From the NCBI RefSeq assembly GCF_907164915.1, contig NC_061866.1, forward strand, positions 20,769,429 to 20,833,428: DNA of 64,000 nucleotides. The letters run 5' to 3'. Positions 1 to 64,000 of the stretch are shown piece by piece. The number at the start of each line of letters is the position of its first letter. Within the stretch, counting starts at the first letter, position 1. Under the pieces are notes generated by a model. It saw nothing but the letters and a program-made list of their open reading frames with translations, did no database searches and was not told where the DNA came from. Source of the stretch: Impatiens glandulifera (taxonomy: Eukaryota > Streptophyta > Magnoliopsida > Ericales > Balsaminaceae). The position numbers and the translations under genes were made by a program.

Positions 1-362
1 TAAATAAATTAATTATTAGCCTATACAAAATTAAGTAATTATATATATATAATGAGAGAGAAAATAAAAACTGAAATTAATTAGAAAATATATTATAAAT
101 AAATTAGTAATTATGGAAATATAATTATGATAGGAGAGAGAAACTCATATAAAATGATGAAACTAATAATTATATTATGGAAGAAATATATATATATATA
201 TATTTATTTATTATGAAATAAATGTATATATATATTAAGAGAGAGAAAATAATTAACATAATTAAATTAGGAAAGAGAAATGACTTGATTTGTGGATGAT
301 TGTGGAGAGGGCGTGTTTTTCACCTCCAACATTTTAAATTAAGCGTCATTAGTTATATATAG
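1..362. other. AT-rich flank, no gene
   Basis: Very AT-rich sequence with short TA runs and several GAGAGAG tracts. I see no open reading frame, RNA gene or recognisable element. It should lie inside or beside the left LTR of the element that follows, but it does not match the corresponding part of the right LTR (upstream of 5,096). Either another element begins at about 362 or the LTR was rearranged there. Confidence 0.5.
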
Positions 363-581
363 ATTAACAAAATTAAACATATTTAATTTGATAATTGTTT
401 TTCAAGCCATTAAATGTTAATTACATTATTAACAAAATAATTTAATTATTTGGATCAAATTTCACTTTAATTCACGTTTGAATTTTATGTGAATTTCGTT
501 TGAATTTCATTTGATTTTATTTACCCAAATTCTCATTTCCATTCATTAATGGAATTTATGAATTAGTTTAAAATTCCAACA
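363..581 (-). repeat. Left (3') LTR portion
   Basis: Matches 5,096-5,314 base for base as far as I can read. On the minus strand it starts TGTTGGAAT right after the polypurine tract. Homology stops abruptly at 362/363 although the right LTR extends further. Confidence 0.75.
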
Positions 582-1010
582 ATCCCCCACATTAATGGAA
601 ATTGAAAGATTAACCCGGTGAAAGGTTCAACAGTTGAATTCTACATAGGATAGGTAGGTGTAACCCTTTGAACCTTCCCTTATGAAAGTATATAACTTTA
701 TTAGCCGATTAGTAGACTCGATGTCCTTGAACTATTCTGCCATTTGTGTAAACGATTACACACTTTCACATAAAATTCTCCTTAATACATGTCAAGTTCT
801 CATGGTTGTGTCCATTTTGGCTATGGAACACGTGCCTGGTTCTGTGAGAGGGTCTAGAATTGAGCCGTACAATTCTTTCGAAGCGGCCCCACTTCTCCCT
901 CACATAGGTGATCTATTTTCTCACAAAGAATCATTAAAAGCGATATGCTTATCCTCGTCAAAATATATATTGTTTCGTTATAAGATTAATCCTCAACAAT
1001 AACTTTCCAA
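582..1010 (-). other. LARD internal block next to the 3' LTR
   Basis: This block has more balanced base composition than the rest of the interior and lies directly beside the polypurine tract. An open frame of 106 codons on the plus strand (682-1,002) runs opposite to the element and resembles no protein I know, so I treat it as chance. Part of the block (about 700-790) recurs in degenerate form at about 1,400-1,480. Confidence 0.4.
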
Positions 1011-3541
1011 GTTAGTATAATTAGGTTGTCCCATTGAACCTAGTTCTTGGGATCTCCAGTCTGCATAGGTTGGGTTTTCCTTCATATCAACTTATAGTAG
1101 GCTGATGTCTTATAAGACTTCAAACTATCTCTCTATTCTATAATTTGATTAGTGGATCCACAATGTTATCTTTGACTTACATAGTCAAATTTGATAACTC
1201 CATTAGAGAGTATAGTCTAATGACATTATGTCTAAGACGTGTATGTCTAGACTTGTCATTGACTCTAAGTTTATCTAATTTCAAATTATTATTACAATAA
1301 TTAGAAATTTCTGATAATCTTGGAATATCTTCTAATAAGAAGCATAGTCATTCGTACATGCTTACCATTTAAACATTTTATTTTTTATGAAAATATTGTT
1401 TACTTGGCTAACTAGTAGACAAAATATCTTTGAACTATTCTGTCTTCGTGTAAACGATTATATATTTTACATAAAAATATTTTATTTTTCGACATAAGTC
1501 AAAAATATAGATTATAACGTTTAATCTATCCATCATAAGTTTATTAGAAGATTTCCATACGTAGATTGCACTTCTAAGTGTAAACATATTCACTTTAAGA
1601 CGTAAAGTCTTTCATTTAATAATATCAATATATCATTTGATAACAACATGATATTTCGTTTAGTGCAATTCATATCCTTTATGGATTTAACCATTTTTAT
1701 CGCAATTTTCAACGATAAAAATATCGTACAAAAGACACGTAATGAAATAATTTTCATTGTCTTCATGATATATATAATTGTCACATTCACTTTTTAATAA
1801 AAGTATGATCAAATTTTCATATTATTATTATAAAATTTGTTATAAGTCATATCAAGACTTTATAAACTTTCTTTTTCATTTATTTCATAAAATTCTTTTG
1901 AAGACATTGGTTCTTCAAAATTTTATGAAAATAATGTCTAAATATGACACGTTTCTTGATTTCAAAATCCTCAAATCTAAAATATCGATTTGAACACCAA
2001 CTTAGCAAATATAAACAAGACATTTCTTGTTATTTTATTTCTTTTTATAAAGTTGCGCAACTTTATCTTTTATAGAGAACATGTTTCTCTAACAACAAAT
2101 TATTTTAACATTTATCATAATATACACAATCATTTTTGTGTTATAATCAATAAAAATATTTGCCCCCACATTCGTGTTGGTATCCTTTTTAAATCACACA
2201 CATTTGTATAATTTAAATCAATGATTCTCTAATCAAAAAATTGTCACACAATTCTTTTACAAATTTCTTTTGTTATACTTATATGAATAATATAACTATA
2301 TCATAAATAATTAATTGAATAAAATATAATTTCTATACAAGAGATTAGAATGTTTATTCATATATAAATCGTTCTTCACATAATCTCCACATAAGAAATT
2401 TAATCAATTAAAATATTTATTTCAACACTTAATTTCTATAAAAGAAATTAGAATATTTAATCAAATAAATATTCACCAAATCATATGATTTTACAAAAAA
2501 ATCATAATGTTTCAAGCATCTTTGGCCAAAGCCGCTTAAACATTTATTTTCGGTTGCACGTTTGCATACCGCAATATCGGCACGTTTGCCACATTATTCT
2601 CAAATCAAACAAGACTTTCCTTGTAATTGTTTGATTTCAAGATTATCAAATTAAGTAAGTCTTTATGATGCAATTGAACAATGTATATCAAATATATTAT
2701 ATTAAACCAAAATTAATATATCCATATATATATGATATTATATATTATTGCTTCTTTCATTTTAGTCACCACAATGACAAAACAACTATAATATATATAG
2801 TCAATAACATAGAAACGTAATTAGATAAATAATATGTCATATATATTTAAACAAATATATATAAACTTTCATATATATATAAAAATACATTTATAAAATA
2901 CATAATAATTAATAGAATGTTGACCGTTTAACTTTAATCAAATATAAAACTAACTAATTATAAGTATTCATGTCATCAATTATTTGTTTCTTAATTAATT
3001 AGATGACCTTTAACATTCTATAACAAATATTTGTCAATCAAAAATATATAGTTTTGTGACAAAATTCAGAATTATCTATTAAAATAAAATAGATTAAAAA
3101 TAAATCTTTATTTATATATGTATATAAATTTTTAGATAATCATACTTATTATGAATGAACATGAATCATCATATTATTAGCTAATATGCATGATATATAT
3201 AAATAATCACTTAGCAATATAATCAAATAAAACATAACTACAAACGTACCTCATGTCTTAATCGAAGTAATTACATTATCGTGTTATGAACGATAATCAA
3301 CGTGAAACGACAATGCTCAAAACAAATCTAGGTGGATCATTCTCACCGAGATAATTTTTGCGAAAATATTTCGACTTACATAATTGTCTCTTTCAATGTA
3401 TGATTAGAATAAGTTCTAACACAAACAACTTATTTAATCTTAAGAAATTAAAATTTCTATGCTCAATTTATTTCATAATTTCTACATAAGAAATTATAAT
3501 GATTTCATCATTCATAATTAATGTCATTTAGACAAATCGTG
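1011..3541. other. LARD interior, non-coding
   Basis: AT-rich interior of the non-autonomous element. Only short chance frames are present. It contains many short TATATA runs and repeated small motifs around AAGAAATTA but no protein motif in any frame that I recognise. Confidence 0.5.
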
Positions 3542-3812
3542 TTTTTTTTTTATATAAGAAGACCTCATTCATCTTCAACATCATGGGATAGAGTCATTTT
3601 AAAAGTCTGATTTCTACCAAGAAATTATTGACTATCCATTCACATTAATGACTAAAGTCATTTTAACTAGTCTGATTTCTATCAAGAAATTATTGACTAT
3701 CCATTCATCTCATAATTTCTACACAAGAAATTGGAATGGGGATTCGAACTAGGGACCTTTCGCCTCCTCACACCCTTGCGTCTGAACTTTAAACCACTGT
3801 GCCAATGCACCC
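3542..3812 (-). mobile_element. tRNA-derived SINE, minus strand
   Basis: On the minus strand the element starts near 3,812 with a pol III internal promoter: box A TGGCACAGTGG (3,794-3,804) and box B AGTTCGAATCC (3,740-3,750), about 44 bases apart as in tRNA genes. It ends in ten A residues (plus-strand T run 3,542-3,551). The body contains a direct duplication of about 65 bp (3,591-3,715) around the motif TTGACTATCCATTC. This is not a functional tRNA, because the region between the boxes does not fold into D and anticodon arms. I could not find a convincing target duplication. Confidence 0.6.
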
Positions 3813-4513
3813 TTTTATTGTTGTATTACTGTTTACGACCTTTTGTCTTCTCTTAGTATCATAATCAAACGGTAAATATATAAGACAATTTATATGTACG
3901 TATATAAATAGACTATATTTCGTTAATAATCAACATATCACATTCTTATTAATTATCACGCTTAATTAATTTAAGAATGTATATATATTATAATTAATTA
4001 TTTTAAAACTGAAACCATATGTTTCAATTATAATTAATTTTAATTACTATTAAATATAACCACAAATTTTATTTTATTTTGAAAATTACAAGTTAACCTT
4101 TTAGTTACCTTTTTATTTATTAATAATAATAATTCTAGTAACTCTCAAACTTTTAATGAAAAAGAAAACAGATTATTGTTTTCTAAATTATTTTCAAGAT
4201 AACATTTGTATATTGAATATACAATTTTTTTTCTTGAGAAAATTTATATGTCAAACATATATCAGCTTAAAAAATTAAGCTTTTAATAATACAAGAAAAA
4301 TATTAAAATTTAACATTATACGTGTATAATAAAGACTTATCTTTATTAGTTGATTCTTCTTCTTATTAAGATGAATAATTTCAACTTGTCGAAATGAGCC
4401 ATCATCTCTTTTGCAACACCGCGACTCGTATTTGTGAAACATCAAAGACAAAAAAAATATATTCGATGGTGCAAGCTCTTAAATAGCTTAGCACAAAGAA
4501 ACTGTTTTAAGAT
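3813..4513. other. LARD interior near 5' LTR, no gene
   Basis: AT-rich, with no supported coding sequence. A tRNA-Met primer site complement next to the right LTR was looked for and not found. Confidence 0.45.
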
Positions 4514-5314
4514 TGTTAGATATCTTGTCTTGAAAAATAACAGAAATATATATATAAATTATGTTACAAATATATGAAATAAATAAAATATATGAAAAAC
4601 AATATCACCGAATAAATTGTTGATTCGAGGCATGTGCTTAGCACATTTCCCTTAAAACAGTTCCACCGTCTCCCCATGTGCTAGAGCTTATCACAGATAG
4701 CTGTCTCCCAGGGTACAACGAATCTAGTAGTGATTCAGCACCGAAATCACTACACAACGAGCTTTATAAAGTACCTGAACAATCACCGGGTTTCAACGGA
4801 AAAATCGAACAAAGAACTCGAAGAACACTCACAAAAACAAGAAGAAGACTCTTGGAATTCTAGAGTGAGAAAGAATGAAAATGAAGAAGTGTTTTTGATT
4901 AGAGATGAGAGGTTTTATATTGTTGAAAAGTTAAACTTTCATAAAAATAAAATCAACCATTAATCTTTGATCCAACGGCTGACCTTGATTGCCTCTTCAT
5001 TGCCCTTTGTATTTTCTCTTCGATAGAAAATACACGTTACATGATTTTCTTGCTAATAAATTGATAGCAATAATATCATGAAGGTTACAATGACAATTAA
5101 CAAAATTAAACATATTTAATTTGATAATTGTTTTTCAAGCCATTAAATGTTAATTACATTATTAACAAAATAATTTAATTATTTGGATCAAATTTCACTT
5201 TAATTCACGTTTGAATTTTATGTGAATTTCGTTTGAATTTCATTTGATTTTATTTACCCAAATTCTCATTTCCATTCATTAATGGAATTTATGAATTAGT
5301 TTAAAATTCCAACA
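4514..5314 (-). repeat. Right (5') LTR of the LARD-like element
   Basis: The right edge (5,314) is fixed by the repeat shared with 363-581. The left edge is uncertain; TGTTAGATAT at 4,514 is the best TG start. On the minus strand a TATA box (TATAAAACC, plus 4,911-4,919) lies inside, as expected for an LTR promoter. Small frames at 4,678-4,963 are chance. Confidence 0.5.
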
Positions 5315-5615
5315 GTAATGACCATCGTTCATTAATTCGGAAGTGAGATGGATATTTTCCGTACTCAATATACTTCTAGAGAGTATCATACCAGGATTTA
5401 ACAATATTCTCACATGAAGTTACTACTCTATTTTCAAAAGCAAGTCGTTGCTTTTGTTGTATTCTAAGGGTTTGACTTTAATTCCGTCAGGAATTTGAGC
5501 CTTGGCGGCTTAAGTAGACAAGACATCACAAAACGATTTTGGCTTCTTGGAGTATAAACAAACGCTACAGGATCAAATTTGTTCATTAGTTTGGTCAGGT
5601 GGGCGTGGTAGGGTT
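5315..5615 (-). pseudogene. Tat pol: aRNase H C-terminus to integrase linker
   Basis: Minus-strand translation gives pieces such as SQNRFVMSCLL and NPWYDTL, followed by YIEYGKYPSHF. These match the usual Tat layout after the archaeal-type RNase H: a PR-x-QN-x-x-ADAL-like motif, then the PWY-DI-YL-GEYP linker before integrase. Several in-frame stops are present. The sequence ends exactly at the LTR of the LARD-like element, which supports insertion of that element here. Confidence 0.6.
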
Positions 5616-5870
5616 TCAAATTTCCCCTTTCACTTGCCACGTGCGATTGACTTGGGATATAACCAAGTTAGAGTCACAAATGACTTCTAACTTGGTTACC
5701 CCTTTTTCATAAACCAACTCGAGACTTGAGAGAGATGCCTCATATTCAACCTCATTATTGTTGACGGGATAATCGAGTTTTATGGATATTGGGTTGTATC
5801 TCCCTTTCAGGCCAACTAACAAAATTCCAATTACGTAACCCTTCTTTCTAGAAGTTACATGCAACATCAA
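5616..5870 (-). pseudogene. Tat archaeal-type RNase H (aRNH) domain
   Basis: An 84-residue frame with the motif NNEVEYEA near residue 38, followed by GVTKLEVICDSNLVISQVN. These are the catalytic E and D blocks of the second RNase H of Tat-lineage elements, which normally read NNEAEYEA and SDSQLV-x-QV. The domain would degrade the RNA strand of the RNA/DNA hybrid. It directly follows the ordinary RNase H (5,874-6,338), and this dual arrangement is diagnostic for the clade. It is a fragment separated from its neighbours by stops and not expected to be functional. Confidence 0.65.
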
Positions 5871-5873
5871 TTT

Positions 5874-6338
5874 CTATGTTATTGATGTAATACTCATAAT
5901 TCCCTCATCGGGGAATTCGAAATCGTCTTTTGACTCAACAATGATGGGTTGGTCAGCAAGGAAGTATGCATCAACACTTCCTTTCATAGACTTATGTACC
6001 ATGTAGAATATGTCATATTCGGATAATATCATCATCCATTTGGCTAGCCTAGGTGACAGAAGTGTTCGTTCGAACAAGAAATGGATTGGGTCCAATCTTG
6101 ATACCAAATTGATGAGGTGGGCTTGCAAGTAATGTCTCAACCTTTTGGTGACTCATGCTAGTGCCCAACAAATTTTCTCAACTGGAGTGTAATTAATTTC
6201 ACATTCAGTCATCCTTTTACTAATATAGTACAAAACTGTTTCGAGTTTGTCCTCGTTTTCTTGAGCCAATAAGTTTTTCATGGTTGTGTATGTTATAATA
6301 AGGTACAAAATGAGATGAATGTTAGTTATGGGTAACAT
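5874..6338 (-). pseudogene. Gypsy RNase H domain fragments
   Basis: Two minus-strand frames (6,153-6,338 and 5,874-6,140) carry LAQENEDKLETVLYYISKRM, then INYTPVEKICWAL, and RHYLQAH with LAKWMMILSEYDI. This is the standard end of gypsy RT/RNase H: YYLSR-L, ETRYTPMEKxCLAL, LRHYFQAH, RLAKWALLLSEFDI. The two frames are separated by a frameshift at about 6,145. It is a continuation of the RT region to the right. Confidence 0.75.
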
Positions 6339-7199
6339 GAGTATGGGAAGGGATTTAAATAATCATTTATTCTGTCAAAGGCTTGCTGAAAGTTTTCATC
6401 CCATACGAACTTTTAGTCTTTCTTTAGTAGCTTAAATAACAGATCACATGTTAAGTTTGTTGATGAATTGACTAATATATAGGATTTTTCCAAAAAATCC
6501 TCGGAGCTCTCTTTCATTTCAAGGGACCGACATATTAGTGTTTTCTTCTATGTTAGAGGGATCGACTTCGATTCCCCTCTCTGTGATTAAGAAGCCTAGC
6601 GATTTACCAGATATGACTTTGAATGTACATTTCTTTAGGTTGAGTCGTAACTGATATTTCCCGATTCGTTGTAGGAATTTCTCAAGGTTTTGGACATATC
6701 ATTCTCGATACTTCGATTTGACAATCATGTAGTCAACATAAACTTCCACTTCCTTGTGGATCATGTTGTGAAGGATCATAGTTGCTGCCCTTTAATAGGT
6801 GGCTCCCGCGTTCTTAATACTGAAAGGCATGACACGACAACAGAAGGTTCCTACTTTATATTATGAACATTGTATTTTCCTTGTCTTGTGGGGCCATTAA
6901 GATTTGGTTGTATCCCGAAAATCTGTCCATGAATGATAACAATTCATGATCGGTAACATGATCGACCAATATGTTGATGTGTGGTAGCGGGAAGTGATCT
7001 TTAGGCCTGAACTTATTTAAATCATGATAATTTACGCACAAACATATTTTCCCATTTTTCTTCACCACGAGGACTATGTTAGCTATCCATATAGGATATT
7101 CCACTACCTCGAGAAATCCAACTTCGAGTTACTTTCAGACTTCTTTTTTGATTTTGGTCACGACTTCCTCTTTCATCCATCTGAGCTTTTTCTTTTTAT
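6339..7199 (-). pseudogene. Gypsy reverse transcriptase, catalytic motif altered
   Basis: The N-terminal half reads RWMKEEVVTKIKKEV, then YPIWIANIVLVVKKNGKIC, VNYHDLNK and KDHFPLPHI, followed by FSGYNQI, all classical gypsy RT blocks. The C-terminal half (6,340-6,855) has VEVYVDYMIVKSK, LKKCTFKV and ERGIEVDPS. The catalytic box is YVDYM instead of YVDDM, so the second catalytic aspartate is lost. There are several stops. The N-terminal edge is the LINE insertion at about 7,200, after which the frame resumes at 7,943. Confidence 0.75.
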
Positions 7200-7942
7200 G
7201 GGTAAAACGGTTAATACCATTTCATTAAAAATCCCAAAAGTGGGAGGGTTAAGAATAAAATCTAGACAACCTTAGTTATAATTAAAGAATGACAATCAAA
7301 AAGCACTAAAGAAACTAATAAGTAGCATTCGCAGAAACAAACAACAAAGATTACAAACAAAAAGAATACAATCAAAAATATATCCTAACTACCTAATTAG
7401 GGTGTTTATTTTCATATAAATATGTTGATTCATAAGGCCTTCTTCCCCTTCCCCTTCCTTTTGCGATGTAACGAGATTGAATTGAAGAAGATGACGAGGC
7501 TTACTTATTCTCATTGTGTAATCTTTCTTTGTACGGACTTGTGCTAATTTGATAGATAAAGTTCTTTTTCAGGAATTCAAGGTTCTTATCTTTGTTGTCC
7601 TATACTTGAATTTCATGATTTTTACCTTTGTTTCCTTCAACATTAGTTTTGGTATCCTCTGTATTAGCCTTGGTATCCTCTACTTTAACTTGATTAGTCT
7701 GGGTATCTTCCTCTTTGTTTCCTCTACTACAACTTATCTTTTTTGAGAATCAACTTCAATATTCTTCCTCAACCTCTGTTTCATTACAACATTTATCCTC
7801 TTCTTAATTAGAGTCCCCTTTACCCTCTTTCCTATAATCACTTTGTTTTCTTTCTTTTTTCAGAGTCCTTATTGGCTTCAACTTCCTGCTCTTCCTCCAC
7901 ATTTTTCTCTTTGATGTTAGACTCCTCTGTTTTATTTTCCTA
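7200..7942 (-). mobile_element. 5'-truncated LINE-like insertion in the RT gene
   Basis: The protein reading from 8,407 stops at KPIKQK and resumes 740 bp later, where only a few residues should separate the two parts. The minus-strand sequence of the insert ends GTATTAACCGTTTTACCC and is clearly the same family as 32,017-32,363: shared motifs include TTTTTAATGAAATGG, ACCCTCCCAC and TTGATTGTCAT in the same order. The flanks CTTTTGCTTTAT (7,943-7,954) and CTTTTTCTTTTTAT (7,186-7,199) look like a decayed target duplication. No RT frame of the LINE itself is present, only a 3' tail, so the class call is by analogy with the copy that has a clean duplication. Confidence 0.6.
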
Positions 7943-8407
7943 CTTTTGCTTTATTGGCTTAACATCTATATATAGATGAATGTGATGTCGTGTGAATTTT
8001 GGATCGATGTATGACATATCCTTGTATGACCAAGAGATGATGTTTTTGTTGGCTTTCATTAACCCAACTAACTCCAAATGTTCTTGCGGGTTTAAACTTT
8101 GGTCGATCATTACGATGTGAGGATCGTCAGTCGTGTTTATATTTATTTCGATTGTCTTTTCTGTTGAAGAGACAATCTCGTCCTCGGTTTCTAAGAAATA
8201 TTTAGTTTCGAAGTTTAAATTAGAGTAAAAGGAAAGGTCATTTCTATTCATACATTTAAAGTCAACTTCTAATGATACATCGAGGGGTTTATTACATGTA
8301 AGAAAAGATGATCTATCAAGATCATTATTCTTAGATTTCTTACAATGTACATTATTTGACATCTCTCTACACATGAGAGGATAAAGAGTTTTATTTTCGT
8401 CATTCAA
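7943..8407 (-). pseudogene. Tat pol segment between protease and RT
   Basis: A frame of 155 residues. The end carries LVGLMKANKNIISWSYKDM followed by HHIHL and KPIKQK, which corresponds to the conserved plant gypsy stretch LL-EY-DVFAWS-DMPG followed by HRL and KP-KQK just before RT. The stop after KPIKQK is created by the LINE insertion. The N-terminal part is a variable linker. Confidence 0.7.
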
Positions 8408-8674
8408 AGTATCGATGAGTGAAAGGGGATCGGTTCCTTGGAGACTGGAAGAGCTGGCTTTCTAAGCTAGATCAATTGTCTTAGGAATCTGAGCCATGTT
8501 TTTCAGGGCGTCGCGCCAATAGTCCGTTATTTTCCTAATCACATAAACATAAGGGTTAGGATTATGAGGATAGTCTAAAAAGATTTCAAGACATGGAAAA
8601 TGTCTTTATAAATCTAGATTGGTAAAGAGTTCATGGAAGTCAAAGAATAGGGTGATTTATCCTTCACATGTGAA
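8408..8674 (-). other. Degenerate Tat pol linker
   Basis: It lies between the protease-derived frame and the pre-RT frame. No frame stays open. By position it belongs to the same polyprotein. Confidence 0.4.
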
Positions 8675-9364
8675 CTACCTATTCAATGTCAGCAGAATGG
8701 ACATGGGTTGTTTGTATATCATTTTCTTGTGTATTTCTTCGAATCCTATAGGGACATATCCTAGATCGTGGCGGTCCATGTTGTAATAGGGTTGCGGAAA
8801 TGATGACATTCCATTGGCGTTTGGGCCTAAGCCCATGCTAGGGAAATATCCCATTTGGAGCATCATTTTAATAGAGTTGAGGCTAAACGTACTAAAGTTA
8901 GGGTGTTTGGATGAGTCCTTACCTAATGGGACAATCAGACATATCTTGAACACGCTCAGTTCAACCTCGGGGGTGTCAATGTGGGTAGATCTAATGACTG
9001 TTGCGACATCAGTGTCATCATTGACCGTGATAACCTGGTCGTTGGCTATGAACCTAAACGTTTGATGCAGCATGGAGGTTAAAGCCTTGGCTTGGTACAT
9101 CCATGGTCTTCCTATGATTAAATTATAGGAAGGTTGCATGTTAATGACGCAAAATTCAACTTAAAAGGAGATACCAACCACTCGGACAGTGCATTTGAGG
9201 CAACCCATTATCTCACAACGAGAGTCGTCAAAACCTATGATACACATGCCAGATGATATGATCTTGTCTCTAGATACGCCTACTTTCTCAAGAGTCCTCC
9301 AAGGAAATATGTTGATAGTAGATCCATTGTCTATTAAGACTATCGGGATGGTCTTTCCCTCCAT
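8675..9364 (-). pseudogene. Tat aspartic protease and downstream G-patch-like linker
   Basis: Two adjacent frames (9,161-9,364 and 8,675-9,139). The first carries the catalytic aspartate in VLIDNGSTINIFP, then FDDSRCEIMG. The second begins QPSYNLIIGRPWMYQAKALT followed by STLHQ-like SMLHQ, the usual end of the plant gypsy protease. It then has QMGYFPSMGLGPNANG, matching the glycine-rich GYQPGMGLGKN segment typical of Tat elements. The protease processes the gag-pol polyprotein. A frameshift at about 9,150 separates the parts. Confidence 0.75.
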
Positions 9365-11000
9365 TTACACAGAAATGTAGAGAACTTTGGCACAATCTAG
9401 TCCAGTTGTTGGAAGATCTTTGTTTTCGAAGCCAATCATATTATGTCGGAAACTAGCGGATATGATCCCTAATAGTTCCTTTGGGTTAGTGTTGTCATAG
9501 ACTTTATCAGCCTTGCTTAACTTATTGAGGACTACTTTCCTATGCTCGATAGAGTATATTAGAATTTTCCATATAAAAATTTTAGTATTTTTCCTTCTAA
9601 GTTGACTCAAGAGGTTGTCTCTTGGGTTAAAATCTCTAGGCTTTCCATACTGATAGTTGTTAGGAAGTGGAAGGCACATTGGCCGTTGTGGTTTTCATGA
9701 AATTGGGTTGAAAATCCATTCCACCACGTGTTGTCGAGATGTGATTTAGGGCGTGGGTGTGGGTAGTCGTTTTTGACTTCCACCATTCAGAAGTTTTACC
9801 GGAAGGGGATTTAGGCTTCTTTTTGAGTTAGGGATAAATCATGTTGATTTCTGGTTCGTCGTCATAGATCAGGTCCAGTAGGGCATCAACATCAATTTTC
9901 ACTTCATCGGGTGTGATCATGATGACTTGATGATCTAATAATAAATTTTTGGTTACTTCAGGCTTGAGGATGACATTTTGGTCAATCAGATCCTGAAGTA
10001 GATGTTTGAAGGTGCTATAATTATTAGTAACATGTCCCTTTTCTTGGTGATAATTACACCAAACATTCTCGTATTTTCCAAGAGTGTTTGTACGTTCTTG
10101 GGTTGAGAGGTATGATTAGATTCGTTTCTTGAAGAATTTTCACCACCTAACTCAAAGGCATTCCTAGGTCGTCATATCCTCTAGGAAGTCTAGGTTCCTT
10201 TGGAGGCGTGAGTTTAGTAGGGGTCGTGGTTCTTACCTTAGTTTGTGGAGGCTTACATGGGCTCTCCTTTTGAGGCGGTCGCTCCTGTTAGGTAGTTATT
10301 ACCTAGTGTACTTCTATCTTTTCCTTTCTTGGGAAATGACTTGGAGGTGGGGAAGCTTTGACTATTTTTTTCTTTCTCGATTTCATCATCAAGAGTGTTG
10401 CCGACTTTTAGTAATTTCTTCATATTTTTGAAGGTTTTGATGGCAAATCCAACATAATATCATTTGTTAACGCATTCCAAGATCATATTAATATGTTGTT
10501 GTTCGCTTAGGAGTGAATCGATTTCCTTGGTGACAACTTTCCATCTTTCGATAAACATATAGAATTTCTCATTTCTCATTATTTGATATTCTTCAATCAC
10601 TTTTTTGGTCGTTCTAGGTTGTGGTGTATAGAGAAGTAGTCTATGAACGTTGTAACCAATTCCTCGGTAATTTCTAGATATGATGCCTTTTGCTGGTGAT
10701 ACTAGGGTAGCGTAGAGTTATTGCAGACATATATATCTTGAAGAAAATACACATATTACTTTTTTGATGTATTTGGATTTGGCTGGCAATTTGACGCCTA
10801 ATGGAATGATTGATCGTTCGGTAGTCTTCATGACATATTTCTAGTCATAGTGTTCCTTAGTGATTTTTCCCTTAACTATCTTGTCTATCTAGGCTTGCAT
10901 CTCTGCCTTCATGGCCTGAACTTGAGACATCTAGCATTCATATTCTATTAGTGGTGGTTGTTCTGCTACCAGAATAGGTTTCCCATGTGGTTCTAAGGGG
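9365..11000 (-). pseudogene. Tat gag remnant with zinc-knuckle-like motif
   Basis: In minus-strand translation about 10,080-9,910 reads YENVWCNYHQEKGHVTNNY and continues FKHLLQDLIDQNVI. This resembles the C-x2-H...GH-T-x-C knuckle and L-x-LI-x-G stretch of Tat gag. About 10,640-10,440 reads EKFYMFIERWKVVTKEI then LLSEQQHINMILEC, resembling the gag core (F-x-x-Y-x-RW...L-x-E-x-x-x-x-MF). Stops and frameshifts are dense. The 104-residue frame at 9,365-9,679 belongs to the gag-protease linker. Confidence 0.55.
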
Positions 11001-11786
11001 TTGAGTTCTTCCTCATGTATCTCGTGTTGGGCCTGTGTTGTTGGGTCAAAATCTTCGTCGGAGTCTTCGTAGAAAGAGACTTCCTCTTAATTATGAGGAT
11101 TAACAAGACGTGGATTGGTGGAAGTGAACATAACCGAGATAGGTTGGGTAGTGAATCGAGAAGAATGTATGTTTTTGGATGTGGACGATATTTGATGATT
11201 AGTTAGAGCATTTGTGATCAGCATGAGTTGTTTTGTCACATGTTACAAATTTACCTTCATTTCCCTAAATTCGATTGTAGATACCGTTTCAAGTGTTGGG
11301 ACTTCTTCGGCCATCTGGTGGCATATAAAACATTCGGTTTTTTGATCTCTCTTTCTTTGGACCGTGTCGGCTATCGCAGTCTTGGACTATTGCAAAGAGA
11401 AAAAGGTGAGCGTTTGCAATTTTAAAAAAGTACAATATAATGCATATGCATGTAAAATGATTCATAGAGAATGGATATCTCCTTTGTTATTCGAAAGCCA
11501 AACATAGAGTGTTTATACAAAACATATTCGTTAAATTTGTTACAAACATGTCTCTCTAGTTGGTATTTATAGAAAGAGTCTAAAAGGGAAAATGTGAATA
11601 CTAAGGTTGTAGGCTTTTAGGTCATACTATAGCCTATTCCTACACTAGAAGCTTCCTGCTCTTTATTCCTCTTAACATGCTCGTATTCTTCGAGAATGAC
11701 AAGTATGTAGTTCTTTAACTCTTTCAGGATGCCCATCAGGGAAGCGTTGTGCCACTTTTCGAGATATCCGACGTAGGCCATGTGGT
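11001..11786. other. Gag/ORF1 spacer, no supported gene
   Basis: Continuation of the Tat interior. The plus-strand frames here (11,015-11,425) are antisense to the element and carry no recognisable motif. Minus-strand translation is broken. Confidence 0.4.
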
Positions 11787-12660
11787 TTATTGGATGTCTA
11801 TGTCAATGACATTTCCCGTATAATGGGGCATAAAGTCACGACCAAACTGTTTGAACATGTTGTGGGTGTAGTAGGACATAACCCATTCCAAGCCCATAAG
11901 CATGATCAAGGGTTCATCATCCATCATGTATGCCATCTTCTTGATGGGATACCACATGAGTAATTCCCGAACTTCGTCTTCATTCACTATAAGAGGTCAC
12001 GACAAAGCTTTTTTTATCCTTTGGTATTGAATAGAAGGGGACATGATGTCTTTGGGACATACTGGCGGAATAGATCCACGTTTGTCGAGCAACCAAATGT
12101 AGAGAATTAGGTTGAACCTATTTTGTTCACAGTAGAGATTAGGAATGAGTCATTCAAACCCATTAGCGTTTCAACTTGAATGATACATGAGGGGTCTTTG
12201 TTTCCCTTACGCATGTGGTATGCTATCTCCAAGATTTTGGAGAATGACTTGTCATCCGTTGGAGCCGTGATAAAGTGGGCCAACATGACCTTCATCATCA
12301 TTAGGGAGGAGTCCATAATTAGGGGAACTTTTCCATTTATGACCTCCATCTTTGTCCATTTTTAGAAGTCGGTGACATTCTTCTTGAGGATTGTTTCGGA
12401 TGTTATTTTGGTATATTCGTATTTCTCTTCTAATATCTGTCTTATGGACATTGATTCTACAAATGGTTTCAAATGTAGAACATTCTTGTTGTCCATTATT
12501 AGGATAACTTGGAAATCTTATATGGTTGGGCACAATTTCCTTTCTTCCATGAAGTGTACCCCTCCCACGGGGCTCCACCTCCTTTGCATTTACATCATGA
12601 AGGTGTGGTTTATCTTGAAGTTTATGAATCTCATGATGAAGGTTAGTCCATAGATCCCAT
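11787..12660 (-). pseudogene. Tat ORF1-like remnant upstream of gag
   Basis: Minus-strand pieces read PLIMLMGLEWVMSYYTHNMF then KQFGRDFMPH (11,787-11,987) and AHFITAPTDDKSFSKILEIA then YHMRKGNKD (12,107-12,349). The layout resembles the extra ORF found before gag in Tat elements, which has a PL-G-x-G-x-x-Y-P-x-x-x-xRQ-G-x-x-x-P block and, before it, an S-x-x-x-x-L-A-x-x-Y-x-x-x-H-R block. The assignment rests on that pattern and on position. The function of this ORF is unknown even in intact elements. Confidence 0.35.
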
Positions 12661-12763
12661 GTTTATACTTGTTTTTGTGGAAGCTATCGATCCATGGGAT
12701 CATTGCGCTATCCTTCAGCATGGACATCGTCTGTGATTGGGAGATTCAAAACATTTAAAAAAA

Positions 12764-13311
12764 GGCTGAAATAATAAATTGGGGCTTCTTATTAGGGACT
12801 ATTTGCAATTTAGAACATCTTCTTTTGAACCTCACAATTTAAGGCTTCTTATTGGAGGTCAATTGCAATTTGGGACCTCTTCTTTCAAACCTTATAATTT
12901 TGGGCTCCTTATTGGAGCCAATTGCAATTTGGGACCTCTTATTTCGAGCCTCACAATTTGAGGCTCCGCATTGTTAGGTTTATACAAAATGGGTTTTTCC
13001 CTAGAGGACATGGACTTTCGTAAAAAAAGTATTACGTGGCCACGTTAGTATTATTTAGAATTAAATGTCACTATTAATTTTTTAATTATAAAAATCACAT
13101 AATACATTTTATACGGACATTCATGTTCGTTAGGGCAAAACCCCATTTTGTACAAACCTGACAATGTGGAGCCCAAAATTGTGAGGTTCGAAAGAAGAGG
13201 TCCCAAATTACAATTGACTCTAATATTGAGCCCCAAATTGTGAAGTTCAAAAGAAGAGGTCCCAAATTACAATTATCCCCCAATAAGAAGTCCTAATCTG
13301 ATATTTCGGCC
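12764..13311. mobile_element. Fold-back MITE built from inverted ~60-bp repeats
   Basis: The left arm (12,764-12,985) contains about three copies of a unit with TTGCAATTTGGGACCTCTT and GGCTCCTTATTGG. The right arm (13,140-13,311) contains the same units inverted (AAGAGGTCCCAAATT, AATAAGAAG). The ends are GGCTGAAATA and, inverted, GGCCGAAATAT. The centre (about 13,000-13,130) is unique AT-rich sequence. The 9-bp flanks TTAAAAAAA and TTTATAAAA are similar but too AT-rich to be proof of a Mutator-type duplication. Frames within it are antisense repeats, not genes. Confidence 0.6.
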
Positions 13312-13345
13312 TTTATAAAAATGTATTTGTTTTGAAGAAGGAACA

Positions 13346-13478
13346 TGTTTGAGATGTTCATTTAAACTATACATGCATACACATAATACATATATAGTAG
13401 TCACATAATATATATGTTTGAGATGTTAATTTAAACTATACATGCATACACATAATACATATATAGTAGTCACATAAG
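13346..13478. repeat. Tandem duplication, 2 x ~67 bp
   Basis: Two near-identical copies of a block containing AAACTATACATGCATACACA and TATATAGTAGTCACATAA lie side by side. They differ mainly by TTCATTT versus TTAATTT near the start. Confidence 0.8.
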
Positions 13479-13985
13479 GGTTATAGGGACGAGGTTTTAG
13501 TTGTTTGAGCACAACAAACAACCAGCTTGGTGGGAGTATCCAAGTGTTTTTGTACTAAGGGTAATCATAAGAAAGTATAATTTACTGATAGTGGAGGGGT
13601 AAAACCGTCACCTAAACTAGAGAATATCAACTAAATTGGGAATTTCCTCCACCTCCATAATGTCTACGTTCTATCAGACAGATCATTTCCAAAGGGTAAG
13701 GTCGATCCCTTTTATTATAGTTTTTCCTCTCGCAATATCACTCATTAGTAACAAGTTGTCATTTCTCATTGACTATCTTTACATATAGGTGTAGAATTAC
13801 TAACACCAATCTTGTACTTCTTTGTATGTAATGTGAGGTTATGCACCCTTTGCAAATATAGGTATTTAATAGGGTAAAACTTATGCATCTCTTATGTGTT
13901 GTTCCTTTTGAGATATGCCTAATAAATTGAAAACGTGATACAAACATTTTTCAGGAGCCAGGTTTATGTTTTAGAGTTAAACATT
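13479..13985. other. Tat 5' leader region, no gene
   Basis: Untranslated-looking sequence between ORF1 and the primer site of the Tat element. The small minus-strand frame at 13,759-13,947 has no recognisable motif. Confidence 0.4.
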
Positions 13986-13987
13986 TG

Positions 13988-14013
13988 ATCCCTAGTAGAG
14001 TCGTTAGAAAAGC
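13988..14013 (-). promoter_or_regulatory. Putative primer-binding site of the Tat element
   Basis: The minus strand reads CTAACGACTCTACTAGGGAT, a decayed form of TGGCGACTCTGCTGGGGA, which I know from the position just after the 5' LTR in many plant Tat elements. It abuts TGTAACCCCCGG (14,014), a plausible LTR edge. Confidence 0.45.
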
Positions 14014-17000
14014 TGTAACCCCCGGAAAACCATTTATTCTCGGGGTGGCTTGAGGTTTGATAATTTCAAAATTGGTTTGCGTATTAGAAATCTTTTAAAA
14101 TAAACATCATTTTAAAATTTTTAAATAATTCATATCAGCCTTTTAAATTAATTAAACATAATTAATTTGGGGTTCAAATTTAAATAATCCGGGGATTTGA
14201 AATAATCAAATAACAAATTGACTTTATGAAAAATCTGTGTTTTAAATTAATTAAAAATAATTAATTTAAATGATTATTCATTTGAAGATAGAGTCCCCAA
14301 TTGATTTTTGAAAAATCAATAAAAAGGTGTATGTATACAAAAGTATTTTACATTAGAGATTCGTTTTTGGTTCGAAGTTTGGTAATACTCGAGAAAGTAT
14401 TTTCGGGCTATGTCCTCCTTTCCCATTTCAAAAATGGTATCTACTTATAAACTTGGATTTTTAAAAATAGATTGTATAACGCTTTATTTTAATCAATTAT
14501 TTTTACGGTCCTAGGCATGCATAATATTTAGCAATATTTAAAGAATTGTAACAACAATTACTTAAATATTGATACCTATTTTTGATGATGACTAAAGAGG
14601 AATATACCTGAAGAACACCTATTTCAAAGATATTAGGGTTTAAACATAAATATCAAATATGTCTTTATATAATAGTTTTTTTGTGGAAATATACAAAAAA
14701 ATAATTTGAAATTAGTTTATAATTTTGTGGGATATTTAGAAAATGGTTTGAGACTCCAAAATTACAAAAATAATTTTGGAATTTGAAAAGGAGAACAAAA
14801 CAGGCATTAGGACCGGTGACTTAGGTCCTAGGTTCATTTTTTCTATCGGGGGCCCTTGGTCCTAAGTTGGAAGCCTCTTGGTTGGGGCTTAAGATCCTTG
14901 ATCAAGATGCATAAGTCCCTCGTTTCGGGGTTTAAATTATCGGTTGGGGTTTAAGGGTCCCTCGGTCGAGGTATGGAAACCATTGGTTATAGGTTTTGGA
15001 GTTCTCGGTCGAGTTTGAGACTCATCGGTCATATGTTTGGTTTCTCGCTCGGATGTAAAAATCTTCGGTCGGACCTCTCAGTCCTAGCTAAAGAACATCG
15101 GTCGAACCTCTTAGTCCTAACTGAAGAACTTCGGTCGGACCTCTCGGTCCTAATTAAAGAAATTCAGTGGGACCTCTCGGTCCTCAAGAACATCAAAATT
15201 GATGATTTTGAAATATTGATGGAGGCTTGGACTCTTTGACCCAAGGAACTGGCCGGGTAGCTTCATAATGCTCCTAGGAACATTTAAAATATCATCGAAA
15301 TGTATCAATCGACCTGAGTGATGATCAATTTATTCATAACAGTTTTGACCAAAAATCGAGTTTTTGGTTTTTAAGTTATTTTAAAGGGTAATGAGCTTTT
15401 CAATAGATTCCTTAGACTTCATATGATTGATGTGTATCAAATTATAAACACTAAATGTTCATTTGGACCAATTTAAGAAATCAAAATTTTCATTTATTTT
15501 TATAATTTTAATTTTGATCAAACATGATCGGTATGGATCAAACACGATTCAAATAGTTGTTCAATATCATTATAAACATGTTGGGAAGCTTTTCAAGCTG
15601 ATGTTCTTAAGGATTAACCCAAGAACATAAACCATTTGTTTTTTAATTTTCCAAATTCAAATTTGGGTTTTTATGTTTAAGATCGATTGATCGATCTTGG
15701 CTTCACAAAAAACTCATAAATGATCCTTAGATCGATTTCCAATAAAAAATTTAAGAACCAGACATCATACAAGATTTTAAAAACTGAAATATACAAATCT
15801 TAATTTTAAAGTGAAAGTATGAATTAAAGGGTGATTGAAAGCATACCAAGGATTGAAGAATACTCCTTAGACCTTAGGGAAGCTTTGGGGATGCTCATAT
15901 CTAAGATTTAAGGCCTAATAAAAAGATTTTGAAAAATCCATAAGCTTGAGCTTTAATGGAGGATTATTTGTGAATCTTGAGAGCATATCTCTTATCTTCG
16001 GAATTGTCAAGGGAGGAAATGTATATCCTCCCGAAGTTGGTTGATACATCCAAGTGGCTTGAATAAGCCAAATAATATTTATGGTATTTTGGTTGTTCTT
16101 CCAGCTAGTTGCGGGAATAGGCCTTAATTAAGTCTAAGGTTATATGAGGAATGATCATCGTGGTAGGGTGATCTTTTCACCTTTCGAATTAGTCGAAATA
16201 GTTGACTATAGGCAAAGTTCCATCTTTAAGAAATCAAAGATGGAACCTATTCTTACCCCTCCGACGATCGCGATGAAAAAGACAATCGAATGATGAAACG
16301 ACATCATTTTAGGCGAGAACGCAGATGCATAGTGGTACGTTGATGTTCCATTAGCATGTTGTTGCGATCCAGGCGTTCTGTCGCGTTTCATCTAACGAGC
16401 GTTAGCTGATTAACTGTTACGCAAGCGCGTTCCTTCGTCTATAGTGGGCGACGCAGATGCTTCTCAAGCGTTGGATGAAAATCCAACACCTATCTAATGG
16501 TTGTTATTTCCGTTGTAGCAATCATTTTGAATTTCGGCTACACCCGATTACATATTTATTTTTTATTTAAAATCTTAAGTGTTTATTTGAAATTGATTTT
16601 TCTTTCACCCTTTTGGGTTTAATTTCAATATTTTAAAATACACAAAATATTTAATATAATTATGTCAAATATTTTGCCAATTTTTCTTTTAATATTTTTG
16701 GGTTACATAAATAATTTTTTGGGATGAAATTCTTAACATATAAATTCTAAATTATTTATTTTAATCCCTTAATTTTTCTAAAATTATTTTGAGATAAAAT
16801 GAGTATAACATTTATCCCAAATAATTTTATTTACTTTATTTGGTCATTATCCTTAATTAATTAGATCGAAATTATCATAATAAATTAATATAATTAATTC
16901 TTTAATTAGATTTTTGGCATTAGGGTTAATTACTTTTAATTTATCTATTTGAAAATAAATCAAAATAATTATTTTAATTTTATAAATTGGATATATAGAT

Positions 17001-17422
17001 TTTAAGTGCTTACATGAACTTGAATTTTCGTTTTCTTGGATTTTTTGAAGGAGAATCGTAATTGTGATACTAGTCTACTAGGGGTCTCTTGGAATCATCT
17101 TGAATCGATTGTAAGTCTTCATATGTAGTTATAATACAAGTTCTCAACTCATATTTGTTTTTACATATTCAAGTTTTATCCACTTGTTCTCATTTTCTAT
17201 GTTTGATTTAATTGCATATATAAGTTTTAATTGATGTAAGGAAACTTTCTATCGGTTTAGAATTGAACAATTCAAATTAACACGAATTTTCGTCTAATTG
17301 AATTTTAGTTTCAAATATTGGGATAATATTTTCGGGCTCTTTCTCGAAGATAAAAATCCAATAATACTCTAAAAAATTATAATTGATTTAAATTGGTTTT
17401 GGGTTATTGTAATTACTCTAAG
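14014..17422 (-). repeat. Probable Tat 5' LTR, right edge not defined
   Basis: Starts TGTAACCCCCGG directly after the putative primer site. Tat LTRs can be several kb long. The sequence is non-coding with one short tandem repeat (15,066-15,200) and a more GC-rich patch at 16,250-16,500. I cannot locate the outer end because the partner LTR lies outside the window. Confidence 0.35.
15066..15200 (+). repeat. 33-bp tandem repeat, about 4 units
   Basis: Units begin CGGTCGGACCTCTC and end AAAGAAC. The period is 33 bp, so the repeat keeps one reading frame and the 88-codon frame at 14,973-15,239 shows an 11-residue repeat around RSDLSVL. The preceding 200 bp contain looser CGGTCG motifs. Probably a minisatellite inside the LTR and not a protein gene. 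Confidence 0.7.
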
Positions 17423-17683
17423 GGCTTGTTTAAGGAAATGACTTTTTGGGTTTTACCTGGGTTTTATCTTAAAAACTCTTGTTTGGTAAAAATTGGTTTT
17501 TAAAATTTGAAGACTAATTTACCTTTTGACTTTAAAGGTTATGGTGTAGGTGAGAGAATGATGGTTTAAAAAGAGAAGATAAAATTATAGGGTAGTTTTT
17601 GCTATTTAAATGATAAAATTATTTGATTTGATGGTTGAGTTTGGGGATAAAAACTGGGTTTTATCCCAAAACACTTTCATCAG
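17423..17683. mobile_element. MITE candidate, 261 bp
   Basis: Flanked by the 7-bp direct repeat CTCTAAG (17,416-17,422 and 17,684-17,690). The interior has inverted related blocks near each end (GGGTTTTACCTGGGTTTTATC left; GATAAAAACTGGGTTTTATC right), but the extreme ends match poorly as inverted repeats. Superfamily not assigned; 8-bp duplications with one mismatch would fit hAT. Confidence 0.45.
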
Positions 17684-17690
17684 CTCTAAG

Positions 17691-18196
17691 TATAATATCA
17701 AGAAAATAAAAATGAAATTATGAATATCGATTTTAAAAAAGTGAACGTGTTTAAAGGCATTTAAAATGAGTCAAGAACGGTCTAGCCAAGTTCCCGAGAC
17801 CTTAAGAAAATACCGAGTACTCTTAGAATGTAAATTGATGTATTGAATCAAGAGTTTAATTTTCCCGACATATTATTAATTTTCCAATGAATCTCCAATC
17901 ATAAGCCTTTCGTTTTATTACCAACGTAGACGAATTCTTCATGAGTTTTAGAATTAACGTGTGTTCGTGGTTTTAAGTTTAGATTCATATATTGGAAACT
18001 AAAATTTTCTCCTAAATATATACTAGAAGATGCAACCTCTTGTTCATCATTTTGCTCATCCGACCGAGATTTCCTAAATACCGACCGAGAGAGTATGTCA
18101 AGTAGGGAGTCCGACTACAAAAATTCTACACTTGGCATGTCTCCTAACTGAGGAGTTAATGTCAATAAGAAGAGGAAATTAAGGGTCGTCTAGGGA
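17691..18196. other. Unclassified, no gene
   Basis: No supported coding sequence. GACCGAGA motifs at about 18,060-18,090 recall the CGGTCG-rich stretch at 15 kb. Confidence 0.4.
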
Positions 18197-18501
18197 CAGG
18201 GCCGGCCCTGGGGTAAGGCAACCAATGCACTTGCATAGGGCCCCCCACTTTTATAGGGCCTCCATTTTTTTTATATTTAATAATATTATATTATTAATAT
18301 TATTTTTTCCTCTTTTTTCTCCTTTAATATTAAATATATATTATAAAAATAATTTTTATATCTCCTTTTTAGTCTCGTATTATAATATATTAATTATTTA
18401 TATTTTATTTTATTAATTAAAATTAAATTTTTTTTTTACTATTTTAGGGCGCCCCAAAATTTAAATTTGCATAGGGCCTCAAAATCTCAGGGCCGGCCCT
18501 G
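18197..18501. mobile_element. hAT-type MITE with palindromic ends
   Basis: Both ends are CAGGGCCGGCCCTG, itself a perfect 14-bp palindrome. The element is flanked by a perfect 8-bp target duplication TCTAGGGA (18,189-18,196 and 18,502-18,509), the hallmark of hAT transposition. Subterminal TTGCATAGGGCC occurs at both sides in the same direction. The 305-bp AT-rich core has no transposase; a 63-codon frame inside is not a gene. Confidence 0.9.
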
Positions 18502-18509
18502 TCTAGGGA

Positions 18510-18780
18510 TTTGAACACCAGACCCCTAGCCCCCAACTTCGGCCTATTACGCTTCCCGAACTAAAGTCCCGACCTCCTTCAATCGTAGATGACTCCCGAA
18601 CCGCGCCCAAGGCTCTTGAAGAGAATATCCCTCCTTGAAGCTAAACCCAATCTCTAGGCCTATTAGCTAAGGCCCACATCACTTCCCAGACCAAAAACCA
18701 AGCCTCAAACGTTCAGATGCTTCCTGAACTGTGCCCAAGGCTTTCGAAGCTATGATCAACTCCGACACTAAGCCTATTCT
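18510..18780. repeat. Two diverged ~110-bp direct repeats
   Basis: CTTCCCGAACTAAAGTCCCG...CGCGCCCAAGGCTCTTGAAG (from about 18,550) and CTTCCCAGACCAAAAACC...TGTGCCCAAGGCTTTCGAAG (from about 18,685) share order and spacing. They lie in non-coding sequence. Confidence 0.5.
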
Positions 18781-19249
18781 TAATTTCTTAGGACTTGTTT
18801 TCTTTCTAGTTGTTTATTTTAATTCTGTTAACATATTAAAATACCTTAAACGATTTTTAAAAGATCTAAAAAAATAATATGAATTATAATATTTTTCTTA
18901 ATAGATTGAAAAATCAATTTAATTTTGGGGATCATTTAAGAAGTTTGCTCTATTTTCATCAACTTCTTGAACATATAACTTGAGTTTAATAAATATAGAA
19001 AATATAGGAAAAATTCTAAATGATTCTTATATTTTTTATAATTTTTCTTGATATTAATTTCTACTTGTAATGCTTTTAGATTTGAACACTTTCTTTCCTA
19101 ATGAAATATGTATCTCGATATTAATTTCTTCTAGCTATGTACAATTATCTTAGGTACATTTGACGCATATTTATGGACAAAGAGGGCATGACCCTTAGAT
19201 GTGTGCTAGAATTAAGACTAGGAACTTGCACTTTTAGAATTTTGTAGAC
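18781..19249. other. Unclassified AT-rich, no gene
   Basis: Nothing recognisable in either strand. Confidence 0.4.
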
Positions 19250-19770
19250 ACCCTATTTTTATACTCAAATAATTAAAATAAATATACCTAGTGCAGTCAA
19301 GTATGATGACTATACTTGATTGCTGGACCGGGAGACAAAAAATAGAAACATCATTCCATATCCGGTAGTTTGACTAGTTTAACAACTCCAAGTAGAGTCA
19401 AGTTACACTACCACCACTTTCCATATCGAATAACAACGATACCTTCTTCACCAATATAACCAAAGCTCTGATACCATGTAACGAAGTCACAATCAGGACT
19501 TCGATGATCGAACCGTGAAAAAACTTATTAGAAAGTGAATAAACACTTTAGAGAATGAAACAAACTTGAATGAAATTATGTCTATTGAACTTGTTGAAAT
19601 AAGAATACGATTACAAATTTTATAAAGTAAACAAAAGTTAGACGTTAAACTAAGAGACTTGAAAAGTCTCATTAACTAGAGATAAGACCAAGAGACTTGG
19701 ACAATCCAAGAGACTCTTAAATAACAAAAAGACACATTAATTATTATTATTATTGCTTTAATTTCTAACA
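19250..19770 (-). mobile_element. Truncated Ty1/copia: 5' LTR, primer site and leader
   Basis: GCTCTGATACCA at 19,465-19,476 is the complement of TGGTATCAGAGC, the initiator tRNA-Met primer site used by most plant copia elements. It directly abuts an LTR starting TGTAACGAAG (19,477) and ending TTTCTAACA (19,770), 294 bp. Left of the primer site only about 200 bp of leader/gag start remain, so the rest of the element is missing. Confidence 0.75.
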
Positions 19771-19920
19771 GTTGTCTCTTAAACAAAAAAAAAATCGTTA
19801 ATTTAAACACAATATATACTTTATATCTAATTTTGTATATGCACCTAATTTAGAAAAAAAACAAATTAAATCTTTTAATCTTAATAAATTTGATCTTCTT
19901 TTGTATAGTACTCATCCTTA

Positions 19921-20258
19921 TGTTAACTTTTAGAGTGATCGGTTTTGACCGAGGTCTAATCTTGCGGTGCAATAAAATAAAATTATAACTATTTAATATT
20001 TGGGCTCACTAGGCCCAATATGTGACATAAATATATGATCTTAGTTAGGATTTTATACACATAACATCAGCCATTTTTCATTTTTACTTTTTTAGTTGTA
20101 ATCTTCTATTGATAACATAGTGACAAGTTTCATCATCTGCCCATAGTTTTCCCATTTGGGATTTCAACGTAAATTTTATGTTATTTACGTGCTTTTTTTT
20201 ATTACTCGTATCTCTTATTTATCTTGATTAGTCTCAAATTCATATCCATTTTTCAACA
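19921..20258 (+). repeat. 5' LTR of copia A
   Basis: Starts TGTTAACTTTTAGAG and ends TTTTTCAACA. Pairs with 28,790-29,134. Confidence 0.75.
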
Positions 20259-20260
20259 AA

Positions 20261-20273
20261 TGGAATCAGAGCC
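20261..20273 (+). promoter_or_regulatory. Primer-binding site of copia A
   Basis: TGGAATCAGAGCC two bases after the LTR; one change from the tRNA-Met complement TGGTATCAGAGCC. Confidence 0.75.
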
Positions 20274-20313
20274 TTATTTTTTTTTATTTTGAGACTATAT
20301 CTATTTTTCAGAG

Positions 20314-20780
20314 ATGTCAAGTATAAAATACGATATTTCGTTGTTGAATCGCAATACTAGGTTTTCTCTATGGCAAGATGCAAGTTCTTCTCGTTGACAT
20401 AGATTTGGACAAAACTTTATTATGGTTTGATAAAATTCCTAGTTTGTGGAAAATAGAAGAAAAGAGAGGATGAATCGCAAGGTTATGTCTAACATACATC
20501 TTCATCTCTCGAACAATATTCTACATGATATTTTAAAGGAGACACGTGTTGCTGGGTTATGACTAAATTAGAACAGTTATGTATGATAAAAAGTCTTACT
20601 AGTAAGTTGTATATGAAGCAATCAATTATATTTTCATCATATGCTGGAAGGCACGTCTCTATAAGAGCATTATCATCATTTAAACAAACTGCTTATTTGA
20701 AAGTCTTAGAATGCAAGTATGATGATAAAGATTTAACTTTGATATTACTTTGTTTTTTTCCCACATTGTAGTTTATGTTT
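20314..20780 (+). pseudogene. Copia A gag remnant
   Basis: The likely start ATG at 20,314 gives MSSIKYDISLLNRNTRFSLW. Then come a frameshift and stops, with ILHDILKETRVAG and KLEQLCMIKSLTSKLYMKQ downstream. This follows the copia gag pattern (F-x-x-W-x-x-x-M...VLL, L-x-x-x-I-x-x-E, L-x-x-LY-x-x-KSLTNKLYLKQ). Gag would form the virus-like particle core. The C-terminal zinc knuckle is not recognisable. Confidence 0.65.
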
Positions 20781-20859
20781 CGTGATACTATTTTATTTAG
20801 TTGTGATGTTGTCACAATGAATGATGTTTGTTATAAGTTTTGAAAGGCTCTGCCATTTT

Positions 20860-21846
20860 AGGTGATGTTGTCTTCGCATTGTGGCATATGCAACTTGGTC
20901 ATATGTGAGAATGACATGACCGAATCAAGAAAACGAGGACTTCTTGATGGACAAGGTGTTACCATATTAAAGTTTTGTGAACATTGTGTCCTTGGAAAGT
21001 AGAAAATAGTTAAGTTCTCTAAGGACATCCACAATACTAAAGGAACAGTGAATTATATTCACTCTAATCTCTAGGGACCCTCTAGGGTGTCTTCTATGAG
21101 TGGTTTTTATTATATGTTAACAATTATTGATGATTTTTCCAGAAAAATGGGTCTTCTTCTTGAAACAAAAGAGTAATGTGTTCTCTAACCTTAAGGGGTA
21201 GAATACTATGATTAAGAAAATATAGAGAAACCAATAAAATTATTGCATACTAATAATGGTTTAAAATTATTTTCTAAAGAGTTCAATGCTCTATGCAGAA
21301 CAAAAAGAATCGTAAAGTACCACACCATGCCAAATTATCCACATCATAATGGTGTGACAGAGAGAATGGATAAAACTTTGATGGAGAAGGTACATTGTAT
21401 GCTCCTTAATATTGATTTATCAAAGTATTTTTAGGCTGAAGTTGCAGCTTTAACATGTTTCCTCGTCAACCGCTCTTTATCGACTTCAATTAATAAATAG
21501 ATTCTATAAAAAAGGTATGATGTGATATTCGTTATAGTTATTCCGACTTAAGATTTTTTGGTTATTCTTCGTATGCTCATGTTGATCAAAGAAAAATGGA
21601 GACTCATTCTATGAAGTGTATTTTTATTGGTTATAAATCATGTGTAAAGGGTACAAACTATGGTGTCTAGAAATTAGAAATGTAATAATTGTTGAGATGT
21701 TACTTTCGATGAAACGCCTATATTTTATGATAGATCCTTCATATCTTTTTGCGATAAAATTTAGCAAAAATTTAGAACATCTTCTGATAAGATTTAACAA
21801 TAATTTAACACTTATTTTAATAAGATTTAACAAGAATCTAGCACAC
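20860..21846 (+). pseudogene. Copia A pre-integrase and integrase remnant
   Basis: About 20,880-21,000 encodes LWHMQLGHM and FCEHCVLGK, the H-x-x-x-H...C-x-x-C zinc-binding start of copia integrase. IIDDFS follows at about 21,125. At 21,243-21,434 LHTNNGLKLFSKEF and PHHNGVTERM hold positions of the second catalytic D (here N: HTNNG instead of SDNG) and the E. At 21,540-21,660 FFGYSSYAHV and KCIFIGYKS are the usual post-integrase motifs. Multiple stops. Copia B inserts shortly downstream. Confidence 0.65.
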
Positions 21847-21851
21847 ATGTG

Positions 21852-22342
21852 TGTTGAAGTGTTCTTTGCCATTGTGGGTGAGTTTTAAATTCCGGGTAAA
21901 TGGGTCAGAGTTTTCTGTTATGAAAATGGGTTAGAGTATAAATACTTTTTTTGGGTATTTTTCTCATAACATAGTAAGGTTGAGAGAGAGTGAATAGATC
22001 TAGGGTTTGTCTACTTCCTTCTTATTCTTTAGTTGATCTAGAGAGAAAGGTTGGGGGAGCTTTTGATTGTGGAGAATTCCAATCATTCCTAGTGTAATGA
22101 CTTCTTTCATTTGAGAGTAGGGAATGTAAGTTTCTACTATTGACATTTCTTTGATTCAGTGAAACTTATCCCTCCCGTGGACGTAGGTCGATTTTGACCG
22201 AACCACGTATATTGCGTTGTTATTACTTTGTGCTATTTCAGTTCTTGGTAATCTATTTGTCGTCATAGACGATTTGGAAACTGATTTATTACAGGTTTGA
22301 TTTCTAAGAAGATTCGTAGTTGTGCTGTTGCAAAACCCAACA
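21852..22342 (+). repeat. 5' LTR of copia B
   Basis: Starts TGTTGAAGTG and ends AAACCCAACA. A TATA-like TATAAATACT (about 21,936) could serve as its promoter. Confidence 0.9.
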
Positions 22343-22343
22343 G

Positions 22344-22354
22344 TGGTATCAAAG
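22344..22354 (+). promoter_or_regulatory. Primer-binding site of copia B
   Basis: TGGTATCAAAG, one change from the tRNA-Met complement, one base after the LTR. Confidence 0.8.
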
Positions 22355-22469
22355 TAGTATTTATTGGTTATGTTTGGAGTAGAGTGCTCTACTAGTTACT
22401 TGACGAAATTCAAAGAGGAGATCAACGGTTTCTTTCCTAGGGTTTTTTTCAGTTGTTAAGGCAGTAATA

Positions 22470-23195
22470 ATGGGGAAATCTAAACGTGATATGGTGAGTC
22501 TGAATGGTACAAACTACCGACAATAGAAACTAATGATTAGTGATTTGTTAGTTTTAGATGATTTGAATGATGAAATTGAAAATGAGGGATTAGACTTGAG
22601 ACTACAAAAGAGGCTGATTGGAAAAATACAGATAGAAAGGCATACAGCTTTATTCATTCCGAGGTTGGTGTAAATGTTGTGCATCATGTTGAGAATGAGA
22701 CTACGACATATGTTGTATGGAGAAAAGTTGAAGCTCTCTACGCTTGGAGGTCAACAGAGAATAAAGTAGCCCTAGTATGAAGGCTAGTGAATCTGAAGTA
22801 CATTGATAATAAATCAATTGCTGAGCACTTGAATGTTTTTCAAAATATTTTGAATCAGCTGAGTAGTATGAAGATAAACTTTGATGATGAGGTGCAAGCA
22901 CTTTTAGTCCTTGGATATTTGCCTACAAGTTGGGAGACACTTATTATCTCTCAGAAACTCAACACCAAATGGTAATGTCAACATGGCATTTATCACCAGT
23001 TCCTTACTTGATGAGGAGAATCGAAAGGGGGATAAGCCCTCTAAGTCTGATATGTTGGTGACTAATAGAGAAAGATCAAAGGATAATAGAAGTGGTTCGA
23101 TCAGGGGTAAGTCTAGAAGCAAGTCTAGAGCTCCAAAGAAGGATGGTATTTTCCATTACTGTGGTAAATTGGGTCATTGGAAAAACGAGTGCTGA
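22470..23195 (+). pseudogene. Copia B gag with damaged zinc knuckle
   Basis: The likely start is at 22,470 (MGKSKRDMVSLNGTNY), and a stop follows two codons later. The frame at 22,787 has YIDNKSIAEHLNVFQNILNQ and LPTSWETLI, the typical UBN2/gag core. The C-terminus reads FHYCGKLGHWKNEC, the CCHC knuckle (C-x2-C-x4-H-x4-C), but the first cysteine is replaced by F. Frames shift between 22,975 and 22,911. The gene would encode the nucleocapsid; this copy cannot. Confidence 0.75.
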
Positions 23196-23213
23196 AAATT
23201 TAAAAATGATAAA

Positions 23214-23549
23214 GTGAAGGGTACGGTGAAACCTAGAGAAAAGAAAGAACAGAGTGTAAATACATCTTCTTATGCTTTAGATGGTGAACTGACATATACT
23301 TATAACTGTCAAGATTCCTGTCTTAGCACATCTTCAAATGAAATAGCATGGATTATTGATACAGGTGCCTCATTCCATATTAGTCCACACAAAGGTTACT
23401 TTCAGTCCTACAAAGATGATGATTATGGTGAGGTCCGCATGGGTAACAATGGTTTGCCCAAGATAGTTGGTCTTAGTGATGTTAAAATCGAGACAAACAT
23501 GGGTTGTTTCCTGATATTGAGAGATGTAAGATATGTTCCTGATTTGTGA
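23214..23549 (+). pseudogene. Copia B aspartic protease
   Basis: Contains AWIIDTGASFHISP, the catalytic D-T-G-A/S-x-H motif of copia protease, then GEVRMGNNG and LRDVRYVPDL, the usual second half. A stop after VPDL cuts the frame, and INFISAGKLDD follows in the same phase. The protease processes Gag-Pol. Confidence 0.85.
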
Positions 23550-23636
23550 ATTAATTTTATTTCAGCAGGTAAGCTCGATGATAGAGGCTATCATAATGTT
23601 TTTAGTGGTGTAGCATGGAAGCTAAGCAAGGGTTCA

Positions 23637-24470
23637 TTGGTTGTTGCGCGAGGTAAGAAATATTGTTCCTTATACAAGACAAATTTAAAAATTGTCTATG
23701 ATGCATCATATTTTGTCGTGATGGAGTCATCCTCTGAGTTGTGTTACAAGAGAATAGGTCACATTAGAGAAAATGGGCTGAATGTTTTGATTAATAGGAA
23801 TGTGTTGCCGAATATCAAGGATGATCATCTTGGAAATTGTGAGCATTGCTTGAAGGGTAAGAAGAACAGAGTCTCCTTCAGTAAGTCGAAAATGGAACTG
23901 AAAAAGAATGTCCTTGAACTGGTCCATATAGATGTTTGTGGTCCTATGAAGATTAAATCCATAGGTGGTGCTTCTTATTTTGTAACATTCATAGACGATG
24001 CATCTAGGAAGGTTTGGGCCTATGATATAAAGTCCAAGGATGAGGTTGCAGCAAGGTTTGAGTTCTTTCACAAGCTGGTTGAAAGAAAGACAGAAAGAAA
24101 ACTGATGAGGGTGCGGTCAGATAATGGGAAAGAGTACATAGGCTCATTTGATGATTATTACATAGAGTAGGGTATTCAACATGAATAGATTGTGCCCAAG
24201 ACTCCACAACAAAATGGAGTGGAAGAGAGGATGAACAGAACCATGTTAGAACGGATGAGGAGTATGCTTTCCCATGCCAAGTTGGCTAAGCATTTTTGGG
24301 CTGAATCCATGAGCACTACAGTGTATGTGATTAATCGTTCTCCCTCCAAACCATTGAATAATAAGTGTGCAGAAAGCGTCTGGTCAGGTAAAATATTAAT
24401 TATGACTATTTACGCGTTTTTAGTTGTAGAGCTTTTGTGCATGATCCAAAAGATGAAACTTCTAAGCTAG
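23637..24470 (+). pseudogene. Copia B integrase
   Basis: The zinc-binding part has ELCYKRIGHI (first H changed to Y/R context), then CEHCLKGKK. The catalytic core has HIDVCGPM (first D), VRSDNGKEY (second D) and, after two stops at about 24,170-24,188, TPQQNGVEERMNRT (E). Downstream AKHFWAESMSTTVYVINRSP is the standard copia continuation. The enzyme would insert element cDNA; here two stops split the core before the catalytic E. Confidence 0.85.
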
Positions 24471-24889
24471 ATGTAAAAACCAGGCAATTCATATTTTTTG
24501 GTTATGGTGATGAAAAGTGGGGATACATATGTTATGAACCAGTTGACAAGAAGGTTTTGAGAAGCTGAGATATGATATTTCTTGAAGATCAGACTATTGA
24601 GAATTTTAAAGATGGTGAAAATCTTGATGCATACATACGTGATCTTTCTGGTCTTGAGTTGTCTCATGATGTTGAGGAGACAAGGCCAAATGTAGCTTCA
24701 GACTCAGATAGTGATTATGATGTTCCTAGGGTCAAGCTATTGGCCATGGAAATGATACTGAAACTGATCTTGGTGATAATATTGAGGCTGATTTTTAAGT
24801 TCAACAAGAAGATGGAAATCAACAAAATCAACAAATAGAGGTACTTAGGAGGTCTACTAGGAGAAAAGATCAAGTTCTAAGTACTAGCT

Positions 24890-26400
24890 TCCATTGATGA
24901 AGAGATGAAGTCGTCGCTAAAAAATGGCACATATGAACTAGTTGAAAGACTAAAGAACATAAAAGTATTACAAAATAAATGGGTGTACAATATCAAGCAA
25001 GAAGGTAATGATAGATAGACAAGATACAAGGCTAGGCTGGTTTTCAATGGTTTTGGGCAGAGACATAGAATCGATTATGATGAGATTTTCTCACCGGTAG
25101 TGAAGATGACTTTTATCCAGGTGGTGTTAGGTCTAACTGCTTGTATGGATCTTGAGGTTGAACAACTTGATGTAAAGACTGTATTTCTCCATGGTGATTT
25201 GGATGAAGATGTTTATATAGAGAAACATGAAGGTTACAATAAGAAAGGTGAGGAAAGTAAGGTGTGTAAACTTGTCAAAAGTCTGTACGGTTTGAAGCAA
25301 GCACCAAGGCAGTGGTATCTTAAGTTTGAGTCGTTCATGACCATCTATGGGTTCATGAAGACATCTATAGATCACTGTGTCTTTGTGCAAAAGTTTTATT
25401 CTAATGATTTTATTATACTTCCCATATGTGTTGATGACATGTTGATTGTAGGGAGAGACAAGCTCAAGATTGCCAAGTTGAAAAAGATTTTGCTAAGTCT
25501 TTTTAGATGAAAGACTTGGGTCAAGCAAGACAATTCTTGGAATGCAGGTCATTCGTGATCGGGTGAAGAAAATGCTATGGCTGTCTCAAGAGAGATATAT
25601 TGAGAAGATTCTAAAACGATTATGTATGGACAAGGCAAAGCTAGTTGCTTGTCCATTATCTATACACTTGAAAATAAACAAGAAAATGTCTCCCAAGGAT
25701 GAAGAGGAAAAACAAGAAATGTGCAGTGTTCCATATGCTTCAACAATAGGTAGTCTGATGTATGCAATGGTCTATACAAGACTAGATATAACTAATGCGG
25801 TTAGAGTAGTTAGTCGTTTCCTTTTAAATCCTAGTAAGACACACTGGGAAGTAGTTAAATGGATAATGATATATCGTTAAGGGACCTCCAAATACGTTTT
25901 GTGTTATGGTACTAGAAAGCCACATGTTGAAGGGTTTTCTAATTTAGATATGAGTGGTGATATTGATACAATGAGATCAACTTCAGGGTATCTATTTACT
26001 TTTGAAGGAGTAAATGTATCATGACAGTCTCATCTATAGAAATGTGTTGCTTTGTCTACTACAGAAGCTGAATGTATTACCATTAAATGTTGTAAGGAAA
26101 TGAGATGGATGAATGAATTATTGAAGGAAACGGGTATAACACAAGACATGTTCGTGGTGTTTAGTGACTCACAAAGTGATATACATGTGAGCAAAAATCC
26201 AAGTTTCCATTCACATTCAAAACACATCTAAATAAGGTACCATTGGATCCGTGAAGTGCTCAAGAAGGAGTTATACTTGAAGAAATTGCATACAGATGAG
26301 AATGGGTCAGATATGATGACAAAGGGCTTGCCAATAGGCAAGCATGAGATATGTTATGCCAAAACTGGAATGATTCTGGTAGGAGTGTCACGATAATGAA
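24890..26400 (+). pseudogene. Copia B reverse transcriptase and RNase H
   Basis: RT begins near KNGTYELVERLKN and NKWVYNIKQEG, continues IDYDEIFSPVVKM, LDVKTVFLHGDLDEDVYIE, SLYGLKQAPRQWY and ICVDDMLIVG (catalytic DD kept, Y changed to C). A frameshift at 25,510 is followed by the thumb/connection (SQERYIEKIL, PYASTIGSLMYAM, VSRFLLNPSKTHWEVVKWI). RNase H follows as STTEAECITIKCCKEMRWM and DSQSDIHVSKNPSFHSHSK. About six interruptions. Confidence 0.85.
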
Positions 26401-26428
26401 TGTTTATAGCAACATTCTCCTATGGCTC

Positions 26429-26442
26429 GGAAGGGGGGAAAT
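26429..26442 (+). promoter_or_regulatory. Polypurine tract of copia B
   Basis: GGAAGGGGGGAAAT directly before the 3' LTR; the plus-strand primer site for reverse transcription. Confidence 0.85.
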
Positions 26443-26933
26443 TGTTGATGTGTTTCTTTCCATTGCGGGTGGGTTTTAAATTCCGGGTAAACGGGTCAGG
26501 ATTTTCTGTTATGAAAACGGGTTAGAGTATAAATATTTTTTGGGTATTTTTCTCAAAATATAGTAAGGTTTAGAGAGAGTAAACAGATCTAGAGATTTTC
26601 TACTTCCTTCTTATTCTTAGGCTGATCTAGAGAGAGAGAGGTTGGGGGAGCTTTTGATTATGGAGGATTTTAATCATTCCCAGTGTAATCACTTCTTTCA
26701 TTTGAGAGCAGGACATGTATGTTTCTACTATTGACATTTCTTTGATTTAGTGAAACTTATCCCTCCCGTGAACATAAGTCGATTTTGATCGAACCACGTA
26801 TATTGCATTGTTATTGCTTTGTGCTATTTCAGTTCTTGGTAATCTGTTTGTCGTCATAGACGATTTGGAAACTGATTTTTTACAGATTTGATTTCTAAAA
26901 AGATTTGTAGTTTTTCTGTTGCAAAACCATACA
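26443..26933 (+). repeat. 3' LTR of copia B
   Basis: Starts TGTTGATGTG and ends AAACCATACA; same length as the 5' LTR. Followed by the target duplication ATGTG. Confidence 0.9.
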
Positions 26934-26938
26934 ATGTG

Positions 26939-27900
26939 GAGTTTGAGAGTGTATCAGAAACCTACAACACCACCGTCAACTACACCAGAGTTGTCTGATA
27001 CTTTACCGCCGACTACATCACCACAACATTCTATTTCTATGTACATTCCTAGACGTGATGTTAGACGTTCTCCAAGACTCATTGAAGCTGATTTATTATT
27101 CATGCATTGAGTGTTGCATAAGATATTTATTTTTATGAAGAACATTATTCATATTCTGATTTGTCATTTATGATGACTCTAATAGATAGATGATTATCAT
27201 GCAAGAAGAGATTGAATCTCTTCATAAGAATGGTACGTGGAATCTCGTAAAATATATAATGATATTCGTTGTAAGTGGGTGTATAAAATAAAAGAAAATA
27301 AAATTAGAATTAAAGATGTAAGGTTTAAAGCAAGGTTGGTTATAAAAGGTGACAATCATATTATGGGGATTAATTATACTAACGTGTTTTCTCATGTTGT
27401 GAAGCTTACTTCGATTCGAGTATCATTTGGTATCGTGGCGATTCATAATTTAGAGTTTAAGCAGATAGATGTGAAGATTGCATTTATATACGGGGATCTA
27501 GATGAGAACATCTATATGCATCAAATTGAGGGATTTATAGTCTTAAGACAAGAAGACTGTAAATGTTATTTGAAGAAATCCCTCTGTGGTTTAAAACAAT
27601 CGCCAATATTATGATATAAAAGATTTGATTATTTTATGATCACTCATTACATCAAACAAAGCGATTTTAATAGTTGTGTCTATTTTAAAACTGGTAATGA
27701 TGACTCGTTTGTTTATTTCGACCTATATGGTGATGATATGTTGATAGCGGTTAATGATTAGAAGGAAATAAAGAAGGTAAAGATACAACTTGATTTTTTT
27801 TATATGAAAGATTTAGGAGCTGAAAATAAGATACTCATAATGGATATTTAGAGATGGAAAAATTAGAATATTATACCTATGTTAAAAAGGGTATATAATG
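26939..27900 (+). pseudogene. Copia A linker and reverse transcriptase
   Basis: The linker resumes after copia B with PTTPPSTTPELSDTLPPTTS and RRDVRRSPRLIEAD. RT (27,190-27,614) reads RCKWVYKIKENK, RFKARLVIKGDN, INYTNVFSHVVKLTSIR, FKQIDVKIAFIYGDLDENIY and KKSLCGLKQSP. The active-site region at about 27,720-27,760 is LYGDDMLIAVND, with the two aspartates retained. Stops after SPIL and later. Confidence 0.8.
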
Positions 27901-28700
27901 AGAAATTCCTTCACTGGTTCATTATGAATGATGCTAGTCCTGTGAGTTCTTTAACAATTCAATTTAAACTCTCTTATGATTTATCACTATAGTTTAATGA
28001 GGATATCAACTATATGTCAAGAGTTCCATATTCTAGTGTAGTTGGATCACTTATATATAATGATTTGTACTTGACCAGTTTTGACATTTTCGGTAAGTGT
28101 AGTTAGCAGATATCTGTCAAATCTAGGTAAAATGCATTGGAGAGCAGTTCGGTAGATCTTACGTTATTTGAAAGGTTCAACAAATGCTCATCTATAGTTT
28201 GAGAGGATTATATATGGAGTTGTCAGTTATATTGACTTTGATTATGATATCGATCTTGATAGAAGAAGATCGCTTACATGTTTTATTTTTTGTATTGGCA
28301 GTTATGCGATTAGTTTGAAATCTACTCTACAAAGTACACACTGGTTGTCTACTACAAAGGCATAATACACAACCATTATATAACTTTGTAAAGAAGGTAT
28401 TTGACTGAAATGTCTATTTATTGAATTCATGAAGGATTTATAAATGACGACAATATTATGTGATAGTCAACGTGTAATTTTTTTTACGAATGATCAGATG
28501 TTTTATGAAAGAACATAAGCACATTGATGTACAATATCATTTTGTACGTGATATTATTTCTTGTGGTAATATTGATGTGAGCAATATTAGTATTGTTGAT
28601 AATCTTGCTAATATGATGACGAAGGTGCTCTCCATATCTAAGTTTGAGTATTGCTCAAACTTAATTGGTCTTGGTTGTTGAGTAAGGCCATTGGGGACTT
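27901..28700 (+). pseudogene. Copia A RNase H remnant
   Basis: Degenerate. Recognisable pieces are SRVPYSSVVGSLIYN-like sequence at about 28,020-28,065 and, at 28,490-28,681, KEHKHIDVQYHFVRDIISCG, then VDNLANMMTKVLSISKFEYC. This is the end of copia RNase H (K-T-KHID-x-RYHF-x-R, N-x-AD-x-x-TK-x-L). Confidence 0.75.
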
Positions 28701-28789
28701 TCGGAATAAGTGGAGATTATTATGATGTTGTCTATATTTTGAAGATCAAATTTTCTTTTGACATAATAGATTTGTGTCAATGTAGAAGT

Positions 28790-29134
28790 TGTTAGATTAT
28801 GGTGACCTAAATGGATTTTATCTGGGGCCTAGACCTAGACTCATTATGTAATAAAATATAATCCTAATTATTTGATATTTAGGCTCACTAGGTCCAATTA
28901 TGTGATTTATAAATATATGGTCTTAGTTAGGATTTTATACACAAAATATCAACCATTTTTCATTTTCTCTCTTTAAGTTATAATCAACATAGTGAAAACT
29001 TTCCTTCCTCTTCCTGTGATTTTCCTATTTTGAGTTTTCACGTAAATCTTATGTTATTTACATGTTTTTCATTATTATTAATCGCATGTCTCATTAATCT
29101 TGATTACTCTCAAATTTAAATTTGTTTTTCAACA
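28790..29134 (+). repeat. 3' LTR of copia A
   Basis: Starts TGTTAGATTATGG and ends TTTTTCAACA; diverged from 19,921-20,258. Confidence 0.75.
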
Positions 29135-29335
29135 TTAATAAATCTAAAATAACAATAGAAAATTAAGTACAATATAATATTAATATTTAATCATACTAGT
29201 AATAATGATCAGACTTCTATAGAAGATCTTCAAATAGTTCATTCTAAGTTAGTATGGACAATCATGGCCAAATTAGGCCAAAGAGACGCTCGTAGGTAGA
29301 TTGAGCTTAACAAGCATAGACGATAATGATGACTT

Positions 29336-29526
29336 TTTTTTAGAACTCTTGCTTTCGCTGCTCCTATGGAGTGTGAATAATCCCCGCGGGTTAAGCACAT
29401 AGCCCGTAAACACACTTAACCATTTAACCAGGCACATAAATTGCCGTCTAACAGGCTAGAACCCAGGATCTCATGGAGACATGTGGGATATCCACCTCTT
29501 GTTGCCACTAAGCTATAAGAGGAGAT
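29336..29526 (-). mobile_element. tRNA-derived SINE with target duplication, minus strand
   Basis: On the minus strand box A TAGCTTAGTGG (plus 29,505-29,515) and box B GGGTTCTAGCC (plus 29,454-29,464) are spaced as in tRNA genes. The element ends in a short A run (plus T run 29,334-29,340). Flanks GATAATGATGACTT (29,322-29,335) and GATAATTATGACTT (29,527-29,540) are a 14-bp target duplication with one mismatch. Family differs from the SINE at 3.5 kb. Confidence 0.8.
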
Positions 29527-29540
29527 GATAATTATGACTT

Positions 29541-30788
29541 TGTCATGACCCGACTAATCATTTTTTGTAATAACAATTAATGTTCCATCTCGTTTAATTG
29601 TAATTAAAAAAATTTAATTTTTTAATGAAAATTCTTCATGATAGTTTAAATGTAAGTAGTATATAAATTTTGATATTCAATGGATATATTTTTGGAATAA
29701 ATTTATTTTTCGAAAAGATTGATTGATTATAATTAATTTAATTATGATTATATAAACGCAAACACGTTATTTGATTAGAAGTACAATTCACATACAGTTT
29801 TTATCTGGTAGATGAGTATCAAATCATTTAAAAAATAAAGAAATAAATCATTCATTTCAATCACGAAAATACTACAATCTTAAATACTTGTAGATGCACA
29901 TTTTTAGCCCAAAATATCGTCACAACTTACCTAAAATCAATAAATTATTCTTTCTTAATTAGAATATAAATTGGATAAATTCATTTAAGGGTTTCACAAG
30001 GTTTTAAAAAAGTTCATGAAAAATTGAAAAATAAAATTCTTTTAAGCAAAACGAAACAAAGTATAACATCAGAAAAAAAAAAGATGGAAAGGAAAAAAAC
30101 AAAGACTATAGAGACGATTAACATGAACAAAATGTCTATAAGAAGAGACGATTGAGGCGTGCTTTCAAAAACGAATTTCATATATTGTCATAATAATGAC
30201 GTTATGAATTATACACATCGGTCTAATACAATTGTTTTACGATAGTTTCTTTCTAGTCAAATAGTTCACTAAAAGATATTATGATAGTAATTTACTGATT
30301 TAGATCCTTCATATCTGCTGCATTGATCCAAATCTCACAATAACTATCGAGAAATTTTGACATCAGCCATTAAATTCAGTCATGTTCAAAAAATACTTCA
30401 AATACCCGTTATCCCATGACAATGAAAAAAATGTGAGATGTTTTTTCAGCCTCCATAAGACACATCCGTCAACGACAAGTCAGAATATAATATTTTTTCA
30501 TACATATGTCGTCCGTCAAAATTCCATCATAAATAACACTCCAGGAAAAAGTCTCAAAAAGTTGAAGCCATCTAAATTAATTTTATTGACAGTGCTTCCG
30601 AGTTTATTCCTTATTCTTATTCTCTAAAACATCAATATAATTTCCATGACTCGTCTCATCAATGTTGGATAAAACAATAATGTAATTAGATAACACATTC
30701 CTTCATTATTGTCATACATAACAAATTCAATATAAACTTTTGTTGAATATGGTATCTATTAATGAAAAGTTTATGTATGTAGATATAT
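29541..30788. other. Unclassified AT-rich, no gene
   Basis: No supported gene. The 81-codon frame at 30,382-30,627 has no motif I recognise. Confidence 0.4.
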
Positions 30789-31266
30789 TGTTGGAATTAT
30801 CCGAATTAGGTCCTAATTTAAATTGTGAGAAATAAAATCTGAATGCGGAAGCATACATTAATTCATCTTCAGAATCTTCTCTTTCTTATAAAAGAAATAA
30901 TCTTGAATCTTCTCGATCTTTCTTTAGACTTTTCTTAGATGGAATAGTTCTTCCAATTTGATGACTACACCATTAGTTTCTCTCTCTGTTGATGGGGACG
31001 CAAAGGAGAAATGATCGTACTTCAAATGGAGACCATTGCAATTATAAAATAACTAATATTATGTTAGTTATTATAATTTGGTAATTTCTAATTTAGCCCC
31101 TTCATAAAATTAGAAATGTCACTAAGGTATTCTCACTTTAAATTCATGACAAATACACACATAAACCATAAACTTAATTTCACATTAGATCACATTATTT
31201 TAGCTTATATTAAATATGACACTTGTACAATTATTTATTATACTAATGACCTCATAAATTCCAACA
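30789..31266 (-). repeat. LTR of copia C
   Basis: TGTTGGAATT...AATTCCAACA, 478 bp. The same sequence, split by the CACTA element, occurs at 41,439-41,663 plus 61,736-61,838. Confidence 0.7.
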
Positions 31267-32016
31267 ATCTCCAATTGGATCACGTTTGTACAAAAATAAA
31301 TATATCAATCGTAATGCGCCTGAAGTTTTTGTGTCATCTCAATCATATATTGTATAAACAATTTTATCAATTAATTATATTAATATAGGACCAAAGAGCT
31401 CGTCATTATATTTAAGCACAACTAGACACAACAATGATCACATAAATCAATACAATAATTGACAAATCATATAATGAATGTAATGAATGAAAATTTCATG
31501 CAAGCTTATCTTTTCATGTTAATTTTTAGCTGGTCCTACTTGAGTTTAATGAGATCATACTTTAAAAATAATTATACAAAGTGTAATGAACTAATTAATA
31601 ATTAATTTCTTATCAGACTAAAACCTCATAAATATCTACAAAATAACTAAACTAAAAGAAAATCAAACTAAAAACTCCCATTGAAGTTAGAGATCATCGA
31701 TCTCTACGACACTCATCAAAGCAATATTCTCATGAAAGGCAATAGATGATAAACCCAAGGGGTCTATAACCAAGAAGTTTGTACATAAATATTTTATAGA
31801 AATTTATCCACTTTGAATAGTTTCTTTCACAAAAAGAAACCTAATGTCAATATCACCTAATGCTTAGTAACATGTCATAATTTCTGCTGAAATAGTGGAT
31901 GAAGTCGTAAGTATTTATTTAACATTTCTTCAAGAAATGACTAAACCAACTAGACTAAAATATAACTCGAAGTGGATTTAAAATTGTTTTAGCATCCTGT
32001 AAGATCGGAGTCAGAA

Positions 32017-32363
32017 AGAAAGAAATAATAATGAGAATAGACAGTATTCATCAACCTCTTCAGTTCATTCCCCTTTCATTGTAAGAGAAAGGGGAAGGAG
32101 AATAGGAAGGACAAGGGGAAGAGGAAAAAGAAGACAACATGTTGAAACAATAGGTTAATATGGAAATAAAAATCCTGATTGGGATAATTAGGATTTAATA
32201 CAGTTTGTAATATATTTTTCTTGTATGTTTGTTACTTATTAGGTTCTTTAGGATCGTTTGATTGTCATCCTTTAATCATGACTAAGATTTTTCTAGTTTT
32301 GATTATTGACCCTCCCACTTTTTGGATTTTAATGAAATGGTTTTAACCGTTTTCCCCCAAAAA
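32017..32363 (+). mobile_element. 5'-truncated LINE with 16-bp target duplication
   Basis: Flanked by AAGATCGGAGTCAGAA (32,001-32,016) and AAGACCGGAGTCAGAA (32,364-32,379), one mismatch. It ends in AACCGTTTTCCCCC plus A residues. The sequence is the same family as 7,200-7,942. Only about 350 bp of the 3' end is present, as expected of abortive target-primed reverse transcription. Confidence 0.85.
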
Positions 32364-33100
32364 AAGACCGGAGTCAGAATACATAGTGATCTCAAGACTA
32401 TCCGACCTCCTATAAGTGCGCATCATTTAATTCTTAGTTCTTTTCAAATATCTCATAATTATTGGGCTATTTAATGTCAATAAACATTTGTTCCAAACAA
32501 AACACTGCCCATATACCATAAATATGTATTTACTCCCACTGAACTTGTGATACATAAAACATCAATTGAATTCACCTTAAAACCAAAAGAGAGAATTATC
32601 TTGTGAAATTTATGATACCACTAACGATTCGCTTCTCTAAGTCCATAAATGATTTTCTTTAATTTATAAACCATAATAATTTAGTCTCTCAACACAAAGT
32701 TTTCTTGTTGCACAAAATTATTTTTCAATGTCTCTATTGAAAAACTCCTTAACATCTATTACGATGAAGCTCCATATCAAAATATGCAACGAGTACCATA
32801 AATTGTCCTTCATTTGAATAAACTGGATTGTCACAAAGACACTTAATTTTGAGGTTATTGAGTTTGCAATTAATTAATTTAATCAACACTATCTTTTTAC
32901 TCTTCATTTCTGACCTTTATCATCAATAGGAATTAAATCCTTACCAATGTCAAAAATATTTGAGTATAAATCAAATATTCCTCAATAGGTATTATTGATC
33001 TAAATTATTTTCTAAAACAAAATCAATTTTCTCCCTTCAAACTCAATATCCTCAAAAGAATATTGCAGTATCGTCTAAAAATAACTATTTTTAACTTGAC

Positions 33101-34195
33101 ATCATAAAATCACTTAGAATATTCAATAAAGTAGATGCTCACATTTATAAACTTAAAAATAATTAAATTTAAATAATGATTTATCTAATCTCAAAATACC
33201 TAATGCAATATTAATATCAAGTCTTATGACAATAATATTAATTGATAATAGTATTTTGGTGTAATGATCAAACATTAATAAAATGACATGTCAAATAATT
33301 AATTGAATGGATTAATTATTCGCATAAATAAGACTTTATATTTATAACATATTTATTATCACATCATACGTATTGATCTGTCAATTAATTATCAACTTTT
33401 GGGCCAAATAATATAATCACATGAATTACACAATAATACCATTCAAAATTTTCTTGAATCAATTTCAACAAAAAATATGACTTTGGTGATTATTTGTATC
33501 AATCAATACAATCCAAATAATTAACAATAATATCATTAATTTTAATTTTGATGTCATATTATTGTTTATGAATATTTAATAATAATTAGGAAGATTCCCG
33601 TGCGATTTACACGAATAAAATATAAATAAAATAAATTTAATAAAAAAACTAATAATAATATGTATTCAATGTTTAAAATTTTTAACAAATCATGAGGAAT
33701 ATATTAAAATAAAAATTATAACCCTCTCATTTCACATTTTATTCATTTCAGTAAAACAACTTATCTTCTCACATATCTCATCACATATTTTTTCCGAATG
33801 AACCTCTCATCTCGTGACCTTACACTTTCACTTTGGTCAATCAAATATTTGATTCATATTTTTTAAAATTTTACACCGTGACCTCACACTTTGATCAATA
33901 AAATACTTTATTCATATTTTTTTAACCATTTTCAATAATAAAAGAGAAGAAATATAAAGTTTACCACGAGTCAAAAGAGGGAGTGGAATCTCCTTTGAAA
34001 TTCATCTGCTCCAACTCGAAATCATTAACGTTAAAGTTGTCACTCTATGTTTGCGGATCGAGGATCGCTCATCTAGTGCAGAATAGTGTCTCGTTCGTCC
34101 AAAACCCTAGCAGAAAAGTTAAAGAATGAATAGGTGAGAGACGGAAAAGTAAAAGAAGTAATATGTGAGAGAAATAAAAGCATTACAAAGATTTT
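33101..34195. other. Unclassified AT-rich, no gene
   Basis: No supported coding sequence. The motif CCCGTGCGATTTACACG at about 33,598 is a short hairpin; no complete element boundary was found. Confidence 0.4.
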
Positions 34196-34515
34196 TTATA
34201 CCCATCTACAACAGAAGTAGAATATGTTGCATGCAACTTTTGTGCTCAATTGTTGTTGGTTAAACAGCAGTTGAGAGACTTTGGTATCCAGGAAAACGAG
34301 TCTCCTATCTTCTGTGACAACACCAGTGTTATCGCGATCACATATAACCCAATGTTGCACTCTCGGACGAAGCATATTGATATCCATCATAATTTCATCC
34401 AGAATCATGTTGCTCAGACACATATTCAATTGGAATATGTGCCAACGGATCAGCAAGTGGCCGACATCTTCACGAAGCCACTCCCCGAGACTAAGTTTTC
34501 TTATTTTTAAATATT
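34196..34515 (+). pseudogene. Copia D RNase H C-terminus
   Basis: The plus-strand frame has LLVKQQLRDFGIQENE, then IFCDNTSVIAITYNPMLHSR, then TKHIDIHHNFIQNHVA and LEYVPTDQQVADIFTKPLPE. This is the conserved end of copia RNase H with the catalytic D in FCDN and the KHID block. Sequence upstream (before 34,196) does not carry the rest of pol, so the fragment is truncated. A purine stretch TTGAGGGAGAAA at 34,561 followed by TGTTGATAAAG suggests a polypurine tract and LTR immediately downstream. Confidence 0.8.
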
Positions 34516-34574
34516 TTGGGCCTTTTAGATCTAAATTAATTATAATTTAGTGTGCACAAATTGAGGGAGAAATT

Positions 34575-35307
34575 TGTTGATAAAGTGTGATAAGATAGAC
34601 GTGTTAAGACGGATGTCTCAAATCTTGCTGAATAAAATAGTTGGCTGATGACACTATGTATCAGACGGGATGTGTTTAAGCAGCTTGCAATTTAAGTATA
34701 GTCAGATTCTAAGATGTTAGGTAGACGTCTGCTGACACTGTTGTTACTATAAGTTAGTAGACACCTTCCGAACAGAATTCTTACTTAGCCTAAATGTAAT
34801 ATATGCGGACAACACAATCAGTCGTATGTCTACAAGTGCTTTTCAGAAACCTCGTCTTAAGCCGAGTGGGATTGTATTAATTTTATTAATGCGTTGTCGT
34901 TTTATTTTCCCTCTTAGACAGTAAAACGATCACATTTCAAATTAATTTGAGGGAAATATTTATTTGATTTTACCTTATAAATACCTTGAATAACGAATAA
35001 CATGAAGACACGTGTATGTCATGTCATTAAAATGTGACATGCACGCCTACGGGTTCATTAACACACGCATATCCTTATTGATGTGTTTTATTTTCTTATT
35101 AATGACGTCTTTTAATGGTGTATTTTATTTTCCTATTAATGACGTCTTTTAATCATGTCTTTTAAGACATGCATCCGTTAAATTCTATATAAAGGGTGCT
35201 CTACACGCCTAAGACGCTTCACTATTTCCTTACGTTTTCTAAACCCTAAAATCCTCTGGCTTTATTTCTAGAATATCAGTCGCTTTCTTCTTCATCTAAA
35301 CCCTAAT
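34575..35307 (+). repeat. LTR-like / leader region with TATA box
   Basis: Begins TGTTGATAAAG after a purine tract. Contains several AGACG motifs and a strong TATATAAA at 35,186-35,193, then AAACCCTAA motifs before the ATG at 35,308. The right LTR edge is not defined and no primer site was found. Confidence 0.4.
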
Positions 35308-38300
35308 ATGTCTAATCTAGTTTCTTTCACTCAAAACACAGTGTAGGTAGATTTCAAATCGGTGTATTCGTCAGGGCTGTCGGCGATGGTGGCGATGTTT
35401 AGAACCCTAGAGGCTTCCGACCTTATGAAGTTTCTAGGCGGTCCTTTCACTCTTCACGAACAGGAGGTTTGTGAGTTCTTTAAAATGGCAAAGCTGGTCG
35501 AAGACTCCATTACAGCAACAGTGAAAGATACTGAAATCTCTATGTCCGAAGATATTGTTGCCCAAATTCTTGGGCTTCAGACTGAAGGAAGAAGAAAAAT
35601 TTCAAAATGGAGTTTTGTCTCCTTAGTGATATTATATTTAAGTCTCTCCAGGCGAGAGTATAGTCATTCGACGCCTACACCTAGAAGAGATTTAAGATCA
35701 TGGTGGACATATCGAAGGGGATGGCTATCAATTGGTCGTCTGTCCTGTTCTCTACTCTAGGCTTGTTGGTGTCTATTCCAAAGAAGTAGAGTGTGGGCTT
35801 CTCAGTCCAACTCAATAGGGTTCTTGAGCACCTACAAGTGCCCTTGGGCAAAGGTGCCCATATCAACGTTAGCAGGGTGATGACCAGCAACACATTTGGG
35901 AACTAAATTATTAGGATGAAGGTGATTAAAGAAACCAAGTCCACTTCCTCCGCTCCATAGTCAAGTGGTCAACCGACCACTCAATCTAAGCGTCATACTC
36001 CCTCTGGACGTAAAACCCCAACAAAGAGGAGAAAGTTAATGGTACATGAGTCGACAGCAAGTTCAATAAACCAGAAGCGATCTTCTATCGGAAAAACCGC
36101 TAAGGTGTCTCCATTGCGAAGAAGGCTAAATTGGAGGAGTCTCCTACTACAGAGCTAACTCTCTTGGTAGCCCATGTTGCCTTCGAACGTTTCGCCTGCT
36201 GAGGCATCTATTGTGAATAAATCTGAAGATCCAGCGTCTACTGAGCCTGCTGGCAAGACTACTAATATTCCTGTAACAGAAACCTCTTCTAAGGTATCCT
36301 CCCAACCTATTGTTGTCATAGAGCCTACTATTGTTCCCATTGTGGAACCAATTACTGAACCGTCTTCTGAGTAAGCTTGTCTTATTATTGTTGATGAACA
36401 TGTTGAGGACCTTGTTGAAGAGCTGTCCAAAGATCCAGCCAGTCCTGTAGCCGAGACAACAAGTGTTCAGACTCCTACTACATTGCAGACTATTGCCCCT
36501 CAACCTGAAGTTGTTGCTTTGAAGGCAGCAGTTCCCTTCTCTGAATTTTCTCTAGCAGTTATCTTAAGAGAAGTTCAAGATGTGCATGGTATTGTCTTCA
36601 AAGAACCTACTACTGCTACCAAGCCTGTTGAAGTTGCAGGTAAAGGTAAAGAACTCTTGGTTGATATTCCCGAATCTCTCTCGGAGGTGTAATAATCTCT
36701 TGACCTCATCATGGAGGAGGTTGAGTCCATTATCTCTAAGAGAATAGAAGCCTTTAACAAATGGTGTAGCATCAGACTCCATAGGAAGTTCAATGAAGTT
36801 ATTCAAGGTGCTAATCTGAGTAAGTAATTGAAGACGCTGCTCAAGTTGGAGAAATCGGTCCACTATTGGACCTACAGCAAGCGTGTTCATGAAGCTCTTA
36901 AGAGAAGAGAGCTCATTGCTATAGTCGATAAAGGGCGTGCTCTATTTCCAATCCTCAACGAAAGGGAAGCCAATTTCAACCCTTTGGAAAGAACGACTGA
37001 GGTAGACAAAAAAGTTAACATTTGTGCTTTATTCATGGCACGGAGTCGTCCAAGATTGATGAAATGCATAAGGAGGCGTCCAATACTAAGTTGAATTGCT
37101 CGGATGCTGATGAGGAGCTAATTTTCGTTGAGAATTTGCAGCCTCCTCCTACTCGGTCTGTTGAGGATATTCATCATTTACACCTTCTCATTATTGAGCA
37201 ATAGCAGCCTCCGTTAGTTGAAGAGCAGGCATCTCTTCACACTATTGAGCAGCAGTTTCCTATCACTACTGAGCAGCTCCCTGCATCTGAAGAGCAATAG
37301 AAACTTCTTTATGTTAAGAAGAAGTTGTCTCAAACAACTGAGCAGCAGTAGCTCTCCTCCTCTATTGAGAAGCTGGTCTCAAAAGCTACTGAGAAGGATT
37401 CCTCTTCTGCTCCTGAGCAACTCATCCCGTTTGAGCAGAAGTCATCTTTTGAGAAGGAGTCTTCCACGGCTGCTGAGCAGCTCTCAACTCATCTTTTTAA
37501 GAAGGCCTCTTCTATTCAATTAATCTTATCAGACAAGGAGACTTCTGAAGAGAACCGATTTTCTCCTTCTTCATCCAAGAAATCCTGCTTTAATAAAACT
37601 CTCAGTTCTGAAGAGGTGTCGGGATTTATCAAGGATTTGCACGATGAAATTGAAGGTGCAAACGACAAGTCTTGAGCTATGATTAATGCATGTATCTCGA
37701 GCTTCATCTCTAGATAAAGAACCAGAGTCGTCTGTCATTTAAGTAAGTTTACGTCCCTCCCCTCTTCGCTCTATCCCTAGTGGTTCCCACATTGTCTCTT
37801 CGGCCCCCAATTTCCCTGAGGAATCCTCTCAGGGAATGATCGATCTCCAAAACTTCCTTATTGAAGCTCTTGCGCCTATGCAGAAAAACATCAATACAAT
37901 CTTTAGTAAGTTAGAGATTCTTGAAGAGTGAACTTCCTCGAACGCAAATGCTACTATAGAGGTAGCTCTGGCTCAAGGAAATTCAATCAAAGAGTTTTCG
38001 AGGACTTTGGGTGAAGTATCAATGATCATTAATTAGTTGTCCAGGATGAAGATCACTCTGGTCAAGAGCAACTTCGACCTCCACAATAAAATAAAGTCAT
38101 CACTATGTAGGATCAGCCATCAACTACTCAAAATATCTAAATCCCTCAAGATAGCAGAAGCTGAGCGAATCAAAGATGCTGACGCAGTCGCTAAATGCTT
38201 CCAAGCTGAAAAGGATGTGGCTGCTGAAGTTGTTAGGTGGAAGAAGTTCTTGCGGTCAGGGTACTTAATCCAGGAGTAAGCCAGATCGAGGAGGTGGCCG

Positions 38301-38345
38301 AGGAGGAGGTCAAGGTGTAGATCGTGGAGGAGGTCGAGGAAGTAA
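35308..38345 (+). pseudogene. Decayed TE-associated protein gene of unknown function
   Basis: A chain of plus-strand frames with stops. The start ATG at 35,308 reads MSNLVSFTQNTV, then a stop, then VDFKSVYSSGLSAMVAMFRT, LGGPFTLHEQEVCEFF and SMSEDIVAQILGLQTEG. The middle (36,174-36,690) is P/E/T/V-rich low-complexity sequence; 37,200-37,500 encodes repeated EQ-rich segments; 38,037-38,280 is helical (AEAERIKDADAVAKCFQAEK); the tail at 38,285-38,345 is Gly/Arg-rich in another frame. From memory this order (N-terminal domain, acidic/proline low complexity, coiled coil, RGG-like tail) matches a large family of hypothetical proteins in Lamiales genomes. A gag-like or accessory retrotransposon role is a guess. 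Confidence 0.4.
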
Positions 38346-38705
38346 AAGTTGATGGCATAATCTTCTCTTCGGCGAAGGCGAAGACGATCAAAACGAAGAC
38401 TAAAGCTTCAAGAATTAAAATGGGGAATCTAAAACTTTGTATATTTTATGTTTCATAATTATATAAATATATTATTTACCTTTTAATTTCTTGTTCTTAA
38501 TTTAATTTTAACTTAGTTTTAACATCATCAAAAATGGTGAAATTATTAGATTAAGTTAAATAAAAAAAGGAATATTAATTATTAGAGAAATAATCAATTA
38601 AGGAAAAATGCTTTAATTGATTTAATAAATATAAGTGAATAAGTTTAAATAAATACGAAATAGTTTAATTATGTGTCCATGAACAAACTAAGTTGTGTAA
38701 ATTGT
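38346..38705. other. Unclassified, no gene
   Basis: AT-rich 3' flank of the decayed gene; nothing recognisable. Confidence 0.4.
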
Positions 38706-38850
38706 TTATGCACAAATACGTCTGAAGAAGCGCAAGAAGATGTCTTGCTTCAACAAACGTGTTGGTCAGAAGAAGTGCGAGAAGACGTCTTGCTTTAACA
38801 GACGTGTTAGTCTAAAGAAGCAGTAGAAGACGTTTTGCTTCTAATTAAGT
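38706..38850 (+). repeat. ~48-bp tandem repeat, 3 units
   Basis: Units carry GAAGAAGCGCAAGAAGA or variants followed by TGTCTTGCTT and ACGTGTT. The third unit is partial. Similar AGACGTGTTA wording occurs in the LTR-like stretch at 34.6 kb. Confidence 0.6.
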
Positions 38851-39090
38851 ATGTTTGGAAAGATGTTAGTGATAGGTAATGGTGAATTTATTATATTTAT
38901 ATGTTCTAGATGTCAAAAAAATTTCAAAATTAATAGTGACCAAAAAATTATTTGAATTTGAAATTGAAATTAATGAAATGAATTTAGGCATCAAATGTAA
39001 TATTTTAAATATTCGTAATCTAATATATATATTTATATATTATTAATTATTATGGAGTACAAGTAAATATAATATGTTAAATATTTTTAA

Positions 39091-39125
<35 letters not shown>

Positions 39126-39319
39126 AGTATGAAGTACATCTAACTAAGTAATTGTTTTTCTTTTTACAAAATTTATTTGTCAAAAAAATATTAATCAAAT
39201 CTTTATTTTAAATAATTAATTTTTTAAATTACATTTACATTAACATTTTATTAAAAAAAATCTTTTAAAATTAATTAAACTTTTAGATTACATATCAATA
39301 CAATAAATTTTACACTTTA
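38851..39319. other. AT-rich stretch with (TA)n
   Basis: No gene; a (TA)n run lies at about 39,097-39,122. Confidence 0.5.
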
Positions 39320-41115
39320 AAAATCACACACTTGGTTAAAGAGTTATATTTTTTCATTAGCTTGCAAGTTTAAAATATATATATATATATATATATAATA
39401 TTTTTAATTTTATTTTTAACTGTTTTAAGTTTATGGGCGGGTTAACCCATAATCCGACCCAAGTATACATTTACTGTCACATAAATATTCAAATTAACCA
39501 CAACTTTCGACCCGACAATTCGGACACTTTAAAAATTAAGCATCATTATATATATATATATATATAGATTAGTTAGTTAAAAGTTAAAGTTATATTATTA
39601 AAATATCCCGTGTTGATTTTAAAATATAAAGTGTTATTAGTCTAGTTGGTTAAAGGGTTGTACTTATTTTGTTAGGTTGCAAGTTTAAAACATATATATA
39701 GAGTTTTTAATTTTATTTTTAACCGTTTTAAGTTTATAGGCGGGTCAACCCACAATCCGACCCAAATATCCATTTACTCTCACATATATATCCACATTAA
39801 CCACAGCTCTCGACCTGGCAATCTAGACACTATAAAAATTAAGCATCATTTTATATATAGATTAGTTAGTTAAAAAGTTGGACTTATATTGTTAAAATGT
39901 CCCGCGTTAATCTAATTTGTTGTTGAATTTAAAATATAAAGTGTTATTAGTCTACTTGGTTAAATGTTTGTACTTGTTTTCTTAGGATGCAAGTTCGAAA
40001 CATACATATAGCATTTTTAATTTTATTTTTAACCGTTTTATGTTTATGGACGGGTTAACCCATAATCCGACCCAAGTATACATTTACTTTCACATATATA
40101 TATATCCAAATTAATCACAACTCTCGACCCGGTAATCCCGACACTTTAAAAAATAAGTATCATTATATATATATAGATTAGTTAGTTAAAAAGTTGAACT
40201 TATATTTTTAAAATGTTTCACTCTCATTTAATTTGGTGTTGAATTTAAAATATAAAGTGTTATTAGCCTGGTTGGTTAAAGGGTTATACTTATTTTATTA
40301 TGTTGCAAATTTAAAATATATATATATATATATAATATTTTTAATTTTATTTTTAATCGTTTTAAGTTTATGGGCGGGTAAACCCACAATCCGACTCAAA
40401 TATCCATTTACTCTCACATATATATCCAAATTAACCACAGCTCTCGACCCAGTAATTCGAACACTTTCAAAATTAAGAATCATTATATATATTTTTGTTA
40501 GTTTAAAAGTTGAACGTATATTGTTATAATGTCTCGCGTTCATCTATTTTTAGTGTTGATTTTAAAATATAAATTGTTATTAGCCTAGTTGGTCAAAGGG
40601 TTGTACTTATTTTGTTAGGTTGCAAATTTGAAACATAAATATAGCATTTTTAATTTTATTTCTAACCGTTTTTAATTTATGGACGGGTCAACCCATAATT
40701 CGACCCAATTATTTATTTACTCTCACATATATATCCAAATTAACCACAACTCTTGACCTAGCAATCCGGACACTTTAAAAGTTAAACATCATTTTATATA
40801 TAGATTAGTTAGTTAATAAGTTGAACTTATATTGTTAAAATGTCCCGCGTTCATCTAATTTAGTGTTCAATTTAAAATATAAAGTGTTATTAGCCTAGTT
40901 GGGTAAAGGATTGTACTTGTTTTGTTAGGTTGCAAATTCGAAACATACATATAAAATTTTTAATTTTATTTTTAACCGTTTTAAGTTTATGGGAGGGTCA
41001 ACCCACAATCCGACCCAAGTATCCATTTACTCTCACATATATATCCAAATTAACCACAACTTTCGACTCAACAATTCGAATATTTTAAAAATTAAGCTTC
41101 ATTATATATATTATT
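39320..41115. repeat. 313-bp tandem satellite, about 6 copies
   Basis: The landmark GTGTTATTAG or close variants recurs at 39,631, 39,941, 40,257, 40,574 and 40,884, spacing 310-317 bp, with an earlier partial unit from about 39,320. Each unit has a GC-richer core (GGGCGGGT-AACCCA-AATCCGACCC), then CATTTACTCTCACATATATATCC, and an AT-rich part. Copies are visibly diverged. Frames of 98 and 81 codons inside it are chance. Confidence 0.85.
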
Positions 41116-41438
41116 TAACAGTTCTTCTTTAACGAGACTTAATGAGAGAATGTTATCTTAATTATAATAATAACTTAACTAGTGAAAGAGATAATTCAAA
41201 TATCTCTTCGTTATTCTTTATCTTATTATAATTAACATCATAAAATTTAATTTTAGTTCAAAATATATATGATTCTTATTCAAAAATAATTATATACATC
41301 TTTCTGATTTAAAATTTCAAATCAAAAATATATATTCTTACTTAGTAATATTATCAAAATTAATATATATATTCATAATAATATTGATATGATTTGAATT
41401 ATCATAAATTTATATATATATAAATATATATATATATA
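41116..41438. other. Unclassified AT-rich, no gene
   Basis: Short spacer between the satellite and the split LTR; several TATATA runs. Confidence 0.4.
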
Positions 41439-41663
41439 AATTCATCTTCAGAATCTATTTTTAATCTTCTCGATCTTTCTTTAGACTTTTCTTAGATGGA
41501 ATGGTTCTTCCTATTTCATCATATTTCAAATGGAGACCATTAGCGTTATAAAATAACCAACATTATGTTAGTTATTATAGTTTGGTCATTTCTAATTTAG
41601 CCTTTCATAAATTTAGAAACGTCACTTAGGTATCCTCACTTTATATTAATGACAAATAAACTC
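41439..41663 (-). repeat. Copia C-type LTR fragment, left part (split by CACTA)
   Basis: Matches 30,862-31,150, for example CGATCTTTCTTTAGACTTTT and CAAATGGAGACCATT, with a deletion relative to that copy. It ends in the CACTA target duplication CTC and continues at 61,736. Confidence 0.85.
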
Positions 41664-41695
41664 CACTGGTGAAAAAGGGGTCAAAACCGAGAGTT
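41664..41695 (+). repeat. CACTA left terminal inverted repeat
   Basis: CACTGGTGAAAAAGGGGTC followed directly by the first palindrome AAAACCGAGAGTT. Starts with the family-defining CACTG/CACTA. Confidence 0.95.
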
Positions 41696-42375
41696 AAAAC
41701 TCTCGGTTTTGACCCTATAACTTTCAGTGAAGACACCTTACCGAAGGTTTTAGTAACCCTCGCCATCCCTCGGTATTGACACTCTCGGGACTTCCATAAA
41801 GAGAAAAACCGAGAGTTATATGAAAACTTTCGGGTTTTTCTCTTTGTGGAAAAACCGAGGGTTTTACAAGAACTTTCGGTTTTTCTCTTTTGGAAAAACC
41901 GAGGGTTTTACAAAGACCTTTCGGTTTTTCTCTTTTGTGGAAAAACCGAGGGTTTTATAAAGACCTTTCGGTTTTCCTCTTTTTACAAATAACTTTCGGT
42001 TTTTCTCTGTGTGGAAAAACCGAGGGTTTTGCAAAGAACTTTCGGTTTTACCCGAAGAGTTAAAACCGAAAGTTTTGTAAATAACTCTCGGTTTTCCTCT
42101 TCGGGTAAAACCGAGAGTTTTCCACTAACTCTCTGTTTTCTCCTTTTCAAGAAAACCGAAAGTTATATTAAAACTCTCGGTTTTTACCCCGAAGAGGAAA
42201 ACCGAAAGTTTTGTAAATAACTCTCGGTTTTCCTCTTTAGGATAAAAACCGAGGGTTTGTCATATAACTCTCGGTTTTCTCTTTGGCTAAAAACCGAGAG
42301 TTTTCTAATATCTCTCGTTTTTTCCAAAAAGAGAAAAACCGAGAGATTTCAATATTACTTTCGGTTTTTTCCCCT
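41690..42375. repeat. Left subterminal palindromes (TNPA-site candidates)
   Basis: At least twelve copies of AAAACCGA(G/A)(A/G)GTT and its complement AAC(T/C)(C/T)TCGGTTTT, mostly arranged as inverted pairs 10-25 bp apart. By position and arrangement they correspond to the subterminal repeats bound by TNPA in En/Spm. Arms are often not perfectly matched here (for example GAAAG opposite CTCTC). Frames at 42,011-42,446 are products of the repeats. Confidence 0.85.
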
Positions 42376-42596
42376 AAATTTTTAAAAATGTGCGGATTAT
42401 TTTGCTCGTAACCAAAACCTAACCAAAACCTATTCAGCCAAACCAATATATTAATGATAAAAGAAATGCAGCATACATTAAACGATCACATTAATTGATC
42501 GTGAACATTACAAAATTCGAAACCAAACAAATATTCCGAACAATCTGTTATAAATTCAACTACTATAATGAAAACATGTTCATAATCGAAACAACC
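42376..42596 (-). other. TNPA 3' flank
   Basis: AT-rich presumed 3' UTR/terminator of TNPA. No gene. Confidence 0.5.
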
Positions 42597-44378
42597 TTAG
42601 CTTGTGGGGGGAGGATGTGGTTGTTGCCTCATATATAATTCGATTCTCTCCATTCTCGCGTTCATCTCTGACTTCTCCCTCTCCATTTTTTCGGTAATCT
42701 CTAACTTCTCCCTCTCCATTCTTTCCACAATTTCTTGCTTTTCCGATTGCAATTCTTCCATTTTCCGCCTTCTTTCTTCATCTCTCTTCTCCAGTTCCTC
42801 CAGCTTGAGCTTCATCATTTGATTCTCTTCTAACAATCGCTCATTGTTTCGCTGTGAACTGTTTCCACTACGACGATCCTCACGAAAGTGTGTGGGCCGG
42901 ACGCCTGATCCCATTCCGAACACTACCCCGTGTTTTTGTTGTCCGAACACCCTCTCCGTCAATTCAAAATCTGATATTCCCGGTTCGTTACTAACAACCT
43001 CTTCCATCTCAGCCTGCACAATTCAAATAAAATATCATTTATATAATAAAAAACTAGGCATATTCAATTCACTTACAATTTTCTCTTGCACGTGTTCGTC
43101 CGGGACGGGTGTTGGGTTTTCTTGTGTCGGTTTTGGTGTACGGGTCCTCTTGAATACTTCAATTACAGACGGTGGCCGTCCCATTTCAATCGCCTGTTGA
43201 AATAAATGATTTATATAATTAATAACAATTTTTATATTAAGTTATTACAAATAATGAACTTACCAACTCGTCTTCAATTTGTGCAAACGGTCTACTTCCC
43301 GTTCGATGAGGGAATTTCAGATTCTTCCGGTTCTTCATATTGGTAGAACTGTGTCTCTGTATTTGAAATAACAAATGAAGTTAGATTAATTAATATCAAC
43401 TTTTATTTGAATTATGAAACCGTACCTTAAACGTTTCTGTGAAGAAATGGTTGCGACACACAAACTCCCAATCATCTCGATTGTAGTCCGGTGGAGGATT
43501 AGCCAGTACCGCCGCCTCGTCTCCGTTGTGGACGCGGATATAATTCTTGTTCAAATCCGACCGCCATCTATCCCATATCTGATTGGCGTGTCCCAACCCC
43601 GTCTTTCGAAAAGACTCAATGTCACCATTAGTCGCTTCGAACGGATCCTGAAATAAATAACATCCAAATGTTACAAATAATTATTTAATGACGTAATGTA
43701 TAATCAAGTTATAAGTAGTACCTTGATAGCAATCCACAGTGAATCCAATTATTCTGCACTTAAAGCCTTCCACTTGAGAAGACGGTGTGAGACGGCTACG
43801 GGGTCCCGGATTATCGACCCCACATGTCTAGACCACCGTGTTCTTCCCACATCTGTACCGCCTGGCCTCCCATCCTTCTCTCTAAACGTTAGAGGGATCC
43901 TCGTCCCCGCTAGCCTCTTAGACAGCGCAATATTCTTGTTCTTCCCCCGTCTCTTGCGGGCAGAAGATTCTTCAAAATTATCAAAATCTTAATTAAATAT
44001 GTCAATCAATTGAAACACTAACTAATTTGTAAACGAAATACCTGTCGATGATGGGTCGGGAGTGGTCCCGTGCTCCTCCTCGTCATCCTGCTCCTCGATA
44101 GGCTCCTCAAGACCCTCGTCTTCAGCCTCATCGCTAGGCAGGTTATCAGCGAATGTGCTCTCTATATACTCTGCGAGGTCATCAATATCGTCTTCAGTCT
44201 CGTATGTTCGGGGAGGCGTAGTAGCTATCGGGACCACAGGAATCGGTGGCTGGTCTCTCGAAGACGATCCTCGTTGCTTTAACGACTCGGATTGGGCAAG
44301 TAGGTTTTGGTAACTCTTATCCAATTTCTTGGGTGTCTTCCTCATACTCTTCCAAGTTGTTTTAGGAGCTTCAGACAT
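42597..44378 (-). pseudogene. TNPA-like CACTA regulatory protein gene, six exons, one nonsense codon
   Basis: A consistent model joins exons 44,378-44,042, 43,987-43,722, 43,647-43,426, 43,356-43,264, 43,193-43,077 and 43,013-42,597; all junctions are GT/AG and in phase (484 codons with stop). Exon 1 starts MSEAPKTTWKSMRKTPKKLD and has an acidic stretch. Exon 2 carries a basic region (SARKRRGKNKN, GTRIPLTFREKDGRP). Exon 3 carries ANQIWDRWRSDLNKNY; exons 4-5 carry HRTGSRPFAQIEDEL and MGRPPSVIEVF, blocks known from plant TNPA/transposase_24-like proteins. Exon 6 has GVVFGMGSGVRPTH and a long E/R/K coiled coil. TNPA binds subterminal repeats and helps bring the ends together. Codon 192 (43,749-43,751) is TAA in ...LSAE-stop-LDSLW, where related proteins have Q or another residue, so this copy would give only 191 residues. 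Confidence 0.8.
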
Positions 44379-44500
44379 TCTTAATTCACACCATTAATAA
44401 AAATGAGTGAATACTTGAAATAAAGTAGTAATAAAAATGACTATAAAGTTAAAAACATAATTAAATCTACCTAATTAATTAATCTGAACTATATGTTTGT

Positions 44501-47153
44501 AAACCGCGGTTTTATTTTTGTCACAATCTTCCAACCGGGTCGGGCTGACATATCAGGGGCGTAGAATACTTATTTTGCTTGACTCGCCAATATATACGGG
44601 TCTTGACTTTGCGTTTTCAATATTCGGTTTACATTTACACTTACGAAGCCATATTTATCCACTTTCACTCCTAGTTCCCCCGAGTGTGTATCAAACCACT
44701 TACACTTGAATAAAACAACTCGTTTGTGAGAATAGTATTGTAATTCGATTATATCCGTCAAAACTCCGTAGTATGACATAGTTTCAGATCCGTTGAATCC
44801 CTCAACAACCACCCCACTATTTTGAGTTGTCAAACCTTCGTCGTGTTTTTCTGTACAGAATTTGAATCCGTTTACTTTACACCAAACATACATAGACGAG
44901 TACATACTTGGACCTTCTCCTAAGATCTTGAGGTCTCTTGATATGTCGTTAATTTCTGCTAAATGGGCGACTTATATATGTATCCGAAATGTAGTTGTTA
45001 ATATGAATAAGAAGAGTTAGGATATATGGTTTGTAATTTACTCACTCGATGCTTGAAATATGCGGCAAACGTTTCTCCACTTGACTCGTTGTTATAATCT
45101 CTGCAAATAGATCGAATGCTAATTAATAACACTCTTTAATGCTAATTAGTAACAGCAACTTTGAAACTTACATGTAAAAAGGTTCTACTTCGGGACAATT
45201 TTTCAAAATGTAAGAATGAGCTGTCACTCGATCTATATAATCCAAGTTGTATACTTTTCCGTTGGATAGGTCTTCCAATGATGCAAATATTGAAATCCCC
45301 GAGATTTCAGGTTGTGCATTTTCTTGATCTTGTTCCTCCATATACCTGGCACATAAGCTAATACTTTCGTTAACAAGATAGCTCTCGCTTATAGAGGCTT
45401 CGGGGTGATTATTATTCCGCAAATATCTTTTCATTGTACCCATGTAATGTTCAAAGGGATACATCCATCGATACTGAACAGGTCCTCCAAGCAAAGCCTC
45501 AAATGACAAGTGAACCGGGAGATGCATCATGATGTCGAAGATTGACGGCGGAAAAATCATTTCAAATTTGCAAAGTGTCAATGTAATATCCATGTACAAT
45601 TGTTCCAGGTCCTCTTGAATCAACTCTTTGAAGCACAACAACCGAAAGAAACGAGACAAATTTACTAACGCATCATACAAGGACAAGCAACATTGTTTGG
45701 AACCATGAACCAATCGAAGGGATACCGTGTCGTTGTTACAACAAGGACAAGCAAATTTACCTTTCGTACTCCAGCCTGATAAATTCGCGTATGCGGGAAA
45801 GTCGTTAATGGTCCACAACAACGCAGCTCGCATGTTAAAGTATTGCGAGGTGTGTGCATCAAACGTTCTCACTCCTGTTTGCCACAGTTCATGCAACTCT
45901 TCGATCAATGGCTGAAGAAATATGTCAATTGCATCTCCCGGACTCTTTGGACCCGGAATTAACATAGATAAAATGAAATTGCTAGAATCCATGCAAGTCG
46001 TGGGTGACACATTATAAGGGACGAGAATTACCGGCCAAACACTGTATGATTTTTTTCCATTTGCAAATGGTTGAAACCCATCGCTTGATAAACCAAGTCT
46101 TACGTTTCGAGATTCTGAAGCAAAATCTGTAAAATTTTCATCAAACGTCTTCCAAGTTAAGGAATCAGCGGGGTGTCTCAACGTATCACTATCAACTCTT
46201 CCTTCTTTATGCCATCTCATCATTGGAGCCGTCTTTGAGGACATGTATAGTCTTTGCAGTCTTGGTATTAAAGGGAAATATCTCAACACCTTTTTTGGAA
46301 TGAATTTCCCGTTTTGCTTCTCCCGAACTGTCCCACTTGTTTGGTCGACTTTCCATCTTGAAAGACCGCAAACTCTACACGAATCTTCATTTATGTCGTC
46401 CTTCCAAAATAGCATACAGTTGTTCTTACATGCGTCTATCTTGTCATATTTAAGCCCGATATCAGTAATGAATTTTTTACTTTCGTAGTATGAGTTTGGC
46501 AATTGAGCGTCAATCGGTAATATGTAGTCTTTAAGCAGACGCAGCAACATATCGAACGAAGAATTCGTCCATTGAAATACATTTTTTATGTGAAGTAGTT
46601 TCAGTAGTGCCGATGATTTCGTTATTCGAGCACCTTCATACAATGGCCGTTTGGAATCATCAAGCAATTTATAAAATCTTTGCGCATCTTCGACTGGTTC
46701 ATCGTTGCTCGGGACGTCATTAACGTTGGGGAACATATCGTTTATAAATTCGTGCATATAACGTTCTTCGTTCACCTGTTCATTAACTGTATTATTCATC
46801 TCCTGTATCGGATCGTTGAATTCCGGCACGGCATCCTCCGACTGATCATCGTCGTCATCATCATCGTAGTCATCAGCATCTTCATCGACATCTTCATTAA
46901 CCACTTGAGTAGTACGTCTCTTTTCTCCATGAAAATACCAATACTCATAATGGATATTTATTCCATAAACGATGAGGTGAGTCTTCACTTCGTCTATTTC
47001 CATAAACGGCGTGTTCAAGCATTTCACGCAGGGACATTTTACAGTTTGTCGGGATGTATTCCGAACAGCATACTCGAGGAATTTGTCAACACCTTCCTCG
47101 TAATCTGGATGATCTCGACGTAAGGTCATCCAGCTTTTATCGGGTACTTCCAT
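44501..47153 (-). pseudogene. TNPD transposase gene with internal deletion and nonsense codon
   Basis: Exon 1 runs 47,153-45,172: an AG acceptor lies just before MEVPDKSWM, so this start is preferred to the ATG at 47,183. Exon 2 is 45,100-45,042 and exon 3 begins 44,970; phases agree. The N-terminus is the transposase-associated domain (CPCVKCLN). Next comes the transposase_21 domain: CGLSRWK, YFPLIPRLQRLYMS, WHKEGRVDSDTLRHPADS, LGLSSDGFQPF, MLIPGPKSPGDAID, TINDFPAYANLSGWSTKG, CPCCNND. Then DUF4218 (MIFPPSIFDIMMHLPVHL, GPVQYRWMYPFEHYMG) and in exon 3 DUF4216 (SYYGVLTDIIELQYY, DPYILASQAK). After HGSKQCC the reading jumps to the segment just before DUF4218. The usual GHRRFLP...HNLDVMHIEKN region is absent, so a core part of the catalytic domain is deleted in frame. 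A TAA at 44,570-44,572 interrupts ASQAK/VFYAPDMSARPGW. Confidence 0.88.
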
Positions 47154-47660
47154 ATTTCTAATAAAATGGAAAACAACCCGCATTATTATTTACTTAAATT
47201 TGTCTAAATTAATTAGGGTTACATAATGTTAACATAATTTCTAACTAATCTATCATTATCCAACCAAAATTACACATAAACAAACAATAATAAAACCTAA
47301 CATAAATCTAACTTAAATCTAAACATACATATATTCTAACATTATTTCATTCATACACATTTCAAAACCTATTTAAATTATAATTCAACATTATTTCATT
47401 CATACACATTTCAAACCTAATCTAATCTAACATAATCTAACATAATCTAACATAAATCAAACATAATACCTAATCTAACATACTTCAAATCTAACATAAA
47501 TCAAACATGAAACTAACCTAACCATATAATAAACCAACAAGAACTAACCTTGCACAAATAGAGCGACGAAGAAGAGAAGCGAATGTAGATCGACGAGCGG
47601 GCAACGGGCGGCTTAAATTCCTAATCCTAACCTAATAACAATAACCAACATTAATATAAC
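47154..47660 (-). promoter_or_regulatory. TNPD leader: GC-rich 5' exon a and intron
   Basis: A GC-rich block (about 47,549-47,640; many GCGACG/CGG) ends on the minus strand in GTGCAAG followed by the donor GTTAGTTC at 47,548. The intron runs to the AG just before the TNPD start. No ATG-led protein is evident, so it looks like an untranslated first exon. Confidence 0.45.
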
Positions 47661-48430
47661 CAAATATTCAAACCAATAAATCTAATCAAATCAAACTCCA
47701 ATCAAACATCAATCTAGCCAAAATCAAAATTTTAACCTAAAATTCTAACCTAAACTTCAATCATATCTAACCTAAATCAAACCTCAATTAAATAACAATC
47801 AAACCAACAAACATTCAACCAAACATATATCAAATCAATCGAATAAAATAATCAATCCAAAACCTAAACTAACCAAAATCAAACCAAACATATATGAAAT
47901 CAATCCAAGAAAATAATCAATCCAAAACCTAAACTAACCAAAATCAAACATAATTGCAAAAATCATACAACCAAACTCAATATAACCTAAAACCAAATCC
48001 AACAACCAATTACAAAAATCAAATCCAATACATAATCTAAACTAATCAATCTAACAATAATATAAACCTAATGTAACAATTCAATATAACCCAAACTAAC
48101 CAAAATCAACCAAATTTTCAACCCAATCAAACAAATATAACCTAAAATCAAACAAATAACCTAAAATCAAACAAATAACCTAAAATCAAACAAATAACCT
48201 AATATCAAACAAAATACCTAACATACAAATCTAACAAAAATCTAACAAATATCTAACAATAATCTAACCTAATTGCAACAATCTAACAAAAATCTAACTT
48301 CAATCTAACCTAATTTCAAAAATCTAACAATAATCTAACCTAAACTGAAAAATCTAACAAGAATCTAAAATTAATCTAACCTAATTGCAACAATCTAACA
48401 CTAATCTAACCTACTTTCAAAATAAAACCC
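47210..48430. other. 1.2-kb G-depleted (A/C/T) stretch
   Basis: The plus strand consists almost only of A, C and T, with recurring AATCTAAC, AAACCTAA and CAAATAACCTAAAAT words (the last repeated four times at about 48,135-48,200). A short GC-rich block at 47,560-47,630 interrupts it. It lies in the presumed 5' intron of TNPD, so the transcribed strand is T/G-rich and C-poor. Confidence 0.8.
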
Positions 48431-48439
48431 TAAACTAAC

Positions 48440-48700
48440 CTTGCAGGGCGGCGGCGGCGGCAGAGATTCTTCAAGTTTCGTAGGCGGCGGCAGAGGGCGA
48501 TTCTTCAACGGCTTCGGTGGACTTCGGCAGGGCGGCGGCGCAAGGTGTTCGGCAGGGCGGCGGCGCAAGATGTTCGGTGGTCTTCGTGTCTGCTTGTTCG
48601 TCGGGGAGAGAGAAGAGGGCGGCGGAGATGAGAGGAGAAGAGAGAAATGAAATCGGGAAAAAGAAGAGGAAGAGGCGCTTTTTTAATTTTAGGATGTCAT
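48440..48700 (-). promoter_or_regulatory. TNPD leader: GC-rich 5' exon b
   Basis: A GC-rich island rich in GGCGGC, 220 bp in AT-rich surroundings. On the minus strand it ends CCCTGCAAG followed by the donor GTTAGTTTAGG (intron from 48,439), the same junction wording as 5' exon a. Two 24-bp blocks with GGCAGGGCGGCGGCGCAAG are repeated. Plus-strand frames here are antisense. Confidence 0.45.
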
Positions 48701-49856
48701 TTCCGAGAGTTGTATAAAGAACTCTCGGTTTTACCATTATTAAAACCCGAGAGTTGTGTATAAAACTCTCGGTTTTACCCTTATAGAACCCGAGAGTTTT
48801 ATATACAACTCTCGGTTTTATAATGTTTAAATTCCGAGAGTTTTAATATAAATCTCGGTTTTTAATGATTAAATACATTTTTAGAATTAAATTTAAATAC
48901 ATAAAAACGAGAGGCTTTGGTAAATCTTTCGTTTTTCATGCATATTTCCGAAAGTTATATATTTAACTTTCGGTTTTACAACATGAGAACTTGTTAAATT
49001 ATTTGAATTCTCACTTTCTAATAACGTTGAACAACATTAATTTAACACATTTGATATCCTTAAAACATTTCCCAATCCATATGATCAAACATTACACAAA
49101 TACATAGGATAATCAAACATAAACATTCATATACACTTCTATATATAATCAAACACATTCATAAACATTTTAACATTAAAGACAATTAAAATTTTTAAAA
49201 TAAAAACACACACTTGATTTTATTATTTAGGAGTCTAGATTGGAAGGTAGAAAACCAATGAATTTTACAATTTTGTTAAATGATAATTCCGAAAGTTATA
49301 TAATTAACTTTCGGAAATATCCATCAAAACCGAAGGGTTTATATAAAACCCTCGTTCTTGAGAAAATGTAAAATCCGAAAGTTTATAGAAAACTTTCGGT
49401 TTTGATGGTTATTTCCGAAAGTTAATTATATAACTTTCGGAATTATCACTTGACAAAAGGTTAAATTCTTTGGTTTTTCATCTTCTAATGACCTATAACA
49501 ATATTAATTTACCACATTTGATATATTCAAAATATTGCACAATCCATTTGATCAAACATTACCTACATTCATAAGATAATCAAACATGAACATTCATATA
49601 GACTTTTCTATAATAATAAAACACAATCATAAATATGTGAACATGAAACACAATATTAATTTTTAAAATACAACACAAAATTGATTATATTAGTAAGAAG
49701 TTAAGATTAGTGGGTTAAAAACAAAATAATTGAACAAACTAGGTAGTGTTAAAACCGAAAGTTATAAAATTAACTTTCGGTTTTGATGTGTATTTGCGAA
49801 GGTTTTAAATATATCTCTCGGTCTTGACCTTGATCAGAAGTTTTTTGAAATTGTTA
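48700..49856. repeat. Internal field of subterminal-type palindromes with ~467-bp duplication
   Basis: Palindromes with matched arms occur as GAGAG/CTCTC (48,705-48,850), GAAAG/CTTTC (48,950-48,980; 49,290-49,440; 49,750-49,785) and finally GAAGG/CCTTC. The blocks around CACATTTGATAT and TCAAACATTAC at about 49,050 and 49,515 are two diverged copies of one roughly 467-bp unit. This field lies 12 kb from the nearest transposon end. Confidence 0.75.
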
Positions 49857-52800
49857 AAACCGAAGGTTTATTTGAAAACCTTCGGTTTTTACCCTTCCCC
49901 ATACTTAGAAAATTTTCAGATTTTTTTAATGTAAGGACAAAACCGAAGGTTTATTTGAAAACCTTCGGTTTTTACCCTTCCCCATACTTAGAAAATTTTT
50001 AGATTTTTTTAATGTAAGGACAAAACCGAAGGTTTATTTGAAAACCTTTGGTTTTTACCCTTCCCCATACTTAGAAAATTTTCAGATTTTTTTAATGTAA
50101 GGACAAAACCGAAGGTTTATTTGAAAACCTTCGGTTTTTACCCTTCCCCATACTTAGAAAATTTTCAGATTTTTTTAATGTAAGGACAAAACCGAAGATT
50201 TATTTGAAAACCTTCGGTTTTTACCCTTCCCCATACTTAGAAAATTTTCAGATTTTTTTAATGTAAGGACAAAACCGAAGGTTTATTTGAAAACCTTCGG
50301 TTTTTACCCTTCCCCATACTTAGAAAATTTTCAGATTTTTTTAATGTAAGGACAAAACCGAAGGTTTATTTGAAAACCTTCGGTTTTTACCCTTCCCCAT
50401 ACTTAGAAAATTTTCAGATTTTTTTAATGTAAGGACAAAACCGAAGGTTTATTTGAAAACCTTTGGTTTTTACCCTTCCCCATACTTAGAAAATTTTCAG
50501 ATTTTTTTAATGTAAGGACAAAACCGAAGGTTTATTTGAAAACCTTCGGTTTTTACCCTTCCCCATACTTAGAAAATTTTCAGATTTTTTTAATGTAAGG
50601 ACAAAACCGAAGGTTTATTTGAAAACCTTCGGTTTTTACCCTTCCCCATACTTAGAAAATTTTCAGATTTTTTTAATGTAAGGACAAAACCGAAGGTTTA
50701 TTTTAAAAACATTCGGTTTTTACCCTTCCCCATACTTAGAAAATTTTCAGATTTTTTTAATGTAAGGACAAAACCGAAGGTTTATTTGAAAACCTTCGGT
50801 TTTTACCCTTCCCCATACTTAGAAAATTTTCAGATTTTTTTAATGTAAGGACAAACCGAAGGTTTATTTGAAAACCTTCGGTTTTTACCCTTCCCCATAC
50901 TTAGAAAATTTTCAGATTTTTTTAATGTAAGGACAAAACCGAAGGTTTATTTGAAAACCTTCAGTTTTTACCCTTCCCCATACTTAGAAAATTTTCAGAT
51001 TTTTTTAATGTAAGGACAAAACCGAAGGTTTATTTGAAAACCTTCGGTTTTTACCCTTCCCCATACTTAGAAAATTTTCAGATTTTTTTAATGTAAGGAC
51101 AAAACCGAAGGTTTATTTGAAAACCTTCGGTTTTTACCCTTCCCAATACTTAGAAAATTTTCAGATTTTTTTAATGTAAGGACAAAACCGAAGGTTTATT
51201 TGAAAACCTTCGGTTTTTACCCTTCCCCATACTTAGAAAATTTTCAGATTTTTTTAATGTAAGGACAAAACCGAAGGTTTATTTGAAAACCTTCGGTTTT
51301 TACCCTTCCCCATACTTAGAAAATTTTCAGATTTTTTTAATGTAAGGACAAAACCGAAGGTTTATTTGAAAACCTTCGGTTTTTACCCTTCCCCATACTT
51401 AGAAAAAAATCTGATTTTTTTAATGTAAGGTCAAAACCGAAGGTTTATTTGAAAACCTTCGGTTTTTACCCTTCCCCATACTTAGAAAATTTTCAGATTT
51501 TTTTAATGTAAGGACAAAACCGAAGGTTTATTTGAAAACCTTCGGTTTTTACCCTTCCCCATACTTAGAAAATTTTCAGATTTTTTTAATGTAAGGACAA
51601 AACCGAAGGTTTATTTGAAAACCTTCGGTTTTTACCCTTCCCCATACTTAGAAAATTTTCAGATTTTTTTAATGTAAGGACAAAACCGAAGGTTTATTTG
51701 AAAACCTTCGGTTTTTACCCTTCCCAATACATAGAAAATTTTCAGATTTTTTTAATGTAAGGACAAAACCGAAGGTTTATTTGAAAACCTTCGGTTTTTA
51801 CCCTTCCCCATACTTAGAAAATTTTCAGATTTTTTTAATGTAAGGACAAAACCGAAGGTTTATTTGAAAACCTTCGGTTTTTACCCTTCCCCATACTTAG
51901 AAAAGAATCTGATTTTTTTAATGTAAGGTCAAAACCGAAGGTTTATTTGAAAACCTTCGGTTTTTACCCTTCCCCATACTTAGAAAATTTTCAGATTTTT
52001 TTAATGTAAGGACAAAACCGAAGGTTTATTTGAAAACCTTCGGTTTTTACCCTTCCCAATACTTAGAAAATTTTCAGATTTTTTTAATGTAAGGACAAAA
52101 CCGAAGGTTTATTTGAAAACCTTCGGTTTTTACCCTTCCCCATACTTAGAAAATTTTCAGATTTTTTTAATGTAAGGACAAAACCGAAGGTTTATTTGAA
52201 AACCTTCGGTTTTTACCCTTCCCCATACTTAGAAAATTTTCAGATTTTTTTAATGTAAGGACAAAACCGAAGGTTTATTTGAAAACCTTCGGTTTTTACC
52301 CTTCCCCATACTTAGAAAATTTTCAGATTTTTTTAATGTAAGGACAAAACCGAAGGTTTATTTGAAAACCTTCGGTTTTTACCCTTCCCCATACTTAGAA
52401 AAAAATCTGATTTTTTTAATGTAAGGTCAAAACCGAAGGTTTATTTGAAAACCTTCGGTTTTTACCCTTCCCCATACTTAGAAAATTTTCAGATTTTTTT
52501 AATGTAAGGACAAAACCGAAGGTTTATTTGAAAACCTTCGGTTTTTACCCTTCCCCATACTTAGAAAATTTTCAGATTTTTTTAATGTAAGGACAAAACC
52601 GAAGGTTTATTTGAAAACCTTCGGTTTTTACCCTTCCCCATACTTAGAAAATTTTCAGATTTTTTTAATGTAAGGACAAAACCGAAGGTTTATTTGAAAA
52701 CCTTCGGTTTTTACCCTTCCCCATACTTAGAAAATTTTCAGATTTTTTTAATGTAAGGACAAAACCGAAGGTTTATTTGAAAACCTTCGGTTTTTACCCT

Positions 52801-55800
52801 TCCCCATACTTAGAAAATTTTCAGATTTTTTTAATGTAAGGACAAACCGAAGGTTTATTTGAAAACCTTCGGTTTTTACCCTTCCCCATACTTAGAAAAT
52901 TTTCAGATTTTTTTAATGTAAGGACAAAACCGAAGGTTTATTTGAAAACCTTCGGTTTTTACCCTTCCCCATACTTAGAAAATTTTCAGATTTTTTTAAT
53001 GTAAGGACAAAACCGAAGGTTTATTTGAAAACCTTTGGTTTTTACCCTTCCCCATACTTAGAAAATTTTCAGATTTTTTTAATGTAAGGACAAAACCGAA
53101 GGTTTATTTGAAAACCTTCGGTTTTTACCCTTCCCCATACTTAGAAAATTTTCAGATTTTTTTAATGTAAGGACAAAACCGAAGGTTTATTTGAAAACCT
53201 TCGTTTTTTACCCTTCCCCGTACTTAGAAAATTTTCAGATTTTTTTAATGTAAGGACAAAACCGAAGGTTTATTTGAAAACCTTCGGTTTTTACCCTTCC
53301 CCATACTTAGAAAATTTTCAGATTTTTTTAATGTAAGGACAAAACCGAAGGTTTATTTGAAAACCTTTGGTTTTTACCCTTCCCCATACTTAGAAAATTT
53401 TCAGATTTTTTTAATGTAAGGACAAAACCGAAGGTTTATTTGAAAACCTTCGGTTTTTACCCTTCCCCATACTTAGAAAATTTTCAGATTTTTTTAATGT
53501 AAGGACAAAACCGAAGGTTTATTTGAAAACCTTCGGTTTTTACCCTTCCCCATACTTAGAAAATTTTCAGATTTTTTTAATGTAAGGACAAAACCGAAGG
53601 TTTATTTGAAAACCTTCGGTTTTTACCCTTCCCCATACTTAGAAAATTTTCAGATTTTTTTAATGTAAGGTCAAAACCGAAGGTTTATTTGAAAACCTTC
53701 GGTTTTTACCCTTCCCCATACTTAGAAAATTTTCAGATTTTTTTAATGTAAGGTCAAAACCGAAGGTTTATTTGAAAACCTTCGGTTTTTACCCTTCCCC
53801 ATACTTAGAAAAAAAATCTGATTTTTTTAATGTAAGGTCAAAACCGAAGGTTTATTTGAAAACCTTCGGTTTTTACCCTTCCCCATACTTAGAAAATTTT
53901 CAGATTTTTTTAATGTAAGGACAAAACCGAAGGTTTATTTGAAAACCTTCGGTTTTTACCCTTCCCCATACTTAGAAAATTTTCAGATTTTTTTAATGTA
54001 AGGACAAAACCGAAGGTTTATTTGAAAACCTTCGGTTTTTACCCTTCCCCATACTTAGAAAATTTTCCGATTTTTTTAATGTAAGGACAAAACCGAAGGT
54101 TTATTTGAAAACCTTCGGTTTTTACCCTTCCCCATACTTAGAAAATTTTCCGATTTTTTTAATGTAAGTACAAAACCGAAGGTTTATTTGAAAACCTTCG
54201 GTTTTTACCCTTCCCCATACTTAGAAAAATTTCCGATTTTTTTAATGTAAGGACAAAACCGAAGGTTTATTTGAAAACCTTCGGTTTTTACCCTTCCCCA
54301 TACTTAGAAAAAATTCTAGATTTTTTTAATGTAAGGTACAAAACCGAAGGTTTATTTGAAAACCTTCGGTTTTTACCCTTCCCCATACTTAGAAAAATCT
54401 CAGATTTTTTTAATGTAAGGACAAAACCGAAGGTTTATTTGAAAACCTTCGGTTTTTACCCTTCCCCATACTTAGAAAAATTTTCAGATTTTTTTAATGT
54501 AAGGTACAAAACCGAAGGTTTATTTGAAAACCTTCGGTTTTTACCCTTCCCCATACTTAGAAAAATTTCAGATTTTTTTAATGTAAGGTACAAAACCGAA
54601 GGTTTATTTGAAAACCTTCGGTTTTTACCCTTCCCCATACTTAGAAAATTTTCAGATTTTTTTAATGTAAGGTCAAAACCGAAGGTTTATTTGAAAACCT
54701 TCGGTTTTTACCCTTCCCCATACTTAGAAAAATTTCAGATTTTTTTAATGTAAGGACAAAACCGAAGGGTTATTTGAAAACCTTCGGTTTTTACCCTTCC
54801 CCATACTTAGAAAAATTTCAGATTTTTTTAATGTAAGGTACAAAACCGAAGGTTTATTTGAAAACCTTCGGTTTTTACCCTTCCCCATACTTAGAAAAAT
54901 TTTCAGATTTTTTTAATGTAAGGACAAAACCGAAGGTTTATTTGAAAACCTTCGGTTTTTACCCTTCCCCATACTTAGAAAATTTTCAGATTTTTTTAAT
55001 GTAAGGACAAAACCGAAGGTTTATTTGAAAACCTTCGGTTTTTACCCTTCCCCATACTTAGAAAATTTTCAGATTTTTTTAATGTTAGGACAAAACCGAA
55101 GGTTTATTTGAAAACCTTCGGTTTTTACCCTTCCCCATACTTAGAAAATTTTTCAGATTTTTTTAATGTAAGGACAAAACCGAAGGTTTATTTGAAAACC
55201 TTTGGTTTTTACCCTTCCCCATACTTAGAAAATTTTCAGATTTTTTTAATGTAAGGACAAAACCGAAGGTTTATTTGAAAACCTTCGGTTTTTACCCTTC
55301 CCCATACTTAGAAAATTTTCAGATTTTTTTAATGTAAGGACAAAACCGAAGGTTTATTTGAAAACCTTCGGTTTTTACCCTTCCCCATACTTAGAAAATT
55401 TTCAGATTTTTTTAATGTAAGGACAAAACCGAAGGTTTATTTGAAAACCTTCGGTTTTTACCCTTCCCAATACTTAGAAAAATTTTCAGATTTTTTTAAT
55501 GTAAGGACAAAACCGAAGGTTTATTTGAAAACCTTCGGTTTTTACCCTTCCCCATACTTAGAAAATTTCAGATTTTTTTAATGTAAGGACAAAACCGAAG
55601 GTTTATTTGAAAACCTTCGGTTTTTACCCTTCCCCATACTTAGAAAATTTTCAGATTTTTTTAATGTAAGGACAAAACCGAAGGTTTATTTGAAAACCTT
55701 CGGTTTTTACCCTTCCCCATACTTAGAAAATTTTCAGATTTTTTTAATGTAAGGTCAAAACCGAAGGTTTATTTGAAAACCTTCGGTTTTTACCCTTCCC

Positions 55801-58800
55801 CATACTTAAAAAATTTTCAGATTTTTTTAATGTAAGGTCAAAACCGAAGGTTTATTTGAAAACCTTCGGTTTTTACCCTTCCCCATACTTAGAAAATTTT
55901 CAGATTTTTTTAATGTAAGGTCAAAACCGAAGGTTTATTTGAAAACCTTCGGTTTTTACCCTTCCCCATACTTAGAAAATTTTCAGATTTTTTTAATGTA
56001 AGGACAAAACCGAAGGTTTATTTGAAAACCTTCGGTTTTTACCCTTCCCCATACTTAGAAAATTTTCAGATTTTTTTAATGTAAGGTCAAAACCGAAGGT
56101 TTATTTGAAAACCTTCGGTTTTTACCCTTCCCCATACTTAGAAAAATATTCAGATTTTTTTAATGTAAGGTACAAAACCGAAGGTTTATTTGAAAACCTT
56201 CGGTTTTTACCCTTCCCCATACTTAGAAAATTTTCAGATTTTTTTAATGTAAGGACAAAACCGAAGGTTTATTTGAAAACCTTCGGTTTTTACCCTTCCC
56301 CATACTTAGAAAATTTTCAGATTTTTTTAATGTAAGGACAAAACCGAAGGTTTATTTGAAAACCTTCGGTTTTTACCCTTCCCCATACTTAGAAAAATTT
56401 CAGATTTTTTTAATGTAAGGACAAAACCGAAGGTTTATTTGAAAACCTTCGGTTTTTACCCTTCCCCATACTTAGAAAATTTTCAGATTTTTTTAATGTA
56501 AGGACAAAACCGAAGGTTTATTTGAAAACCTTCGGTTTTTACCCTTCCCCATACTTAGAAAATTTTCAGATTTTTTTAATGTAAGGTCAAAACCGAAGGT
56601 TTATTTGAAAACCTTCGGTTTTTACCCTTCCCCATACTTAGAAAATTTTCAGATTTTTTTAATGTAAGGACAAAACCGAAGGTTTATTTGAAAACCTTCG
56701 GTTTTTACCCTTCCCCATACTTAGAAAAAAATCTGATTTTTTTAATGTAAGGTCAAAACCGAAGGTTTATTTGAAAACCTTCGGTTTTTACCCTTCCCCA
56801 TACTTAGAAAATTTTCAGATTTTTTTAATGTAAGGACAAAACCGAAGGTTTATTTTAAAACCTTCGGTTTTTACCCTTCCCCATACTTAGAAAATTTTCA
56901 GATTTTTTTAATGTAAGGACAAAACCGAAGGTTTATTTGAAAACCTTCGGTTTTTACCCTTCCCCATACTTAGAAAAAAATCTGATTTTTTTAATGTAAG
57001 GTCAAAACCGAAGGTTTATTTGAAAACCTTCGGTTTTTACCCTTCACCATACTTAGAAAATTTTCAGATTTTTTTAATGTAAGGACAAAACCGAAGGTTT
57101 ATTTGAAAACCTTTGGTTTTACCCTTCCCCATACTTAGAAAATTTTCAGATTTTTTTAATGTAAGGACAAAACCGAAGGTTTATTTGAAAACCTTCGGTT
57201 TTTACCCTTCCCCATACTTAGAAAATTTTCAGATTTTTTTAATGTAAGGACAAAACCGAAGGTTTATTTGAAAACCTTCGGTTTTTACCCTTCCCCATAC
57301 TTAGAAAATTTTCAGATTTTTTTAATGTAAGGACAAAACCGAAGGTTTATTTGAAAACCTTCGGTTTTTACCCTTCCCCATACTTAGAAAAAATTCTGAT
57401 TTTTTTAATGTAAGGTCAAAACCGAAGGTTTATTTGAAAACCTTCGGTTTTTACCCTTCCCCATACTTAGAAAAAAAATCTGATTTTTTTAATGTAAGGA
57501 CAAAACCGAAGGTTTATTTGAAAACCTTCGGTTTTTACCCTTCCCCATACTTAGAAAATTTTCAGATTTTTTTAATGTAAGGACAAAACCGAAGGTTTAT
57601 TTGAAAACCTTCGGTTTTTACCCTTCCCCATACTTAGAAAATTTTCAGATTTTTTTAATGTAAGGACAAAACCGAAGGTTTATTTGAAAACCTTCGGTTT
57701 TTACCCTTCCCCATACTTAGAAAAGAATCTGATTTTTTTAATGTAAGGTCAAAACCGAAGGTTTATTTGAAAACCTTCGGTTTTTACCCTTCCCCATACT
57801 TAGAAAATTTTCAGATTTTTTTAATGTAAGGACAAAACCGAAGGTTTATTTGAAAACCTTCGGTTTTTACCCTTCCCCATACTTAGAAAATTTTCAGATT
57901 TTTTTAATGTAAGGTCAAAACCGAAGGTTTATTTGAAAACCTTCGGTTTTTACCCTTCCCCATACTTAGAAAATTTTCAGATTTTTTTAATGTAAGGACA
58001 AAACCGAAGGTTTATTTGAAAACCTTCGGTTTTTACCCTTCCCCATACTTAGAAAAAAATCTGATTTTTTTAATGTAAGGACAAAACCGAAGGTTTATTT
58101 GAAAACCTTCGGTTTTTACCCTTCCCCATACTTAGAAAATTTTCAGATTTTTTTAATGTAAGGACAAAACCGAAGGTTTATTTGAAAACCTTCGGTTTTT
58201 ACCCTTCCCCATACTTAGAAAATTTTCAGATTTTTTTAATGTAAGGACAAAACCGAAGGTTTATTTGAAAACCTTCGGTTTTTACCCTTCCCCATACTTA
58301 GAAAATTTTCAGATTTTTTTAATGTAAGGACAAAACCGAAGGTTTATTTGAAAACCTTCGGTTTTTACCCTTCCCCATACTTAGAAAATTTTCAGATTTT
58401 TTTAATGTAAGGACAAAACCGAAGGTTTATTTGAAAACCTTCGGTTTTTACCCTTCCCCATACTTAGAAAATTTTCAGATTTTTTTAATGTAAGGTACAA
58501 AACCGAAGGTTTATTTGAAAACCTTCGGTTTTTACCCTTCCCCATACTTAGAAAATTTTCAGATTTTTTTAATGTAAGGTCAAAACCGAAGGTTTATTTG
58601 AAAACCTTCGGTTTTTACCCTTCCCCATACTTAGAAAAATTTCAGATTTTTTTAATGTAAGGTCAAAACCGAAGGTTTATTTGAAAACCTTCGGTTTTTA
58701 CCCTTCCCCATACTTAGAAAATTTTCAGATTTTTTTAATGTAAGGACAAAACCGAAGGTTTATTTGAAAACCTTCGGTTTTTACCCTTCCCCATACTTAG

Positions 58801-60444
58801 AAAATTTTCAGATTTTTTTAATGTAAGGACAAAACCGAAGGTTTATTTGAAAACCTTCGGTTTTTACCCTTCCCCATACTTAGAAAATTTTCAGATTTTT
58901 TTAATGTAAGGACAAAACCGAAGGTTTATTTGAAAACCTTCGGTTTTTACCCTTCCCCATACTTAGAAAATTTTCAGATTTTTTTAATGTAAGGACAAAA
59001 CCGAAGGTTTATTTGAAAACCTTTGGTTTTTACCCTTCCCCATACTTAGAAAATTTTCAGATTTTTTTAATGTAAGGACAAAACCGAAGGTTTATTTGAA
59101 AACCTTTGGTTTTTACCCTTCCCCATACTTAGAAAAAAATCTGATTTTTTTAATGTAAGGTCAAAACCGAAGGTTTATTTGAAAACCTTCGGTTTTTACC
59201 CTTCCCCATACTTAGAAAATTTTCAGATTTTTTTAATGTAAGGACAAAACCGAAGGTTTATTTGAAAACCTTCGGTTTTTACCCTTCCCCATACTTAGAA
59301 AATTTTCAGATTTTTTTAATGTAAGGACAAAACCGAAGGTTTATTTGAAAACCTTCGGTTTTTACCCTTCCCCATACTTAGAAAAATATCTGATTTTTTT
59401 AATGTAAGGTCAAAACCGAAGGTTTATTTGAAAACCTTCGGTTTTTACCCTTCCCCATACTTAGAAAAATTTCAGATTTTTTTAATGTAAGGTACAAAAC
59501 CGAAGGTTTATTTGAAAACCTTTGGTTTTTACCCTTCCCCATACTTAGAAAATTTTCAGATTTTTTTAATGTAAGGACAAAACCGAAGGTTTATTTGAAA
59601 ACCTTCAGTTTTTACCCTTCCCCATACTTAGAAAATTTTCAGATTTTTTTAATGTAAGGACAAAACCGAAGGTTTATTTGAAAACCTTCGGTTTTTACCC
59701 TTCCCCATACTTAGAAAATTTTCAGATTTTTTTAATGTAAGGACAAAACCGAAGGTTTATTTGAAAACCTTCGGTTTTTACCCTTCCCCATACTTAGAAA
59801 AATTTCAGTTTTTTTTAATGTAAGGTCAAAACCGAAGGTTTATTTGAAAACCTTCGGTTTTTACCCTTCCCCATACTTAGAAAATTTTCAGATTTTTTTA
59901 ATGTAAGGACAAAACCGAAGGTTTATTTGAAAACCTTCGGTTTTTACCCTTCCCCATACTTAGAAAATTTTCAGATTTTTTTAATGTAAGGACAAAACCG
60001 AAGGTTTATTTGAAAACCTTCGGTTTTTACCCTTCCCCATACTTAGAAAATTTTCAGATTTTTTTAATGTAAGGACAAAACCGAAGGTTTATTTGAAAAC
60101 CTTCGGTTTTTACCCTTCCCCATACTTAGAAAATTTTCAGATTTTTTTAATGTAAGGACAAAACCGAAGGTTTATTTGAAAACCTTCGGTTTTTACCCTT
60201 CCCCATACTTAGAAAAAAATCTGATTTTTTTAATGTAAGGTCAAAACCGAAGGTCTATTTGAAAACCTTCGGTTTTTACCCTTCCCCATACTTAGAAAAA
60301 AATCTGATTTTTTTAATGTAAGGTCAAAACCGAAGGTTTATTTGAAAACCTTCGGTTTTTACCCTTCCCCATACTCAGAAAAAAATCTGATTTTTTTAAT
60401 GTAAGGTCAAAACCGAAGGTTTATTTGAAAACCTTCGGTTTTTA
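49857..60444. repeat. 83-bp tandem array, about 127 units
   Basis: Each unit is an inverted repeat AAAACCGAAGGTTT / AAACCTTCGGTTTT (14-bp arms, 6-base loop ATTTGA) followed by a 49-bp linker TACCCTTCCCCATACTTAG...GATTTTTTTAATGTAAGG. Copies are nearly identical; most changes are single bases in the loop side (CTTCGG to CTTTGG), the linker (AAAATTTTCAGA versus AAAAAAATCTGA) or the junction (GGACAAAA, GGTCAAAA, GGTACAAAA). Diversity is slightly higher near 54.1-55.5 kb. Frames of up to 160 codons in it arise from the repeat. It occupies half of the transposon and on the minus strand lies between the short TNPA-like gene and TNPD. Confidence 0.97.
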
Positions 60445-60470
60445 CTTCAAGTTTTTAAAAAAAAATGGGT

Positions 60471-60506
60471 CAAAACCGAAGGTTTTCAAATAAACCTTCG
60501 GTTTTG
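60471..60506. repeat. Inverted copy of the array palindrome
   Basis: AAAACCGAAGGTTTTCAAAT followed by AAACCTTCGG: the palindrome of the 83-bp unit with its loop in reverse-complement orientation, 27 bp beyond the array end. Confidence 0.85.
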
Positions 60507-60683
60507 GCGATGCGGTTTTTTTTTAAAAAAAGGTGAAAAGTCAACAAAAACATAATTATTTAAAACATATTAAAACAAACCAAACAAACATAATAACAAT
60601 AATTCATAAATATTAAAACATAACGCATAAAATTAAATATTAATTGTCATAAACTCATAATAAATCCATAATAAATCTAGAAA
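60507..60683 (-). other. 3' flank of the short TNPA-like gene
   Basis: AT-rich presumed 3' UTR; nothing else visible. Confidence 0.45.
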
Positions 60684-60980
60684 TTAATTATTAGATGGGG
60701 TGGAAGGAGGGGGTGGTTGATTCAGTCGACTCCTCAACAAGACAAGTTCCTGTTCGAGATTCTCTAATCTTTGAGACATTTCGGCCCGGTCCGCTTTGAT
60801 TTCACTGAGCAAACGACCTCTTTCGGCATCCCTTAGTCGGATTTGTTCCATTTCCAGCGTCATCTTTCTGACCTCTTCCTCACGTGCCGCAATTTCTGAT
60901 TGTGTTATCAGATTCTGGTAACACGGATGCAGTTTCTCCGGTGTACGCCGAAGTCTCTTCCATGTCGAATCATCACCCAT
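60684..60980 (-). CDS. Short TNPA-like protein (98 aa), N-terminal motif plus coiled coil
   Basis: Starts MGDDSTWKRLRRTPEKLHPC and continues YQNLITQSE, matching the TNPA start TWKSMRKTPKKLDKSYQNLL-AQSE. It then goes directly into a coiled coil rich in E, R and L (residues 30-85) and ends in a P-rich tail (RLNQPPPPS), like the TNPA C-terminus (RQQPHPPPTS). The central basic/DNA-binding blocks (exons 2-5 of TNPA) are missing. An AG acceptor lies two codons upstream and a donor at 61,143, so a spliced 5' UTR exon is likely. The frame is intact. If expressed it could pair with TNPA through the coiled coil without binding DNA, but that is inference. It may equally be a relic of an internally deleted TNPA. 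Confidence 0.6.
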   Translation of the reverse strand: MGDDSTWKRLRRTPEKLHPCYQNLITQSEIAAREEEVRKMTLEMEQIRLRDAERGRLLSEIKADRAEMSQRLENLEQELVLLRSRLNQPPPPSTPSNN

Positions 60981-61261
60981 ATCCTAAATGCATTTCAGAT
61001 ATATGGATATATATATATATATTAATCAAACAAAATAACGTAAACTAACATAAATCTAGATCTATAATATATATATATATATAAACTTAACAAATCTAAA
61101 TCTTACAATAAACAAAACAAAAAAACCAAATCAAACAAATTACCTGAAGAGAGGAGAAGAACCCGCGGCTTGGAGGAGGCAGGCGGCGGCGGAGGCGGAA
61201 GAGATAGAAAGGAGAGAAGCGGAATGAAAAAGAGAAGGGTTAGGGTTTGTATTTATAGAGG
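60981..61261 (-). promoter_or_regulatory. 5' exon and intron of the short TNPA-like gene
   Basis: A GC-rich block (61,144-61,215, GGCGGCGGAGGCGG) on the minus strand ends TCTTCAG followed by the donor GTAATTTG. The intron with TATATA runs ends in CATTTAG just before the ATG at 60,980. The transcript would start close to the right transposon end, as the En/Spm promoter does. Confidence 0.5.
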
Positions 61262-61703
61262 TTGAGGCCGAAGGTTTTATAAAACTTTCGGTTTTGATAT
61301 TGGTCAAAACCGAGGGTTTATTAAAAAACCTTCGGAAATAAACATTTCAAAATTTAGAATTTTTTTTTTAATGAGCAAAACCGAAGGTTCTTTGTAAAAC
61401 TTTCGGAAATGAAATTTTCGAAAAATGCAAAACCGAAGGTTATTTGAATAACCTTCGTAATTAAAAAACCAAGGGATTTCAAAACCGAAGGTTTTGACAA
61501 CAACCTTCGCAATTAACCCACATCCAATACTTAGAATTTTTTTGGGTTTTTTTGGAAGGTTATAACCGAAAGTTATACAAAGAACTTTCGGTAATATTGA
61601 ATAAACCCGAAGGTTTTACACCCCACTCGGGATCCATTTTTAATCCCGAAGGATTTGTTCCTCTTGGGAGTATTTAGGAGAGGTTTACAAAACCTTCGGG
61701 AAA
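61262..61703. repeat. Right subterminal palindromes
   Basis: About ten inverted or single copies of CCGAAGGTT, CCGAGGGTT and CCGAAAGTT with their complements. Arms are sometimes mismatched, as at the left end. Confidence 0.8.
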
Positions 61704-61735
61704 AACCGTCGCTAAAGGTCCTTTTTTTACTAGTG
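61704..61735 (-). repeat. CACTA right terminal inverted repeat
   Basis: The inverted strand reads CACTAGTAAAAAAAGGACC followed by TTTAGCGACGG. Followed by the target duplication CTC. Confidence 0.95.
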
Positions 61736-61840
61736 CTCATAAATCATAAACTTAATTTCATATTAAATCAAATCATTTTAGCTTATATTAAATATGACAT
61801 TTGTACAATTATTTATTATTTTAATGATCCCATAAATTCC
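61736..61840 (-). repeat. Copia C-type LTR fragment, right part
   Basis: Continues the LTR of 41,439-41,663 after the CACTA element: CATAAACTTAATTTCA and TTTAGCTTATATTAAATATG as at 31,160-31,220. It ends before the LTR terminus. Confidence 0.85.
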
Positions 61841-61895
61841 TAAATATATTATTTCGAAAGTCATCATAAACATGTTGACTCTAAATTAGGATGAG

Positions 61896-62010
61896 ACCAG
61901 GCCCGACAACAGGGTAATGCAACAAATACAATTGCATAGAGCTCCCAAATTTTAAATTCATAATATATAATATTATTAATTATATATTATATATTATAAA
62001 ATATCTATTT
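61896..62010. mobile_element. Degenerate hAT MITE fragment
   Basis: CCAGGCCCGACAACAGGGTA followed by ATGCAACAAATACAATTGCA and TAGAGCTCCCAAATTTT resembles the left end of the MITE at 18,197 (CAGGGCCGGCCC, GCAACCAATGCACTTGCATA). No right end or target duplication found. Confidence 0.5.
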
Positions 62011-62480
62011 TAATGTATAATATTATATTTATTTCCTTATAATAAATACTCTAACTTTTTCTCTTTATATTTCCTTATATCAAATATCAGAAAACTAACA
62101 CTTCAAGTTATCAAATAAATAAGAAAGTTAAATTACACTTGAAAGAATTTTATCACAAATAAAATGATGTTCAAATACATATAAATTAATTTGCTGGTTA
62201 AATGTATAGTGATGCATATCTATACAATGTTTGATTTTGGCCTGGTCAAAGTCAAATGACTTAACTATTATGATTAAAAATTAAAAATATACCTAAATGT
62301 TTTACAATTTATAGTCTATACTTAAACATTTCCTTTACTGATAAAGTTTCATCCACAATAATATTTGTTTTAAAGAATGATGAGAATGATGAAAGTTGAG
62401 TAATGAATCAAAGAATCATGCGGATGATGAAACGAGCTGATGAAGATGTTATGAGGTCTAACACAGGGTATAATAGCTCA
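62011..62480. other. Intergenic, no gene
   Basis: AT-rich sequence between TE remnants and the gene promoter. Confidence 0.5.
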
Positions 62481-62535
62481 AAAGTATAAACATAAAAGTA
62501 CCCACCCCCCACTTTCCCCATCGTTTCAAACTCCA

Positions 62536-62792
62536 CGCTTCTCTCTCTCTCTTACGTGGTCCGCACGTGTCAATCGAAACAAACTACTGGGCCTTCTTCT
62601 TCAATGGGTGTTCCGGGTTCAAGTGAAACAAATAAAAGTTAGAAAGAGAAATAGGTTATTTATCAAAAACTCTCTTCACTTTTGCTTGCACTCTTTCTCT
62701 ATCTTGAAATCTTGAAAAAGGAAAGATCATTTCCTCCTCCCCATACTATTTTTCATTTTCTCTCTTCACTTTCACACAATCTTCAATATCAG
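62536..62792 (+). promoter_or_regulatory. Promoter/5' UTR of the right-edge gene
   Basis: A CT-rich tract (about 62,540-62,552) followed by TACGTGG (62,553-62,559) and a G-box CACGTG (62,564-62,569). Both are ACGT-core elements bound by plant bZIP/bHLH factors. Further CTCTCT-rich 5' UTR sequence follows up to the ATG. No clear TATA box. Confidence 0.55.
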
Positions 62793-63588
62793 ATGAGGAT
62801 CAGAAAGCGTTTCCTTCTCTCTTCACTATCTACACTTCCTCTCTCTTCAGATCCACAGCTCGATTCTCCCATCGCCCAGGTTTGTTTGTTTTCCGGCTGT
62901 AAAATCACATTTGTGGGTTTTTCATTTCATTTGCACCCTTTTTCATCAAGATTCATACCTTTATCTTCATCTTTTTCTTCTTCAGGAGCTTGAAAATCAA
63001 GAAGAGGTCATCATGAAAGAACAACATGATGATGAAGAGTACATCAGGAGAGATATTCCTCTGGAGATCAATCATTTCAGGTTAGGCCTAACTTACTGAA
63101 AAAGTGAAAACAAATTTATCAATAATATCATAAATTATTGCACTAGCAACTAGCCACTAGCCTAGTTAATTAGTAATTAAGAAAAGGTGAAAAAATATAT
63201 ATTCGGAAGAGAAAGAGGTTTTAATTAGTTTTAGCTACTCACCACTCAAAAACCGATCTAATTATATCTCTACTTTGATTGGCATTTGGCTGGCCAACCA
63301 AAATGCACCGTGGACTGCACGTTATCATGGACAACAATGGTCCCCGTCTACAATAATACCACATTCAGCTGCTCTGATCTAGCATTCTTTTCTGCACTCT
63401 CTTCATTTATTCCTTCTTTTATGGAATCTTTAGAACCTTAATTTGGTTTCTAGTAATTTCAAGTAGATAGCTACATCTTTTTCCCAACTTGTAATCATTC
63501 ATATATATTTATTTATTTATTTATTGCAGGAAAGAAGCAGTCATACTGGTTGAACATACCGTTCCTGACCCTTGTGCTCATCAACAAG
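62793..63588 (+). CDS. Plant protein gene, first three exons (partial)
   Basis: Exon 1 62,793-62,879 (29 codons), exon 2 62,986-63,080, exon 3 63,530-63,588, with GT/AG introns of 106 and 449 bp whose phases fit: ...DSPIAQ / ELENQEEVIMKEQ... / HFRKEAVILVEHTVPDPCAH. The next donor is GT at 63,589, so the gene runs past the window. The start MRIRKRFLLSSLSTLPLSSD has a basic N-terminus followed by a Ser/Pro/Leu-rich stretch and an acidic exon 2, which suggests a nuclear or regulatory protein. MRIRKR starts occur, from memory, in some plant WRC-domain-type proteins, but no domain is visible in these 80 residues and I do not assign a function. The G-box promoter upstream supports a real gene. Confidence 0.65.
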
Positions 63589-64000
63589 GTAAAATCTCTA
63601 CATGCATGCTTAAAGCCTTTACTATTTTATTAATGATAGACAAGTAGTTATTTGTTTATGACTTTTGATTAGTTTAAAAATAAAGATATTTATAATCTAG
63701 GGTTACAGTTGGATGGTGTAAGTTGTAAAAATCTATACTACTACAACAAATAAACTTTTTGTGTAATTATTTTATTATTTAACTTTGTTTAGAAAATAAA
63801 TATTATAATGACAATGAGACTAATTAGGGAATGGACTTACTATCAATGCGTGATTTTACTTTAGAGATTTTACTTTATTATCATTTATATTTTATTCAAT
63901 TTTAAAACTCCGGAAGAGACGATCTAGTAGTGTAGCTCAAGTGACAATAATTTGAATATTCAATTAGAATACTTTAAATTGAAGTGAGTTATATTAGTAT
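63589..64000 (+). other. Third intron of the right-edge gene (incomplete)
   Basis: Begins GTAAAATC and is AT-rich to the window end; no further exon recognised. Confidence 0.5.

Follow-up and report, generated by a model that had tools for sequence, protein, structure and literature searches.

A long internal tandem array comparable to the one reported here, built of a 171-bp satellite unit (5,550 bp, 32.5 copies), has been described in CACTA-like elements of quinoa, where it is likewise found in several copies within one genome, lies near the 3' end and was judged to have been captured (PMC8978399). Satellites derived from En/Spm elements are represented by Ensat1 and Ensat2, from Arabidopsis Atenspm2 (PMC9659126, PMC6947457, PMC10794571), and a further CACTA-generated satellite by CficCl-61-40, from the element Jozin in Chenopodium (PMC7320549). 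In Drosophila virilis, terminal-repeat tandems of the DNA transposon Tetris (TIR-220) have grown to kb-size arrays (PMC4079207). The soybean CACTA element Tgmt*, like the element described below, is reported to be about 20.5 kb long and to have a 3-bp target duplication and subterminal repeats able to form stem-loops (PMC2613891). A barley paper presents tandem repeat arrays as usual in CACTA elements; together with the quinoa array, this makes too strong the initial annotation's statement that in normal CACTA elements such repeats are restricted to the ends.

The element and its genes

The window, a 64,000-nucleotide stretch of the Impatiens glandulifera genome, contains an element of which an 83-bp tandem array makes up 53% (Table 1). 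Elements of the CACTA superfamily have terminal inverted repeats starting with CACTA, CACTG being a variant. The element belongs to the CACTA (En/Spm) superfamily by every feature that we considered: its terminal inverted repeats are CACTGGTG / CACTAGTA, both borders are intact (CACTGGTGAAAAA at 41664 and, on the minus strand, CACTAGTAAAAAA at 61735), the target site duplication is 3 bp long, and direct and inverted subterminal repeats are present at both ends. The terminal repeats and the CTC duplication confirm that the array lies inside a CACTA element, as had been proposed. The pattern CACTACAA, tried as a terminal inverted repeat, gave no matches, and with the array masked the element had no similarity to its flanks at E 1e-5. 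Equal duplications (AAA, TTA and TTT) were found in three of the four other elements whose two ends were both recovered, the fourth being mismatched (CCA/TCA).

Table 1. Features of the CACTA element, in window coordinates
Feature	Position	Strand	Details
Whole CACTA (En/Spm) element	41664..61735		20,072 bp; CTC on either side
Left end	41664..42400	.	22 half-sites in palindromic subterminal repeats, most of them 44-47 bp apart
TNPA-like gene	42597..44378	-	PF03004 Transposase_24, E 4.1e-19 on post-stop pieces joined by eye; gene model by eye
DUF4216 part of TNPD-like gene	44570..44905	-
TNPD-like transposase ORF	45168..47183	-	Transpos_assoc, Transposase_21, DUF4218
Internal subterminal-type repeats	48703..49855	.	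17 half-sites; matched in 18/20 fetched 10-kb loci
83-bp tandem array	49856..60445	.	127.4 copies; 240 CCGAAGGTT half-sites
Extra CCGAAGGTT palindrome adjoining array	60446..60520	.
98-aa ORF	60684..60980	-	TNPA-like N-terminal motif and coiled coil
Right end	61241..61735	.	12 half-sites; five monomers, two like the unit's spacer
TATAAATA box	61250..61257	-	Upstream of 98-aa ORF

The match of the TNPD-like ORF to Transposase_21 (E 1.1e-75) identifies a TNPD-type transposase, and a lettuce study used the two Pfam domains present here, Transposase_24 and Transposase_21, for tnpA and tnpD. About 215 residues, corresponding to positions 484-698 of the relative P0001, are missing from this ORF. The missing block includes the motif D-x-M-H-x-E-N, present in 96 of the 120 relatives listed and absent from the window; the other 24 of the 120, P0002 included, likewise have no such block. 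Other copies in the genome (L009, L019, L024, L025, L028 and L029) retain it. The TNPA-like exon has an in-frame TAA at about 43749-43751 that is missing from all five other copies in which this stretch was found. Because of the lost transposase residues and this stop, the copy, as predicted from its sequence, does not have the intact transposase and TNPA genes of an autonomous element.

The 98-aa ORF has a match at 35 of the 37 other loci, and in 29 of 38 sequences, the window included, the frame stays open over 97-98 aa. Its predicted protein keeps the N-terminal motif and coiled coil of TNPA and is missing the Transposase_24 region; the coiled-coil likeness may be partly one of composition, since Pfam returned only generic coiled-coil models, below cut-off. 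A search for homologues in protein databases gave three candidates, none at E <= 0.001. The pattern TATAAA[TA]A occurs twice on the element's minus strand, once in the box upstream of this ORF and once at 43236.

The array and its kinship to the element ends

The initial count of about 127 units of 83 bp was borne out by TRF (period 83, 97% matches, score 20098). Cut at a spacer anchor, the array yielded 126 units (109 of 83 bp, 10 of 84, 4 of 82 and 3 of 85) of 42 types, 63 units being the same as the commonest, with a mean of 1.14 edits; another cut gave 45 types among 127 units, 58 of them identical to the commonest and 108 with a perfect palindrome, one base deletion being counted as two types. 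The difference between units was flat with distance along the array. At a lag of 24, one of 39 examined, there were four identical rare pairs against 0.85 expected (2 of 500 shuffles), which would fit expansion by tandem duplication. The palindrome AAAACCGAAGGTTT-ATTTGA-AAACCTTCGGTTTT occurs letter-perfect 109 times in the array, whose exact CCGAAGGTT half-sites divide into 125 and 115, and one unit folded as single-stranded DNA at -15.5 kcal/mol (z -4.7, 0 of 200 shuffles).

The pattern CCGA[AG][AG]GTT has a density of 14.6-29.9 per kb in the array, the internal repeats and each of the two ends, and is absent from 43.9 kb of flank and from the gene regions, in agreement with the earlier view that the unit carries the element's own subterminal motif. 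That the motif fills both ends holds insofar as half-sites are found at each, but the two ends are unlike: the CCGAAGGTT version accounts for 7 of the 12 half-sites on the right, 1 of the 22 on the left and none of the 17 internal ones, which links the array to the right end (p 4.9e-5). The spacer also has its best match there, with a score of 30 against 28 for the best of 300 shuffles (8 of 1000 when shuffling left the palindrome intact). Of the five right-end monomers, two resemble the spacer, their scores being reached by 0 and 3 of 500 shuffles, and the others gave 42, 314 and 468 of 500; for the left end, the internal repeats, 60446-60700 and the right-end minus strand, 13 to 137 of 300 shuffles reached the spacer's score. 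A satellite born from a transposon should have monomers homologous to the element, and such homology is found in the half-site and in two of the five right-end monomers. One left-end and one internal stretch fold well (z -4.3 and -7.2), and folding is weak in two monomers of the right end (z -1.7 and -2.1; 13 and 10 of 200 shuffles).

The array across the family

The array loci come from a search of the I. glandulifera genome in which 851 first-look candidates were reduced to 39 scored. In 35 of the 37 other loci fetched, which are the best query matches and not a random sample, the array occupies one and the same slot in elements of this CACTA family. In these 35 the last unit lies 1,298-1,442 bp from the end of the right-end match, and a terminal inverted repeat (one mismatch allowed) is at most 45 bp away; the order array, 98-aa ORF, right end holds in 20 of 20 10-kb loci. 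The other two loci, pieces of C8 (L040 and L041; C8:44.915-44.928 Mb), are wholly array. Over 3.2 kb one has 36 unit matches and the other 37, the array running off both ends of each piece, and the two are possibly one long array. The search speaks against the unit being mainly an unrelated satellite elsewhere; the array is a length-variable module of the CACTA family, not specific to the copy in the window. At 20 other loci TRF found 6.7-38.5 copies and never more, and the 127-copy array is therefore an extreme expansion.

Eighteen right flanks had no mutual similarity, and the insertions are therefore separate. When right ends were sampled regardless of the array, four of five had units at the slot and the fifth had TNPA-like sequence there instead; the array is therefore not needed for a copy's persistence.

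Conservation of the palindrome

Across 28 locus consensuses, none of the 34 palindrome columns varied, against 18 of the 49 spacer columns (p 1.9e-5; with a clustered variant left out, 10 of 39 spacer columns, p 0.0012), the columns not being fully independent trials because the copies are related by descent. With another anchor, 246 units from 20 loci gave mean minor fractions of 0.003 in the arms, 0.004 in the loop and 0.067 in the spacer (p 3.8e-5). Compensatory change in unit pairs was found in 0 of 35 changed cells. The kept loop and the lack of paired changes fit sequence recognition better than hairpin pairing, and invariance across loci would strengthen the candidate binding role proposed initially; it points to binding-type sites that are maintained as a block, more than to a satellite that arose as a single event. 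Small-RNA duplexes are 21-24 nt long, longer than the 14-bp arms, and this, with the missing compensatory changes, weakens the earlier suggestion of hairpin siRNA.

Within the array of the window alone, the arms were no less variable than the spacer, with changes at 5 of 24 arm sites and 14 of 49 spacer sites (p 0.58; other cut, p 0.59). A first reading, that the satellite was born in this copy and is unconstrained, had been founded on that array by itself, and was dropped when the array proved to be family-wide and the palindrome invariant.

Interpretation

We think it probable, if by no wide measure, that the array is an inherited, length-variable module of a high-copy CACTA family whose palindrome in the array is kept by selection as putative TNPA sites and which has expanded in this copy. 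The family-wide position, the variable length, the invariant palindrome and the intact borders are direct observations. The array has the 98-aa ORF, close to the right end, on one side and the transposase gene, whose 5' side faces it, on the other; it would have arisen in an ancestor, probably from a right-end-type subterminal monomer. It may now offer the family's TNPA-type protein a third set of sites, internal to the element, with selection for transposition or its control presumably holding the palindrome constant while the spacer drifts, and tandem duplication would have taken this copy to 127 units.

It is rather unlikely, and still to be taken seriously, that the satellite is a neutral passenger, born once in the family ancestor, spread by transposition and uniform in its palindrome through homogenisation or hairpin-biased repair. 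The wide spread of array lengths, the array-less derivative, the lack of visible arm constraint inside the window's array and the published satellite array in several quinoa CACTA copies (PMC8978399) are all consistent with such a history. Homogenisation should, however, affect both parts of the unit equally, yet the palindrome alone is invariant across locus consensuses, even though it holds both CpGs of the unit.

We consider improbable a built-in self-control, in which the array, upstream of the transposase gene, would soak up TNPA by copy number, the 98-aa protein would be a possible dominant-negative partner and the 127-unit copy would act as a super-sink. There is little likelihood that silencing of the family starts from the array, by way of methylation or small RNA. 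The array has an excess of CpG transitions (11 of 504 against 4 of 2772 site-units, p 7.8e-7), and CACTA inactivity in soybean is reported to be associated with methylation near subterminal repeats; but all 11 transitions fall at one CpG, in four haplotypes, plant transposons are usually methylated anyway, and the array's CpG observed/expected ratio (0.99) is below that of the rest of the element (1.16-1.34) and above that of the flanks (0.48-0.70). The chance is about equally slight that the 127-copy length is an assembly artefact and the normal length about 7-40, as the range at the 20 TRF-measured loci might suggest: the variety of unit types, a longest exact direct repeat of 580 bp and the C8 pieces, whose arrays continue past both ends, argue against it. 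That a foreign satellite was captured by a CACTA element, as proposed for quinoa (PMC8978399) and as the two C8 pieces without a known element could indicate, is highly improbable, the unit having the element's own half-site and right-end spacer features and nearly all loci (35 of 37) lying within the family.

Significance and comparison with known systems

Two questions become testable: whether the sites for a transposon's cofactor can increase in number to give an internal array that is maintained, and whether the length of such an array tunes transposition. One genome offers many insertions of one family, carrying from about 7 to 127 units, and one or more right ends whose slot lacks the array. 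The family also shows how a satellite can spread genome-wide on a transposon.

Satellites that lie in CACTA elements or derive from them are already published, and the Impatiens case differs from each in particular features. Unlike the quinoa array, it has an 83-bp unit with the element's own subterminal motif, is located 5' of the transposase gene and has an invariant palindrome. The monomers of Ensat1 and Ensat2 match 499 and 151 bp of Atenspm2, in a part that the reviews give variously as the 5' UTR or the terminal inverted repeats (PMC9659126, PMC6947457, PMC10794571), and the source of CficCl-61-40 is given as a tnp2 transposase fragment, not subterminal repeats (PMC7320549). Tetris is described as a foldback element with a unit of about 220 bp (PMC4079207). 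In Tgmt* the subterminal repeats cover 159 and 732 bp, a TNP1 domain stands in place of Transposase_24, and the passages of PMC2613891 concerned describe no comparable internal array.

The array and its element

The best reading of the tandem array of 83-bp units (34-bp palindrome, 49-bp spacer) is that this copy of the element has expanded an internal, family-wide array of putative binding-type sites. The initial annotation had described a CACTA transposon with an 83-bp satellite of about 127 units, and this holds: TRF counts 127.4 copies, and the element's borders were found with CTC on both sides. The left border reads CTC followed by CACTGGTGAAAAAGGGGTC, and the right border is CACTAGTAAAAAAAGGACC (minus strand) with CTC beyond. 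The minus strand carries a TNPD-like transposase with Transpos_assoc, Transposase_21 and DUF4218 domains, a separate ORF encoding DUF4216, and a TNPA-like gene with Transposase_24; as the TNPD-like and TNPA-like genes read on this strand, the 5' side lies at the right end.

Features of the window, and other elements of the family with both ends in hand (L, array loci and paired pieces fetched from the genome; sizes of the L elements are coordinate sums)
Feature	Position	Strand	Size or copies	Remarks
CACTA element	41664-61735		20,072 bp	TIRs; CTC on both sides
83-bp tandem array	49856-60445		127.4 copies	97% matches (TRF)
98-aa ORF	60684-60980	-		TNPA-like N-terminal motif and coiled coil; no Transposase_24 region
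310-bp tandem repeat	39389-41111		5.5 copies	close to element on its left
33-bp tandem repeat	15056-15184		3.9 copies	includes CTTCGGTCGGACCTC
ORFs	23196-25880, 34178-34510			resemble Copia-type polyprotein pieces (judged by eye)
L022 element			6,051 bp	TTA/TTA
L012 + L031 element			8,115 bp	AAA/AAA
L016 + L029 element			13,572 bp	TTT/TTT
L019 + L030 element			11,876 bp	CCA/TCA

Recut at a spacer anchor, the array gives 126 units of 42 types, 63 of them the same as the commonest (mean 1.14 edits), with 109 letter-perfect palindromes. Exact direct repeats reach 580 bp at most, and four identical rare pairs occur at lag 24 where 0.85 are expected (2 of 500 shuffles; 39 lags tried), an excess resembling the trace that block duplication would leave. 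A clustered variant at spacer columns 22-24 and 27-28 of the recut unit makes a second perfect palindrome from part of the spacer; it occurs in 11 of 127 window units, of which 3 lie among the first 64 units and 8 among the last 63, and parts of it are common at other loci.

Distribution across the genome

A 301-bp query cut from the array (roughly three and a half units) gave 270 matches in the 654-Mb assembly, of which the window is C5:20769429-20833428, with 39 scored out of 851 first-look candidates. From the list we took 10 kb around each of 20 loci and, for 17 others, 3.2 kb on the right. On whether the unit lies inside or outside CACTA elements, 35 of the 37 loci have it in the same slot of this CACTA family: the array stops 1,298-1,442 bp, counted from the last spacer anchor, before the end of the right-end match, with a TIR within 45 bp. 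All 20 of the 10-kb loci show array, 98-aa ORF and right end in that order, and 18 match the internal repeats (exceptions L009 and L022); their TRF arrays span 6.7-38.5 copies, those of L013 and L014 each falling into two rows. The right flanks of 17 loci and of the window, eighteen in all, have no mutual similarity and therefore represent separate insertions.

At L040 and L041 (C8:44915000-44928106), the array covers the full 3.2 kb, with 36 and 37 matches of at least 70 bp. These two pieces lie about 9.2 kb apart, are 96% alike and have a spacer with differences of its own; they are perhaps parts of a single array that would exceed the window's in length, or free satellite.

The reverse search, from the right end, gave 1804 first-look candidates, and among the 40 scored the full-length matches were the window at 100% and others at 93-97%. 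The slot was examined in five right-end copies, four having array units and one TNPA-like sequence. L049 (G000:C4:17205920-17206120), a locus with a 97% right end, has 99% identical TNPA-like sequence at the array slot and is probably an internal deletion derivative.

Origin of the unit

That the array shares the subterminal motif was borne out by 240 exact CCGAAGGTT half-sites within it, the same version accounting for 7 of the 12 half-sites at the right end versus 1 of the 39 that the left end and internal repeats have together (p = 4.9e-5). The motif CCGA[AG][AG]GTT occurs neither in 43.9 kb of flanks nor in the element's gene regions. Compared with the right end, the spacer obtains a score of 30, where 300 shuffles reach 28 at most, and scores against seven other region-strand combinations are unremarkable; with the palindrome held fixed, 8 of 1000 shuffles reach the right-end score. 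Two of the five right-end monomers have sequence in common with the unit, namely 61481-61561 (CC.ATACTTAGAA and the T-run; 0 of 500 shuffles) and 61306-61376 (TTTATT loop, TTTAGAA and TTTTTTTAATG; 3 of 500), while the remaining three show no spacer match (42, 314 and 468 of 500). Descent of the unit from a right-end-type monomer is likely, though not proven.

Conservation of the palindrome

A palindrome-anchored cut gave 406 units in 37 loci, and consensuses were compared for the 28 loci with at least four units. Variable columns number 0 of 34 in the palindrome versus 18 of 49 in the spacer (p = 1.9e-5), or 10 of 39 spacer columns without the clustered variant (p = 0.0012). In a spacer-anchored cut (246 units, 20 loci), minor fractions are 0.003 in the arms, 0.004 in the loop, 0.017 at the CpG and 0.067 in the spacer. 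Among palindrome pairs, 35 cells are changed on one side and none on both; with no paired changes and a conserved loop, it is therefore sequence that is conserved, not pairing. Conservation that includes the loop fits a candidate protein-recognised site, from which we infer possible control by TNPA.

Speaking against such a site, arms vary inside the window array as often as spacer (5/24 vs 14/49, p = 0.58), perhaps due to recent expansion. CpG transitions are over-represented there (11/504 vs 4/2772, p = 7.8e-7), all 11 at a single CpG in four haplotypes.

Coding capacity

The 98-aa ORF scores 87 against the TNPA-like N-terminal motif (best of 500 shuffles 51) and 86 versus 74 against the coiled coil. 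Of 38 sequences (window, L009-L028 and L032-L048), 29 keep it uninterrupted at 97-98 aa; of the others, five are broken early, two are without an in-frame ATG and two without the region. Distinct changes are synonymous in 25 cases and non-synonymous in 43, 0.50-0.68 of expectation (p = 0.0053, 0.025 and 0.084 at transition weights 1, 2 and 4), a weak sign of purifying selection.

The window's transposase is without residues 484-698 in the numbering of P0001, the relative used as reference. The missing stretch contains a D-x-M-H-x-E-N block that 96 of 120 listed relatives have and 24 do not, including P0002 from Impatiens glandulifera. The block was found in six other loci (L009, L019, L024, L025, L028 and L029), and the gap is therefore peculiar to some copies. 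The five other copies in which this part of the TNPA-like exon was located all lack the in-frame stop that the window has there.

Comparison with known systems

Among the literature matches listed, mostly titles and abstract openings with few subscription papers, none describes a CACTA family in which the element's own subterminal palindrome forms a conserved internal array, which does not prove absence. Tandem repeat arrays are called usual in CACTA elements in a barley paper (PMC5738225), and quinoa CACTA elements have in common a 171-bp array held to be captured (PMC8978399). The Chenopodium satellite CficCl-61-40 is traced to a transposase fragment of the CACTA element Jozin (PMC7320549), and the Ensat satellites to Atenspm2, with reviews naming the 5' UTR or the TIRs as source (PMC9659126, PMC6947457, PMC10794571). 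Terminal repeats are reported to have given rise to satellite arrays in Tetris (PMC4079207), and the subterminal repeats of Spm to be bound by TNPA (PMC2613891).
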